Part shown: positions 1 through 50,163 of the stretch, one piece after another
Position numbering within the stretch: position 1 is the first letter of the stretch
How the letters are laid out: the number at the start of each line of letters is the position of its first letter
IMG/VR virus record: IMGVR_UViG_3300042731_004344
Location: 1-50,163 of that record
Length of the DNA: 50,163 nucleotides
Direction: 5' to 3' (one strand)
From: a virus
Position numbers and translations under genes: made by a program
Notes under the pieces: model-generated
What the model saw: the letters and a program-made list of their open reading frames with translations, nothing else
What the model was told of the DNA's origin: nothing
Databases searched by the model: none

Positions 1-141
1 AGGACATCTATCAGAAGGACGGGCCGACCGACGACAACTGGTTCGCTCCCGTCGATAAGGAGCCTGGCGGCGCCTACATCCTCAACTTCCAACTCGGGCT
101 CGGTGACGCCTCCGGCGCCCTCGACCTGTTCTTCCTCACCC
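1..141. repeat. Left copy of the 141-bp terminal overlap
   Basis: These 141 bases match the last 141 bases of the window (50023-50163) at 140 of 141 positions. The only difference is C at 71 versus T at 50093, a silent third-codon-position change (GGC/GGT, Gly) in the spike gene that crosses the junction. Because the repeat lies inside one continuous reading frame, it is best read as the overlap left when a circular or circularly permuted genome was linearised. A genuine short terminal repeat of the packaged molecule is less likely. Confidence 0.9.
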
Positions 142-1073
142 GAGGCGAGAACATCATCCTGGGCGACCAACCCCTCGAGGACGCTACCACCGGGTACGAC
201 TACATCGTGCTTCAAGAGGACACGGGGGAAACCCATGTCCATTTCGGTGACTCCAACGGCACGGGCGAGAGCCGGGTAGGGTTTGGCGGGTCCGTGTTCT
301 TCGCGCAGGACTCCATCTTCTCCTCGCGCACATACCGCAACCTCGATTTCACCGGGGCCATCACCGAGGCCGCGCTGTACGGCAGCTCCTTCTTCGGGTG
401 CGATGCTATAGACCTGCGCGACGGGGCCAGCCTCACCGACGCCAGGTTCATCGGCTGTCAGATCGTGGACCCGCTTGGCGTGTTCGACCCCGGTGGGTTT
501 GAGGTGCGCGACCTCGTGCTCTCGGGGTACGTCAGCACGACGGGCGGCGCGATGGATTGGGGCTCCAACATCGACATCAAACGGAGCTCGTTCCTCGCCA
601 ACTACGCGGCGATCTACCACATCGCGGGCGGGTCCGTCACCTACGATGCGCTCAACTTCGGCGGGAACACCTACGACATCCGCTTGAACAGCGCGTCAAA
701 CCTCACGGTGAACACGAACAACGACGCCAACCCGTCCACCACTCTCGAGGACTCGACGGGCACCATCAGCATCGTGAACACGAAGATCCTCACGGTCACG
801 GTGCAGCAAGCAGACGGCACCAAGATCAGCGGGGTGCGGGTCGGCATCTATCAGTCGTCGGACGGAACGGAGATCCACACGGGCACCACCAACGCGAGCG
901 GCGTGGTGCAGAAAACGGACTACAACTACACAGCCGATACGGATGTGTATGTGCGGGCACGGCTCTCGCCAGACGGGAGTACCCGATACACGCCGGCAGA
1001 GTCGCCGGGAACGATCACAACGGACGGACTGAACGTCGTGGTCACGCTATTCGAGGACGAAATCGCAGCGTAA
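1..1073 (+). CDS. Tail spike/fibre protein, C-terminal part (wraps from 49221)
   Basis: This is the 3' part of a gene whose 5' part begins at 49221. The frame open from base 3 is in register with the frame left open at the right edge. Joined across the overlap the gene codes for 624 residues. The visible portion is rich in Gly, Ser, Thr, Asp and Asn, with short repeated beta-like turns through its middle that suggest a parallel beta-helix or beta-prism spike. The last ~90 residues (from VTVQQADGTKISGVRVGIYQ) look like an immunoglobulin/carboxypeptidase-regulatory-type beta domain. The extreme C-terminus, FEDEIAA, resembles that of the next gene (IEDEIYT). No catalytic motif was recognised. 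The role, receptor binding or depolymerase-type spike, is inferred from composition and from its place among fibre genes. Confidence 0.8.
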   Translation, partial: DIYQKDGPTDDNWFAPVDKEPGGAYILNFQLGLGDASGALDLFFLTRGENIILGDQPLEDATTGYDYIVLQEDTGETHVHFGDSNGTGESRVGFGGSVFFAQDSIFSSRTYRNLDFTGAITEAALYGSSFFGCDAIDLRDGASLTDARFIGCQIVDPLGVFDPGGFEVRDLVLSGYVSTTGGAMDWGSNIDIKRSSFLANYAAIYHIAGGSVTYDALNFGGNTYDIRLNSASNLTVNTNNDANPSTTLEDSTGTISIVNTKILTVTVQQADGTKISGVRVGIYQSSDGTEIHTGTTNASGVVQKTDYNYTADTDVYVRARLSPDGSTRYTPAESPGTITTDGLNVVVTLFEDEIAA

Positions 1074-1085
1074 AGGAGGGAGGAC

Positions 1086-3503
1086 ATGTCACAGACGATC
1101 TTGGCTGGCGATGTAACGGTCTACTTCGGATCGGAGAATCGCCAGGCACGCCTCGAGTGGTCGGGTGCCGCGACCGATACGAGGACCATGAACGAGCTGT
1201 ATTCTGCTCTGCAAGACCTGTTCGACGAGACATCGCAGCTCGACGACGGCATCCCGCTCAAGGCCGTGACGCCTGTGGCCTACCGCATCGGGACCATCGA
1301 CCCCAAGGGGCAGTTCCCGTGGTTCATCGACCCAATCTCAATGGAGCACTTCCAAGAGGGTGCCCTTGAGACGGTCAACTGGACACGAGTGGAGGGCACG
1401 AACACCGGGATCATTCGTGTCACCCGGCAGACGAGCACGAACATCGTGACGGGCGACATCGGGCAAGACATCACGCACGCCGACGGTGACTCGGGCACGC
1501 TGCTCGGGATCGTGGGGGACTACCTGTATATCAGGCCGGACTCGAGCGCGGCTGCCAACAGCTTCGATTCCACCACGGGCGGCAACCTCACCTGCAACGG
1601 GCACGTCGATCCGCAGCTCACCGGCCAGGCCAGTGAGACGGGCGAGTGGCTGTGGGCTAACGTCTACACCCTGGGCGCATCGCTCGACACGGACGATGTG
1701 ACCTACCTCTATCTCGAGCAGGACGGGGCGGAGCTGACGAGCGCCGACGGCGGCGGGGATCAGTGGTGGCCGGACGGTCACTTCGACATCGCCGTGCTCG
1801 TGAAGGAGGTCGGAGCCGAAATCGACGAGGCGGTGCTTGTCGGATACCAGCGCCGCTACCAGACCGTCTACTCGTACTTTGAGCTCGACGTTTCGGCCGG
1901 CGGCAGGAACCCTATCCCGCTCTCGACCGGCGCGGACATCAACATCCTCGAGGGACCGTACTCGCTCGTGCTTTCGGGGGCGAGCGGAACGTGGACCGCA
2001 GGCGAGGCCGTCTACACCGGGGCGTCCTGGGCGGCGGCAACGAAGAAGGGAATCCTCACGCTCGGCGGGACGGGGGCCACCCCGACTCTCGAGTATTACC
2101 TCATCGGGGACCTCACGCAGTTCGTGGACACCGAGACACTAGACTCTCGGCTCACGGCGGCGACGGGTACGATCAACGGTGCGCCAGGGAACAACGCGGA
2201 CGGTCCCATCGCCGGGGTGTCGGGTGTGACGGTGACTCACGCCCACGATGCCACGTTCGACATCGACAACGACGGCACGAACGAAAACTATGCCGTCGTA
2301 ATCGACTGTAACTCCAACCCGGTGCAGGAAGTATATCAGCACCTCCAGTATTACACGGGGCGCGGGCAGACAGGCACCAGCCTCACCGATGGTATCCAGG
2401 GCCAGTTCTACCGAGGCATAGATGTGAAGATCGTCTACACCTCGGAGACGGGCACGGTGAGCGAGGGCGATGTTGTGACCCAGGCGAACACCGGGGCCAC
2501 GGGCACGGTCGTATCGCACGACCGGACCAACAACATCGTCACGCTCCGCAACTCAAGGGGTACGTTCAACACCTCGGACCTCATCCAAGAGACTCCAGCG
2601 ACCAACGAGCTCGTGGGAGCGCATGTCATCACGACGGTCAGCCCGAACGCGGGCGCACCGTTCGGCACGTTCGCTGGCGGTAAGTGGTTCCTCGCGTTCG
2701 GTGTCGTGCTCGACAACGTGCCGGCCGCCGACGCGAACAACTACGTCGCCTACGCGACGGACGGAAACTTCTACGAGGAGCCCACGCAGGTAACGATCGC
2801 CGTGGGGAACACCCGAGCTCTCGACAGGATCGGAGTGTGGGAGCTCACGGCGGCGGGAGGCGTCATCAAGCGGGATCAGTATACCGTGGACGCCACGCAG
2901 GGTGCGTCCCCGCAGACCTCGATCAAGGTGGACCCGGACATCGGACAGTACCGACCAGCGGCGGGACATGTCGTGTGGTACGACGACTCCGCAGGGATCG
3001 AGTACGTCTACCGCTACACGAGCTACGCGAATGATGTGTTCACGCTGTTCACGCAGGCGAGCACGACGATGGACGCGGGTTCGGGGGTCACGACCATCAT
3101 CGACAGCGGAGCGTTCGGCTCCGTCCAGGTGGGCGACCTCATTTACAACTCCACCCGCGCAGCCTACGCCTACGTTACCGAGGTGACGAGTGCGAACGAG
3201 GTCCAGCTCGACCGTGAGATCACGGGTCAGACAAACGGCGACAGTTACGAGGTCGGCACGACCCGCTCCGACTACGACGCCAACGACCTCGTGTATGTCC
3301 CGTACCTGCTTGTCCACGAGACAACGGGCACCGACGGGACGCCTGGCGAGGAGTCGGTCAACGTGGTCTACAACACCGACGTTCCCGTGCTGGCGCGAGC
3401 GCGACAGGCGGGTGACATTCAGCCGTGGGAAGGTGAGGGCACGCTCGGCTCGGCGGGGTTCAGCGTGAACATCGCTCGGATCGAGGACGAAATCTACACC
3501 TAA
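1086..3503 (+). CDS. Large tail fibre/structural protein (805 aa)
   Basis: This 805-residue protein is preceded by a strong ribosome-binding site (GGAGGGAGG, 1075-1083) and lies 12 bases after the spike gene. It is acidic and rich in Thr, Gly, Asp and Val, as in beta-structured tail fibres. Predicted strand-rich repeats run through the sequence, including small SH3-like segments such as EGDVVTQANTGATGTVVS. No transmembrane segment or enzymatic motif is apparent. The N-terminal ~70 residues (TILAGDVTVYFGSENRQARL) could be the virion-attachment portion. Its last residues echo the end of the preceding spike, which may reflect a shared trimerisation or attachment tip. I do not recognise a specific family; the function is inferred from size, composition and synteny. 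Confidence 0.7.
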   Translation: MSQTILAGDVTVYFGSENRQARLEWSGAATDTRTMNELYSALQDLFDETSQLDDGIPLKAVTPVAYRIGTIDPKGQFPWFIDPISMEHFQEGALETVNWTRVEGTNTGIIRVTRQTSTNIVTGDIGQDITHADGDSGTLLGIVGDYLYIRPDSSAAANSFDSTTGGNLTCNGHVDPQLTGQASETGEWLWANVYTLGASLDTDDVTYLYLEQDGAELTSADGGGDQWWPDGHFDIAVLVKEVGAEIDEAVLVGYQRRYQTVYSYFELDVSAGGRNPIPLSTGADINILEGPYSLVLSGASGTWTAGEAVYTGASWAAATKKGILTLGGTGATPTLEYYLIGDLTQFVDTETLDSRLTAATGTINGAPGNNADGPIAGVSGVTVTHAHDATFDIDNDGTNENYAVVIDCNSNPVQEVYQHLQYYTGRGQTGTSLTDGIQGQFYRGIDVKIVYTSETGTVSEGDVVTQANTGATGTVVSHDRTNNIVTLRNSRGTFNTSDLIQETPATNELVGAHVITTVSPNAGAPFGTFAGGKWFLAFGVVLDNVPAADANNYVAYATDGNFYEEPTQVTIAVGNTRALDRIGVWELTAAGGVIKRDQYTVDATQGASPQTSIKVDPDIGQYRPAAGHVVWYDDSAGIEYVYRYTSYANDVFTLFTQASTTMDAGSGVTTIIDSGAFGSVQVGDLIYNSTRAAYAYVTEVTSANEVQLDREITGQTNGDSYEVGTTRSDYDANDLVYVPYLLVHETTGTDGTPGEESVNVVYNTDVPVLARARQAGDIQPWEGEGTLGSAGFSVNIARIEDEIYT

Positions 3504-3516
3504 CGGGAGGTAGCAC

Positions 3517-3747
3517 ATGCCGTATGACACTCCCGCTCCTGGCGTGCGTCAGAAGCGACCGGAGGTCGTGCGCGTCTCGAGCAAACTCAAGGGCGACTAC
3601 TACATCGTCCGCAGATTCGAGACGGGCATCGCGCCCATCGGACACGTCGTGTTTCGGGGGAGCAGGGAGGACTGCCAGGCGTTCGTGGACAACGGGTGCA
3701 AGGTGCTTCCAAAGAAAGCTCCGAAGAAGAAAGCGGCGAAGAAATGA
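3517..3747 (+). CDS. Small basic protein with lysine-rich tail
   Basis: A 76-residue protein starting at ATG 3517 behind GGGAGG (3504-3509). The N-terminal ~60 residues look like a small folded beta domain (GDYYIVRRFETG, HVVFRGSREDCQAF). They are followed by a run of Lys, Ala and Pro (PKKAPKKKAAKK) resembling nucleic-acid-binding or disordered tails. Its stop codon overlaps the next start (ATGA at 3744-3747), implying translational coupling. The family is not recognised. It lies within the fibre block just before the lysis genes, so a minor structural or accessory role is possible. Confidence 0.7.
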   Translation: MPYDTPAPGVRQKRPEVVRVSSKLKGDYYIVRRFETGIAPIGHVVFRGSREDCQAFVDNGCKVLPKKAPKKKAAKK

Positions 3748-3902
3748 TGCGGCTCGAGGACTTTGAGACGGACGGTCTGCAGGATTACGCCGCCAACCTC
3801 GCTCGGAACATCGAGTCCATCGAGGCGGCACTCCGCAAGGAGAAAGCGACCCTGCAGGCGGTCCAGCTCGAGCTAGAGGTGCGCGCACGACAGGAGGCGT
3901 AG
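3744..3902 (+). CDS. Short coiled-coil protein (52 aa)
   Basis: The start was chosen at ATG 3744 (a second ATG follows directly) because it overlaps the previous stop by four bases. The longer open frame upstream would lie wholly inside the preceding gene. The 52-residue product is almost entirely helical with a heptad-like pattern (LARNIESIEAALRKEKATLQ), suggesting a coiled coil. No family is recognised. The next gene begins immediately after its TAG. It may be a fibre chaperone or a small accessory protein, but this is inference. Confidence 0.6.
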   Translation: MMRLEDFETDGLQDYAANLARNIESIEAALRKEKATLQAVQLELEVRARQEA

Positions 3903-4358
3903 GTGTCTGTCCGCACGGACATCACGGTAAACTTCGACGTGTCGCCGCGGATCATTACCGTGGCGGCACCGTCCGTCGCGCTCACCATTCAAGACCTGTG
4001 GGACACGCTGCGCCAGATCGAGGACGAGCTGCCCTACCTCTCGTTCGATCAGCTCATCAGCACCAAGTCAGGCGGCAAGATCAGCTTGGGCGGCGGCGAG
4101 TTTACGGGCATCAGCTTGGTCATGAACAACGCTCTGCTTGAGTTCGAGGCGAGGGCGGGTCCGACCTGGGCCGAGTGCCAGATCCAGGGCGGCAACATTA
4201 TCTCCGTGGACAGCGGCGGCGTGATTCAATGGCCGATCAACCCCACCGATTACGTGAACGTAGCTTTCCGGCAGAGCACCGCGCCGGGGCTCGTGGAAGG
4301 ACTGGACGTGACCGACGCCGATTGGCTTACTCGAAACGAGTTCATCGCGCTCAAATAG
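3903..4358 (+). CDS. Putative tail/fibre-associated protein (151 aa)
   Basis: It starts with GTG at 3903, abutting the previous TAG, with AGGAGG at 3892-3897 as ribosome-binding site. The 151-residue product has an N-terminal beta segment (DITVNFDVSPRIITVAAPS), a helical stretch (LTIQDLWDTLRQIEDELP) and a beta-rich C-terminal half with a Gly-rich turn (GGKISLGGGEFTGI). It has no membrane segment and no catalytic motif that I recognise. Such proteins occur among tail-fibre genes of other phages. It could be a small structural or fibre-assembly protein and is the last gene before the lysis cassette. Confidence 0.65.
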   Translation: MSVRTDITVNFDVSPRIITVAAPSVALTIQDLWDTLRQIEDELPYLSFDQLISTKSGGKISLGGGEFTGISLVMNNALLEFEARAGPTWAECQIQGGNIISVDSGGVIQWPINPTDYVNVAFRQSTAPGLVEGLDVTDADWLTRNEFIALK

Positions 4359-4395
4359 CGATTTCGGATTTCCTCGCGCGCGTGGGAGATTTTTC

Positions 4396-4857
4396 ATGAA
4401 CATCACAGCATACTGGGTTGCGGAGCGGTTCGAGGGCACCAAGGAGGTGCCTGGTCGAGCTGCCAATCCGCAGGTCATGGCTATGCTCAACCTCGACAGC
4501 GCGTGGCCCGAGGACGACGAGGTGCCGTGGTGCAGCGGGTTCGTCAACTACGTGTGCTGGATCTTGCGACTCCCTCGCTCCAAGAGCTTGCGAGCGCGGA
4601 GCTGGCTCAATGTCGGCAGGCCGATACCGCTCAACGAGGCGGAGGTGGGGTGGGACGTCGTGATCTTCAATCGGGCGGACGGCCCGCACGACCCCAACAT
4701 CATCGACGCGCCCGGGCACGTCGCTTTCTACGCCGGCATGTTGGACAACGATTGGGTGTACGTGCTTGGCGGCAATCAGGGCGATACCGTGAAGGTATCG
4801 CGATACCCTGTGAGTGACGTATTGGGGGTACGCAGACTGCGAGAGGAGGCAGCATGA
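4396..4857 (+). CDS. Endolysin, CHAP/NlpC-P60-like (TIGR02594-type) peptidoglycan hydrolase
   Basis: A 153-residue protein resembling the small phage cysteine amidase/peptidase family of the CHAP/NlpC-P60 fold. The signature includes the catalytic cysteine in VPWCSGFVNYV (C46), the histidine in APGHVAFYAG (H108), and the GGNQGDTVKVSRYP block near the C-terminus (N127). The length is normal for this single-domain family. There is no signal peptide, so export would depend on a holin, and a holin-like gene follows with a four-base ATGA overlap. It probably cleaves peptidoglycan cross-bridge or stem-peptide bonds; the exact bond cannot be told from sequence. The start is ATG 4396 with GGGAG upstream. 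Confidence 0.85.
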   Translation: MNITAYWVAERFEGTKEVPGRAANPQVMAMLNLDSAWPEDDEVPWCSGFVNYVCWILRLPRSKSLRARSWLNVGRPIPLNEAEVGWDVVIFNRADGPHDPNIIDAPGHVAFYAGMLDNDWVYVLGGNQGDTVKVSRYPVSDVLGVRRLREEAA

Positions 4858-5096
4858 AGGTCACGCCGAGCAACCTAGTCGGCACGTTCCTCATGACGGT
4901 CGGGGGGTGCCTTATCGTCCTGTGGCTCCTGGGGGACTTGGGGGTTCTCGAGACGAAAAGCGGCATTTTGACGTACATCCTCGCCACGGTCGCCTGCCTG
5001 GGGATTGGTTTCATGCTCCGCGCAGGGCAGGCCGACAAGCTCGGTGAGGCGTTCATGTGGTGGTTCAAGCGAGGAAAGAGAGGCCCCGATGAGTAA
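4854..5096 (+). CDS. Holin-like membrane protein
   Basis: An 80-residue protein with two strongly hydrophobic segments (about residues 7-27 and 38-57), a charged C-terminal tail (WWFKRGKRGPDE), and its start coupled to the endolysin stop (ATGA at 4854-4857). Small size, two membrane spans, a basic tail and the position directly after the endolysin are the usual marks of a class II holin, which permeabilises the inner membrane at lysis. Holins share little sequence, so the call rests on topology and context. An alternative is an antiholin or other small membrane protein. The gene overlaps the next start by eight bases. Confidence 0.7.
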   Translation: MKVTPSNLVGTFLMTVGGCLIVLWLLGDLGVLETKSGILTYILATVACLGIGFMLRAGQADKLGEAFMWWFKRGKRGPDE

Positions 5097-5871
5097 GCGG
5101 GACAACAGCTGGATCGTCATTCTGCTCGCCCTCGCGGTCGTCATCTTCGCGCTCGCCTCGTGCGATTGGTGGCCCCCGCCTGAGCTCGGCGCGAGGGAGC
5201 TTGGGGTCGAGGTGGTGCAACAGACATCCGACACGGCCTACGTCACGGCGAGCTGGAAACCACCCCTCAACGCCGCAGAGGGATGGGAGCTGTTCTACGA
5301 GTGGACGAACACGCGGATCAGCGGCGGCAACGCTTGCGAGCTGTCGGAGGCCACGACGCAGACGACCGTGAGCTTCCGCTGCACCAAGGGCGGGACGGCC
5401 GGACAGATGCGGTTCAGTGTCGTGCCCGTTCGAGTGGTGGACGGGGCGCAGCTCCGTGGGCCGTCCACTGAGGCCACATACACGGTGCCCGCTCGAGCAG
5501 CCGAACCGCCCGGGCCGGTGGACAGCCTCACGATCCAGGTGGCATGGCGTCGGGTCTGGACGGACCAGAACGACCCGCAACACGCTCACATCCAATACGA
5601 CCTTCCCCCGGCGACGTATCGGTACATCGACTACCCGGCCGGACTGACCGAGCGGTTCATGTACGAGGTCCTGCTCGACGGTGAGCCTACGGCCTACCTG
5701 TACGACGCGGACTACGGGGTGGTGGAGTGTCATCTCGTGGAGAACGGGGAGGTGTGCCCTGTGCGGCCCTTTCGACGAGAGCCGGGACACATGGCCCTGT
5801 TGGGACCACATCGGGGCGAACACGGACTGGCCGGAGTGCTACGACCCGACGGACCTAGCCAACTCGTGTGA
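5089..5871 (+). CDS. Fn3-like phage lipoprotein, zero-frame product (probably frameshifted)
   Basis: The start was set at ATG 5089, overlapping the holin end; the longer frame upstream lies inside the holin gene. It has a typical lipoprotein signal: basic N-terminus, hydrophobic core, then LASC with the lipidated cysteine at residue 25. Beta-sandwich domains of the fibronectin type III kind follow (SWKPPLNAAEGWELFYEW and a second from about residue 145). After about residue 227 the zero frame turns into an implausible Arg/His/Gly/Pro-rich tail and stops at 5871, while the natural-looking sequence continues in the +1 frame to 6103. The intact protein would be about 337 residues. Possible roles are superinfection exclusion at the envelope or a spanin-like lysis function; both are inference. 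Confidence 0.75.
   Translation: MSKRDNSWIVILLALAVVIFALASCDWWPPPELGARELGVEVVQQTSDTAYVTASWKPPLNAAEGWELFYEWTNTRISGGNACELSEATTQTTVSFRCTKGGTAGQMRFSVVPVRVVDGAQLRGPSTEATYTVPARAAEPPGPVDSLTIQVAWRRVWTDQNDPQHAHIQYDLPPATYRYIDYPAGLTERFMYEVLLDGEPTAYLYDADYGVVECHLVENGEVCPVRPFRREPGHMALLGPHRGEHGLAGVLRPDGPSQLV
5764..5776 (+). other. Candidate +1 frameshift site (CGG CCC TTT CGA)
   Basis: In the zero frame the codons read CGG CCC TTT CGA. In the +1 frame they read CCT TTC GAC GAG. A tRNA-Pro on CCC could re-pair with CCT after slipping one base forward, and TTT is an uncommon codon in this G/C-ending genome, so a slow A-site is plausible. CCC-T is a known kind of +1 slippery sequence, but no stop codon or obvious stimulatory structure lies beside it. 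A single-base insertion from sequencing or mutation explains the data equally well. Confidence 0.4.
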
Positions 5872-6103
5872 GTACGACCCGTGGGGGACACAGCTTGACT
5901 ACAACGAGCTCGCGCAGGTTCGGGATACCGTCACCTCTTGGTATCCCGAGTGCAACTACAACACCCGTGTTGCACGAGCTGTCACGATTCATGTGCCGTC
6001 GCGCGGAGCGTGGTACAACACCGAGGTACGCCTGCTTCGCTTTCCAGGCGGAGACGTTGTCGATACCCGAGAGGACACCTGGTACGTCCATCCGGCGCCA
6101 TAG
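5768..6103 (+). CDS. C-terminal continuation of the lipoprotein in the +1 frame
   Basis: This is not an independent gene. It is the +1-frame stretch that carries on the lipoprotein at 5089. Codons here are G/C-ending and the residues are natural for a secreted Cys/Trp-containing domain (SRDTWPCWDHIGANTDWPEC). Its TAG at 6101-6103 is immediately followed by the ribosome-binding site of the next gene (AGGAGG, 6102-6107), so the operon spacing fits translation ending here, not at 5871. No start codon with a ribosome-binding site sits at its beginning. Either ribosomes shift +1, or the assembly or genome carries an extra base near 5764-5774. Confidence 0.65.
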   Translation, partial: PFDESRDTWPCWDHIGANTDWPECYDPTDLANSCEYDPWGTQLDYNELAQVRDTVTSWYPECNYNTRVARAVTIHVPSRGAWYNTEVRLLRFPGGDVVDTREDTWYVHPAP

Positions 6104-6111
6104 GAGGCCCC

Positions 6112-6225
6112 ATGACCTTTGAGACTATCCTCATCATCATCCTGCTCCTCATCCTCGCGTTCGCGGGTGGTGGCTACGTGGGCTACCGCTACGGCAAGCG
6201 CGTGTTCGACAACCCGAACACATGA
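6112..6225 (+). CDS. Single-pass small membrane protein (37 aa)
   Basis: A 37-residue product starting at ATG 6112, five bases beyond an AGGAGG that overlaps the preceding stop. It is essentially one transmembrane helix (about residues 5-26, rich in Ile/Leu, ending in GGGYVGYRYG) plus a short charged tail. Its stop overlaps the next start by ATGA (6222-6225). Its place in the lysis cassette suggests a lysis accessory role such as a small holin or antiholin, but there is no family signature. Confidence 0.65.
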   Translation: MTFETILIIILLLILAFAGGGYVGYRYGKRVFDNPNT

Positions 6226-6422
6226 CGAGGGCCGGCGACGAGGTTCAATGCCCTCACTGTGAGTCGATCTTCCGCGCCACCAAGCACCGCAAGAGGTACT
6301 GCGGCCCCGCGTGCGCGGACGAGGCCCGGAAGATCCGCCAGCGCGAAGCGAAGCGCCGGCAGCGCGGAGGTACGTCCTGGGAGGAATATCTCGAGCGCAC
6401 CGGCAAGCAGAGCCGAAAATGA
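6222..6422 (+). CDS. Small zinc-ribbon protein (66 aa)
   Basis: A 66-residue basic protein with a metal-binding pattern, VQCPHCESIF followed by RYCGPACADE (CxxC...CxxxC), and an Arg/Lys-rich helical C-terminus (ARKIRQREAKRRQRGG). Both ends are coupled by ATGA overlaps. Similar short Cys-rich proteins occur widely in phages and may bind nucleic acid. It sits oddly between two membrane-protein genes in the lysis region. No specific function is recognised. Confidence 0.65.
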   Translation: MTRAGDEVQCPHCESIFRATKHRKRYCGPACADEARKIRQREAKRRQRGGTSWEEYLERTGKQSRK

Positions 6423-6955
6423 AGGGTGTGCTGATAGCGGTTTGCCTCGCCGCTGTCGCGTTCGGTGCGGGGTGGCTGTCCCGCCCCCGACCTCCCTCGG
6501 TCGCTCCGCCGCCGCTCCGCACCGACACCCTTTACTATCCCCTGCCGATCTACGAGCGCCAGGTCGAGCTCGTTTTCGAGAAGGGCGACGACGTGCTGTT
6601 CACAGACACATTCCCGTACCCGGTCACGGTCGAGCGCATTGTCACAGAGACCGAGTATGTTGGATGGGAGCTTCCCGAGACCTGGGGGATCGAGGCCCTA
6701 CAATCGCCTGTGAGCCCCGCAGAGTCCTTGTTGGTATCCTTACGAGGCATCACCGTCGATGAGGCCGACGGCGTGAAGATAGACCGCCGCATGGAGCGAA
6801 TATGGACCCCTGGCTACCTCACCTACCTCGAGGTGGACGTAAACGGGGAGCTGCGGATGGATTTTGCACCGTTCGTCGAGGAGAAAAAGGGCTCCACTCT
6901 CCTTCGTTGGATCGAGCGGGGAGCGTTCGTTGCGCTCGGAGCGTTCGCGTTCTAG
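6419..6955 (+). CDS. Membrane-anchored periplasmic-type protein (178 aa)
   Basis: The start was set at ATG 6419 because it overlaps the previous stop by ATGA; the open frame upstream of it is a shadow of the zinc-ribbon gene. The N-terminus is a single hydrophobic anchor (GVLIAVCLAAVAFGAGWL) followed by a Pro-rich linker and a predominantly beta body. The C-terminus ends in a second hydrophobic stretch (GAFVALGAFAF). One N-terminal anchor with a periplasmic body would suit an inner-membrane spanin partner, but no long coiled coil is seen, so this is weak. It is the last gene of the lysis cassette. Confidence 0.6.
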   Translation: MKGVLIAVCLAAVAFGAGWLSRPRPPSVAPPPLRTDTLYYPLPIYERQVELVFEKGDDVLFTDTFPYPVTVERIVTETEYVGWELPETWGIEALQSPVSPAESLLVSLRGITVDEADGVKIDRRMERIWTPGYLTYLEVDVNGELRMDFAPFVEEKKGSTLLRWIERGAFVALGAFAF

Positions 6956-7012
6956 GTTGACATCCCCGCCGCGTCAAGACGGGTCACAAACACAAGGAGG
7001 AAGGAGGCACGG

Positions 7013-7225
7013 ATGGCGTATCTCGTGCGCTTTCACTCGGCGGCCAACCCGACGATGAAAGCACGAGAGGACCGCACCGTGGAGCGTGTGTCCGACTACT
7101 TCGACCTGACCGCCGATGCCATCGGTGATCCCGAAGTGGGGGGTACATCCATCCACAGTGTGTGCGAGAGCTGCGGACACACCGACCTGCTCGGCCAGCT
7201 CCGCACGGAGAAGCTAGGTGGATGA
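7013..7225 (+). CDS. Small protein with CxxC motif (70 aa)
   Basis: A 70-residue product starting at ATG 7013 with AAGGAGG at 7001-7007. It contains VCESCGHTD, a CxxC pair that might form half of a metal site with the nearby histidines, and an acidic middle. No family is recognised. Its stop is followed directly by a GUAA-loop hairpin (7228-7257), so this is probably the last gene of the late rightward unit. Confidence 0.6.
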   Translation: MAYLVRFHSAANPTMKAREDRTVERVSDYFDLTADAIGDPEVGGTSIHSVCESCGHTDLLGQLRTEKLGG

Positions 7226-7227
7226 GA

Positions 7228-7257
7228 GAAGGGGCCGCCCGTAAGGACGACCCCTTC
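7228..7257 (+). terminator. Hairpin with GTAA tetraloop after the lysis block
   Basis: GAAGGGG (7228-7234) pairs exactly with CCCCTTC (7251-7257). The inner six positions CCGCCC and GGACGA pair except for two C/A mismatches, and the loop GTAA is of the stable GNRA type. The hairpin begins two bases after the preceding stop codon. No run of T follows, so it is either a weak or factor-dependent terminator or an RNA-stability/processing element at the boundary between the lysis and recombination modules. Confidence 0.5.
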
Positions 7258-7264
7258 AGAGGTT

Positions 7265-7297
7265 GCAGGCGGAAGGTTTGGCACCTGTTCTGCCTGC
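7265..7297 (+). promoter_or_regulatory. Two-tier hairpin in the leader of the exonuclease gene
   Basis: GCAGGC (7265-7270) is complementary to GCCTGC (7292-7297), and inside it AGGT (7274-7277) pairs with ACCT (7283-7286). It occupies the 112-base non-coding leader upstream of the YqaJ gene, next to the hairpin at 7228-7257. It may be part of a second terminator or a structured 5' leader. I saw no convincing -10 box nearby, so the promoter of the recombination module remains unlocated. Confidence 0.35.
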
Positions 7298-7337
7298 GGC
7301 GCGCGTCAAAACGCAACACCAAAGTAAAGGAGGCAGT

Positions 7338-8405
7338 ATGACCCTGCAAGACACCGAGGCACGCCTCGCGCTCCTCACGGAGCGCCAAGCGGGTGTTGGC
7401 GGGTCGGACATCGGAGCGCTTGCGGGGCTGGACCCCTACCGCAACGCCTACGACATCTACCTCGAGAAAACGAGGCCCCCGACCGCCGACCAAGCACGGA
7501 ACATCCACATTCTCCGCGGCCTCATGCTAGAGGATCTCGCAGCCACCCTCTACAGCGAACGCAGCGGCCGGAAGGTTCGTCGGCTCAAGCAACGCGCACA
7601 TCCCGACTACCCGTGGGCGATGGTGAACGCCGACCGGCAGATTCTCCGCTCGGACGGCAACGGGGCGCACGCCAGCACCGGGGCCATGGAGATCAAGGCG
7701 CCGGCCACGGCGGGCTTTCAGCGGCTCCTCGACGAAGGGGCGCAGGTCCACCACTCCGTGCAGCTCCATTGGGCCATGTGGGTGCTCGGCTACGATTGGG
7801 GCGAGTTCGTTGCCATCAACCTCGAACACAGCGCCGGCCCCTTGGTTCACCACGCACTCGACCGCAACGACGACCTCATCGAGCAGGTTGCGGAGGCCGC
7901 GGATCGCTTCTGGAACGATCACGTCTTGGAGCGGATCCCGCCCACGCCCGACGTGTGGCCGTACTACCAGAACCCCGTCGAGGTGCCGGCGCACGATGCG
8001 GCCGTCATCAAGTACGGCGACGATCGGGATTGGGACGCGACCTACGAGTGGCTCCTGTCGGCGCACGCCGAGCTGGACACCGCCAAGAAGCAGTACGAGG
8101 CGGCCAAGGCGCAGGCCATGGAGTTTGCGGGCGACATGAAGATCAAGGTGACGGGCGACCAGGGCTCCGTGTCGGTGTATTGGGGTAAAGGCCGCACGTC
8201 TATTTCCGCATCGCTCGTTGAGGCGATTCGGCCCATCGACCCCGACAAGCTCCACCGCACACTCAAGGCGTGGGACGAGCTTCCCGTGGAGATCGACCAC
8301 GTTCTGCGGAGCTGCGCCCTCGACCTCGACAACATCACGACCGTAGGTGACGCCTACCAAGCCGTGCGCGTCACGCCGAAGAAGAAGAAAGGAGCGTCCG
8401 AATGA
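7338..8405 (+). CDS. YqaJ-family viral exonuclease (lambda Exo-like)
   Basis: A 355-residue 5'-3' double-strand DNA exonuclease of the YqaJ/lambda-exonuclease family, working with the annealase encoded next. Visible family marks are GGSDIGALAGLDPY near the N-terminus (residues 21-34), the acidic LED at 65-67, the metal-binding D99 in VNADRQI, the E118-x-K120 pair in GAMEIKAP, and the HSVQLHWAMWVLG helix with its conserved Gln (~142). These fit a PD-(D/E)XK nuclease core. The start is ATG 7338 with AAAGGAGG; the frame open further upstream is leader hairpin sequence. The ~100 C-terminal residues include a helical arm (ELDTAKKQYEAAKAQAMEFA). It is coupled to the annealase gene by ATGA at 8402-8405. 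Confidence 0.88.
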   Translation: MTLQDTEARLALLTERQAGVGGSDIGALAGLDPYRNAYDIYLEKTRPPTADQARNIHILRGLMLEDLAATLYSERSGRKVRRLKQRAHPDYPWAMVNADRQILRSDGNGAHASTGAMEIKAPATAGFQRLLDEGAQVHHSVQLHWAMWVLGYDWGEFVAINLEHSAGPLVHHALDRNDDLIEQVAEAADRFWNDHVLERIPPTPDVWPYYQNPVEVPAHDAAVIKYGDDRDWDATYEWLLSAHAELDTAKKQYEAAKAQAMEFAGDMKIKVTGDQGSVSVYWGKGRTSISASLVEAIRPIDPDKLHRTLKAWDELPVEIDHVLRSCALDLDNITTVGDAYQAVRVTPKKKKGASE

Positions 8406-9775
8406 CACAGACAGGTGCCGTAGCTGTCGTCGAGCACAAGCAGACGATCACCGAGATTGTGAACGAGGCCGTGGGTGGTGGCTACACCCCGGCCTACGTC
8501 GCGGCCATGAAGGAGCTGCTTCCGCCAGATTTCCACAATGCGCCGAGTCTCATCGCTCTCGGGATCCGCGCCCGCAAGAGCGGGCTCGACCCATTCACGG
8601 AAATCCACGCCTGGAAGAACGAGCGTGGAAAACTGCAGTTTCAGATCGCTCGCGACGGGTTCATCTACATCGCGTCGAACGACCCGAACGTGGAGTCGCT
8701 CGAGTTCCAGCACGTCTACGAGGGTGAGTCTTTCGAGTGGTCGAAGGGCGGCGACGGGCGCATCAGCATCACCCACCGGGGCGGGCTCGTGAAGGGGGAC
8801 CTCCTAGGCGCGTACTGCTGTGCCCACATGAACCACGGGTCGGACCACCTCGAGATGCGCGTGGTGTCCAACTACACGCATCTCATGAAGAAAGCCAACT
8901 GGCAGTATCTCCCCGAGATGCTCATCACGCGGGTCATCGGCGCGTGTGTGCGCCTCGTGTGCCCCGATCGGGCGGGAGGGCTCTACTCCGAGGCGGACAT
9001 GGAGCTGGCCGAGGTGGGAGAGCGCGAGAGATTCATCAACTCCACGGTCGAGGAGGCCACGACCATGAAGGTCGATGTCGCCGTGGCGGAGTTGCGCGAG
9101 AAGAAAACGCAGGAGGAGGATCCGCCGACGGTCGAGGCCGAGATCCACAATCAATACGCCTGCCCCGAGTGCGATCGTTGGTTCGACACACAACAGGGCC
9201 TCGCGGGCCACATGCGGTCCCACAAGAAGCACGAATCCGCACAACCGATGGCGGAGACGGAGGAGGACGCCGTGGACCCTACGCCTGCGGCTACGGACGA
9301 CACTCCCACGGATGCGTCTCCCGGGAAGGACACGGCCGGACCTGTCGCTGACACGAGCGGTGATTCGCACCCCGCCGTGGTGCCGCACGATAGCGGCCTC
9401 GAGATCCCCAAGGGCTACCAGGTGTTCGTCGATCGGGGTGGGCAGTATGTGGTGCAGTATACGGACCCGGCCACATCCGAGGTGACAGAAATCGGCCGGT
9501 ATCCCACGGCCGACGATGCTGCCCTGGCCGCGCAGAATCACGAGTATCAGCTCACGCAGAGCGTTCCGTCCGAGGTGAAGCTCGCGGACATCTACGCCTG
9601 GATGCGACTCAACAGAGTCCCGGCCACGGCCGTCGCAGACATCATCAACGACACCATCTACGAGGATGAGTTTGAGCGGTTCCGCGAGGAGGGAGCCGAG
9701 AAAATCAGCTCGTTCAACCTCGACCCGGATGCGCGTCGTACCCTGTTTGAGATCGTAAAGCAGCGCCACGGATGA
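8402..9775 (+). CDS. RecT/Bet-family single-strand annealing protein with C2H2 zinc finger
   Basis: The first ~210 residues match the RecT/Bet annealase pattern (LGIRARKSGLDPFTEIHAW, then RDGFIYIAS, then WQYLPEMLITRVIGACVRL), the partner of the upstream exonuclease in strand-annealing recombination. The unusual part follows. At residues 254-274 a textbook C2H2 zinc finger occurs: C254-x2-C257-x12-H270-x3-H274, with the conserved Phe and Leu in place (CPECDRWFDTQQGLAGH). An acidic Pro/Thr-rich linker and a C-terminal helical domain (about 390-457) come next. At 457 residues it is far longer than lambda Bet (261) or RecT (269). The finger may add DNA binding or partner recruitment; that is inference. 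Confidence 0.85.
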   Translation: MTQTGAVAVVEHKQTITEIVNEAVGGGYTPAYVAAMKELLPPDFHNAPSLIALGIRARKSGLDPFTEIHAWKNERGKLQFQIARDGFIYIASNDPNVESLEFQHVYEGESFEWSKGGDGRISITHRGGLVKGDLLGAYCCAHMNHGSDHLEMRVVSNYTHLMKKANWQYLPEMLITRVIGACVRLVCPDRAGGLYSEADMELAEVGERERFINSTVEEATTMKVDVAVAELREKKTQEEDPPTVEAEIHNQYACPECDRWFDTQQGLAGHMRSHKKHESAQPMAETEEDAVDPTPAATDDTPTDASPGKDTAGPVADTSGDSHPAVVPHDSGLEIPKGYQVFVDRGGQYVVQYTDPATSEVTEIGRYPTADDAALAAQNHEYQLTQSVPSEVKLADIYAWMRLNRVPATAVADIINDTIYEDEFERFREEGAEKISSFNLDPDARRTLFEIVKQRHG

Positions 9776-9779
9776 GCCG

Positions 9780-10664
9780 GTGGCCCGGTTCATCGCCGTA
9801 TCGGTGGAGCTGTTTGAGGACCACCCACTAGCCGAGCGTCCGTACTGCACGGCGTTTGCGTGGCTCGACCTCATACGCAGAGCCAAGTGGAAGGACGGAG
9901 CCGGCCTCGAGAGGGGCCAGCTCCGCGCCTCCGTTCGCTTCCTGGCGGAAGCGTGGGGATGGAGCGTCAAGCGAACGCACACCTTTCTCGTTCAGCTCGA
10001 AGCGGACGAACGCATCGTCTGGACGCGACCCCGCGCAGGGAAACGCGAACCGGGAACGCTAAGCATCCTTGAGTATGAGAGTTATCAGTCACGCGATGCG
10101 TTGAATGGAAACGCGAGTGTGGAGAAACGCGAACGACCACGCGAAGGTAACGCGAAACGTAACGGTCCAAGTGATTACGAGGACAGGCAGATGTACGAAA
10201 CCGAGAAACGCGAAACGAACGCGAATGGAAACGCGAACGACAACAAATCTGTACCAGTACCAGTAGTTACTACCTCATCTCTCTCTCCCTCCCTACGGTC
10301 GGTCGAGAGAGATTCGGGCGAGGTTGTCCAAGGCACGCTGATCGACGTTCCCGTTGAGCCCACCCCGACGCTCGTGGCTACGGCCATGACGGCTCGGTGG
10401 ATCGAGGAGCAGGTCACGCGACCACCCGAGAGCGAGATCAAGAAGCAGGCACGGACCTTCTCATCCATCGCCCGCCGCGAGTCGGTGCAACACATCGCTC
10501 AGGCGTGGGAAGGGATCGGCACGCTGTACCCGTTCAGTGAGGGGCGACCCTGGGATGCGTTCGACCTTCGCAAGCTGTTCGGAAAGGCGCTGCAGGCCGG
10601 CGCTCTCGAGCTGTCCGACGGCGACCCCGCAGAGCTGGCACGTTGGCTACGGGAGTTCGGATGA
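9780..10664 (+). CDS. Replication initiator, lambda-O-like, containing the candidate origin
   Basis: A 294-residue protein starting at GTG 9780. The N-terminal ~100 residues look like a winged-helix replisome-organiser domain (AWLDLIRRAKWKDG, then GQLRASVRFLAEAWGWSVKR). The centre (about 85-180) is low-complexity and rich in Arg, Asn, Glu and Ser. Its DNA holds many copies of AAACGCGAA read in two different codon phases, which argues for a cis-acting DNA element and not a peptide repeat. The C-terminal ~100 residues form a second helical domain. In lambda, gene O likewise contains the iteron origin in its middle and its product binds those iterons and recruits a helicase loader. The same arrangement is inferred here. 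Confidence 0.7.
   Translation: MARFIAVSVELFEDHPLAERPYCTAFAWLDLIRRAKWKDGAGLERGQLRASVRFLAEAWGWSVKRTHTFLVQLEADERIVWTRPRAGKREPGTLSILEYESYQSRDALNGNASVEKRERPREGNAKRNGPSDYEDRQMYETEKRETNANGNANDNKSVPVPVVTTSSLSPSLRSVERDSGEVVQGTLIDVPVEPTPTLVATAMTARWIEEQVTRPPESEIKKQARTFSSIARRESVQHIAQAWEGIGTLYPFSEGRPWDAFDLRKLFGKALQAGALELSDGDPAELARWLREFG
10040..10310. other. Candidate replication origin: ACGCGA iterons plus AT-rich/pyrimidine tract
   Basis: The hexamer ACGCGA occurs nine times in one orientation, beginning at 10043, 10091, 10111, 10127, 10139, 10150, 10208, 10219 and 10231. Most lie within a longer GAAACGCGAA consensus. Several neighbours are 11-12 bases apart, about one helical turn. The copies fall in two different codon phases of the surrounding gene. 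Immediately downstream the composition changes to a less GC-rich stretch with CTACCTCATCTCTCTCTCCC. Iterons followed by an easily melted region inside the initiator gene match the architecture of lambdoid origins. No other cluster of this kind was seen in the window. Confidence 0.65.
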
Positions 10665-11149
10665 TCGACCACAGATACGTTCTCGAGCTGTCCTCGGCCG
10701 AGCTGGATATGGCGATTGCCGTGGCGGTCCACCGCCTACGCACCGTTCTGCTCAAGGAGTACGGTGCCGGCCACGGGGAGAAGCACAACAAAGGGCTGCA
10801 GGGCCGAGACGTGACCGGCGCCCTGGGGGAGCTGGCTGTCGCCAAGCTCCACCACATCTACTGGAACCCGACCGCCGACGAGTTCGGACGCAGGCCCGAC
10901 GTGGCCGGTTTCGAGGTGCGGTCTACCACCTGGCCGAACGGCCACTTGGAGGTGTTCCCATCCGACGACGACGACGCGAAGTGCTGCCTGTGCATCGTCC
11001 GCTTCCCGATCGTCCGCATCCGCGGCTGGATCCGGGCGGGCAACGCCAAGCGGCCCGAGTGGTTCCTCGACGAGACAGACCGACGACTCCGCAAGGGGTC
11101 GCAGCCGCAGTATTGGGTCCCGCAGGAAGCTCTCAACCAGGAGGTGTGA
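10661..11149 (+). CDS. PD-(D/E)XK-like nuclease candidate (162 aa)
   Basis: The start at ATG 10661 overlaps the initiator stop (ATGA). The 162-residue product begins with a long helical segment, then has GALGELAVAKLHHIYW and RRPDVAGFEVRSTTWPNGHL. A Glu in the helix, an Asp, and Glu-Val-Arg after the turn follow the spacing of restriction-endonuclease-fold cores, with Arg where Lys is usual. It sits between the initiator and a possible helicase loader, so a resolvase-like or DNA end-processing role would make sense. The similarity is by motif only and I do not recognise a named family. Confidence 0.55.
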   Translation: MIDHRYVLELSSAELDMAIAVAVHRLRTVLLKEYGAGHGEKHNKGLQGRDVTGALGELAVAKLHHIYWNPTADEFGRRPDVAGFEVRSTTWPNGHLEVFPSDDDDAKCCLCIVRFPIVRIRGWIRAGNAKRPEWFLDETDRRLRKGSQPQYWVPQEALNQEV

Positions 11150-11150
11150 G

Positions 11151-11573
11151 GTGAGGCGCTCCTACCTTTCGCGCTCGGCCTTTCAGGACGGCCTCAAGAA
11201 GCTGGCCTTGCGCTTCAAGTTGCCCAAGGCGGAGCTGCTCGAGGCGTACTACCAGTACCTTCGGCCTCGCTTCTCGGACGAGCAGTTCATCGAGACGTGC
11301 GGCGTTCTGTTCGCACAGTCCCGACGATTCCCCATCCCACACGATTTCGTCGAGTCGGCGGTCCCGCGAGAGGGATTCGTGAGAGACGACAGATTCGACG
11401 AGATCGACAACCCGTTCGTTCCACACGTCATCACGGTGAGGAAAGGCACCCAAGCGTACCGCAAATGGCAAACGATATTCGAGGCAAGAGACAAAGCAGG
11501 CATCACGGAGACGCGCCCGCAGAGGTACATCGACGCAGGATTCGCGGCTCCGGTGGTCCGGTTCGTAGACTGA
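11151..11573 (+). CDS. Possible helicase loader (G39P-like) or replication accessory protein
   Basis: A GTG start at 11151, one base after the preceding TGA, with GAGGTGTGAG upstream; 140 residues. The N-terminal ~70 residues form helices with the pattern LPKAELLEAYYQYLRPRFSD, then a second helix ending RRFPIPHDFVES. This resembles the short helical domain of phage helicase loader/inhibitor proteins such as SPP1 G39P, where a helix pair ends in F-P-P-x-x-x-D. The position just downstream of an O-like initiator matches that of a loader gene. No ATPase motif is present, so a DnaC-type loader is unlikely. The call is inference from pattern and context. Confidence 0.4.
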   Translation: MRRSYLSRSAFQDGLKKLALRFKLPKAELLEAYYQYLRPRFSDEQFIETCGVLFAQSRRFPIPHDFVESAVPREGFVRDDRFDEIDNPFVPHVITVRKGTQAYRKWQTIFEARDKAGITETRPQRYIDAGFAAPVVRFVD

Positions 11574-11578
11574 GGTGT

Positions 11579-11671
11579 GTGCTCGGGTTGCACTCCTGGG
11601 TCACACGAGACTACGCTCGCACACATCGGCTGCAGGTCTGCCGCTACTGCGCGAGAGGGAGGGTGGTATGA
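11579..11671 (+). CDS. Tiny CxxC zinc-binding peptide (30 aa), GTG start
   Basis: This 30-codon reading frame starts at GTG 11579 behind GAGGT and ends with TGA overlapping the next ATG (ATGA at 11668-11671), matching the coupling pattern of the whole genome. The peptide contains LGLHSWVTRDYARTHRLQVC and then CRYC, an arrangement (His/Trp, then CxxC) seen in many tiny phage zinc-binding proteins. It fills a gap that would otherwise be non-coding. It is too short for routine gene callers. Confidence 0.5.
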   Translation: MLGLHSWVTRDYARTHRLQVCRYCARGRVV

Positions 11672-11871
11672 CCAGGGGGACCGGGGCGGCGCCCCCGCCG
11701 CCGACAGACAACGCCGCCGCCGAGCTGCTCGCGGACCTCATGGCGCGTGAGTGTGGCGGATGCCGCACCCGCGTCGTGACCAGGGCCGAGTTCATGCGAT
11801 GGAAAGCCAAGGCCGAAATCGCCATGCAACAGATCGAGGATTTGAAGCGCCGCAACCCCGAGGGGGAGTGA
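11668..11871 (+). CDS. Small Cys-containing helical protein (67 aa)
   Basis: The start was chosen at ATG 11668 with GGGAGGGTGG upstream and an ATGA overlap with the preceding tiny gene. A Pro-rich N-terminus leads into a helix (AAAELLADLMARECGGCRTR) carrying a CxxC pair and a second charged helix (FMRWKAKAEIAMQQIEDLKR). It ends in TGATG coupling with the next gene. No family recognised. Confidence 0.55.
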   Translation: MTRGTGAAPPPPTDNAAAELLADLMARECGGCRTRVVTRAEFMRWKAKAEIAMQQIEDLKRRNPEGE

Positions 11872-11972
11872 TGTTTGAATGGATTGTCGTAGCCCTCATT
11901 CTGGCTGTGTTCTTCGGGGTCGAGTGGATGGATGACCGGAAACGCGCCCGCCGCAACAGCGAGGGGGAGTGA
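11871..11972 (+). CDS. Single-pass small membrane protein (33 aa)
   Basis: A 33-residue product in one reading frame between two TGATG junctions. It has a transmembrane helix (WIVVALILAVFFGVEWM) followed by a charged cytoplasmic tail (DDRKRARRNSEGE). GGGGGAG precedes the start. The last residues and the DNA around the stop repeat those of the gene before it (the same AGGGGGAGTGATG junction), a small direct repeat at the two gene boundaries. Function unknown. Confidence 0.6.
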   Translation: MFEWIVVALILAVFFGVEWMDDRKRARRNSEGE

Positions 11973-12409
11973 TGAAAGAAAAGCAGGTCGAGCACCACAT
12001 CGTCCAGGCGATCCGGCAGCTCGGCGGTGAGGTGGACAGTTTCAGCCAGCCGCGCAACACGATGCAGACGCCGGGGATCCCCGACCTACGGGCGGTCTTT
12101 CCTGCCGCTCGGACTGCGGTGTGGCTCGAGGTGAAGCAGGGCAAGAACAAGCCGACGCCACATCAGATCGCGTGGCTCACCCGCGAGTGCCTCATGGGGT
12201 CGCCGGCAACGGTGGTCTACGGCGTCAACGACCTCGTTTGGGCCTTGGTGCAGCTCGGGGTGATCGACGACGATAGCCCTCGCCCCAACCCGCATGACGA
12301 GACGGTGAAGTTCATCGACCTGTGGAGGTTTGGTGGGGTGGATGCTGGCCTTGGTGCGCCGGACACTGGTGCCTGGGCCGACGAGCTCGCGGAGGACGTC
12401 GGCCTCTGA
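11972..12409 (+). CDS. VRR-NUC domain nuclease
   Basis: A 145-residue protein of the VRR-NUC family (PD-(D/E)XK fold). An early helix (KQVEHHIVQAIRQLGG) leads to the core TPGIPDLRAVF (Asp38), AVWLEVKQGKNKPTPHQ (Glu53-Val-Lys55 with the trailing Gln65) and a C-terminal WAL helix. These are the expected catalytic elements. ATG 11972 was preferred to the GTG three bases earlier because it gives the TGATG overlap used at the neighbouring junctions. The C-terminal ~40 residues beyond the domain are acidic. In phages such stand-alone domains are thought to act on branched or broken DNA, which fits the recombination module. Confidence 0.85.
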   Translation: MKEKQVEHHIVQAIRQLGGEVDSFSQPRNTMQTPGIPDLRAVFPAARTAVWLEVKQGKNKPTPHQIAWLTRECLMGSPATVVYGVNDLVWALVQLGVIDDDSPRPNPHDETVKFIDLWRFGGVDAGLGAPDTGAWADELAEDVGL

Positions 12410-12666
12410 TGGGCACGCTCTCGCGCCGTCTGCGAATCGTGTACGACTGCGAGTGCTACGTGTCGTATCCTCTGCAGGTGCGGCAAACGTGGAGCTGCCT
12501 GTTCTGTGGTGGGAAGTTGGGGAGTGTGGCGTTCGACAGGCAGGTGGCGCGTTGGGTGGTGGCGGGTGGCCTGCGCCCCCCACCCCCACCCCCTGCGCCC
12601 AAGGTCAACAGGCGTTCAAAGCGACGGCGAGAATCAGCATCACGACGGCCGCGCTCCACAGTATGA
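12409..12666 (+). CDS. Small Cys-rich basic protein with polyproline (85 aa)
   Basis: It starts at ATG 12409 in a TGATG overlap with the nuclease gene. The 85-residue product has CECY and CLFC motifs (likely one zinc site), then a Pro-rich run (LRPPPPPPAPK) and an Arg/Ser-rich tail. The polyproline is encoded by C-tracts that form a G-quadruplex motif on the other strand. It is the last gene of the rightward unit before convergence with the leftward operon. Family not recognised; the C-terminal third could be low-constraint sequence. Confidence 0.5.
   Translation: MGTLSRRLRIVYDCECYVSYPLQVRQTWSCLFCGGKLGSVAFDRQVARWVVAGGLRPPPPPPAPKVNRRSKRRRESASRRPRSTV
12576..12600 (-). other. G-quadruplex motif on the minus strand
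   Basis: On the minus strand the tracts read G3-CGCA-G5-T-G5-T-G6, a canonical four-tract quadruplex motif with very short loops. It lies ~85 bases beyond the stop of the last leftward gene, so leftward transcripts reaching here would carry an RNA quadruplex in their 3' region. It could help stop or protect the transcript where the two units converge. Structure formation is inference. Confidence 0.5.
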
Positions 12667-12677
12667 CGCCCTCCGGT

Positions 12678-12692
12678 GCGCGCCTCACGCGC
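12678..12692. terminator. Weak hairpin at the convergent gene junction
   Basis: GCGCG (12678-12682) and CGCGC (12688-12692) can pair around a five-base loop in the 18-base gap between the rightward gene ending at 12666 and the leftward gene ending at 12685, extending slightly into the latter. There is no T-run on either side. It is a possible bidirectional stop signal, but short. Confidence 0.25.
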
Positions 12693-12855
12693 CCTCTCCG
12701 TGTCTCTCCATCCAGGTGCCGAGGTACTCCCCCAACACCTTGCGGATGAGCTGCGAGACGCTGATGTGGTGATCCGCCGCGACATCCTCGAGGAGCTTCC
12801 ATTGGACCCTCGAGAAGTAGACCGTCCGCTTCACCATGTTCTTTCCAATCGTCAC
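12685..12855 (-). CDS. Ribbon-helix-helix (CopG/Arc-type) DNA-binding protein
   Basis: A 56-residue protein. The start was set at GTG 12855 because it makes a four-base GTGA overlap with the preceding stop and has GGAAGGAG at good spacing; ATG 12837 is an alternative. The fold signature is a short strand (KRTVYFSRVQW) followed by two helices (KLLEDVAADHHISVSQLIRK, then VLGEYL), as in ribbon-helix-helix repressors that bind DNA as dimers. It is the last gene of the leftward operon. A role as a phage regulator is likely. A possible target is the inverted repeat at 17532-17567, but that link is speculative. Confidence 0.65.
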   Translation of the reverse strand: MTIGKNMVKRTVYFSRVQWKLLEDVAADHHISVSQLIRKVLGEYLGTWMERHGEGA

Positions 12856-12998
12856 TTGCGCGTCTCCTTCCAGTCGGCCCACAGTTCGATGATTTCGTTC
12901 CACAGCTTTGCCCTCTTGTCGTCATCCGCCTCGTTGCACCACCGTTGAAGCAGCTCGTCATGCTCCTTCTCAAACTGCTTCCATGCACTCTCGCTCAT
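12852..12998 (-). CDS. Small acidic helical protein (48 aa)
   Basis: It starts at ATG 12998 with GGAGG seven bases upstream and a TGATG overlap with the preceding gene; the much longer open frame upstream is a shadow. The 48 residues are Trp/Glu/Lys-rich and almost entirely helical (WKQFEKEHDELLQRW, AKLWNEIIELWADWKETR). No family recognised. Compact charged helical proteins of this kind are common in early phage regions and often bind host proteins; that is only a possibility here. Confidence 0.55.
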   Translation of the reverse strand: MSESAWKQFEKEHDELLQRWCNEADDDKRAKLWNEIIELWADWKETRK

Positions 12999-13312
12999 CA
13001 GTCCTCCAAGGGTCGGGTTGCGAGTCCGAGCTGCCGAGCCGCCGCGAGTACGGCCGCCCGCGCCTCCTCCGTCTTGGGCACTATGTAAATCCAGTGGTGG
13101 TCGGTGATCGCGTGCTTCACCTCGACCACGACCTCTCCCGTCTCCTGGTGTCGGTAGACCTCCCGTGTCCCTTCGGCCTCCGATTGGAGCTTCAGGTCGG
13201 TCTTGGTGAACAGGTCGTTCGCCTCCTCGGAACGGATGATCGCCAGCCAAGCGGGGAGTCCGTTCACCGTCTCCCCACCGTGCCTCATGGCGCAGAATCG
13301 CAGGTAGCTCAA
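12998..13312 (-). CDS. Hypothetical protein with TTG start (104 aa)
   Basis: The start is inferred at TTG 13312. This gives a TTGA overlap with the previous stop and an AAGGAG eight bases upstream, whereas the internal ATG at 13288 has no ribosome-binding site. The 104-residue product has a beta-strand pair in its middle (TREVYRHQETGEVVVEVKHA) ending in HHWIYIVP and a C-terminal helix (EEARAAVLAAARQLG). No family recognised. Confidence 0.55.
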   Translation of the reverse strand: MSYLRFCAMRHGGETVNGLPAWLAIIRSEEANDLFTKTDLKLQSEAEGTREVYRHQETGEVVVEVKHAITDHHWIYIVPKTEEARAAVLAAARQLGLATRPLED

Positions 13313-13863
13313 GGTCTGCACTCCTTGCAGTCGAGTCGTGGTCGGCCCACCCCGTTGAAGGGCACTTCGCCGCCGCACTTGCGGCAGGTCGGCTTGGGTT
13401 TTCCCGGGCCGTACTTGTTGTACTTCTCCTTCATGTAGGCGAGAGTCCGATCCCGCCGCTTCGCGTTCGCCCGCCTGCAGGTGGCGAGGTATCTCGCCCG
13501 TGCCTCGGGGTCCGTCTTGATCTTCTCCATCTCCTTTCGCTTGTGCTCACGCATGTACTCGGGGTGTGCGTCCCGCCACTCCTTCTTCTTGGCGAGCTTC
13601 GCCCTTCTGCGTGCGGGTGACATCGCGGCGTAGCGTTGCCGGGCGCGGAGCTGCCGCCACGCCCTGCGGCACCGGGCGCATCGGTCGGTCTTGCCCACCA
13701 CGCCATCGACCCGCGCCCCGCAATCGCGGCACTCGCCCCGCCGCTTCTTGCACCGCGCACCGCTGCACCTGGTCCGTGTCTCGACGAGGCCGCCACGCCC
13801 GTCCGTGTCGAACGTGACGTAGACGGCCCCGCCGCACCGGCACCTCTCGACGTAGCGGTTCAT
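13309..13863 (-). CDS. Multi-zinc-ribbon protein with charged helical linker (184 aa)
   Basis: 184 residues with metal-binding pairs at both ends. The N-terminal half has CRCGG, CSGARC, CRDCG and CARCRR (about residues 8-70). The C-terminal end has TCRKCGGEVPF and DCKECRP. The middle (75-150) is a highly basic helix with repeated Arg/Lys (AKLAKKKEWRDAHPEYMREH). The arrangement resembles phage zinc-ribbon proteins related to HNH/intron-endonuclease accessory domains, but no HNH catalytic pattern is visible. Nucleic-acid binding is likely. It starts at ATG 13863 in an ATGA overlap. Confidence 0.65.
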   Translation of the reverse strand: MNRYVERCRCGGAVYVTFDTDGRGGLVETRTRCSGARCKKRRGECRDCGARVDGVVGKTDRCARCRRAWRQLRARQRYAAMSPARRRAKLAKKKEWRDAHPEYMREHKRKEMEKIKTDPEARARYLATCRRANAKRRDRTLAYMKEKYNKYGPGKPKPTCRKCGGEVPFNGVGRPRLDCKECRP

Positions 13864-14198
13864 TCGGCTTTGAGACTGAAATCAGCGCCGCACTGGCGAC
13901 AGCGGAACCAATGCAGGATGCCGAGCGCCCCAAGGGCCACGCCCACGCCGCCGCACATCGGGCACACGGGGTTCGGCATACAGTCGGGACACAGGTAGGT
14001 GGTGGTCGAGCCGTCCGGCCGGTCCAGCCGCAGCATCGTCACGCACTCCGTGCTTCCGCACTCGTCGCACTCATCTTCCGGCTCCTCCATCTCCGGGCAG
14101 TCGAACGAGGCGTGATAGCCGAAGCAGCGGTCGCAGAACGGCGGCTCCTCCGGTGGCTCGAGCTTCTGATGGTAGTAGCCCTCCGGTCGTTCAGTCAT
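13860..14198 (-). CDS. Cys-rich multi-zinc-finger protein (112 aa)
   Basis: 112 acidic residues containing CDRCFGYHASFDC, CDECGSTEC, CPDCMPNPVCPMCGG and CRQCG, about five cysteine pairs, enough for two or three zinc sites. A short hydrophobic stretch (GVALGALGILHWF) separates the last two. It starts at ATG 14198 overlapping the previous stop. No catalytic motif. Part of the run of zinc-ribbon proteins in this leftward operon. Confidence 0.65.
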   Translation of the reverse strand: MTERPEGYYHQKLEPPEEPPFCDRCFGYHASFDCPEMEEPEDECDECGSTECVTMLRLDRPDGSTTTYLCPDCMPNPVCPMCGGVGVALGALGILHWFRCRQCGADFSLKAE

Positions 14199-14482
14199 AG
14201 TCCCAAGTCTCCCTGTTCAGCGTACAGCAGCGGGTCCACGTCCCCCGCCGCGCAGTCGTGCTTGTAGTGGCCCTCGCGGGCCGCGAGTAGGTCGCGTTCG
14301 TCGTGCCCCCAGGGCGGGAGCCCTTGGAACGCGCCGCTCTTGACATGGCCCGAGGGTGCCCGCGCTACGCACGGGCTGCCGGCCTTGGCGCGGCACACGG
14401 GACACGCGACCTCCAAGACGGGATCGCGTGCCCACTCGTGGCCGCACCGTTGACAGTGGACAGGGCCTTTCAGTGCAGCCAT
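14195..14482 (-). CDS. Phage zinc-binding domain protein (95 aa)
   Basis: The start was chosen at ATG 14482, inside the end of the preceding gene (13-base overlap); the longer frame upstream is a shadow. The 95 residues have HCQRCGHEW then CPVCRAKAGSPC followed by GHVKSGAFQG. The spacing CPxC-x4-G-x-PC plus downstream His matches the phage zinc-binding family found in many phages, sometimes as an appended domain of DNA enzymes. A nucleic-acid-binding accessory role is likely; no enzymatic motif is present. Confidence 0.65.
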   Translation of the reverse strand: MAALKGPVHCQRCGHEWARDPVLEVACPVCRAKAGSPCVARAPSGHVKSGAFQGLPPWGHDERDLLAAREGHYKHDCAAGDVDPLLYAEQGDLGL

Positions 14483-14784
14483 GAGAGCCTCAACAGGAAC
14501 CGCCGCCACCACGACAGCTCGACCACCTTCCACTCGCCGTGGAACCAATCCGTCACAGCGTCGATGTTCTCGCCCCATATCTGGACGCCATACTCCCACT
14601 CCTCGCCGCCCTTGAAGGGTCCGTCCATCTGCACCCACGCCTCTGCGTCCTTGTGCTTCGGCGTGACCATGACCTTGACGAGCGTTCCCGTCCGTCCTGC
14701 CGGGAGCATGAAGCAGGGGTAGCGATCCACCCCGTGTGGGCCTGTGATGACCCGTGTGCCTACCTTCGGCATACGTTGACGCAC
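14470..14784 (-). CDS. Small beta-rich hypothetical protein (104 aa)
   Basis: It starts at GTG 14784, six bases after AGGAGG on the minus strand; the ATG at 14772 would be too far from it. The 104 residues form a small SH3-like pattern (GRTGTLVKVMVTPKHKDAEAW, VQMDGPF) with a Trp-rich C-terminus (WWRRFLLRLSWLH). No family recognised. The upstream gene's TAG is ten bases away. Confidence 0.55.
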   Translation of the reverse strand: MRQRMPKVGTRVITGPHGVDRYPCFMLPAGRTGTLVKVMVTPKHKDAEAWVQMDGPFKGGEEWEYGVQIWGENIDAVTDWFHGEWKVVELSWWRRFLLRLSWLH

Positions 14785-14794
14785 GCTGCACCTC

Positions 14795-15667
14795 CTAGAA
14801 AAACGTGGCTTGGCCCGTCTCCTCGTCCACCGTCTCGCGGTAGATGTCGGGCACCTTGAACACTCGCCTCGCGAGCGGAACGATCTTCCTGTGATTCAGC
14901 TTCGTCTGCTCCTCGCCGTACTCACCGACACGGATCGCGAAGTGCTTGGAGTAGCCGTGGCCCTGTTGCCCCGTGCCGTTGAAGCGCACGTACAGCCACT
15001 CGCCCTGCCACGGCACGTAGCAGGACGACACCGTGGATAACTCGCGCCCACAGTCCTCGTAGAACTCGCCCATCGTGCGGCCTAGCTTGCGCCGGATCGC
15101 CCACCGCACCATCCCGCCCCGCACGTTCGTCATCGTGAGCAGGACGATCCGCTCGTTGAGGTCGCGAGGGAGCTTCTCCTCGGGCACCGTGAGGGTGCGG
15201 TGGTGAATGGGTGGACGGTACTGCCCGTCCTCGCCCTCTCGGTCCTCCGTCTCGGTCGTGTACCACCACGAATCGGAATAGAACGGCCCGCCCTGCCCCC
15301 GGCAGACCGGGAGCCCGTCCACGACGAGACGCCGGTTGAACGCGATCCACCCCGGCTTGTCGTTCGCTTCCAGCCAGTCGAGGCCCGCTTGATAGGCCAC
15401 GCTCCCGCCGTAGTGCATACCGGGTGTCTCGCCCTGTCCTGTCGCGCCTTGGAGCCAGTGTTCAAACCACTCATCCCGGTGGTAGTCGTAGTCCCACGGC
15501 TCATCGCCCTCGTACTTGGGTCCGTCCCACTTCGCCGCCCTCGCGTTCCACGCCGAGCGAGGCCACCCCGGCGCGAACTCTTTGTAGTCGTACCGGCGTT
15601 CTCTCGCCCTGCTCTCGCGAAGGTGTGCGGCCCACGAATCGCGCACCGCTTGGTCGAGGGCGCTCAC
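14795..15667 (-). CDS. Hypothetical protein, Trp/Tyr/Asp-rich (290 aa)
   Basis: The largest gene of the leftward operon. It starts at GTG 15667 in a GTGA overlap with the previous stop. The 290 residues include a very aromatic acidic N-terminal third (YEGDEPWDYDYHRDEWFEHW), a central region with RRLVVDGLPVCRGQGGPFYS, and a C-terminal half with strands and helices (NERIVLLTMTNVRGGMVRWA, then CYVPWQGEWLYVRFNGTG). No membrane segment, no nucleotide-binding loop and no nuclease motif were found. Codon use is as for its neighbours. Function unknown; an early host-takeover role would suit the location. Confidence 0.6.
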   Translation of the reverse strand: MSALDQAVRDSWAAHLRESRARERRYDYKEFAPGWPRSAWNARAAKWDGPKYEGDEPWDYDYHRDEWFEHWLQGATGQGETPGMHYGGSVAYQAGLDWLEANDKPGWIAFNRRLVVDGLPVCRGQGGPFYSDSWWYTTETEDREGEDGQYRPPIHHRTLTVPEEKLPRDLNERIVLLTMTNVRGGMVRWAIRRKLGRTMGEFYEDCGRELSTVSSCYVPWQGEWLYVRFNGTGQQGHGYSKHFAIRVGEYGEEQTKLNHRKIVPLARRVFKVPDIYRETVDEETGQATFF

Positions 15668-15870
15668 GGTTCCGCCGTGTACTCAAGAGACGCGCCGTCC
15701 GGCCTCCCTTCGGCCTCCGTCCGCACGTACCACAGCGGCAGGCCGGGGTTGGGTTGGAGCCACACGAAGCAGGGCACACCCTCCCGGCGTGCCCTGTCCT
15801 CGGCTTGGTAGATCGCGGCGTGGCGGGTGCAGGCCTGTGCGGCCTCACTCGCCCAGTCAATCCGCCTCAT
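15664..15870 (-). CDS. Small hypothetical protein (68 aa)
   Basis: 68 residues starting at ATG 15870, overlapping the preceding gene by 14 bases and coupled at its stop (GTGA) to the next. It has a helical N-terminus (WASEAAQACTRHAAIYQAED) and a beta-like C-terminus (VPCFVWLQPNPGLPLWYVRT). No family recognised. Confidence 0.55.
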   Translation of the reverse strand: MRRIDWASEAAQACTRHAAIYQAEDRARREGVPCFVWLQPNPGLPLWYVRTEAEGRPDGASLEYTAEP

Positions 15871-16288
15871 CCGTCCCCCTTCCGGCGCGGCCCGCCAGCT
15901 GCTCGACGAGCGCCCACATCACGCCCGTGTCCGTCTCCTCGTTGCGGGCGCACTCCTCGCCGTACTCATCGAACCGCACAGCGGCGAGATCGAGCCCCGT
16001 CAGGATGCCCCGCACGAACGCCTCGAACTCTCCGCGCTTGAACGCTTGGCTAGTGGCTACGTGCGACATCCCGCCGCCCTCGTTCACCATCTCCCCCAAG
16101 CGGTAGCGCGTCCAACCGTCGCCGGGGCTGTGCGCGTCGATGAACAGGTGGCCGACCTCGGCCCGCAGGTGCGGCGCGAACGGGTCCTCGTCCGTCACCG
16201 CGACCTGTCGCCACGGCTTGAGCGGTCGCCCGGTCCTTGCGTTGATGCTTGCGACCCATCGCGCTAGGGTCGTGCTTGGCAGTGCCAT
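15857..16288 (-). CDS. Hypothetical acidic protein (143 aa)
   Basis: The start was chosen at ATG 16288 with a strong minus-strand GAAGGAGGG; the open frame continues upstream only as a shadow through a structured leader. The 143 residues include a Trp-containing segment (ARWVASINARTGRPLKPWRQ), VGHLFIDAHSPGDGWTRYRL, and a helical acidic C-terminus. It is the one gene of this operon with a sizeable leader (83 bases, containing competing hairpins), so it may be separately controlled. No family recognised. Confidence 0.6.
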   Translation of the reverse strand: MALPSTTLARWVASINARTGRPLKPWRQVAVTDEDPFAPHLRAEVGHLFIDAHSPGDGWTRYRLGEMVNEGGGMSHVATSQAFKRGEFEAFVRGILTGLDLAAVRFDEYGEECARNEETDTGVMWALVEQLAGRAGRGTDEAD

Positions 16289-16308
16289 CGTCCCTCCTTC
16301 CGAGGGGT

Positions 16309-16359
16309 GGGCCGGGAGCGGCCCGTCTGCGGACGCCCCGTCTCGCGCTCCGCTCCCGG
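16309..16359 (-). promoter_or_regulatory. Competing hairpins in the leader before the 16288 gene (attenuator-like)
   Basis: A perfect 10-base inverted repeat, CCGGGAGCGG at 16312-16321 and CCGCTCCCGG at 16350-16359, can form a long-loop hairpin. The 16312-16321 arm is also part of a second perfect hairpin, GGGCCG-GGAG-CGGCCC (16309-16324). Only one can form at a time. In the leftward transcript the long hairpin's first arm is made first, and the short hairpin ends about nine bases before the ribosome-binding site of the next gene. This is the geometry of an attenuator or translation switch; no T-run is present. Confidence 0.45.
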
Positions 16360-16371
16360 TGGGGTGGGTGG

Positions 16372-16893
16372 TCAAGGGGCGCAGTCGATCTCGGCACCGC
16401 CTGGGACGCCCGCTTGCGTCCACGTTATGCGGTGCCGCCAAGTCATCGGGACGAGGCCCGAGCCATCGCACCGGGTGCAGGTGTCGGCGTCCTCGCTGAA
16501 CGAGGAGCCGTAGCCGTTGCACCACTCGCACTCCATCAGCCCGACCCGCTCGGGGTTCGCGCCCCGCCACACCTCGCGGATCGCTTCGGGCTCGTTGCCC
16601 ACGAACAGCCGCCCACAACCGCCGCAGGTGTAGCCACCCACAAACACGTTGCACGGGACCTGTTCCCGATCAGCGCACTCGGGGCAGAACCCCGGCTCGT
16701 AGGCCGGGGAGCGTTCGTGAACGGTGGCGCGGCAGAGGGCGTTATCGCTGTCGAGGGTGCGCCCGATGGTGGCACAGTAGCGGGTGCAGTAGCACTCGCC
16801 GCCCGTGATGTAGAGGCAGTCCCACGCCTCAATCTTCGTCCCGCAGGAAGCGCACGGTATGCGCGGCCACGGGTTCTTCGTGAGGTACATCAT
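16372..16893 (-). CDS. Cys-rich protein with DnaJ-type CxxCxGxG motifs (173 aa)
   Basis: 173 residues with at least eight cysteine pairs. These include CASCG, CYCTRYC, FCPECAD, TCGGCGRL and, near the C-terminus, CEWCNGYGSSFSEDADTCTR followed by CDGSG. That last pair of CxxCxGxG-like motifs is the zinc-binding pattern of DnaJ-type chaperone domains, here without a J domain. It starts at ATG 16893 by ATGA overlap with the upstream stop; a second ATG follows. Probably a multi-zinc protein that binds protein or nucleic acid; specific role unknown. Confidence 0.65.
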   Translation of the reverse strand: MMYLTKNPWPRIPCASCGTKIEAWDCLYITGGECYCTRYCATIGRTLDSDNALCRATVHERSPAYEPGFCPECADREQVPCNVFVGGYTCGGCGRLFVGNEPEAIREVWRGANPERVGLMECEWCNGYGSSFSEDADTCTRCDGSGLVPMTWRHRITWTQAGVPGGAEIDCAP

Positions 16894-17009
16894 CGCTTGA
16901 ACTCCGAGAGCAGGGTGAGAAGGAGAGCCGTCACGACGAGCGCGGCCACGATCAGCAGGGCGCCCGTCAGGACGCCCCGCGCTACGATGTCAAGTGTGGT
17001 GGGGTTCAC
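16890..17009 (-). CDS. Single-pass small membrane protein (39 aa), GTG start
   Basis: It starts at GTG 17009, overlapping the RadC-like gene's stop (GTGA). The longer open frame upstream is a shadow of that gene. 39 residues consisting of a short N-terminus (NPTTLDIVARG) and a strongly hydrophobic helix (VLTGALLIVAALVVTALLLT) with a basic end (SEFKR). Function unknown; the couplings on both sides support it. Confidence 0.6.
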   Translation of the reverse strand: MNPTTLDIVARGVLTGALLIVAALVVTALLLTLLSEFKR

Positions 17010-17494
17010 GTTGCCACCTTCGGACCCTTGCGGTCGTTCGGGATGAGGCCACGCTCCAACAGCGACAAGAACCACACCGGCTTGGTCTGTTCCCCCGTCC
17101 CGATGATGATGTGGTCACGTACAGGAATCCCGACGAGAGAGCCCGCTTCCGCGATCTGCCACGTTACCTCCAAATCCTCCGGCGATGGGCTCGGGTCGCC
17201 CGATGGGTGATTGTGGCAGAGGATGACCGATGCGGCGTTCGCACAGATGGCGAACGTGAACACCTCTCGGGGATGGATCAGCGAGGAGTTGAGGAGTCCT
17301 GTCGTGGTCACGTTCACCGCTACGGCGCGGTTCTGCGTGTCCAGTGCGAACGTGAGAAACTGCTCGGTGGGGCTGTCGTCCCGTATTACTTCACGGGCCA
17401 AGCGGGCCACATCCTTTGGCCCTTGGAGCTTGGTGGTACGGATGGACGGGTGCGGCTCCTTGACGAGAGCCACACGGACTCGGGGCGTCCACAT
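17006..17494 (-). CDS. RadC-like JAB/MPN domain protein
   Basis: The start was chosen at ATG 17494 with minus-strand AGGAGG; the extra N-terminal residues of the longer open frame lie beyond the ribosome-binding site. The 162-residue product is the JAB/MPN domain of RadC proteins with an intact JAMM metal site: Glu44 in TEQFLTF, His94-x-His96 in CHNHPSGDPSPSPED, and Asp107 eleven residues on. The family block LIHPREVFTFAICANAASVI and the C-terminal GIPVRDHIIIG also match. It lacks the helix-hairpin-helix region of chromosomal RadC. Such metalloprotease-like proteins are frequent in phages and mobile elements, but their substrate is not established. As first gene of the leftward operon it would be expressed early. 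Confidence 0.88.
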   Translation of the reverse strand: MWTPRVRVALVKEPHPSIRTTKLQGPKDVARLAREVIRDDSPTEQFLTFALDTQNRAVAVNVTTTGLLNSSLIHPREVFTFAICANAASVILCHNHPSGDPSPSPEDLEVTWQIAEAGSLVGIPVRDHIIIGTGEQTKPVWFLSLLERGLIPNDRKGPKVAT

Positions 17495-17531
17495 TGCGCG
17501 CCTCCTGCTAGGGTGTTGGTGGGTGTGAACA

Positions 17532-17567
17532 GGTGCCACCCCTAATGTAATCGCCACGGGTGGCACC
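17532..17567. promoter_or_regulatory. Perfect 10-bp inverted repeat, operator candidate between divergent units
   Basis: GGTGCCACCC (17532-17541) and GGGTGGCACC (17558-17567) are exact reverse complements separated by 16 bases. Each arm is itself nearly palindromic (GGTG-C-CACC and GGTG-G-CACC), so this may be two adjacent binding sites 27 bases centre to centre, on the same side of the helix within about half a turn of error. The dyad encloses the putative -10 of the leftward promoter. This is a natural place for a repressor to control the RadC-headed operon. Confidence 0.6.
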
Positions 17568-17571
17568 GCAA
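17544..17571 (-). promoter_or_regulatory. Possible leftward promoter (minus strand TTGCGG-N16-TACATT)
   Basis: On the minus strand TTGCGG (17571-17566) is followed after 16 bases by TACATT (17549-17544), a fair sigma-70-like pair. It lies about 50 bases upstream of the RadC-like start at 17494 and inside the inverted repeat. The -35 is poor (three of six consensus bases), so this is a candidate only. Confidence 0.35.
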
Positions 17572-17576
17572 GAGGA

Positions 17577-17596
17577 GGGGGGGACTACAGGGGGGG
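17577..17596 (+). other. Two G7 tracts between the divergent promoters
   Basis: Seven consecutive G (17577-17583), six bases (ACTACA), then seven G (17590-17596). Each run can supply two G3 tracts, so the 20 bases satisfy a quadruplex motif. They stand between the inverted repeat and the rightward -35 box. Runs of this length are also prone to slippage, which could vary the spacing between the two promoters. Confidence 0.5.
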
Positions 17597-17602
17597 AGGT
17601 GA

Positions 17603-17631
17603 TTGACAGGGTACAGCGCAAGGTGTAGACG
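17603..17631 (+). promoter_or_regulatory. Rightward promoter candidate for the packaging/virion block
   Basis: A perfect TTGACA (17603-17608) is followed after 17 bases by TAGACG (17626-17631), a weak but plausible -10. Transcription would begin near 17638, leaving a leader of about 30 bases before terS at 17668. It is the best TTGACA-containing promoter seen in a non-coding part of the window and points into the long rightward unit. Confidence 0.5.
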
Positions 17632-17667
17632 TACAGATGTCCACCCTTACCGATGCGAGGTACAGCG

Positions 17668-18180
17668 ATGACACGACCCCGCCCGCTATCACCACAGCAG
17701 GAAGCGTTCGTGATCGCCTACGTCGCAGGACCGGACGAAATGCGGGGTAACGGGACACGGGCCTATCTCCACGCTTATCCCGAACAGACGAACGAGCGCA
17801 ACGCCGGATCGAGTGCTAGTCGTCTGTTGAAGCGGGACAGCATCCGCGCACGTATTCGTGAGATTCGCGATGAGGCCGAGGAGGACGCACGGGCTCGGCT
17901 CCGTTCGTGGTTGGCGATGGCACCCAAGGCGCAGGAGGTGCTAGACCAAGCGATGCGGGGTGAGTTGGAGGGATCAGACGAGCAGATTCGGAGCGCAGTC
18001 AAGGCCGCTCAAGAGGTGCTGAACAGGGCGCTAGGGGATATACGGCAGATGCACACCGTGGAGGGACAAGGACAGACGCTCAACGTCTACGTTGCGGTGG
18101 CTCCCCCGAACGATCCCCACGAAAAGCCCACCGAGATTGGTGGGGCAACGCTCGCCCTGTTACCGAGCGCATCGGGCTAA
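17668..18180 (+). CDS. terS: Terminase small subunit
   Basis: The start was taken at ATG 17668 with GAGG at 17657-17660; the ATG at 17653 has no ribosome-binding site. The 170-residue protein has the family's helix-turn-helix N-terminus: PLSPQQEAFVIAYVAGPDE, then an N-G-T-R-A-Y-x-x-A-Y block (NGTRAYLHAYPEQ), then ASRLLKRDSIRARIREI. A central helical oligomerisation region (residues ~65-125) and a C-terminal Pro-rich tail follow. Small subunits of this kind recognise the packaging site and hand DNA to the large subunit, which is encoded four genes downstream. Confidence 0.8.
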   Translation: MTRPRPLSPQQEAFVIAYVAGPDEMRGNGTRAYLHAYPEQTNERNAGSSASRLLKRDSIRARIREIRDEAEEDARARLRSWLAMAPKAQEVLDQAMRGELEGSDEQIRSAVKAAQEVLNRALGDIRQMHTVEGQGQTLNVYVAVAPPNDPHEKPTEIGGATLALLPSASG

Positions 18181-18214
18181 CCCCAATACAGAAGATGCAT
18201 TATGCGGCGAAGCA

Positions 18215-18228
18215 GCGGCCACGGCCGC
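18215..18228 (+). other. Palindrome in the terS-downstream spacer
   Basis: GCGGCC-AC-GGCCGC is a perfect inverted repeat 35 bases after the terS stop, in a 244-base spacer without a convincing gene. It could be a DNA-binding site, part of the packaging region or an RNA hairpin. Apart from this palindrome and the terminator-like hairpin at 18336, I see nothing else in the spacer except an AT-rich patch around 18315-18330. Confidence 0.35.
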
Positions 18229-18335
18229 AACGGGGACAGATGATAGGGAGTCCGCCGCCACAGTTTGAGGCGGATTCGGCGCGGCCTGGGACCCTTCAAG
18301 GCACCTCCTCGTTCCACATTTTTTCATTTCCTACG

Positions 18336-18357
18336 TGGGCCGCTGGCCCCCTTTTTC
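18336..18357 (+). terminator. Rho-independent terminator-like hairpin after terS
   Basis: GGGCC (18337-18341) pairs with GGCCC (18345-18349) around a three-base loop and is followed by CC and TTTTT (18352-18356). The stem is short but GC-only, and a T-run follows as in intrinsic terminators. It would set terS apart from the downstream virion genes or act as a partial stop. Confidence 0.55.
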
Positions 18358-18424
18358 TGGTAAGGGCTCTGTCTGTGTCTCGGGCAGGGCCTTTCGTCGT
18401 TCAGGAACGCAAGGAACGCCCCTG

Positions 18425-18736
18425 GTGGACATTCTGTTCGGGACGTGCGAACGCTGTAATGGCCGCGTGAGGATCCGGTGCGACACGGACAACATGGGTC
18501 GCCTCATGGATTTCGTGACGCCGTGTCCGCGGTGTTCGCCGCCAGTGGTTGCGCTGTTCGCCAAGGAGCTCGACAGGGGGGTTCAGACGTGTCCCATGTG
18601 CGGGAAAACCCGTCCCAGGACATCCAAGCGGCAGCGGTTCGAGGCCAGGTGCGAGGATTGCGCTCGCAGGGCGTTCAACGAGTATCTCCGCCAGTGGAGG
18701 CGTAGGAAGAAGAATGGCACAGGATCCGAAGGGTAG
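18425..18736 (+). CDS. Zinc-ribbon protein (103 aa), GTG start
   Basis: The start is placed at GTG 18425 behind AAGGA; the longer open frame upstream overlaps the terminator-like hairpin and is not convincing. The 103 residues carry CERCNGRVRIRC, TPCPRCSP, TCPMCGK and RCEDCAR, four cysteine groups giving two zinc sites, then a basic helical tail (EYLRQWRRRKKN). It ends 23 bases into the next gene. Nucleic-acid binding is likely. The position between the terminase genes could mean a role in packaging, but there is no direct evidence. Confidence 0.6.
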   Translation: MDILFGTCERCNGRVRIRCDTDNMGRLMDFVTPCPRCSPPVVALFAKELDRGVQTCPMCGKTRPRTSKRQRFEARCEDCARRAFNEYLRQWRRRKKNGTGSEG

Positions 18737-19349
18737 GGCTCGGAGGGTGCGCGGGTCACAGTGGGAGGAGCTGCTCGGTGCGACGGAGCAGATCCGGTCG
18801 CAGATGACGGCGGACGCCTACCGGCCCCCTCTCATGCGGCCGGCTGCGCCGGGGGACACGGGGTTCGAGCGTCCCATGCGGGAGGGTGTTCGGGCCGACG
18901 CGGATCGCCAGGGGCGTAGAAAGCCGTTTCTCGGCGGCGCTCGGACGGCGAGGGACACGGCGGCGGCCTACGGGGACATGTACCACATCTCGCCCGAGGC
19001 CACGACGAACATCCAGCGGCTCGCTTCGCGGCACGGGATTCCGGCCGAGTACGCCTACGGCCTCGTGGACGTGGAATCGTCGTTCAAGCAGTCGAAGCGA
19101 TCGGGGGTCGGGGCCGTTGGGCTGGCGCAGGTTCGGCCCGAATACGCCGGGAAAGAGGTCGGAACGCCCCGCGACGTGCTCGAGAGGAGCCCCGTGGACA
19201 ACCTGGACGCCGGTTTCGAGTACCTGCGGCGCCAGAAAGAGCGTTTCGGGACGTGGGAGCGGGCCCTGGACGCCTACAACCGGGGCCCGACCGCCGCTCG
19301 GAGGCGTCCGAGCCGCGGATACGCCCGAAAAGTGATGGGGGAGGGATAA
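18714..19349 (+). CDS. Lytic transglycosylase (SLT-type), probably virion-associated
   Basis: A 211-residue protein with a soluble-lytic-transglycosylase domain in its C-terminal ~125 residues. The catalytic Glu121 is in LVDVESSFKQSKRSG, the GAVGLAQVRPEYA block (133-145) follows, and there are LDAGFEYLRRQKERFG and the terminal ALDAYNRGP with Tyr203. The N-terminal ~85 residues are basic, disordered-looking and without a signal peptide. It cleaves the glycan strand of peptidoglycan. Its place among packaging and virion genes, away from the endolysin, suggests a structural enzyme that opens the wall during DNA entry. Start at ATG 18714 with AGGAAGAAG. Confidence 0.82.
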   Translation: MAQDPKGRARRVRGSQWEELLGATEQIRSQMTADAYRPPLMRPAAPGDTGFERPMREGVRADADRQGRRKPFLGGARTARDTAAAYGDMYHISPEATTNIQRLASRHGIPAEYAYGLVDVESSFKQSKRSGVGAVGLAQVRPEYAGKEVGTPRDVLERSPVDNLDAGFEYLRRQKERFGTWERALDAYNRGPTAARRRPSRGYARKVMGEG

Positions 19350-19351
19350 AA

Positions 19352-19444
19352 GTGCCCTGTAAAGGCAAAAGTGCCCGAAAAATGGCCCCGAAAGCCCGAA
19401 AATCGGGGAAAAAGCGCGGAAAAGCCCGGAAAAAGGCGAAATAG
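19352..19444 (+). CDS. Tiny histone-like basic peptide (30 aa) directly before terL
   Basis: It starts at GTG 19352 after GGGGAGGG with good spacing. It ends at a TAG that overlaps the terL GTG by one base (TAGTG), so it is tightly coupled on both sides. More than half of its 30 residues are Lys or Arg (KMAPKARKSGKKRGKARKKA), like a linker-histone tail. Lysine is written AAA in most cases, unlike the AAG-favouring genes around it, creating helically spaced A-tracts. The sequence may therefore be kept for its DNA shape as well as, or instead of, its peptide. Confidence 0.5.
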   Translation: MPCKGKSARKMAPKARKSGKKRGKARKKAK

Positions 19445-19490
19445 TGCCGAGAACGCCGATTCTGTGGATTGACGGCCCGAAATCGGGCCG
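19367..19490. promoter_or_regulatory. Phased A-tracts and palindromes at the terL start (packaging-site candidate)
   Basis: A-tracts of 3-5 bases recur with centres near 19368, 19380, 19392, 19400, 19411, 19421, 19432 and 19440. The last few are about 10.5 bases apart, the spacing that produces intrinsic DNA curvature. Within them CCCGA-AAA-TCGGG (19395-19407) is a perfect inverted repeat. It is echoed 75 bases on by CGGCCCGA-AA-TCGGGCCG (19473-19490) inside terL. Curved DNA and repeated dyads beside the terminase genes are typical of pac/cos recognition regions, for example SPP1 pac. Confidence 0.5.
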
Positions 19491-20985
19491 AAGGGTGCTC
19501 TATGAGCTTCAAACGAAGCAGATGGAGGCGTTTGATCACACCCCGCTCCGAAAACCGCTCGGTGCGCCGTATGCGCGGCATATCGGGTATGGGGGCGCTG
19601 CGGGCGGCGGAAAATCGCATCTGGCGCGTGCCGTGGCCGCCTGCGCGGCGTTTTCGTGGCCCGGCTCCAAGGGGATCATTTTCCGGCGCACCAAGGGCGA
19701 GGTGAAGGAAAATCACGTCAACAACTTCCGTGACGAGGTGCCGGAGAAGCTCGACGGCGAACGGGTCTACACGTACAACGGGGAGGACATGTGCGCCCTG
19801 TTCACGAACGGCTCGAGGATCTACTTCGGCTACCTCAAGGAGGTGGACGACCTGCGGCGCTACCGGGGCCAGGAGTACGACTACATGATCTTCGAGGAGT
19901 CCACGCACTACGAGTGGCAGCTCGTGCGCTGGCTCACCGGAAACCGGCTCCGCGCCACCACCGCCAGATCCCGCCCGTTCGTCATGTACCCGTCCAACCC
20001 GGGCGACGTCGGGCACCACTGGTACAAGCGCCTGTTCATCACGAAGCGGTACTACACCCGCTACAACGAGCGCCCCGAGCAGTACGTGTTCGTCCAGGCG
20101 TTCGTCGAGGACAACGACACGCTGATGGAGCGCGACCCCGAGTACGTGAACGAGCTGAAAACGCTCCCCGAGCCGTATCGGTCGTGGTATCTCCTGGGCG
20201 ACTTTGAGGCGGGCCTCGGCCTCGCGCTCACCATGCTGGACCCCGACATCCACCTCATCAAGCCCTTTTCGGTGCCGGATCACTGGCCCGTGTGGGGCAG
20301 CTTCGATTGGGGCTACTCGCACCCGTTCAGCTTCGGGATCTACGCCACGAACGAGGACGGCCGGCACTTCAAGCTCGACACCGTGACCGGCCGCATGATG
20401 CAGCCCCACGAGATCGTGGAGCGGGTGAACCGGCGCCTCGAGGAGCTCGGGCTCCGGGGCCGCATGGGGGCGATCCAGGCGGGGCACGACTGTTGGGCGG
20501 ACACCAAGGCGCGGGGAGAGAACGTCCCGACGATCGCAGAGACGTTCATGGGGTGGGGGTACACGCTCGTACAGGCGAACGTGTCCCGCGTGGCCGGGCT
20601 CAACAACCTGCGCCGGTTCTTCTCCTGGGAGGGCGTGTGGCCGGACGGGTCCGACGACGTGCCCTACCTGGTCCTGTTCGACACCGACGGCAACCGCAAG
20701 TGCTTCGACCAGCTCGAGTCGCTCCCATCGGACCCCGACAACCCCGAGGACGCCCTGAAAACGGACGCGGACGAGTTCGGGCACGGAGGCGACGACATGT
20801 ACGACGAAACACGTTACGCCATGGCAGGGCGCACACTTCCGGCACGTTCACGATACGCGAAGGAAACATGGAACGCATGGAGCCCCGAGGCGCTCGAGAT
20901 CGAGGCCGAACAGAAGCGGATGAGCACGATGCAGAGAGTCCGCAGGACCGAGATCGAGCATCCCGAGTTCGGTACTCAAGTCTGA
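19444..20985 (+). CDS. terL: Terminase large subunit
   Basis: 513 residues, starting at GTG 19444 coupled to the tiny basic peptide gene. The ATPase has Walker A GGAAGGGKS (residues 50-58, Lys57) and Walker B YDYMIFEE (145-152). The nuclease domain starts with the metal-binding Asp in GSFDWGYSHPF (Asp288). Further acidic residues near TDADEFGHGGDDMYDE (~445-460) complete a RNase H-like site. Length and order are normal. It motors DNA into the prohead and cuts the concatemer, using the product of the gene at 17668 for site recognition. The C-terminal ~40 residues are helical and basic. The gene's stop overlaps the next start codon candidate. Confidence 0.93.
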   Translation: MPRTPILWIDGPKSGRRVLYELQTKQMEAFDHTPLRKPLGAPYARHIGYGGAAGGGKSHLARAVAACAAFSWPGSKGIIFRRTKGEVKENHVNNFRDEVPEKLDGERVYTYNGEDMCALFTNGSRIYFGYLKEVDDLRRYRGQEYDYMIFEESTHYEWQLVRWLTGNRLRATTARSRPFVMYPSNPGDVGHHWYKRLFITKRYYTRYNERPEQYVFVQAFVEDNDTLMERDPEYVNELKTLPEPYRSWYLLGDFEAGLGLALTMLDPDIHLIKPFSVPDHWPVWGSFDWGYSHPFSFGIYATNEDGRHFKLDTVTGRMMQPHEIVERVNRRLEELGLRGRMGAIQAGHDCWADTKARGENVPTIAETFMGWGYTLVQANVSRVAGLNNLRRFFSWEGVWPDGSDDVPYLVLFDTDGNRKCFDQLESLPSDPDNPEDALKTDADEFGHGGDDMYDETRYAMAGRTLPARSRYAKETWNAWSPEALEIEAEQKRMSTMQRVRRTEIEHPEFGTQV

Positions 20986-21197
20986 ATCGCCAGCAGCGGC
21001 GCAGGCTCGAGCGACAGCACGACGACCCGAGAGTGCATCCCGACGAGACGCTTTCGGACTACATGAAGCACCCCGGCATCGTGGTGAAGCGGGGGGAGCT
21101 GTTCGGCGTGGTGGACAAGCTGATCCGGCTCCATGAGGTGAAAAAGAAGCGCAATAGGTGGTGGAGGCGTCTGACGAGGTGGCTCGATGCAGACTGA
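20982..21197 (+). CDS. Small basic protein after terL, start ambiguous (possible CTG)
   Basis: The C-terminal ~55 residues (SDYMKHPGIVVKRGELFGVV and a basic Trp-Trp-Arg end) are clearly coding and run into the next gene by 11 bases. No ATG lies at a sensible place. CTG at 20982 would give CTGA overlap with the terL stop, as at most junctions here, and an N-terminus NRQQRRRLERQ like that of many small phage proteins beginning MNRxQRR. ATG 20868 is possible but would overlap terL by 118 bases. About 71 residues with the CTG start. Function unknown. Confidence 0.5.
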   Translation: MNRQQRRRLERQHDDPRVHPDETLSDYMKHPGIVVKRGELFGVVDKLIRLHEVKKKRNRWWRRLTRWLDAD

Positions 21198-21537
21198 AAT
21201 CGGACTGATGCTGTGGCACCTAGTGCTCGTATTCATCGTCGGGGCCGGCGTCGGGGGGTTCATCGGCGCGAACATGGCGAGGGCGAAAACGGCCGTTGAG
21301 CTGATGGAAACCTACCGGCACCTGCTTGACTACGGGCGCACAACTCCGCCTCGAGCCGCGGTACGCTCGCCGGAGCCGACCGCCGAGGAACGAGTGCTCG
21401 CGGAGATCCACGCCACGTCACGGGCGAACCTCGCGGAGTACATCAGCAAGGAGGCAGGCATCTCCCAGGAGCGCGCGAACGAGCACGCGGAGGAGCTGCT
21501 CGCCAACTTCGAGACGACAGGAACGCTCCCAACGTGA
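21187..21537 (+). CDS. Membrane-anchored helical protein (116 aa)
   Basis: 116 residues with an N-terminal transmembrane helix containing glycine-zipper spacing (LVLVFIVGAGVGGFIGANMA, about residues 12-31). A linker and an acidic helical C-terminus (RVLAEIHATSRANLAEYI) follow. It overlaps the previous gene by 11 bases and is coupled to the next by GTGA. Lying between terminase and portal, it might be a small head or ejection protein, but no family is recognised. Confidence 0.6.
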   Translation: MQTEIGLMLWHLVLVFIVGAGVGGFIGANMARAKTAVELMETYRHLLDYGRTTPPRAAVRSPEPTAEERVLAEIHATSRANLAEYISKEAGISQERANEHAEELLANFETTGTLPT

Positions 21538-21614
21538 TTGACTACGTTCGGAACGAGCGCGATACGTTCATCAACGACGTTCGCAACGAGCACGAGCACG
21601 AGGAGACACGCTGA
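21534..21614 (+). CDS. Tiny coupled peptide gene (26 aa)
   Basis: GTG 21534 overlaps the previous stop (GTGA), and the TGA at 21612-21614 overlaps the next ATG (TGATG), exactly filling the space between two good genes. The 26 residues contain an internal duplication (YVRNERDTF and DVRNEHEHE), visible in DNA as two copies of ACGTTCG-AACGAGC. Highly charged. Whether it is a functional peptide or a coupling device is unclear. Confidence 0.45.
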   Translation: MIDYVRNERDTFINDVRNEHEHEETR

Positions 21615-21955
21615 TGGGCACGCACGGACGACTGTGGTACGAGCTGACGCTCACGAACACGGGCGGGTCGGTATCCCACACCGATCAGAACGGAAAGACG
21701 CAGACGCGCATCTACATCGGGCGCGTGGAGGACGTGTCCGTTCACATCTTCGGAATCAACGGGCACACGATCCAGCTTTGGGGCACGAACGAGTCCAAGC
21801 CCGCCGACGCGAGTAACGCAATCCAGCTCGGGACCGACATCACCGCCGACGGCCTCGTGGTCATCGAGGACGGTCCGATGTGGCTATTCATCGAGACAGG
21901 CACGGCCGGGACCGGGACGCCTACGGCCATCGTGACGGGCCGGGATAGGGTCTAA
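21614..21955 (+). CDS. Small structural/decoration protein candidate (113 aa)
   Basis: 113 residues, strand-rich, with no charged helices: RLWYELTLTNTGGSVSHTDQ, then RIYIGRVEDVSVHIFGINGH and a Gly/Thr-rich C-terminal sheet (WLFIETGTAGTGTPTAIVTG). It starts in a TGATG overlap and ends with TAATG coupling. Composition and place before the portal suggest a head-surface or fibre-type protein. No named family. Confidence 0.6.
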   Translation: MGTHGRLWYELTLTNTGGSVSHTDQNGKTQTRIYIGRVEDVSVHIFGINGHTIQLWGTNESKPADASNAIQLGTDITADGLVVIEDGPMWLFIETGTAGTGTPTAIVTGRDRV

Positions 21956-22644
21956 TGACTCTCGCATCGGCGCCCCGCGTGGATGTGCCGCTCGTTCGCA
22001 CCGAGAGCGGCCTAGCCGTCCCCGCGTACCTCGTAGACCGGGACGCGGTGGGCGGCGGCGGCGGGCTTTCCTACCTGTCCGAGTTTACCGCGCTCGGGGT
22101 CAACGGCGAGATCGACCACCCCGCCGACTACACATTGGGCGACGAGCTTCTCATTTTCGGTGGCGGGCGATCCGGCCCGACGTACACGCTCATCGACTAC
22201 ACTTGGGCCGCATGGGCCGGTGGGTCATCTGGCGGAAATGCTTTCTGCTACTACAGCTATCGCACCTCTGCCGAGGTAATCGCATCCGAAACGATGAACT
22301 ACAGCTTTGGGCGTACAGCCGGTTGGTGTCTGATTGCTGTTTCGGGCGGCGTGTTTCATCTCGGCGGCGGCGCATCCGGTTACTCTACCACGCCACAATC
22401 GCCCGACATCACGACCACAGCAGACGGGTGCCGGATCTTCCGAGCGATGGGGGTGCGCGACACAAGCGGCACCGTCACACCCGGCTCCGGCACAGTGGTC
22501 GCCAATGAGGAGTTTTCCGAGGGTCGCCTGTGCGTGGTCGATGAGGGCATCCAGGGCGCGGCAGGGGCAACCGGCACCTACGACTTTGCCACGAGCGTCG
22601 AATACTCGTGGTACGCCGTCACCGTAGCGGTGGAGCCGAGCTGA
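21955..22644 (+). CDS. Head-fibre/appendage-like protein with atypical central segment (229 aa)
   Basis: 229 residues. The start is an Ala/Pro/Val-rich attachment-like segment (APRVDVPLVRTESGLAVPAY), a Gly run follows, and then come beta strands rich in Gly, Tyr, Thr and Cys. It ends with VEYSWYAVTVAVEPS, a Trp-containing final strand common in phage surface domains. The DNA of the central part (about 22230-22390) is visibly less G/C-ending than its neighbours, as if that module had been exchanged. It could be a head fibre or decoration protein binding host surface or mucus-type glycans; that is inference. Confidence 0.55.
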   Translation: MTLASAPRVDVPLVRTESGLAVPAYLVDRDAVGGGGGLSYLSEFTALGVNGEIDHPADYTLGDELLIFGGGRSGPTYTLIDYTWAAWAGGSSGGNAFCYYSYRTSAEVIASETMNYSFGRTAGWCLIAVSGGVFHLGGGASGYSTTPQSPDITTTADGCRIFRAMGVRDTSGTVTPGSGTVVANEEFSEGRLCVVDEGIQGAAGATGTYDFATSVEYSWYAVTVAVEPS

Positions 22645-22645
22645 T

Positions 22646-24841
22646 ATGGCCTACGAAGCGCAAATGAAAGACCTTCCGCCCATGCGGCAGTCCCCGGAGG
22701 AAAAGGACGCCGAGGACGGGAAGCGCAGCTCGTTCGTGTCCGACCTCTGGAACAGCCAAACGTGGGCGCTGCAGTACCGCGACAGGCAGGTGGAGGAGAA
22801 CGTCCGCATGTTGGCCGGCCAACAGTGGATGATCTTCTCGGACCTGCTGCAGAAGTGGATCGACGTCTCCAAGTTTCTCACGCAGGACGAGCGCAGGTGG
22901 CGACAGCGGCCCGTCGTCAATCGCCTGCTCTACTGGTTCATGCTCACCCACGCCCGCATGACCGAGAACCCTCCCGTGGTGAGCTTCCAGCCCTCGACAG
23001 GCGACCGATCGGACGCCCTGTTGGCCGAGGTCATGGACACCGTGTTCAAGACGCTGTGGATTGAGATGGACATGGTGGAGGTGATCGACCGGCTCATGGC
23101 CTGGCTCATACCGGGGGGGAGCTCGTACCTGCGTACCCGCGTGGACCTCGACGGCGGCGAGCTGCAGAAGTTCACGGGACCGGCCTCGATTCCCAACCAG
23201 TTCGGCAGCGGGGTGCTCGACATCCCAAACGCGCCATACGACCAGGAGGGGAACGCCCTAGTTCGGCAGACCGGCCCGGGCGAGTACGAGCAGACCGGCG
23301 ACCCCTACCAGATGCGCGAGGGCACGCTCGAGTGTACGGTCCACGGCCCGCTCGAGGTCCGCGCCGAGTGGAACCACCTGCCGTTCCACCGAAAGAGGTG
23401 GGCGATCTTCCGCCAGTACCTAACGCCGGAGCAGGTCTATGACACTTGGGGCGTCGAGCTGGAACCGGATACGCGGGGAGATGAAGCTAACTCTGCCGGC
23501 GAGCTGCAACGGATCCTGTTCGGATCTGGCTACTTTGGTGCGGCAGGAAATAAGCCGGGCGTTGGCGGATTTGACCACGGCTACAATCAGGGCCTTATCC
23601 GAGTAGACGAGTTCTGGCACAAGCCCTCACGGGTGCGGGAGGGCATGGAGCAGAACGGGCGCCTGCTCATCACCACCAGGCACCACGTTCTTCACGACGG
23701 CCCACGGCCAGCCCCGTTCAAGGGCGCGGGACCCATTCAGCGTTTCGATTTCACGAACCTGCCCGGCCGCCCGCATGGCACCACGCCGCAGGAGATGCTC
23801 AACCCGCTGCAGCGCACCTACAACCGCGGCTACGCGCAGATTCTCGAGCACCGGAACCTCGTGACCAACCCCATCACGGTCATCGACGAGCAGTCCGGGC
23901 TCGAGGAGGAGATGATTACGAACAAGCCGGGGCTCATCGTGAAGGTGAACCGGCGACCGTCGATTCCGCCCGTCGAGTACGCGGACCCACCCGCGCTCCC
24001 CACCGACGTCTACAAGATTCAGGACATCTTGCAGGAGGAGATGGACTACCTGGGGAACCTCGAGGGGGCCGAAGGGGCACCACCGACCCGAGACGCTTCC
24101 GGCGAGCTCGTGAAGGAGCTGCGGTTCAACACGGATCGGTTCCTGGGGCCGACTATGCGTAGGGCCGCAGGTGTGATGGGGCGCGTGGTGGAGGACTGGA
24201 TGGCGCTTCTGCCGTCGATATGGGACGAGGAGAAAATCATCGCCTACGCAGGCGAGGACAGCGTGACGCGCACCGTCACGGTGTTGCCGCAGATGTTTGA
24301 GGAGGGCGCGGTCAACGTCCACGTAGACATCGAGAGCATGCTCCCCGAGGGTCGCGGTGAAAGACAAACCCGTATCTATCGCATGTACGCTGACGGTCTA
24401 CTCGGTATGCCGGGTAGCCCCGAGGCCCGAAAGGCCTATTTCGATCTTGCACGTTTCCCGCACATGGGTCGTGCGATCCGGCCGGGAGGGGTCCACCGAT
24501 CCACCGCCGAACAGGAGAACGGACGGCTAGTACAGGGCGTCCCCGCGGCGGAAATCCAGACGTTCCAGTGGTACGACAACGAGATACACCTCTGGATCCA
24601 CGAGGAGTTCATGGCCTCGCCGGAGTTTCTCAAGCTGGACCCGCAGGTGCAGAACGAGTTTCACCAGCACTGGATCGTTCACAAGGCGATTCAGCAGCTA
24701 CAGATGGAAGCACAGATGGCGGCGCAGCTCCAAATGCAGCAGGCCGAGGGAGAGGTCGAATCGGAGAAAGCCGCCAGAGACGCGGAATCGAAGGAGGCGG
24801 CCAAACCCGACCGACGCGCCTCCACGCCCGCAAGCCAATAG
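22646..24841 (+). CDS. Portal protein
   Basis: 731 residues, the size of podovirus-type portals. It begins with an acidic helical region and RDRQVEENVRMLAGQQWMIF, followed by RPVVNRLLYWFMLTHARMTENP, a typical portal N-terminal block. In the centre are GTTPQEMLNPLQRTYNRGYA and the helical stem stretch around DILQEEMDYLGNLEGAEGAP. The C-terminal ~120 residues are helical and Gln/Glu-rich (IQQLQMEAQMAAQLQMQQAE), a likely barrel or tail. The protein forms the dodecameric ring through which the terminase packages DNA. It is followed after nine bases by the scaffold gene. Confidence 0.88.
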   Translation: MAYEAQMKDLPPMRQSPEEKDAEDGKRSSFVSDLWNSQTWALQYRDRQVEENVRMLAGQQWMIFSDLLQKWIDVSKFLTQDERRWRQRPVVNRLLYWFMLTHARMTENPPVVSFQPSTGDRSDALLAEVMDTVFKTLWIEMDMVEVIDRLMAWLIPGGSSYLRTRVDLDGGELQKFTGPASIPNQFGSGVLDIPNAPYDQEGNALVRQTGPGEYEQTGDPYQMREGTLECTVHGPLEVRAEWNHLPFHRKRWAIFRQYLTPEQVYDTWGVELEPDTRGDEANSAGELQRILFGSGYFGAAGNKPGVGGFDHGYNQGLIRVDEFWHKPSRVREGMEQNGRLLITTRHHVLHDGPRPAPFKGAGPIQRFDFTNLPGRPHGTTPQEMLNPLQRTYNRGYAQILEHRNLVTNPITVIDEQSGLEEEMITNKPGLIVKVNRRPSIPPVEYADPPALPTDVYKIQDILQEEMDYLGNLEGAEGAPPTRDASGELVKELRFNTDRFLGPTMRRAAGVMGRVVEDWMALLPSIWDEEKIIAYAGEDSVTRTVTVLPQMFEEGAVNVHVDIESMLPEGRGERQTRIYRMYADGLLGMPGSPEARKAYFDLARFPHMGRAIRPGGVHRSTAEQENGRLVQGVPAAEIQTFQWYDNEIHLWIHEEFMASPEFLKLDPQVQNEFHQHWIVHKAIQQLQMEAQMAAQLQMQQAEGEVESEKAARDAESKEAAKPDRRASTPASQ

Positions 24842-24850
24842 GAGCGTCCG

Positions 24851-25993
24851 ATGAAACTGTATCACGAGACAGACGAGAAGCAGGCGGGGATGGTAGAGGA
24901 GACGGCGCCCGATGCGCCCGTGACCCTGGAATCCGCGCTTGCCGAAATGAATCCCTCTCTCGCTGTGGAGCCAGTAGCGGACACAACACCCATCGAGGAC
25001 ACAGCGGAGTCGAGCGAAACGGCTCCCGGCGACGAGGGGGAGTACGAGGAGGAGGCGGCGGAGCTGGCCGTCACCGAGGAGGAACCCGAGCTACTCGACG
25101 AAGAAGCGGAGGAGGTCGAGGAGGTCGAGGAGGAGCCGCAGGTCGAGGCCGAGGGCGACACGTTCAAGCTCACCGTGGGCGACGTGGAGATTGAGCTCGA
25201 GGCGGACGACGAGACGCGGGAGGCGCTCGAGAAGATGCAGAACGATCTCGGGCGTGTGTCGGACATCGACCAGATGTTCGACCGCGTGAAGGACCAGCAT
25301 CAGCAGAACATGCAGGACAGGGCCTCCCTCGAGGCGATCGAGGAGGACCTGCGTGTGGACCCGGTGGGCTACATCTCGGAGCGAGTTCACCCCGACATCA
25401 AGAAGCAGCTCCTCAAGGAGATGCTCTACGACGACGATCTACTGCAGGTGGCCGAGGACTACATCGGCCGCTGGCTCGACGACCCCGCGTCCCGGCGCGA
25501 GGAAGCGGCCACCCTGCGCGTGGAGCGTGTCGAGCGCAAGCAGCGCATGTCGCAGGAACGCGAACGGCTCGCAGAGCAGCGCCGAGAGGCGCAGGCGATT
25601 TGGGACAAGGTGATGGAGATAACGCCTGCCGACATGGACCACACAGAGGCGAAGATGTGGCACCGGGACGCCTTGGTGGACATCCAGCAGTATGTCGCGG
25701 CGAACAAAATAGAGAGACTCGACCCCGAGATGGTGCCCCAGGTGCTAGCCGCCCGGATGCGCCTCTACGGGATTGGCACGAACGTCCGGCGCAAGCCGGC
25801 CCAACCTGCGAGCGATACTGCCGATGTGACGGCCGATTCGGCCGGAGAGAAGTTCCGCAAGAAGGTAGCTCGCAGACGCAGAGTGGCCTCCGCTCCAACC
25901 GGAGCAGGGGGAGCACCAGGCCGAACACAGCTCCCGAAGGGCGCGACACTAGACGACGCTCTCGCGGCGCTCAAGAAGCGGGTCGGCCAGTAA
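24851..25993 (+). CDS. Scaffolding protein
   Basis: 380 residues lying between portal and major capsid genes. The first ~115 residues are extremely acidic (EEAAELAVTEEEPELLDEEA). A long helical middle follows (VERKQRMSQERERLAEQRRE) that should form a coiled coil, and the C-terminus is basic (KFRKKVARRRRVAS...LKKRVGQ), the part that in other scaffolds contacts the coat protein. No protease motif was seen, so maturation cleavage, if any, would use another enzyme. The call rests on composition and on the strongly conserved portal-scaffold-capsid order. Confidence 0.8.
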   Translation: MKLYHETDEKQAGMVEETAPDAPVTLESALAEMNPSLAVEPVADTTPIEDTAESSETAPGDEGEYEEEAAELAVTEEEPELLDEEAEEVEEVEEEPQVEAEGDTFKLTVGDVEIELEADDETREALEKMQNDLGRVSDIDQMFDRVKDQHQQNMQDRASLEAIEEDLRVDPVGYISERVHPDIKKQLLKEMLYDDDLLQVAEDYIGRWLDDPASRREEAATLRVERVERKQRMSQERERLAEQRREAQAIWDKVMEITPADMDHTEAKMWHRDALVDIQQYVAANKIERLDPEMVPQVLAARMRLYGIGTNVRRKPAQPASDTADVTADSAGEKFRKKVARRRRVASAPTGAGGAPGRTQLPKGATLDDALAALKKRVGQ

Positions 25994-26015
25994 CAACCTT
26001 TACGGAGGGCAAACG

Positions 26016-27446
26016 ATGAAGCTCCGCAGGATTGTCGCGTTCGCGGCTGCGGTCCTGTTGGCGTGGTTCGCCCACGCCCTGCTGGTCGGCCTGATGGGTC
26101 CCGGCATCGCTCTCGCGATGGCCGAGGTCGGCACCACGGCGGGTGTGGATTACAACGTCAACGAGGCCATGAAGATCATCTTCGAGGAGCCCCTGACGAA
26201 CAGCATCGTTCAGGATTCCGAGCTTCTCGACTGCTTCGAGCAGGACATGGACGTTGCGGTGAGTGAGACGACGGGGGGCCGCTATATCGAGCTGGCTCAC
26301 TATTTCTCGCTCCCAAGCGGCGTCGGTGCCAGAAAGCTCGAGGGAGACTACATCCCCGTTCCGAACGGCCCGGTCATCAAGAACAGCCAGATCTGGCTGA
26401 AGAAGATCGAGGGTGTCGTTCAGATGTCCGGCGACGTGATGCGCCGCGTGAAGCGTGGCGAGGGCGCGTTCGTCAACTGGGCACAGCGTCACCTGCCGGA
26501 CCTCAAGCTGCATGTGGATCACGAGATCGACCGGATGCTGCTCGGGTTCGGTGCAGGTATCAAAGCCCGCGTGAACGACGCGGACCCCGATGCCGGCGCC
26601 AAGCTGTATATCACCATCGACGCGGCACTCGGTGTGGCCGGGCTCGAGGATGCGTGGCTCATGTTCATGGAGGGCGAGAGCATCGTGTTCGCCGCAGCTG
26701 CGGACGGCACGACCCCTCGCACCACGACCGGATCCCGCATCATCACGGACGTCGATCCCGACAACCTGCGCCTGTATCTCGACAGCGCGGTGGGTACGGA
26801 CGTCGCGGACGATGATTTCATCTTCGCTGGCGATGCGGCGGGTGCGTCCTACCAGGCGTCCGGCGTGGACAGGGAGATCATGGGGCTCCTGGGGATGGTG
26901 GACGACGGTTCGGTTCTGGCATCGTTCCAGGGCCTCACCCGTGCGGACTACCGCCCGTGGAGAGCACAGATCGTGGACGGCTCCGCGGCTCCGTGGAACG
27001 GCGAGCTGACGGAGGACCTGCTCACCAAGGCGGACGACGACACCTACGTTCGCGCCAAGGGGACGATCGACACGATTCTCATGAGTCGGTCGGCGGCCCG
27101 CAACTTCTGGCGTAACCTCAAGGACGACAAGCGGCTCAACGATCCGCGCGCCTACACGGGCGGAAAATCGTCCCTGGGGATCATCCTCGGAGATCGCACC
27201 GTCGAGCTGAAGGTCATCCGCAAGATGCCCTCGAGCCTCGTGTTCGGGATGCAGCGGGACACGTTCAAGCACTGGCGGAACACCGGATGGGAGTGGGACG
27301 ACCTCACGGGATCCATCTGGAATCGCGTCACGGACGCGACGGGTCGTAAGGACTCGTTCTACGCGGTGGGCCACATCGTCATGCAGACGGGGAACATCGC
27401 GCCGCACAAGAACTTCAAGATCACGGGCATCAGCACGGAAGCGTGA
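26016..27446 (+). CDS. Major capsid protein with signal-peptide-like N-terminus
   Basis: 476 residues, after the scaffold and before decoration-type genes. The body from residue ~35 has an HK97-type look: EEPLTNSIVQDSELLDCFEQ, a charged E-loop region around LPSGVGARKLEGDY, a helix near VKRGEGAFVNWAQRH and the C-terminal VELKVIRKMPSSLVFGMQRD. Odd is the start. Residues 1-34 form a basic-hydrophobic segment (KLRRIVAFAAAVLLAWFAHA) ending in an ALA-M junction, exactly like a secretion signal. The start at 26016 has a good GGAGG, whereas Met35 (26118) has none, so the extension should be translated. It may be removed in assembly. Confidence 0.8.
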   Translation: MKLRRIVAFAAAVLLAWFAHALLVGLMGPGIALAMAEVGTTAGVDYNVNEAMKIIFEEPLTNSIVQDSELLDCFEQDMDVAVSETTGGRYIELAHYFSLPSGVGARKLEGDYIPVPNGPVIKNSQIWLKKIEGVVQMSGDVMRRVKRGEGAFVNWAQRHLPDLKLHVDHEIDRMLLGFGAGIKARVNDADPDAGAKLYITIDAALGVAGLEDAWLMFMEGESIVFAAAADGTTPRTTTGSRIITDVDPDNLRLYLDSAVGTDVADDDFIFAGDAAGASYQASGVDREIMGLLGMVDDGSVLASFQGLTRADYRPWRAQIVDGSAAPWNGELTEDLLTKADDDTYVRAKGTIDTILMSRSAARNFWRNLKDDKRLNDPRAYTGGKSSLGIILGDRTVELKVIRKMPSSLVFGMQRDTFKHWRNTGWEWDDLTGSIWNRVTDATGRKDSFYAVGHIVMQTGNIAPHKNFKITGISTEA

Positions 27447-27539
27447 TCAAACGGTGGGGGCGGGAGTAGGGTGTTCCGTTTTTGAGTCGGCGGACGCTCC
27501 GACCCGAAACCGCCCACCACTTTCAGGAAGGAGGCCATA
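27447..27539 (+). terminator. Structured spacer after the capsid gene
   Basis: The 93-base gap contains AAACGG (27449-27454) complementary to CCGTTT (27476-27481) with a T-run, and a GTCGG/CCGAC hairpin (27486-27490 with 27499-27503). The outer GGTGGG (27453-27458) can pair with CCCACC near 27513. A partial terminator after the major capsid gene is common in phages and would let capsid mRNA outnumber downstream messages. None of the stems is strong on its own. Confidence 0.35.
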
Positions 27540-27938
27540 GTGCCGGTCGTAGACAAGAGCATCGGCCCTAACGCGGGGGTCGCACGGGAAATCGTCCTGT
27601 TGTTCACGGACGACGTACCGATCTCTCAGACGGACCTGCTTGTGGATGCGGTCCTACCCGCGTTCCCGTTTTACGTCGAGAAGGTGGAGTGTTTCGTGGA
27701 GGCCATCACAGCCGCCGCGACGTTCCAGGTGCTCATCGGGACCACCGCGCTCTGTGCGGCCACGGCCCCGACCGCGGACCAGCTCGATCAAGTGACCCTT
27801 ACCGCGACGAACGCGCAGCGCAGAGGCGTTGCGACCGACGCGATCAAGTTGCAGGTAACGTCCGATGGGTCCGGCGTTATGACCGGACTCAAGGTCAAGG
27901 TCCACATTCGTCCGTTCCCGATGGGCGGCGAGCTTTAG
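27540..27938 (+). CDS. Capsid decoration/head-stabilising protein candidate (132 aa)
   Basis: 132 residues, GTG start at 27540 after AGGAAGGAGG. Strand-rich with little charge (YVEKVECFVEAITAAATFQV, LKVKVHIRPFPMGGEL) and a Thr/Ala-rich middle. Small beta proteins immediately after the major capsid gene are usually head decoration or cement proteins; no specific family is recognised. Confidence 0.6.
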   Translation: MPVVDKSIGPNAGVAREIVLLFTDDVPISQTDLLVDAVLPAFPFYVEKVECFVEAITAAATFQVLIGTTALCAATAPTADQLDQVTLTATNAQRRGVATDAIKLQVTSDGSGVMTGLKVKVHIRPFPMGGEL

Positions 27939-27952
27939 AGAGGAGGTAAGTC

Positions 27953-28219
27953 ATGGCACCCATTACGAGCTTTCTCTTTGAGGATCTTGCGGTGGTGAAG
28001 AACACGTACTGGCCGGGCGAGGCGGTGCCGGGAGGCGTGCCTGCGGCCACGGACCAGAACGTGCCGGACCACGTACACATCATTCTCGAGAAGGGCACGG
28101 TGAACCAGACGGGCTACGCCCGCTTCGAGTTCTTCGGTGCGTTGACCGGGGAGGATTGGGCGCTGCTTGTGGGCGACCCCGGTACTCTTTGGGACCTCAA
28201 CCTACAGGCCCCGGCCTGA
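27953..28219 (+). CDS. Small structural protein candidate (88 aa)
   Basis: 88 residues starting at ATG 27953 behind AGAGGAGGT. Mixed beta sequence (HVHIILEKGTVNQTGYARFE) without membrane or metal motifs. Coupled by TGATG to the next gene. The location in the head block suggests a minor head protein; nothing more specific can be said. Confidence 0.55.
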   Translation: MAPITSFLFEDLAVVKNTYWPGEAVPGGVPAATDQNVPDHVHIILEKGTVNQTGYARFEFFGALTGEDWALLVGDPGTLWDLNLQAPA

Positions 28220-28719
28220 TGCGGAATCACATCGGCATCCCCGGTGCAAGGCGGGCGCCCGAAGCGATCCTTCGGGCGCTCCGCGCCATCGACCCGCTAT
28301 ACGACATTCACTACCTGGGCGACGGTCGGTGGGCCGTCGGGCGGGTGGTCCCATCTTCGTCCCGGCGCACCATCGGGATGAAGATGAAGCACAACATCAT
28401 GCGTAACCCGAACCTCAAGAAGCAGCAGCAGCGTCTCCGCATCGCGGAGCTGGCGATCGAAGGGTTTGGGGTCGTGGCGATCTACAAGTTTCTTGGCGAG
28501 CCCACAGACGAGCTCGTGCAGGATGTGAGGCAGCGGCACTACAACTACCAGGTGGACCGCGAGCGTTTCTTTCGGGAGGCCCTCGACGAAGCAGAGGTAC
28601 ACAAGGGCGTGACCGGCGAGATGCTCGACGAGATCGAATACCGGGAGCGCCACGTCACCCCGGAGCTGTTCCGGGGCAAGAAGCACTTTCCGCAGGGAGC
28701 GTCCAATGAGCCCATGTAA
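28219..28719 (+). CDS. Hypothetical basic helical protein in head block (166 aa)
   Basis: 166 residues starting at ATG 28219 (TGATG overlap); the upstream extension of the frame is a shadow. The N-terminal ~50 residues form an alpha/beta segment (ALRAIDPLYDIHYLGDGRWA). A basic patch follows (MKMKHNIMRNPNLKKQQQRL), then a long helix-rich acidic part (VDRERFFREALDEAEVHKGV). It could be a minor head or completion protein. It overlaps the next gene by 14 bases. Confidence 0.55.
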   Translation: MRNHIGIPGARRAPEAILRALRAIDPLYDIHYLGDGRWAVGRVVPSSSRRTIGMKMKHNIMRNPNLKKQQQRLRIAELAIEGFGVVAIYKFLGEPTDELVQDVRQRHYNYQVDRERFFREALDEAEVHKGVTGEMLDEIEYRERHVTPELFRGKKHFPQGASNEPM

Positions 28720-29125
28720 GTACACCGGACAGTTCGGACCACTCGTGATCGGCCAGGAGGAGTTCGACGCCGAACAGAAGCTCGAGAAGGGTGGAGCCAA
28801 GGATTTCGGCCCCGCCGTCACGGGCAAGCACCCGGCCCCCGAAGCGTTCCCGCCACCTCTCGACGAGGAGTCGGAGCTGCTCAATGCTTTCGAGGAGGAT
28901 GCTCCCCCCGAGGCCGAGGTCGCATCGCTCTCCGTCCGAGCCATCAAGGAGGAGTTGAAAGGTACGAACGCTCCGTCCGTGATCGACCGCATCATGCGGG
29001 ACGAGTTTTCCCGGGCCGACGGGATCCGCAAATCCGTCATGCAGCTCCTTCTCAAGAAAGAGGCGGGCCGCGACAGCCCGCGCCCCGAGGTGCTCGAGGT
29101 ACTCGAGAGCCAGCTCGCGGAGTAA
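28706..29125 (+). CDS. Acidic hypothetical protein in head block (139 aa)
   Basis: 139 residues, Pro/Glu-rich and probably disordered in the first half (KHPAPEAFPPPLDEESELLN), with helices in the second half (VIDRIMRDEFSRADGIRKSV). No motif recognised. Position suggests a minor head or assembly protein. It is followed within three bases by the adaptor-like gene at 29129. Confidence 0.55.
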   Translation: MSPCKYTGQFGPLVIGQEEFDAEQKLEKGGAKDFGPAVTGKHPAPEAFPPPLDEESELLNAFEEDAPPEAEVASLSVRAIKEELKGTNAPSVIDRIMRDEFSRADGIRKSVMQLLLKKEAGRDSPRPEVLEVLESQLAE

Positions 29126-29128
29126 GCC

Positions 29129-29782
29129 ATGCCGTTCACTGTGCAGGACGTGATTCTGGAGGCGCGGGACCAGCACCCCGCGTTCGATCCGCAGCGGAGC
29201 CCCGACAGCGGAGCGTTCCGGCAGACGAACCGCTACACGCGGCAGCTCTACTTTCTCACGTCCGAAAAGGACAGCTCCGCGCTGCCGAATCTCGTGGAGG
29301 AGATCACGTTCCCCCTCGCGACGTTCGAGGACGGACACACGCTTCCGGCTTACGTCTACATGCAGGGCGGAACCCTGTGGGTCCAGGGCGGGCATGACCG
29401 CGCCGAACCGTTCAACATTGTCCCCTACCGCAACCGCTTCATGCCGAACATGCACAGCGCCGGCTACATCCACGGCGGAGTGCTCTATTTCTGCGGGGAC
29501 GCGGGCGATTGGGTCCAGGTGGAGAAGGTCGAAATCTCCTACGTGCCGGAGCCGACCCTGCCTACCGCTATGACCGACAACGTACCTCTGCCCGACGGGG
29601 CGTTCTGGCCGTGCGTGGAGCACATCGCGTGGTGGATGGCGCGCAGGCAGGGCGTCTACGAGGGCGTCAGGCTTGACCTTTTGCAGTTCAAGGCCGACTG
29701 GAAGCAAGCGGAACGCGAGTACCTCGTGGAGATCGCGCAGCACGCCAGAGGCGAAGCAAACTACGTCCGAGAGGAGTGGTAA
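29129..29782 (+). CDS. Head-tail adaptor-like protein (217 aa)
   Basis: 217 residues, starting FTVQDVILEARDQHPAFDPQ, the short helical opening common in head-tail connector proteins of podoviruses. A central beta domain follows (GHTLPAYVYMQGGTLWVQGG), then a C-terminal helical pair (PCVEHIAWWMARRQGVYEGV, KADWKQAEREYLVEIAQHAR). That layout, and its place downstream of capsid genes paired with a similar-sized gene at 29783, fits an adaptor or neck protein. No direct family match is claimed. Confidence 0.55.
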   Translation: MPFTVQDVILEARDQHPAFDPQRSPDSGAFRQTNRYTRQLYFLTSEKDSSALPNLVEEITFPLATFEDGHTLPAYVYMQGGTLWVQGGHDRAEPFNIVPYRNRFMPNMHSAGYIHGGVLYFCGDAGDWVQVEKVEISYVPEPTLPTAMTDNVPLPDGAFWPCVEHIAWWMARRQGVYEGVRLDLLQFKADWKQAEREYLVEIAQHARGEANYVREEW

Positions 29783-30490
29783 ATGGCCGTCACGACAACG
29801 CCACAAGACATCATCTACGCGGCGTACTCGCGCTCCACGCAGAACAACCCCGGCACCATCGCCACTGAGTCCACGGAGTTGCTCAACGTGGTGCAGAGGG
29901 CGCTCGACGGGTCCTATGCGATGGCGGCGCGGATCAACCCGACATTCTTCGCGGCCAGCGCCACAGTCACGGCGCCAGGCGCAGGCTTGCCGTGGGCGCG
30001 GCCCGAGCTGGCCGAGTCCATCTTCCGCATCGAGAACAGCGGTGTGGAGGTGGTGGTCGTTCCCTACGACGACCGCACGGCCGAGGAGGGGCTGCCCGCA
30101 GTTTACGAGTGGGGGCAAAACTTCTACGAGGCCGGAAACACGCCGGACCCCGATCCGACGACGGACGACCTCGATTTCTTCTACTCGAAGCGGCCGGCTA
30201 CGCTCACGTCCCTCACGGACACGCTCGACGCACTCTGGCGAGAGCCGTTCAACGAGCTGCTCGTGCTTGAGGTCGCGATCTATCTGGCGGTGAAGGACGG
30301 GGCCGCGCAGAGCCGCTTGAACGAGCTGCAAGCTCTCGCGCAGGAGCGCCTGCGGTGGGCCAACCGATTCTGCTCGCACCTCGAGCACGCCACGCCGATT
30401 CAGCGGCGCCGGTTCGGCCACATCCGACGCTTCAACACGGAGGCCCTGCTCCCCGTTCTCGGCTTTGCGGATGTGAACGTCACCAAGTAA
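29783..30490 (+). CDS. Head-tail connector/adaptor-like protein (235 aa)
   Basis: 235 residues beginning TTPQDIIYAAYSRSTQNNPG, another N-terminal helix followed by a loop, as in gp4/tail-tubular-A-type adaptors. A central domain with strands (GVEVVVVPYDDRTAEEGLPA) and a C-terminal helical region (LLVLEVAIYLAVKDGAAQSR, ALAQERLRWANRF) complete it. It starts directly after the preceding TAA. Together with the 29129 product it probably bridges portal and tail; inference from size, order and fold pattern. Confidence 0.55.
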   Translation: MAVTTTPQDIIYAAYSRSTQNNPGTIATESTELLNVVQRALDGSYAMAARINPTFFAASATVTAPGAGLPWARPELAESIFRIENSGVEVVVVPYDDRTAEEGLPAVYEWGQNFYEAGNTPDPDPTTDDLDFFYSKRPATLTSLTDTLDALWREPFNELLVLEVAIYLAVKDGAAQSRLNELQALAQERLRWANRFCSHLEHATPIQRRRFGHIRRFNTEALLPVLGFADVNVTK

Positions 30491-30499
30491 GGGGTCCTC

Positions 30500-33400
30500 A
30501 TGGCTTTCATCATTGAGGACAGCTTTACCGAGGCGTCACCGCCGGTAAACCTCGAGAATCACACCGCCGACGACGGCGGGTCGTGGATCGAGTGCGCCGT
30601 CGATGTTGCGGGCTGGACAAAAGGAGCGGCGTACAAGCTCGAAATCATAGACGACCCCGGCGCTCCCGGCGATGGCATCGTGGGCGTCGTGACCGCGAGC
30701 TCCATCGTCGGCTATTACCACTCCGAGGATCCCGGCACCGCCACCGATTACGACATTCTGTTCGACATGCGGTCGGTGGACGATTGCAGTTTCTCCAATG
30801 CGTCCGAGTGCTACGTCGCCTGGCGGTGCAAAACGTCCGTCCGAGAAGGGTACATTTTCGGGTACGACGTTTCCTCGTGCAAACTGATCCTGGGCCGGTA
30901 CGACAACGACAGCTACACCAACCTTCTCGACTTTGGTGGTCGCGGGTCGAACGGCGTCTACACGTTCCACCAGTTCAAGATCGAGGTGCGCGGCTCGCAG
31001 TTCACCGTCTTTGAGTGGAAAGATCCAGGCGGCGGGCTACAATGGGTTCAGATCGGCCAGACGACAGACTCGACCTATTCCAGCGGTCGAGCGATCTGTC
31101 ACTGTCAAGGCAACTTCACGGTCGCGCCGTCCTACATCGCGTTTGAGGTTCCAGAATCCCCGCCGTCCACACCGACCATCACCATCGCCGGTCAGGGACC
31201 GGACTACATCGAGCTTTCAAGCTCGGCGTTCGTTGCCGGGGTGCCCGCTCGCGGACATCACGCCTCACAGTGGCAAGTGACGCTCGCGGCCGACACCGGG
31301 TTCGCCACGCCGATCATCGACGTCACGGCCTACAACGAGGAAAGTTTTGAGGCGTTCTACGCCTCCGGCGGGCTCAACCTATTCCAGAATCAGTACATCG
31401 CCAGAGTGCGCCACGCCGACGATTATCCCACCGGCACCGACAGATGGAGCGATTGGAGCGCGGCGAGCTCCTCCACAAGCCTTGAAACGTCCGGCCAGTA
31501 TTACACGGCGTTCGCGGAGCGGCCCATCGGGGTCAACATCCGCACCGACATTCCGGCCGACTGGGGCGAGCTCGACGTTTCCGACGGACAAAGCACCTGG
31601 TTCCTCGAGGAGCGGGACGACGCTACCTGCCTCGTGACGATGGACCGGGTGCCCGAGGAGTCGCCGGTCCCCGATTCCGACACCGTGGACCCGATTCTGT
31701 GGGAGGGCTTTCCAAGTGTAGCCACGCAGATCGTGTTCGGCCGGTTCGTCATCGACAACATCACATCTCAAGGCACCTGCTCAAGCGGCGTCAAATCACC
31801 GAACGAGTACATCTGCCGGGAGGTCTACGGGCTCAAGAGCGGGCCGCATTACGGAGGCGCGGGGACAGGCGGGATCAACCCGGCCGGAAACACCGAGCCG
31901 TATTGGGAAGGGACGAGCATCCCCGCGATCAACTGTAGCCCCACCGGGATGAACGTCGCCGGTCCCGCGATGGGCGTCACCATGCTCGACACCGATTGGG
32001 CGCAGGTATCCGTCAAGCGACTGTGGCCCGAGCGGTACTGGCAGACACTTTGGCCCGTCATTCGGCTTGGTAGCGTGGACCGCAACCAGCGACACCTTTG
32101 CGGCCTATACAAGACATGGGGGTGGGTGGACCTCAACTTCACGCTCATGTTGCCGGACGTCGGTCTGGCAACGCCGCCAGCGACCTACTGGATGACGTTC
32201 AAGGCCGGACCCGACGACGACGGCATCCCGCAATCGTGGATGGCCTGGGAATCCCACATCGGGCTTGAGGGCGAATGGCGGTACGGGCCACGCGACACCT
32301 TCTCCGGCGACACCGATGGGTGGCGCGTAGTCTTTACGGATACGTGCTGCTACAGCTGCGTCAACCTGCCGTCCCCGCCCTGCACCTCATGTTGCTTCGT
32401 CAACAAGGCAGACACGTCGCGGTGGGCCGTGGACGAGTGGATTCTGTGTGCGGGCAACAAGGTCCGCATCCTCGACCTGCCGCTCGGGTGGCGGTGCGAG
32501 ATCGGCGGCGAGGGTCCGCACGTTACCACGGGACATGCGTTCTGGCCCGATTGGATCGTGGGTGACGGGTCGGACGATCAGTACATTGATTTCAAGGGGT
32601 TCGCGTTCCCGGCCGACACCATCTACCTGTACGACGCCGACGACAACCTGCTTGACGAATGGGACGTACCGACCGGGATATGGGGCGGCGACACCTATCG
32701 GATCAACAGCGGGATCCTGGGCGCGGCCGGGGTCGGCGCACGCCTCTCGGGCACGTTTGAGGGCACGGACGGCACGGGCTACATCGCGTACCTCGACGCC
32801 AACGACGGACTCAAGCTCGATCGGTGGAGCGCAGCGGGCGGCAAGGTGAACCTTGATACCGTCGCGTTCCCGCTCGTGACCGGCAAATACTACAACGTGG
32901 TGCTTGAAACTGTCGGGACCACGATCCGGGCAAAAGCGTGGGAGGGCGGAGCTGGCCTACAGGGCGACCCCGAGAACAACGACCCCGGCACCTGGGCCAT
33001 TAGCGTCACGGACGCGACCTACGCTACTGGCGCACCGGGACTCGTTGGGCTCACGGACCAGCCGGTAGACTTTGATGCGTTCGCCGCAGGGCTCGGCGGT
33101 GACGATTACCCGACCGGCCGCTACCCCGGCGCGTGTGCGTGGGTGAACCCCGTCGAGGGGCAGATTTACGAGGCGACCGACTCTCCCATCCTGCTCGAGT
33201 GGACGCCGCCGCCCGTCACGGCAGGTGTGCTTGGCGGCGAAATCGTGTACGAGCTCGAGTATCAACCGACGGACGACCCGTCCTGGGCGCCTTTGGCAAG
33301 CAACATTCGTGGCACTACCTACTCTTGGGACTTGTCCGCGCTGCCGGCAGGCTACTACTGCGTCCGCGTCCGCCCCTACGCCGGGTGCGAGTATGGCCCG

Positions 33401-34468
33401 TGGAGCCAGGTGTGCTTCCAGTGGATCGGCGGGTACGTCCTTCTGCGCGTTCCCGACGGGTACTTCTTCGGAGACTGGTACACGGGCGAGCCCGATGTGG
33501 GTAAGTGGATCCGCCTGTTCCGCGCTTCGCATCTGGACGATGCAGATGTGGTCGCAGGGTGCCTCGTGACCCGCGAGCTGATCCCGGCCGGGGTCGGAGG
33601 CGAGTGTCTGTTTCAAAAGCTGTACGTCACGCTCTCGGCCACGACCGTAGGCACGCTGCGCGTCACCCCGATCCTCGACGGCAACTATCTCGAGGAGGAG
33701 CGGCGGTACATCCAGATCGGTGACTTTGACCCCGATTCCGGTCAGCTTCCCACGCAATCCAAGACGCCGCGCCGCTACGAAATCGACCTCACGCGAGGAT
33801 ACGGAAGCGAGGAGTTTCGCTACGGGTACCGGGGCACCTATTGGCAGGTGGAAATCTGCGCCACGGACTACACGGGCCAGGGGCGCATTGAGATCGACGG
33901 GGTAGCGATGCGCTACACGGTCGTCCGCGAGACGCACGCCTGGGCGCGACCGTTCGTGGGTGAGCTGGAAGTGGACGTCGAGATGGAAACGGCCGCGAGG
34001 TTCTTCTTTGGCACCTCCACGGACGATGCCGACGCTTCCATCTGGCGGGCGCAACAAGGGTCCACGGATTTCGGTGAACGACTGCGGGTGCTCCTGCAGA
34101 GCAACTACTACGCGCCGCACGGGGCCAGCGAGGAGGCACTGTTCCGCACGCTCTATTTGAACATCACCCGCACGAATCGGGCGGAGCTGAAACTCAACGT
34201 GATTCCCGTACTGGACGGTACGTCGCTCGAGACGACAGAGATCACCTTGCCGGCTGCAGGTGACGTTCCGGTGACGGAGGTGCATGAGGTGCCGCTGTCC
34301 GTCCCGGTGCTGATCGACACGACAGAGGTGGGGCGCTCCGGGGCGCGCGGGGTGTGGTTTTCCTTCCGAGTCCAGAGCAGCACGCCCATGCCCGAGGGGG
34401 AGCTGATTTTCAACGGGGCGGCGATCGACGCCATACGAGTCCGCGAGACAGAACCAGGAGTGATTTGA
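30500..34468 (+). CDS. Giant structural tail protein with lectin-like and Fn3-like modules (1322 aa)
   Basis: 1322 residues, strand-rich and modular. The first ~220 residues look like a laminin-G/concanavalin-type sandwich (SWIECAVDVAGWTKGAAYKL, VYTFHQFKIEVRGSQFTVFE). A second similar module lies near residues 740-860 (YIAYLDANDGLKLDRWSAAG). A fibronectin-III-like domain follows near 880-980 (SPILLEWTPPPVTAGVLGGE, YCVRVRPYAGCEYGPWSQVC). Around residue 615 there is an unusual cysteine cluster (TCCYSCVNLPSPPCTSCCF). The last ~300 residues hold two related jelly-roll-like repeats (each with AxWRLLRxS/FGERLRVLLQS-type strands). Lies between neck and nozzle genes and likely forms fibres or a large tail appendage binding glycans. 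Confidence 0.65.
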   Translation: MAFIIEDSFTEASPPVNLENHTADDGGSWIECAVDVAGWTKGAAYKLEIIDDPGAPGDGIVGVVTASSIVGYYHSEDPGTATDYDILFDMRSVDDCSFSNASECYVAWRCKTSVREGYIFGYDVSSCKLILGRYDNDSYTNLLDFGGRGSNGVYTFHQFKIEVRGSQFTVFEWKDPGGGLQWVQIGQTTDSTYSSGRAICHCQGNFTVAPSYIAFEVPESPPSTPTITIAGQGPDYIELSSSAFVAGVPARGHHASQWQVTLAADTGFATPIIDVTAYNEESFEAFYASGGLNLFQNQYIARVRHADDYPTGTDRWSDWSAASSSTSLETSGQYYTAFAERPIGVNIRTDIPADWGELDVSDGQSTWFLEERDDATCLVTMDRVPEESPVPDSDTVDPILWEGFPSVATQIVFGRFVIDNITSQGTCSSGVKSPNEYICREVYGLKSGPHYGGAGTGGINPAGNTEPYWEGTSIPAINCSPTGMNVAGPAMGVTMLDTDWAQVSVKRLWPERYWQTLWPVIRLGSVDRNQRHLCGLYKTWGWVDLNFTLMLPDVGLATPPATYWMTFKAGPDDDGIPQSWMAWESHIGLEGEWRYGPRDTFSGDTDGWRVVFTDTCCYSCVNLPSPPCTSCCFVNKADTSRWAVDEWILCAGNKVRILDLPLGWRCEIGGEGPHVTTGHAFWPDWIVGDGSDDQYIDFKGFAFPADTIYLYDADDNLLDEWDVPTGIWGGDTYRINSGILGAAGVGARLSGTFEGTDGTGYIAYLDANDGLKLDRWSAAGGKVNLDTVAFPLVTGKYYNVVLETVGTTIRAKAWEGGAGLQGDPENNDPGTWAISVTDATYATGAPGLVGLTDQPVDFDAFAAGLGGDDYPTGRYPGACAWVNPVEGQIYEATDSPILLEWTPPPVTAGVLGGEIVYELEYQPTDDPSWAPLASNIRGTTYSWDLSALPAGYYCVRVRPYAGCEYGPWSQVCFQWIGGYVLLRVPDGYFFGDWYTGEPDVGKWIRLFRASHLDDADVVAGCLVTRELIPAGVGGECLFQKLYVTLSATTVGTLRVTPILDGNYLEEERRYIQIGDFDPDSGQLPTQSKTPRRYEIDLTRGYGSEEFRYGYRGTYWQVEICATDYTGQGRIEIDGVAMRYTVVRETHAWARPFVGELEVDVEMETAARFFFGTSTDDADASIWRAQQGSTDFGERLRVLLQSNYYAPHGASEEALFRTLYLNITRTNRAELKLNVIPVLDGTSLETTEITLPAAGDVPVTEVHEVPLSVPVLIDTTEVGRSGARGVWFSFRVQSSTPMPEGELIFNGAAIDAIRVRETEPGVI

Positions 34469-37317
34469 TGCCCGACCCGACGTTCATTCAGCTGCCGTTT
34501 GGTCCCGGCCTCGACAAAGAGTCGGGCGCGATGGTGGTGCGCCCGAACACGATGCAGGATTTGCGGAACGTGTACCACCACGAGGGGTCGCTCGTGGTGC
34601 GGGAGGGCGTCCTCAAGACCAACGAGTTCTTCGACGGAGAGTCGGGGTGGTCGCAGGGCGGGCAGACCGTGGGGACCGGCGACGACGCCACGCACATCCT
34701 CGCGGGCATCGCGATCCGGTCGGAGCGAGCCGGGATCGTCGTGAGCTGGCACGCCACGCACAAGCGGGTCGCCATCTGGCGCGTGAACGCCTTGGGCGAG
34801 GAGAGTGTGTTCGTCGGATTCTGGCCTTTCCGTTCGGACCCCTACGGCAACGTGGCCTCGACGGGCGATTTTGAGTGGCCTGTCACGGACCCGCCGAAGG
34901 TCGTCCTCGCGGAGATGTACGGGCAGGTGTTTTTCGCCCACGACACCTACTACGACGCTTTCCGCGCCGACACCTACCACTACGACCCCTGGGGGCTCGT
35001 GACGGACGACACGCGGCTGAAACCGCTGTCGGGCAGGTTCATCGAAGGGGAGGGGTTGGAGGTGATCCGCTTCCGCGGCGTGGTCCGGCACCTGCACTAC
35101 CTGTTCGGGTGGGGGTGGGGCACCTCGCAGGAGTCGCGCCCCGAGCTCGTGCGAGTCTCGCTTCCTGGCGAGCCGGATGCGTTCGACCCGAATCACTACT
35201 TTATCGCAGGGGACCGCCGTGACCCGGTGATCGCCTGCGCGTCCGCCCGACAGACACTCATCGTCTGCAAGGAAACCGAGAGCTATCAGATCATCGGTTA
35301 CTCGAGGGCCAACTTTGGGATTCGACCTTACGACCAACTCTACGGTGCGCTCGCCTCGCGCCTCATCACGTCGGTATCGGGCACCGTTTACGTGTGGAGC
35401 GCGGAAGGTCCGATGATGGGTACGGACGTGGGGCCTTTCGAGAAGATATGGCTCCCTTTGGACCTGGGCGGGTTCGAGCCGGCCACGCTCATTCCGCGCG
35501 TCGAGTTCAAAGAGGGGTGGGCCGACTACATCGACGAAGTGGAGCTCGTGATCTTCTGCTTCGGGCAGAGGGCGTACATCCTGTCCGTTCGCAATCCGGC
35601 AGACCCGCGCTGGACGTATTGGGAGCTTGGGAAAAAGGCGTTCTGCGGGTTCCGTCTGTACGGAGGCGAGGACATTGGCGGAGTGCCGACGGGGTACGCG
35701 GACGTCGATAGCGTGTCCTACGAGGTGGAAGGGTGCGGCGTCTACCCGAGATACACGATCGCCGTGACCAACTACAGCCAGGGGCCGACGGATCTCGTGC
35801 AGGTGTACCACCGCCCGCTTGGCCCGTTCTGGCTTGACAACATCCTCGCGGATGCGCTCTCCGTGGATACGGATGGCGACGGCGTGCCGGACGGGTGGGA
35901 GGTCAACCAGAGCGCACCCACGTACCAGGCGTATTTCGATGGCACGCAGGCGGCCTACAAGCTGTCGGTCGGGAACACCGGATCCTCGAACACCACCACA
36001 GCCAGCTACATCGAGCTGCTTTGGACGACGGGCGCGGTCGTCGTGGGCGACAAGTACCGCTTCGAGGCGGACTGCTACACGCCCGTTGACGACGGACAGG
36101 TGTGGAACAACGCGCCCTGGGAGCTGCGCTGCCAGTTCTACGATGTGGGCGACAACCCTGTGGGCGCCATTCAGAGCCGTAACGTCCGCGCCCCCGTGTT
36201 CCAGCGGTCGTACCTCGAGGTGACGGCCCCCGCCACGGCCACCTACGCCAAGGTGGGGCTGAGGTGTGACGTGCGGGCAGCCGGGCAGCAGCTCGAGGGC
36301 CTGGTCCGCAACCCGATGTGGAGAGAGCAGGACACGGCGCCGGGTGATTGGGTGCCGGCCGCGGCGCCGTCTCTCGTGTCGCCGGAGACGACGCAGGAGC
36401 TTGGCCCGTACACTGTGGGCGAGCCGGGGATGGACTACGAGTTCGCCATTCGCTACGTCAACCTCGGACTGCAGGCACCCGCCGGATACGAGGACACAGA
36501 CGACCCGTCCACCTGGCCCGCCGTGAGCAGGGGTACAGCAGAGATCCCGATGGACGCGCCCGACTGGACGGGTTTCTTCGGGATCCCGCCGAACCTCGTG
36601 CCGATCCAGTTCGTCGAGAACGCGGTGTCCAGGTACTTCGAGATGGTGCCGGGGTGCGACCCCAACAACAACGTGGGAACGTCCTACCTCAAGTACACGA
36701 ACCGCGACCTCGAGGTGTACGAAAACGACGTGCTCATCGGGTACATGCACAGGGGCGAGCTGGCGTGGTTTCGGCAGCTCCGTTCCGTGGACAAGTTCAA
36801 CACCTACCAGTACAAGATGCGGTACATCGGACCCGACCGTAACAGTCCGTTCGGGGCCACCATCACGGCCGTCGCGGGCGAGGTGGAGGAGGAGCGACCG
36901 CCCGAGATCATATCCCTGCAAGGCGACGTGCCGCTCCTGTACGCCTATCAGATCAAGATTCGCCTCACCGACGAGAGCGGTCTGTACGACCACAACGCGG
37001 ACGGGGTGAAAACCGAGCCCATCGGCATCGAGATTCAGGACAACTACACCCCGCAGGGTGGTGGTGGAACGCTACCGGCCGGCGAGTGGAACCGGGTGTG
37101 GGTGTCTCATGTCATCGACCTAGCATACGGCGGAACGCGGCTCACTTACCCACCCGCCGACCTCATCGAGCACGACCGCAAGGCAGACGGCGTTACGGTG
37201 TCCGTGCGGGTGCGCGAGTTCTACGAACCGTTCCCCGACTACTTCACCGACCCGATCGAGACGTTCGAGCCGACGAACGTGAGCCCGTGGAGCGACGTGA
37301 AAACCGTGACCATTTAG
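34468..37317 (+). CDS. Tail nozzle/tubular B-like protein with appended glycan-binding-type domain (949 aa)
   Basis: The start at ATG 34468 overlaps the previous stop (TGATG). The first ~480 residues have the beta-propeller pattern of podovirus nozzle proteins: PNTMQDLRNVYHHEGSLVVR, RVSLPGEPDAFDPNHYFIAG, SARQTLIVCKETESYQIIGY and FGIRPYDQLYGALA, similar in style to tail tubular B. Around residue ~465 a calcium-loop-like DTDGDGVPDGWEVNQ introduces a carbohydrate-binding-module-like sandwich (to ~630), and further Fn3-like strands follow to the C-terminus. T7 gp12 is 794 residues, so this version is enlarged by the insertions. It should close the tail tip and may contact the host surface. Confidence 0.7.
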   Translation: MPDPTFIQLPFGPGLDKESGAMVVRPNTMQDLRNVYHHEGSLVVREGVLKTNEFFDGESGWSQGGQTVGTGDDATHILAGIAIRSERAGIVVSWHATHKRVAIWRVNALGEESVFVGFWPFRSDPYGNVASTGDFEWPVTDPPKVVLAEMYGQVFFAHDTYYDAFRADTYHYDPWGLVTDDTRLKPLSGRFIEGEGLEVIRFRGVVRHLHYLFGWGWGTSQESRPELVRVSLPGEPDAFDPNHYFIAGDRRDPVIACASARQTLIVCKETESYQIIGYSRANFGIRPYDQLYGALASRLITSVSGTVYVWSAEGPMMGTDVGPFEKIWLPLDLGGFEPATLIPRVEFKEGWADYIDEVELVIFCFGQRAYILSVRNPADPRWTYWELGKKAFCGFRLYGGEDIGGVPTGYADVDSVSYEVEGCGVYPRYTIAVTNYSQGPTDLVQVYHRPLGPFWLDNILADALSVDTDGDGVPDGWEVNQSAPTYQAYFDGTQAAYKLSVGNTGSSNTTTASYIELLWTTGAVVVGDKYRFEADCYTPVDDGQVWNNAPWELRCQFYDVGDNPVGAIQSRNVRAPVFQRSYLEVTAPATATYAKVGLRCDVRAAGQQLEGLVRNPMWREQDTAPGDWVPAAAPSLVSPETTQELGPYTVGEPGMDYEFAIRYVNLGLQAPAGYEDTDDPSTWPAVSRGTAEIPMDAPDWTGFFGIPPNLVPIQFVENAVSRYFEMVPGCDPNNNVGTSYLKYTNRDLEVYENDVLIGYMHRGELAWFRQLRSVDKFNTYQYKMRYIGPDRNSPFGATITAVAGEVEEERPPEIISLQGDVPLLYAYQIKIRLTDESGLYDHNADGVKTEPIGIEIQDNYTPQGGGGTLPAGEWNRVWVSHVIDLAYGGTRLTYPPADLIEHDRKADGVTVSVRVREFYEPFPDYFTDPIETFEPTNVSPWSDVKTVTI

Positions 37318-37338
37318 GCCTCGGGAGTATATTCAGTC

Positions 37339-37614
37339 ATGCGAAGCAGCTCGGAGCGACACGGAGACGCGGTAGCGCAGGGTGGGCTCACCAAGTACCT
37401 GCGGTTCATTCGCGTCAAGCACTTCGAGGCCGCGTCGGGTGACGACCTTGCCGATGCGGTGCGCGCCTGGTTCACGGCGAAAGAGGAAACGAAAACTGTG
37501 GACTACCAGACCGTGACAGAGACGGCCGAGCTGTCCGAGGACCGCGAGCTGATCGACTGGCGCTACCAGGTGGAGGGCGGAACCCACCATCTGATTCTTT
37601 TCTACGCGGAGTAG
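37339..37614 (+). CDS. Small hypothetical protein (91 aa)
   Basis: 91 residues starting at ATG 37339; GGGAG lies rather far upstream (~15 bases). It has a helical part (GDDLADAVRAWFTAKEETKT) and C-terminal strands (WRYQVEGGTHHLILFYAE) reminiscent of small sporulation-related or cyclophilin-unlike alpha/beta folds, but no family is recognised. The next gene follows after three bases. Internal or tail minor protein by position. Confidence 0.5.
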   Translation: MRSSSERHGDAVAQGGLTKYLRFIRVKHFEAASGDDLADAVRAWFTAKEETKTVDYQTVTETAELSEDRELIDWRYQVEGGTHHLILFYAE

Positions 37615-37617
37615 ACG

Positions 37618-38163
37618 ATGGCAAACGTGCTCAACGAGTATCGCGACCGCTACCGGCAGTTCCTCGAGTCGGAGGGAGAAGCGGCGGCGCAAAGCCGCGA
37701 GCGGCAGCAATCGTGGAGCGGGAAGGGCGCGGCTGAGGACTACGCGCAGGCCATGTATAACACCATCCGCCGACCTTACGAGGAGAGCGCGATGGACCTG
37801 CGGGGGACGCAGGTGGGCCAGGGTAGGGTCCGCACCGGGTTCGGATTCGAGGACATGGACCGCCACCACTACTACGGGATGGTGCAGCCCATGGCCGACG
37901 CGATCGGTAGGGGCAGCATCCAGCTCGCCGGCATGGACCTCTCCAACATCACGAGCATGGCGGGGTCGCAGGACCGCTACGGGGACATCCTCGCGAGTGC
38001 CTACGACCTCGAGCTGGCCCGCGCCAACGCCGACAAGCAGGAGAAGAAACGGCGAGGCGGGATCTTGGGCGGGATACTCGGAGGCGTGGCGGGCGCCCTC
38101 ATTCCGGGCGTCGGCCCGATCATTGGCAGCGCGGCCGGAGGCGCAATCGGGTCGCTGTTCTAG
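37618..38163 (+). CDS. Internal virion/ejection protein with glycine-zipper C-terminus (181 aa)
   Basis: 181 residues. The first ~140 are helical and charged with Arg/Tyr (NEYRDRYRQFLESEGEAAAQ), followed by a Lys/Arg patch. The C-terminal ~35 residues are a Gly-zipper membrane-inserting segment (GGILGGILGGVAGALIPGVG). This topology, and the position as first of three genes before the spikes, match the small ejection proteins of podoviruses (T7 gp14 position), which enter the host envelope to form a DNA channel. Confidence 0.65.
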   Translation: MANVLNEYRDRYRQFLESEGEAAAQSRERQQSWSGKGAAEDYAQAMYNTIRRPYEESAMDLRGTQVGQGRVRTGFGFEDMDRHHYYGMVQPMADAIGRGSIQLAGMDLSNITSMAGSQDRYGDILASAYDLELARANADKQEKKRRGGILGGILGGVAGALIPGVGPIIGSAAGGAIGSLF

Positions 38164-38171
38164 GAGGTAGC

Positions 38172-39374
38172 ATGGCACGTTGGAGCCCGACAGTTCTGCC
38201 GTTTGCGATGGACCCCTACCGGGACCGGGAGGGCATCACCCGCTCGATCCAGGCGGAGATCCAGAGGAAACAGTGGGACCGGCGACAGACCGACATCGAG
38301 CGCAGGACGGACATCTACGCCGACGAGGCCGGACGCAGGGGCGTCGAGTGGGAGGCCGGGATGTACGACCGCTACGGATACCGTGGCGAGGGCGCACCGC
38401 CCGCTCCTCACACGCCGGACGAGTCGCAGGCGGGAGGGTCCGGCCAGGAGACGGCGGGCCTGCCCGGCGCACCGACGCCTGGGATGAACCCGATGCACCG
38501 GACGCCTGGGATCAACGGTGAGGCCCCGCTCGGGGCCGTGGGTCCAGGCGGAAACCCGATGCACCGCGAGCCGCAGTTTTCCCCGGGGGACGTGCGGAAC
38601 GAGCAGGTCATCGCGGAGCGCATCGCGCTTCTCGGCGGCGGGAGCATCGCGCCCATCGGTCAGCGTCCGCAGGAGCAGTACCAGGCGGGCCAGAGGCGCG
38701 AGATGGGCGGCATGTTGATGGACTACTACGGCCCGATGCTCGGACTCGATGAAAGCGCCCGCCCGATCATGGAGGAGACGGGCGGTATGCCCCCGGTCAT
38801 GAAACCGCATCAGACTGCGGGCTACGGAAGCGCCGAGGGAATGGCGGAGGACGCCTACGCCCTCAACCGCGTGGAACCGTCCGTGCTTTCTGCGCTCATT
38901 CGCGCCGGATCCGCCGAGGGTGGGGGCGGAATGACGGCGCAGCGGCAGAACGACATCCTCACCAATCAGTTCGCGGATTCCGTGAGCGCCTACATCCGCT
39001 CCGCTCGAGAGGCCGGCCAAGAGGTGTCCGTGGAGGACGCCTACTTCGCGGTGAAGATGAGCGATCCGGCTTTCGCGGGCGTCAACATCTCCTTGCCGGA
39101 GTTCTCGCGCCTATACCCGAACGTCTACACGGCGGGTGGATATGGCGCCATTTCTCCGTTCGAGACAGGCGAGGGCATGGCGGCGGATCCGATGATTACC
39201 GGGCTCGTGCTCGAGGCGCAGATGTCAGCCACCCCGGCGGCCACGATCGAGCGCATCCGCAACACGCACGGAGAAGCGATCGCCAATCAGGTCGCAACGC
39301 AGCTCGACATCATTCGCAGGGTGCAGCTGATGCAGAGGTTCGGAGCGGGTATGCCCTACACGTCCGAGTATTGA
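38172..39374 (+). CDS. Internal virion/ejection protein (400 aa)
   Basis: 400 residues starting at ATG 38172 after AGGAGG. It has a charged helical N-terminus (REGITRSIQAEIQRKQWDRR), a Pro/Gly-rich linker with a duplicated GMNPMHRTPG / GGNPMHREP unit (~105-135), and a helical Ala/Met-rich remainder (MITGLVLEAQMSATPAATIE). No enzyme motif. In the T7 order this is the place of gp15, the second ejection protein; assignment by order and composition only. Confidence 0.55.
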   Translation: MARWSPTVLPFAMDPYRDREGITRSIQAEIQRKQWDRRQTDIERRTDIYADEAGRRGVEWEAGMYDRYGYRGEGAPPAPHTPDESQAGGSGQETAGLPGAPTPGMNPMHRTPGINGEAPLGAVGPGGNPMHREPQFSPGDVRNEQVIAERIALLGGGSIAPIGQRPQEQYQAGQRREMGGMLMDYYGPMLGLDESARPIMEETGGMPPVMKPHQTAGYGSAEGMAEDAYALNRVEPSVLSALIRAGSAEGGGGMTAQRQNDILTNQFADSVSAYIRSAREAGQEVSVEDAYFAVKMSDPAFAGVNISLPEFSRLYPNVYTAGGYGAISPFETGEGMAADPMITGLVLEAQMSATPAATIERIRNTHGEAIANQVATQLDIIRRVQLMQRFGAGMPYTSEY

Positions 39375-39375
39375 T

Positions 39376-42300
39376 ATGGCGAACGGGCACGCGAGGGTAC
39401 TGCCACAGCAGGTGCCGCAAGGGAAGGACGACCCGCTAAAGCGGAAACTCGACCTACTCCTGCCCCCCGCCTACGATTCGCTGGACGCACTCATCGAGTC
39501 GAAACTCGCCCCGAGAGCTCCCGGCACTCCGCGCCCAGGGCAGGCGTACCCGAGCATCCCCAACCACTTCACTCGCTACCTCGAGGCGCCGTCGCGTCCG
39601 CCGATCCCGCCCCCGGTGGTCGAGGAGACGAAACCCGTCTCGCCGTACCTGTCACCCGACGCGCCCGAGTTCCGTCCCGGCACGCTTGACCAGGTGCAGA
39701 AGCAGATGGAGCAGGAGTGGGCAATCGACTCCCTGCGGAGCCAGCGCCCCGAGTGGGAGCGGTACATCGAAAAGCCGGGCCCGCCCCCGCTATCCGGCGC
39801 TCCGCCGTGGATGCGGATACAGCAGGACGAGTATCAGCGCAGCCCGTTCGACGTGGCGCGGGCCGGGATGCCGCAGGATGCAGCTCGCGTTCGGCCCATC
39901 ACACCTCGCGACATCATCGCCACGCTACCGGAGCCGCAGCAGATCGAAGCGATGGAGCAGCTCCGCCAGTTCGAGGAGTCCGGCGAACGGGACCCTATGA
40001 CGTGGCCCGAACGACTGCGGGCCACCAAAGGAATGACGCTCGCCACGCTGGCCGGCGCCTACGAGGGCGTCCTCAACGTCGGAGAGCTGATCGGCCGGAC
40101 GATGGGATCCAACGTGCCCGGCGTACAGCGCGGGACGGCCGTGCAGGTGGACCCCGACTACCTCGCGGCGCAGGCGCAGCAGATGGCCGAGAGCGTGGAG
40201 GAGTTCCGCGAAAAGGCATTTCCGGCAGAGGGGGCCGTCGGCTTTTTCGACGTGCTCGACGACCCGCGCCTGTTTCTCGATTGGGCGTTCCCGACAATGG
40301 CGCAGGGCCTCACCTCGAGCGGACTCATTCTAGGGGCGCTCGCGGCCGGTGGGCCAGCGGGGCTCGGCATGGCGTTCGCGTTCAACTACCCCGAGGCCGT
40401 GGGCGAGCTCGAGGCGGCAGGGGTGCCCCGAGAGGATGCCCTCAAGTGGGGCGCAGCTCTCAACCTGCCGATTGCGTTTTGGGACACGGTACTCCCAGGC
40501 ATGATCTTGCAGCAGGTCAAGACCAAGGGGATGTCGGAGGCCGCGGGGCAGCTTCTAATGGAGCGTGCTCGACGCGAGATGCGAAAAGGGGGTGTGCGCC
40601 GCACCGTGGAGGCGATGGGCCGTGCGGGGCTCGTGGAGGCCGGTACAGAGGGCTTGCTGCAGGAGGGCACCCTCATGTTCGGCGGCGACCTGGCGCGACA
40701 GCTCACGGGCGAGGAGCAGTACACGTTCGAGGAGTACATTCGCAGGATCGTCGAGGCGGGCGCGGCCGGGTTCCTGCCGGGTGCGATCATGGGGGGTGGC
40801 TCGAGCATCCGGCAGGACATCCCGCAGAGGAGTCTCGGCAACTGGACGCTCCGAGAGGCACGGGCGGGCGAGCTTGAGGTAAAGGGCGCGACCGGGGAGT
40901 TCGGAGAGAAGGGCGTCGAGCTGGCGAACCAGATGCGCGAGGAGCGCATCGACAAGGAGCTGGACGAGGCCCCGCAGACCGAGCGCGGCATCGACATCGG
41001 ACCACCCCAGGGGCAGGAGGACCGGCGCACCTACTCCACCAAGCAAGAGGAGCTGCGCGACCAGATCCTTTCCGGCACGGCCGGGTCGAAGCACAACCGG
41101 CTCATGGATTGGGTACAGACCGTCCGCGACCGCTATCCGCCCGACGCCCCCGGCGACCCGGCTTTCCGCTACGCGAACACGCTTGCTGGACAAGTGCTGG
41201 ACAACCGCACGGACGAGGAGATGATCCGTCCGTCGCAGTTCATGCAGGCGTTCCCCGGAAAGTTCGACACGCGACTCGAGGAGATTTCCCGCCTCGACGA
41301 AAGGCAGCAGGCGCCCGACACCGGGACGCAGCCGGCCACAGCGATTCCGCTCGACCCCGCCACGGACGCCCGCATGGAGGTCGAGGACCTTCAGCTGATG
41401 GAAGGGGCGCAGTACAAAAAGTACGGCAAGCAGGCGGCGGCCAAAGGGCTCGAGGGGGCGAAGGAGTGGAACGACGACCTGGCCGGAATCCTGCTCGTGT
41501 GGCGGGGACCTCCCGGCGAACAGTACGACAAGCCCGTGGTCATCAACGGCCACAATCGGTACGCCGCTGCCGTGCGGCTCAAAAGCGAGGGCAAGACGGT
41601 TCCCTCGCTCCGCGTCCGGTTCATCGAGGCCGAGACGCTCGGTGACGCCCGAGCCATAGGCGCACTCACGAACATCGCAGAGGGCCGAGGGACGGTGTGG
41701 GACGCGGCCGAGTTCTTCCGCGAGGGCGGGTACACGATCGACGACCTGCAGAAGAAGGGCCTCGCGCTCGGTGAGGAGAAGGTCAACCGTGGCTATGCCC
41801 TGTCCAAGCTGATCCCCGACATCTACAAGCTCGCGTTCGGTGGCAGCTCGGGGATGAACGAGGAGAAAGGCGTCATCATCGGGCAGGCGGACCTCAGTGA
41901 TGCGGAGCAACGCGGGCTCCTCAAGCACTTCCGCAAGAAGGGAACCCCGGCAAAGGACAAGCTCTCCAACCTCATCGCACTCGCCCAGGGCGAGGCGCAG
42001 GTGGTCGTCCAGGGTGGGCTGTTCGGGGAGGAGCATTTCGCGGAGTCGCTGCTCGAGGAGAAAGCGGACATCAAAACCGCTGTGGACAAGATGATCCGCG
42101 CCGATGCCGCGCTTTCGCGCAAGCTGCTGTCGGCCGCAGCAGCGGCTCGGGAAAAGGGCGCGGGGGAGATCAACGAGCTGCGCGCCGCAGAGATCGGACA
42201 GGAGGCGGCGGATCTTGAGCAGGCGTTCTACGTGGCGCAGCGCGAGGATCCGGTCATCCGCGACTACCTCGACAGCGCGGCCAGAATCGTAAAGGGCCAC

Positions 42301-45300
42301 AAAACCAAGAAGGAAAAGAACAATGCCATCCGACAACAAGCCAAGGAGCTTGTCAAACTCCTCGCTGAGTCCGAAAGCACGGCGGAAATCGGTAGAGCAG
42401 GTGGAGAAGCTGATCGAGGACGGGTGGCTCCAGAGGGAGAAGGACGGGTTTCCGAGTCTGAAGGAGAAACTGCCGTTCAAGAGGCGCAAGCGACTTACGC
42501 CCCCGAGGTAGTCACGCCGGAGAACGTAGAGATCGGGGAGGAGTGGGTCGTCGCGAAGAACCCGGCCTACGCCCACCGCGCTCTTGCTCCGGTGCGCGAG
42601 TCGTGGGTCGTGAAGCGGGTGAGTACCGGGGAGATCGTACAGGTCGGCAAGTACGGCGACATGGTGACGCTCGCGAGAGAGATGAAAGAGGGCCGTGGCC
42701 TCAAGCAGCTCGGTGAGGGTCCCGGCGAGGTCGTCGAGGCCGAGACGCCAGAGGTCATTCAGACCGTCATCGAGATCCGCAACGAGAAGCACGTACAGGA
42801 CGAGATCAAGCGAACGCGGATGCGCCTGCGGCAGTTCGAGAAGAAGATCAAGGACCGGGGCAGCTCGATCTTCCCAAACGAGATCGAGGGCGCGGCCGAC
42901 CTGGTGCAGCAGCGGGACGACCTGCGCGCCTACCTCGACCACCTGCACTCGATCCAGAACGAGTACCTCGCCGCCAGGCGCGAGGCGGCCGGCGAGCCAC
43001 CCATGATCCTCGTGGAGAAGCGGTACGACCCGGAGACGGGAAGGACCCACTACGCCAGCGCCCCCTCCCCGACGAAGCGGCGGGAGATGGTCGAGCAGGT
43101 GCTACAGGAGCGGGCCAAGCGGGCGGAAGAAAAGCGCAAGGAGGAGATGAAACCCGTCCGGCGCGCGAAGGTCGTCTACAGCGCACCGACCCCGTTCTAC
43201 AACCTGTCGATGAACCTCGACGAGTGGCTCGCTCGCCTCAAAGCCGTGCTGCCTCGCACCAAGGACGGAAAGAAAATCCGGCGAGTGGGCGCGGTGTTCC
43301 CAACAGGGGCGACCGGAGAGGAGCTGATTGACGAGGTGACGGGCCTCATGACGCACCTTGCACAGAACCCGATCCTCGTGGAGCAGGCCAACTCTGAGCA
43401 GGTCGAAAGACTGCGAGACTACCTGTCGCACCCGTGGTTCGGCGGCGAGACAAAGCCGGGGTCGGGCACCAAGCCCGTCGGTGAGAAAAAGGCGTACTAC
43501 CCCAACCGGCAGAAGGACAGCCGTGGCGAGCCGATCGACATGAGCCGACCGCTCACCCGCGACACCGAGCACAAGCAGCAGCCCGCGTACTATTACGAGA
43601 ACCCCATCACCGGGGCTCGGACGTATTTCTTCAAGGCGCAGTACCGCATAGACGCTGACAGGTCGGACCCGCTCACCGATGCGCTCAAGACGCTCAAGCG
43701 GTCGATCGAGAATCGCGGCACGGAGCTGTTCCTCGTGAAAGAGGGCCGCAAGGCGTTCGAGGGCACCACGAAGATTCCGCCAGCCGAGGACACCGGGGAC
43801 GTGGTGGAGCTGTCCCCCGACCAGGGCGACATGTTCGAGGAGGAGGAGGGCGAGGACGTCCGGCTCGGAGCGGCGCAGCAGGAGTTGCAGCTCGACGAGA
43901 ACAGCACGCAGGCGATCCTCGCACGACAGCGGCAGATCATCTCCAACTACTACGGCCCGTGGAAAGCGGGAGAGGCCAGCGAGCGACAGCTCACACACCT
44001 CTACACCGCGATGAAAATGATCGTCGCGTACAACGCCGACAATCAGTCCGCGTGGGGGTTCACGCTCGCGGATCTCAACAAGCTGGACGCCCACTTCGGC
44101 ACGATGCGGTGGCAGGGGGTGAAGGAACCGAAGGTCACACCCATCGACGGACTTGCCCAGGCCGATGCGTTCGATTGGCTCGGAGGCGGGGGCGTTGGTC
44201 GCATCGACTACATGGCGTCTGAGACGATGCCTGGCGCCGGCCAGCGCAACGACGACCCCGCGCTCACCCGCAAGTACGAGGAGATGCTCGAGGAGCGCGG
44301 ACTCGCGTGGATGCGCCGCAAGGAAAAGATCCCGAGCACCCGCGATGCGATCCGGCAGGTGGGGCGGGCGCTCATGACGCCGGTATCGACCGGGCGCACC
44401 AGCATGGGGCGTGCGTTCGGGCAGTTCCTCACGCACTTCCGCTCCATTCGTACCAAGTGGGCCTACGACATGGAGACGGTCGGCCACGAGGTCGGCCACG
44501 CTCTCATGCAGCTCGTGTGGCGGGAGCAGGCGTACACCGACAGCGGAAAGCTCTCGAACCGGATCCTGCAGCCGTGGGACTACGAGCTCGCCGTGTTTGG
44601 AGAGGACCTCGCCAACTGGCAGGAGGCGGAGGACCTGCCGCAGCGCCTCGAGTGGTTCGCGGAGTTCGTCCGCAGGTGGATCAGCACCCCGACGGCAATC
44701 GTGGAGAAGAAAAACGGCACCAAGGCCGCGGTGCAGGATCTCGACATCGCCAACTTCATCGAGGAGACGCTCAAGGAGAGCGAGCCGGGTGTCCTCGAGG
44801 CCATTGACTACGCCCGGTTCGTCTACAAGCACTGGCGCAATCAGACGCCGGAAGCGCGGATGCTGTCGCAGTTCATGCTCCACCGCGAGGTGCAGAAGGA
44901 CCGCGCCTGGGCGTGGGTCATGGTCCCCCCGCTCGTTCGCGTAAAGCGTGCGTGGATCGACCTTCACGTTCCGTTCGACACGGTGGTAAAGACGTACAAC
45001 CCCGGCCTCAACATCACCGACCGCAGCATCCCGCTGGACGAGAACCCCGCCATGCTCATTCGGCTGCTCGGGGGAGCCGCGGCGGCGGGTGACGCCGCGT
45101 GGATGTACGGGATGGAGGACGCGGAGACAGGACTGCGAACGAGCGAGGGGCCAGAGCAGATCCTCATGCGGGCGTTCGAGCAGATGCAGCAGATGGGGTA
45201 CGCGAACCAGGAGGCGTTCCATCTGCTGACGGCGTTCGGCGCATCGCTGCGGACCCGAGAGCGCGGCAACGTCAACCTCGAGAGAGCGAAGCAATACGCC

Positions 45301-47955
45301 GAGAAGCTCGCGGAGCAGCACCAGGAGCCCAACCGATTCATCGTGCGAGAGTCGGAGACGGAGCCCGGCGCCTACAACGTCTACGATCTCAAGAGCGAAA
45401 AGGCCGTCGGGCGACCGTTCAAGCAGTACGTGCTCGGCATGGCACTGTCGGACGCGGACGCCGTGATCGCCAACGCGAAGCAGGCCGGATACCACGACGT
45501 GTTCATGGAGGCCATGGAGGGCCTGTATGCGTTTGCGAACGCGCGGCTCGACTGGCTCGTGCAGATGGGAGTGCTCACGCAGGAGACGGCGGACACGGTG
45601 AAGGAAGGGTCCCGCTACTACGTTCCGTTCGTCCCGGTGATCGAGAAGCTCGACCAGCGCCGGGCCGAGTACCAGAGAGCACACCCGCGCCACGAGATCG
45701 CCAAGCCCCCGAGCGCCCCGCGCCGGATGAAAGCGCCGGGGTCCGCGACGGTCAAGCGCAACTGGATCGACCAGCTCTACATCGACACGCAGTACCTCAC
45801 GCTGCTCGGGTTCCGGCACCGTGCGTTGCAGTCCCTCTACAATCTCGTTCAGAGGCACAGGGGGACGGGCGTGTTCATGGAGCCGATTGCCAAGCCGGTG
45901 AAGGTGAACACGGCCACGGTCAAGCAGATGCTCGACCGGCTCGAGACGATCGCGGACACCGAGATGGTGGATTACATGCGGGAGAACCTCGGGAAAGATG
46001 CTCTCGAGGAGGTTCTCATGCTGTTCGCCCCCGGCGATTACATGAACAACATTGACACGGTGCGGGTCCGCGACCCCGACACGGGCGACTACAAGTGGCT
46101 CCAAGTGAACGACCCGGAGCTGCTCGGGGCGCTCCTGGGCGTGGAAACGCAATCCTCGCCCGCGCTCAAGGCCGTGACCATGACCGGCATCGCCAAAGCG
46201 CTCCGCCTGGGTGCGACCCTCTCCCCGGGATTCTCCCTGTACCGCAACCCCGGCCGTGACGCGATCCAGGCGTGGATCATGTCGGAGTGGGGGATCAAGC
46301 TCGGCTACGACCACGTTCGAGCCGTGTACCACATGCTCGGCCGCGACGAGCTGTACGAGAAGTTCCTGTCGTCGGGCGCGGCGTTCAGCTCGCTTCTCGA
46401 TTTCGACCAGAAGGGCATCGCCCGCAAGATCGAAAAGGCGCAGTCCTCCAAGATCCGCAACGTCGTCGGCAACGTGGTCGAGGCGGCCAAGCTGCTCGGT
46501 ACGTGGACCGAGAACATGAACCGTTTTGCGGAATACGAGCGTGCCTACGAGCAGCTCAGGGCCGACGGGTTCGGTGAGATGGAGGCGCGGACCCGCGCTG
46601 CCTACGCGGCCCGCGACATCACCGTGGATTTCTGGCGGCACGGATACCAGACGGCAGCGATCCGGCAGATGGTCGCGTTCTGGAACGCCAACCTGCAGGG
46701 GTACGACAAGCTCATTCGCACGTTCCGAGAGAACAAGGCGAGGTTCCTGTGGCGGACGTTCCAGGGGATCACCGTGCCGTCGCTGATGCTCATGGCCGTC
46801 AACTACGACGACGACGACTACTGGAAGCTCCCACAGTGGCTCCGTGATTTCTACTGGCTCGTGCCCATCGACCCCGGCGCTCTCCTGGGCGGTGCGGCCG
46901 GCGCCCTCACCGGAAACCCCGCAGCGATCGGCCTGGGCATAGCGGCCGGGCACACGGTGTGGGAGAACATGTTTGCGGACGAGCTGGCACCGGACGATGC
47001 GCCAGGGCAAGGGACTCGCGGGCGCGACCTCGCTCCCGTGGTCGAACGGAATGGAAAGTTCTGGATCAAGTTCCCCAAACCCTTCCTGCTCGGGCAGCTT
47101 TTCGGTACGAGCGTGGAGCGGGCTGTCGCCTACGGCGTCAAGCAGGACGGCGACATGCTCGGCCACCTGCGCGAGCTGTTTTTCAACGAGGTGACGTCAC
47201 TCGTGCCGTTCCCTACGGGGTGGCGCGGGCTCATCGAGATCATGCTGCCGCGCGGCTACGATTTCTTCCGGCGCCGCGACCTGATGGGCGAGGAGATGGC
47301 CGGCACCGATCGCTGGATGCAGTACACGGAGGGCACGTCGGAGCTTGCTAAGCTCGGCGGGCGACTCACCCGCGACCTTCGCATCGGCGGGGAGCAGGGG
47401 CTCTCCCCCGTGAAGATCGACCACCTCATGTACGCCTACTTCGGGACGCTAATGCGGGACGCTACCAAGCTCACCGACCTGGCGATCAACCTTACGGGTC
47501 GAGCTGCGGAGGCCACGGGGATCGTAGAGAAGGGGTGGGGCGGCACCGTACAGGCGGGTCGCGCGGATTGGGAGCTGGCCCCGCTCGTTGGCGACCTGTT
47601 CCAGAGGTGGCCGTACCAGGCGTCGTATCACGTCGATCAGATTTACAAGCTGTGGGACGAGGCGGATCGTAGATACAGGTCACACAGTCGGCAGTTCAGC
47701 CAGGACGTGCTGCTGCGGAACGGCGGAGCGAACGCTCGGGCGTACCTCGCGGCCCACCCCGGCATGTTCGGGGACTACTCGGAGATCGCGGCGGCATACG
47801 CGCAGCTCTCGCTTCTCAACATGCGGATACGAGCGGCACAGAAGGATCCGAGGTTGTCGGACAAGGAGCGCGACCTGAGAATCGCGTCACTGTGGGAGGA
47901 AAGGAATCGCGTGGCAAACCGCGCGCTCACGAGGTGGAACCGGAGGCGGGATTGA
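39376..47955 (+). CDS. Giant polyvalent internal virion protein (2859 aa)
   Basis: 2859 residues, by far the largest gene. In order: a Pro-rich start (1-130); a hydrophobic Ala/Gly region (about 290-470, SGLILGALAAGGPAGLGMAF); a DdrB/ParB-like nuclease-fold segment (about 640-830) with VVINGHNRYAAAVRLKSEG (N724-R728) and ALTNIAEGRGTVWDAAEFFR; coiled-coil linkers; a zinc-protease motif ETVGHEVGHALMQLVW (HEVGH at 1704-1708); long helical stretches; and a C-terminal LPD38-like region (about 2380-2480, RDITVDFWRHGYQTAAIRQM) followed by a Gly/Ala-rich hydrophobic stretch near 2500. Such multi-domain 'polyvalent proteins' are injected with the DNA and protect or prepare the host. It occupies the T7 gp16 position. 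Residues ~985-1045 form a linker overprinted by another frame. Confidence 0.8.
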   Translation: MANGHARVLPQQVPQGKDDPLKRKLDLLLPPAYDSLDALIESKLAPRAPGTPRPGQAYPSIPNHFTRYLEAPSRPPIPPPVVEETKPVSPYLSPDAPEFRPGTLDQVQKQMEQEWAIDSLRSQRPEWERYIEKPGPPPLSGAPPWMRIQQDEYQRSPFDVARAGMPQDAARVRPITPRDIIATLPEPQQIEAMEQLRQFEESGERDPMTWPERLRATKGMTLATLAGAYEGVLNVGELIGRTMGSNVPGVQRGTAVQVDPDYLAAQAQQMAESVEEFREKAFPAEGAVGFFDVLDDPRLFLDWAFPTMAQGLTSSGLILGALAAGGPAGLGMAFAFNYPEAVGELEAAGVPREDALKWGAALNLPIAFWDTVLPGMILQQVKTKGMSEAAGQLLMERARREMRKGGVRRTVEAMGRAGLVEAGTEGLLQEGTLMFGGDLARQLTGEEQYTFEEYIRRIVEAGAAGFLPGAIMGGGSSIRQDIPQRSLGNWTLREARAGELEVKGATGEFGEKGVELANQMREERIDKELDEAPQTERGIDIGPPQGQEDRRTYSTKQEELRDQILSGTAGSKHNRLMDWVQTVRDRYPPDAPGDPAFRYANTLAGQVLDNRTDEEMIRPSQFMQAFPGKFDTRLEEISRLDERQQAPDTGTQPATAIPLDPATDARMEVEDLQLMEGAQYKKYGKQAAAKGLEGAKEWNDDLAGILLVWRGPPGEQYDKPVVINGHNRYAAAVRLKSEGKTVPSLRVRFIEAETLGDARAIGALTNIAEGRGTVWDAAEFFREGGYTIDDLQKKGLALGEEKVNRGYALSKLIPDIYKLAFGGSSGMNEEKGVIIGQADLSDAEQRGLLKHFRKKGTPAKDKLSNLIALAQGEAQVVVQGGLFGEEHFAESLLEEKADIKTAVDKMIRADAALSRKLLSAAAAAREKGAGEINELRAAEIGQEAADLEQAFYVAQREDPVIRDYLDSAARIVKGHKTKKEKNNAIRQQAKELVKLLAESESTAEIGRAGGEADRGRVAPEGEGRVSESEGETAVQEAQATYAPEVVTPENVEIGEEWVVAKNPAYAHRALAPVRESWVVKRVSTGEIVQVGKYGDMVTLAREMKEGRGLKQLGEGPGEVVEAETPEVIQTVIEIRNEKHVQDEIKRTRMRLRQFEKKIKDRGSSIFPNEIEGAADLVQQRDDLRAYLDHLHSIQNEYLAARREAAGEPPMILVEKRYDPETGRTHYASAPSPTKRREMVEQVLQERAKRAEEKRKEEMKPVRRAKVVYSAPTPFYNLSMNLDEWLARLKAVLPRTKDGKKIRRVGAVFPTGATGEELIDEVTGLMTHLAQNPILVEQANSEQVERLRDYLSHPWFGGETKPGSGTKPVGEKKAYYPNRQKDSRGEPIDMSRPLTRDTEHKQQPAYYYENPITGARTYFFKAQYRIDADRSDPLTDALKTLKRSIENRGTELFLVKEGRKAFEGTTKIPPAEDTGDVVELSPDQGDMFEEEEGEDVRLGAAQQELQLDENSTQAILARQRQIISNYYGPWKAGEASERQLTHLYTAMKMIVAYNADNQSAWGFTLADLNKLDAHFGTMRWQGVKEPKVTPIDGLAQADAFDWLGGGGVGRIDYMASETMPGAGQRNDDPALTRKYEEMLEERGLAWMRRKEKIPSTRDAIRQVGRALMTPVSTGRTSMGRAFGQFLTHFRSIRTKWAYDMETVGHEVGHALMQLVWREQAYTDSGKLSNRILQPWDYELAVFGEDLANWQEAEDLPQRLEWFAEFVRRWISTPTAIVEKKNGTKAAVQDLDIANFIEETLKESEPGVLEAIDYARFVYKHWRNQTPEARMLSQFMLHREVQKDRAWAWVMVPPLVRVKRAWIDLHVPFDTVVKTYNPGLNITDRSIPLDENPAMLIRLLGGAAAAGDAAWMYGMEDAETGLRTSEGPEQILMRAFEQMQQMGYANQEAFHLLTAFGASLRTRERGNVNLERAKQYAEKLAEQHQEPNRFIVRESETEPGAYNVYDLKSEKAVGRPFKQYVLGMALSDADAVIANAKQAGYHDVFMEAMEGLYAFANARLDWLVQMGVLTQETADTVKEGSRYYVPFVPVIEKLDQRRAEYQRAHPRHEIAKPPSAPRRMKAPGSATVKRNWIDQLYIDTQYLTLLGFRHRALQSLYNLVQRHRGTGVFMEPIAKPVKVNTATVKQMLDRLETIADTEMVDYMRENLGKDALEEVLMLFAPGDYMNNIDTVRVRDPDTGDYKWLQVNDPELLGALLGVETQSSPALKAVTMTGIAKALRLGATLSPGFSLYRNPGRDAIQAWIMSEWGIKLGYDHVRAVYHMLGRDELYEKFLSSGAAFSSLLDFDQKGIARKIEKAQSSKIRNVVGNVVEAAKLLGTWTENMNRFAEYERAYEQLRADGFGEMEARTRAAYAARDITVDFWRHGYQTAAIRQMVAFWNANLQGYDKLIRTFRENKARFLWRTFQGITVPSLMLMAVNYDDDDYWKLPQWLRDFYWLVPIDPGALLGGAAGALTGNPAAIGLGIAAGHTVWENMFADELAPDDAPGQGTRGRDLAPVVERNGKFWIKFPKPFLLGQLFGTSVERAVAYGVKQDGDMLGHLRELFFNEVTSLVPFPTGWRGLIEIMLPRGYDFFRRRDLMGEEMAGTDRWMQYTEGTSELAKLGGRLTRDLRIGGEQGLSPVKIDHLMYAYFGTLMRDATKLTDLAINLTGRAAEATGIVEKGWGGTVQAGRADWELAPLVGDLFQRWPYQASYHVDQIYKLWDEADRRYRSHSRQFSQDVLLRNGGANARAYLAAHPGMFGDYSEIAAAYAQLSLLNMRIRAAQKDPRLSDKERDLRIASLWEERNRVANRALTRWNRRRD
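42323..42511 (+). CDS. Candidate overprinted gene inside the giant protein gene (62 aa)
   Basis: A +1-frame reading frame with ATG 42323 preceded by AAGGAAAAGAACA, a good ribosome-binding site, ending TAG 42511. Its codons are mostly G/C-ending as in true genes of this genome, whereas the codons of the giant gene over the same stretch are unusually A/T-ending and encode a low-complexity linker (EGEGRVSESEGETAVQEAQA). The 62-residue product is basic with a helix (KSVEQVEKLIEDGWLQREKD) and a Lys/Arg-rich end (LKEKLPFKRRKRLTPPR). No family recognised. Both frames are open throughout. Confidence 0.45.
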   Translation: MPSDNKPRSLSNSSLSPKARRKSVEQVEKLIEDGWLQREKDGFPSLKEKLPFKRRKRLTPPR

Positions 47956-48296
47956 CATACACGGGGCCGGAGCGGAGGTCCGAGGGGCAGCGCGTTGTCA
48001 TCAACGCGGTGAAGAACGGGGCGCAGGCCGACGTGGAGGAGCTGCTCGCCATCGTCCGCAAAGTGGCGCGGTGGCTGAAGGTCGTCGGCATCGTCGTGTC
48101 GCTTGGGTTTATCGGCGGGGTGTTCACGGCCGGGGCCTGGTACTTCAAGGTCAACGACCACATCGAGCGGGACGAGGTTGGCGATACAGCACAGGACGAG
48201 CTGATTCACACTTTGTCCGAAAAGCAGGCGCGGACGCTCGGGGTACTAGAGGGCATGGACCGCAGGCTTGAGCTGCTAGAGGAGCGAAACGAATGA
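47952..48296 (+). CDS. Membrane protein with coiled-coil tail (114 aa), TTG start
   Basis: The start is inferred at TTG 47952. It overlaps the giant gene's stop (TTGA) with GGAGG five bases upstream; there is no ATG before the conserved-looking YTGPERRSEGQR. The 114 residues comprise a basic N-terminus, an amphipathic helix, one transmembrane span (VVGIVVSLGFIGGVFTAGAW) and a C-terminal coiled coil (EKQARTLGVLEGMDRRLELL). This could be a second holin, a spanin-like protein or a membrane-binding accessory of ejection. It is coupled by ATGA to the next gene. Confidence 0.6.
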   Translation: MTYTGPERRSEGQRVVINAVKNGAQADVEELLAIVRKVARWLKVVGIVVSLGFIGGVFTAGAWYFKVNDHIERDEVGDTAQDELIHTLSEKQARTLGVLEGMDRRLELLEERNE

Positions 48297-48859
48297 GCGG
48301 ACAGTCGCTCGGGCAACGCACGCTCGACCTCAACGGGAGCGTCGGGGACTGGCTCACGAACAAGATCGACGTGTCCGACGTGCAGCGCGTGCATCTCGAG
48401 CTGTCCGTGTCGAGCGGCACCTGGGCCACAGCCGTCATCGAGCTGCTCAAGTCATCCGGCGGTGTCGACTACTACTCGTTCAGCCCGCCCATCACCTTCT
48501 CCGGCGCGGATCGCGTCATCGACATCGACGTACACGACGCCCGCTACCTGCAGCTCGAGATCGACACCGCGGAGGGCGGGGCAGGCGTTGCCCTCATCGT
48601 CGCGTATGGGGACGGATACGACGCCTACCAGAGCGAGGCCGTCGCCACCGTAAGTGGGGCACAGGCCATTCGCATCGACGAGTACAGCGCGACCGTCACC
48701 TACGTCGGCAAGGCGGCCACCGGATCCGCCGAGGGCTCAGCCGTGTGGCAGATACAGCGACTCACCGAATCGTCCGGCGACCTCACCGTGGAGTGGGCCG
48801 ACGGAAACGACAGCTTCGATAACGTGTGGACGAACCGAGCGAGCTTGAGCTACTCGTGA
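48293..48859 (+). CDS. Small beta-rich tail/fibre protein (188 aa)
   Basis: 188 residues, ATGA-coupled to the membrane protein gene. Strand-rich with the pattern of a jelly-roll or galactose-binding-like fold (DVQRVHLELSVSSGTWATAV, YLQLEIDTAEGGAGVALIVA). A second small Ser/Thr-rich beta domain follows (AIRIDEYSATVTYVGKAATG, LTVEWADGNDSFDNVW). It probably belongs to the fibre assembly; no family recognised. Confidence 0.6.
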   Translation: MSGQSLGQRTLDLNGSVGDWLTNKIDVSDVQRVHLELSVSSGTWATAVIELLKSSGGVDYYSFSPPITFSGADRVIDIDVHDARYLQLEIDTAEGGAGVALIVAYGDGYDAYQSEAVATVSGAQAIRIDEYSATVTYVGKAATGSAEGSAVWQIQRLTESSGDLTVEWADGNDSFDNVWTNRASLSYS

Positions 48860-49224
48860 GATACCTACTGTACTACCGGGATACCGAACGGTTCGCTTTC
48901 GATTCCACCTGGATCGACAAGTTCTGCGGGTTCTTTGGTGTTCACCCGGTCCCCATCACCAACCTCGAGGAGATGGTACACGACGAACGGTTCCACGGGT
49001 TCGCCTGGGTGTGGCTCAATCCCCACGCAGACTGCTACCTCGGCAAGCTCACGGTGCCACGGGACGATGTGGTGTTCGTCGTGGGCCACAACGAGCACGG
49101 GTTCTACGGATACCAGGGCGAGGGCCAGCATGTGAAGCTCTTGTCCATGCACCCCGACGGTGTGGAGGAGGAGTACCACGCCTCCGTCGCCGCCACCCTC
49201 ATGCTGTGCAGGTTGTACCTATGA
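48856..49224 (+). CDS. SpoU/TrmH-like (SPOUT) small protein candidate
   Basis: The start is at GTG 48856 in a GTGA overlap. The 122 residues show features like the C-terminal catalytic half of SPOUT RNA ribose methyltransferases: a strand-turn DDVVFVVGHNEHGFYGYQGE (compare the G-x-E-x-x-G-L motif 2) and a final helix EEYHASVAATLMLCRLY (compare motif 3, S-L-N-V-x-x-A). It is shorter than minimal family members such as TrmL (~157 residues) and lacks the usual Asn before the Val in motif 3, so activity is uncertain. It is oddly placed between fibre genes. The alternative is a small tail protein with chance resemblance. Confidence 0.4.
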   Translation: MRYLLYYRDTERFAFDSTWIDKFCGFFGVHPVPITNLEEMVHDERFHGFAWVWLNPHADCYLGKLTVPRDDVVFVVGHNEHGFYGYQGEGQHVKLLSMHPDGVEEEYHASVAATLMLCRLYL

Positions 49225-50163
49225 GCGTCCCCGTCCTGTCCGGCTTGACCTCACTATCCACCGCCGAATCTACGACGGGGTGGAGCGGGTGGGGACAGAA
49301 CAGCGGTAAGTGGGCCACATCATCCGACATCGTGAAGGAGGGCAACAACAGCATCGCGCTGGCTCCGTTCCAGACGGGTGACGGCGGGTACGGCTATCAG
49401 CATGGGTCGAACATTGACCTGTCCACCAACCTGCTGATGATGTGGGTCTATGTGTCGGAGCAGTTCGTCGGCACGTTCGGCTCCACTCCGGCCGGTGTCT
49501 ACATCCGCATCACCGACAGCACGAGCTCGTGGACCACGACCTACGATGATTACTACGTCGGCGGGTCCGACATCGCGTGGGTCGGCAGAGGTTGGCACCT
49601 CATCGCCCTCGACGCCAACGCTCGCACCAGGGACCGGGGGTCCGGCACGGTCACGCTTTCGGCGGTGCGGCGAGTCGGGCTTGGCTTGAACGTCACGGCC
49701 ACGGCCAGCAAGTCAGACGTTATCGCCATCGACAACGTGTTCTACGGGACGCAGATGGAGGTGACGGGGCCGAGCTTCACGGACGGCACCAACGGCATCG
49801 ACATCAACAGCGGCGGGACCATCGACCGGAACGACGGCGGCTCGTTCGTCACGGACGGGTGGGAGGCCGGTGACTTTGTGAAGATCAAGGGCTCCGCGAC
49901 GGCCGCGAACGATGGGATCTACGAGGTCACGAGCGTAGCGGCGGCGGCACTCACGACGGGCGAGACATTCACGCAGGACACGGCGAACACCACGGCGCAA
50001 ATCTTCTGCTCTGTCACACTCGAGGACATCTATCAGAAGGACGGGCCGACCGACGACAACTGGTTCGCTCCCGTCGATAAGGAGCCTGGCGGTGCCTACA
50101 TCCTCAACTTCCAACTCGGGCTCGGTGACGCCTCCGGCGCCCTCGACCTGTTCTTCCTCACCC
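49221..50163 (+). CDS. Tail spike/fibre protein, N-terminal part (continues at base 1)
   Basis: It starts at ATG 49221 (ATGA overlap) and stays open to the window end, joining the frame at base 3; full length 624 residues. The N-terminal ~180 residues look like a carbohydrate-binding jelly roll (WATSSDIVKEGNNSIALAPF, LLMMWVYVSEQFVGTFGS, DVIAIDNVFYGTQMEV). They are followed by a small beta domain with DGWEAGDFVKIKGSATAANDG (~200-265), a module often repeated in phage fibres. Receptor-binding spike by composition and place. Confidence 0.8.
   Translation, partial: MSVPVLSGLTSLSTAESTTGWSGWGQNSGKWATSSDIVKEGNNSIALAPFQTGDGGYGYQHGSNIDLSTNLLMMWVYVSEQFVGTFGSTPAGVYIRITDSTSSWTTTYDDYYVGGSDIAWVGRGWHLIALDANARTRDRGSGTVTLSAVRRVGLGLNVTATASKSDVIAIDNVFYGTQMEVTGPSFTDGTNGIDINSGGTIDRNDGGSFVTDGWEAGDFVKIKGSATAANDGIYEVTSVAAAALTTGETFTQDTANTTAQIFCSVTLEDIYQKDGPTDDNWFAPVDKEPGGAYILNFQLGLGDASGALDLFFLT
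50023..50163. repeat. Right copy of the 141-bp terminal overlap
   Basis: Same sequence as 1-141 with T at 50093 in place of C at 71. Removing one copy gives a circular sequence of 50,022 bases with the spike gene intact. Confidence 0.9.

Follow-up and report, generated by a model that had tools for sequence, protein, structure and literature searches.

The locus described here raises the question of why a viral gene should carry ten copies of one six-base word, all in the same orientation, and whether they mark the place where the genome begins to replicate. The window, by which we mean the whole 50,163-base virus record, carries a 141-bp terminal repeat with one mismatch, consistent with the 50,022-bp circle assumed in the initial annotation, and encodes a terminase, a portal, a major head protein and tail proteins, with RecE- and RecT-like genes upstream of the gene of interest. 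The RecT-like annealing protein (8402-9775) has an extra C2H2-type zinc-finger match at residues 251-277 (E 2.4e-6), and a single 2,859-aa reading frame at 39376-47955 has a portal-family PHROG match in mid-frame (residues 637-985) and tail-type unknowns close to its end. That annotation had proposed an iteron-type origin within an initiator gene, and this is the best-supported reading, given an array beyond chance, a layout common to a family and covariation between repeat and protein: very probably the region is an origin of theta-type replication lying in the gene of its own initiator, which would bind and open it. Its features are as follows.

9780..10664, plus strand: initiator gene, 294 aa, GTG start; DnaD-like/replication initiation family (PHROG 35955, 2514, 186).
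9849..10088, plus strand: codons of the predicted winged-helix DNA-binding domain, residues 24-103 (AlphaFold pLDDT about 90 over most of it; family alignment).
9963..9986, plus strand: codons of the putative recognition-helix segment SVKRTHTF, residues 62-69 (family alignment and covariation).
10023..10028, plus strand: iteron 1, ACGCGA, in wing codons.
10043..10048, plus strand: iteron 2, within GGAAACGCGAA, in wing codons; kept in the relative L006.
10091..10096, plus strand: iteron 3, an ACGCGA copy at the end of the winged-helix domain.
10111..10116, plus strand: iteron 4, an ACGCGA copy.
10127..10132, plus strand: iteron 5, an ACGCGA copy.
10139..10144, plus strand: iteron 6, an ACGCGA copy.
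10150..10155, plus strand: iteron 7, an ACGCGA copy.
10208..10213, plus strand: iteron 8, an ACGCGA copy.
10219..10224, plus strand: iteron 9, an ACGCGA copy.
10231..10236, plus strand: iteron 10, an ACGCGA copy.
10107..10352, plus strand: codons of the linker, residues 110-191, predicted to be disordered (pLDDT about 40-48), hosting most of the array and the AT-rich stretch.
10213..10282, no strand assigned: AT-rich stretch, candidate unwinding element, at and after the array end, where the family as a whole has an AT peak.
10278..10312, no strand assigned: imperfect inverted repeat TCTCTC...GAGAGA, a weak counterpart of the hairpin that follows the array in relatives.
10353..10661, plus strand: codons of the C-terminal helical region (AlphaFold, lower confidence), common to L006.

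ACGCGA occurs ten times on the plus strand at 10023-10236, inside the gene at 9780-10664, and not at all on the minus strand between 8,675 and 12,168. Nine same-strand copies had been reported, in two codon phases; exactly nine do lie at 10043-10236, in phases 1 and 2 as claimed, and the tenth, at 10023, is in phase 0, so that together they use all three. The accompanying description of most copies as GAAACGCGAA was overstated, as it fits four of the nine exactly and six within one mismatch, although all four exact occurrences of this 10-mer in the window are within the initiator gene. Over the whole window the hexamer is not enriched (68 observed vs 62.7 expected), so the signal is local, and unrelated 6-mers elsewhere in the window reach at most five non-overlapping copies per 220 bp. 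Ten copies are observed; the best 6-mer never exceeded 8 (mean 3.5) when synonymous codons of the gene were shuffled 5,000 times, or 5 in 5,000 codon permutations. The successive spacings are 20, 48, 20, 16, 12, 11, 58, 11 and 12 nt; steps of 11 or 12 nt are confined to two blocks, and this spacing, with its intervals of 16, 20, 48 and 58 nt, is less regular than that of the family described below, which counts against the origin reading.

What kind of protein does the gene encode? Its PHROG matches are to 35955, 2514 and 186, named as DnaD-like helicase loader, and to 17768, named as replication initiation; the PHROG E-values for the family, 1.9e-8 and 8.1e-8, are independent of the seed of our family profile; the profile itself gives 88.5 bits, a score to be read with the fact that it was seeded with the window's own domain. 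By these matches the gene belongs to a large family of winged-helix phage initiators (PHROG 35955/2514). There is no Pfam match at E<=1, no RepA_N domain (PF06970) was found by Pfam, and a search of the PDB by sequence, with a family sub-alignment as query, gave no match. The best fold matches, which are weak (E 0.004 and up), are to the N-terminal domains of plasmid-type initiators and to a Rep-DNA complex. Iterons 4-10 and the AT-rich stretch are placed in the linker codons and, since many different peptides are accommodated in this disordered segment, this part of the gene would be free to serve as origin DNA.

The arrangement extends well beyond the window. The survey covered 387 sequences, reduced to 197 non-redundant genes, and a gene was scored as having an array when one 6-mer occurred five or more times within 220 bp. 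By this definition an array is present in 140 of the 197 non-redundant relatives, vs 0 of 196 neighbouring control ORFs, and 114 relatives' arrays beat all 60 synonymous shuffles; an exact-word array of at least 5 copies is missing in 57 of the 197. The nearest relative found, L006, which is 56% identical over the N-terminal domain, keeps three copies of GGAAACGCGA, one of them in the matching wing codons (GKR[ED]PG), with a linker peptide unlike that of the window protein, which bears out the suggestion that copies would persist as the peptide varies. More distant relatives (31-38% identity) have arrays at the corresponding position but built of other words; across the family it is the geometry of the array that persists while word and peptide change.

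That geometry is well defined. Neighbouring copies follow one another in most cases at 11 nt (302 steps) or 12 nt (160), and wider intervals fall around 22-24 and 66-68; copies typically lie at -73, -61, -49, +17, +28, +40, +51 and +62 relative to the domain end, and those set apart by a gap are found at constant positions, one of them about 66 nt upstream. Most arrays have one copy within folded wing codons, 106 of the 140 use three codon phases, and copies on the coding strand outnumber those on the opposite strand by 748 to 6. The 6-7-mer is conserved and the spacer bases mostly are not, with most of the 11-12-nt unit alike in some members. Mixed phases, coding-strand bias and spacing together indicate selection on the DNA, in one orientation and at near-helical spacing. 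Named phages with arrays include Staphylococcus phage PVL (orf46, ACATCA, eight copies), Bacillus phage poppyseed (CACAGA, seven), Staphylococcus phage phi879 (AAGACA, seven) and Sulfitobacter phage pCB2047-A (GGGACA, eight). Among six cultured phages checked together, four have no array of at least 5 copies at 11-nt steps; Vibrio phages 1.276.O and 1.167.O, Pseudoalteromonas phage SL25 and Anoxybacillus phage A403 are without a clear exact-word array, so that arrays are either not universal or in these four too degenerate for an exact 6-mer test.

If the words are binding sites, they might be expected to change with the residues that read them. Over all members the signals of clade and helix are mixed (columns 29, 59, 60 and 61 are high too), and the analysis was therefore redone within the best-sampled clade (86 members), with relatedness handled by regression and permutation rather than by a phylogenetic model. 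The best predictors of the word among all domain columns are then 70 (z 17.8), 92, 91, 59 (z 13.8), 74 (z 12.6) and 71 (z 6.8). The recognition helix contains columns 70, 71 and 74, which correspond to residues 63, 64 and 67 of the window protein, whereas 92 and 91 are encoded by the repeats themselves. In every member but one the array does not include the codons of the helix, so the covariation of helix and word is not an artefact of the reading frame. Column 59, just before the recognition helix, could reflect a second contact or an effect of relatedness. Examples of helix and word are SKS..D with CGGGACA, H[RK]S..E with CGAGACA, TPA..Q with CGATACA, SEA..R with CGACGCA and SHS..R with CGGCACA, the word being frequently of the form CG-NNN-CA.

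Outside the main clade (39 members) the signal is weaker and the helix columns do not lead: column 70 has z 3.3 and column 74 is not listed. Among distant members the word is shared by helix neighbours at 0.65 vs 0.52 for neighbours by the rest of the domain (p 1.5e-7). A blind test on a small scale had one clear success, L407, whose identity to the members of the set does not exceed 53% and which has ten copies of the word predicted from its helix; L408, which has an extra helix residue and degenerate copies only, failed for the exact word, and the remainder were near-identical to known members or were without helix neighbours. The helix type of the window, SVK..HT, is rare, and nothing close to it occurs in the covariation set; the helix rule therefore does not predict the window's own word. 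Covariation is the best evidence here that the words would be bound by the protein encoded around them. We lean towards a general formulation, in which binding sites are written into the reading frame throughout the family, with an 11/12-nt geometry that is fixed, and the word is specified by a few residues of the recognition helix.

An origin of this type would also need a place to open. The best 60-mers at 10213-10282 have an AT content of 0.567 vs a mean of 0.357, a value equalled at 42298 and exceeded nowhere in the window; the stretch is not, as we had also considered, the single AT maximum of the window. The less GC-rich, pyrimidine-biased stretch that was said to follow the array is indeed AT-rich, but the pyrimidine bias is confined to 10262-10297 (75%) and does not hold at the AT peak (38%). 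In the family, AT content is up by ~20 points in the 40 nt past the last copy and then returns to background (122 members), and at +10 it is above the gene's own mean in 98% of the 122. Directly after the array, GTACCAGTACCAGTA is common to the window (10250-10275) and L400 (about 5370-5390), the words of which differ.

Further downstream, 42 of 124 members have a perfect hairpin with arms of at least 6 at +10 to +90 after the array; the commonest position is +40 to +60, a bin with 27 hairpins where most others have 1-7, and TAAC, TAAA, TGAC and TAGC are frequent loops. Such a hairpin behind the AT patch, with a loop resembling TAAC, may be an additional component of the origin. The inverted repeat of the window at 10278-10312 is no better than in shuffled sequence (z about 0). 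In L173, L011, L124 and L041, perfect hairpins with short T-A-A-C-like loops lie within coding sequence 40-60 nt after the array, and that of Salmonella phage L is at about 3765-3788 of L426; the post-array hairpins have no obvious T-run and might conceivably be single-strand initiation sites.

Taken as an origin, the region would work as follows. Several initiator copies would sit on the ACGCGA array through their winged-helix domains, all facing the same way and, within blocks, 11-12 nt or about one helical turn apart; the resulting complex would open the AT-rich stretch at the array end, and the C-terminal helical region, presumed to act in helicase or primase recruitment, would bring in the host replicative helicase or primase. 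The GC-skew switch that had been anticipated near 10.1-10.3 kb is absent: skew is positive across 8-12 kb and, once detrended, reaches its minimum at 16.7 kb. By the rule set in the initial annotation this counts against an origin here; we give it little weight, because GC skew in phages often follows gene direction. Also on the opposing side are the 57 relatives and the four cultured phages without such an array, and a helix type in the window from which its word is not predicted. GC and AT skew both change sign over about 12,000-17,000 (detrended GC-skew minimum at 16,698), which may follow a change of gene strand.

It is worth asking whether the repeats could have another cause altogether. 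That they arose as a by-product of a linker peptide that is repetitive and of low complexity is suggested by the predicted disorder of the linker, but a peptide-level repeat is ruled out by the mixture of phases, with copies in all three, and by the synonymous shuffles, which like the codon shuffles do not reproduce the array; a copy in the folded wing codons of most arrays argues the same way, and we consider the probability of this explanation negligible. Only slightly less improbable is an origin by neutral tandem duplication or slippage. It would account for those members in which most of the 11-12-nt unit is similar, but not for spacers that are mostly unconserved while the 6-7-mer is kept, for gapped copies at fixed places, such as the one about 66 nt upstream, or for a word that covaries with helix residues encoded outside the array in all but one member.

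An operator deserves more consideration, though we judge it unlikely. The protein would then bind the repeats in order to repress or time its own transcription, or would bind the mRNA, and replication would start elsewhere. The array does sit in the gene of the presumed binding protein, covariation with the helix speaks to recognition and not to purpose, and the coding-strand orientation would suit RNA binding as well. However, the array is deep within the gene and not at a promoter, a fixed AT-rich stretch after the array is typical of origins, the family is annotated as replication, and the related layouts that have experimental support, those of lambda O (PMC7466680), pSK41 Rep (PMC5703833) and 80alpha ORF20 (PMC5499656), are origins.

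The intragenic-origin layout is already known. The family-wide geometry, the covariation of helix and word and the hairpin were not found described in the open papers searched; subscription papers may hold parts of them. Most phage origins are unmapped, and here a DNA-binding domain and its target can be read together in one gene. If the general formulation is true, the origins and compatibility groups of many uncultured phages would be predictable from protein sequence, which may give origin, word and compatibility group alike, and the more than 100 natural helix-word pairs would indicate how DNA-binding specificity shifts while peptide and binding site share bases. Cultured members, among them Salmonella phage L, Sulfitobacter phage pCB2047-A and Bacillus phage poppyseed, make the family testable.

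How, then, does the family relate to systems already characterized? In 80alpha (ORF20) and SPP1 (gene 38) the replisome organiser has an origin embedded in its gene, and in 80alpha a deletion is not complemented in trans (PMC5499656). We considered 80alpha ORF20 as a family member, but this is unsupported (profile E 0.24), and the gene has no 11-nt array. The pSK41 Rep protein, of the RepA_N type, uses its N-terminal winged helix to bind Rep boxes located centrally in the gene that encodes it; its origin-encoded linker is dispensable in trans and its C-terminal domain binds DnaG (PMC5703833). The best fold matches of the window protein are to N-terminal domain and Rep-DNA structures of this kind, albeit weak ones (E 0.004), yet it has no RepA_N Pfam match, and RepA_N boxes are longer and semi-palindromic (PMC7145576), in contrast to the short words of the window's family.

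Lambda O likewise has iterons inside the initiator gene, followed by an AT-rich region, and they are bound through the N-terminal part of the initiator (PMC7466680; NC_001416). The window has the same order of repeats within the gene and AT-rich DNA after them, and the description of its gene as lambda-O-like holds for this layout but not for the protein family: lambda O matches PF04492 (E 5.7e-36), whereas the window protein has no Pfam match at E<=1, and lambda O as a member of the family is unsupported, its match to the family profile (E 0.04) not being significant. The iterons differ as well, with four of 18 bp at 20-24-nt steps in lambda and words of 6-7 bp at 11-12 nt in the family. By the comparisons run, the likeness to the lambda origin is most likely one of layout and function and not of descent from lambda O. 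In Salmonella phage L, 11-bp repeats in gene 18 have been proposed as the origin, which is annotated there as putative (PMC8022706; MW013502); the word was given, with no family-wide rule (PMC8022706). Phage L gp18 matches the window's family profile (E 2.4e-15), which places it in the winged-helix family. Its array, like most of that in the window, is in linker codons. There TGTCCA stands six times, one copy every 11 nt and the phases rotating; next come a stretch of A and T only and a hairpin whose arms are 10 bp long and whose loop is TAAC. Relative to the window, phage L has another word, more regular spacing and a clear hairpin.
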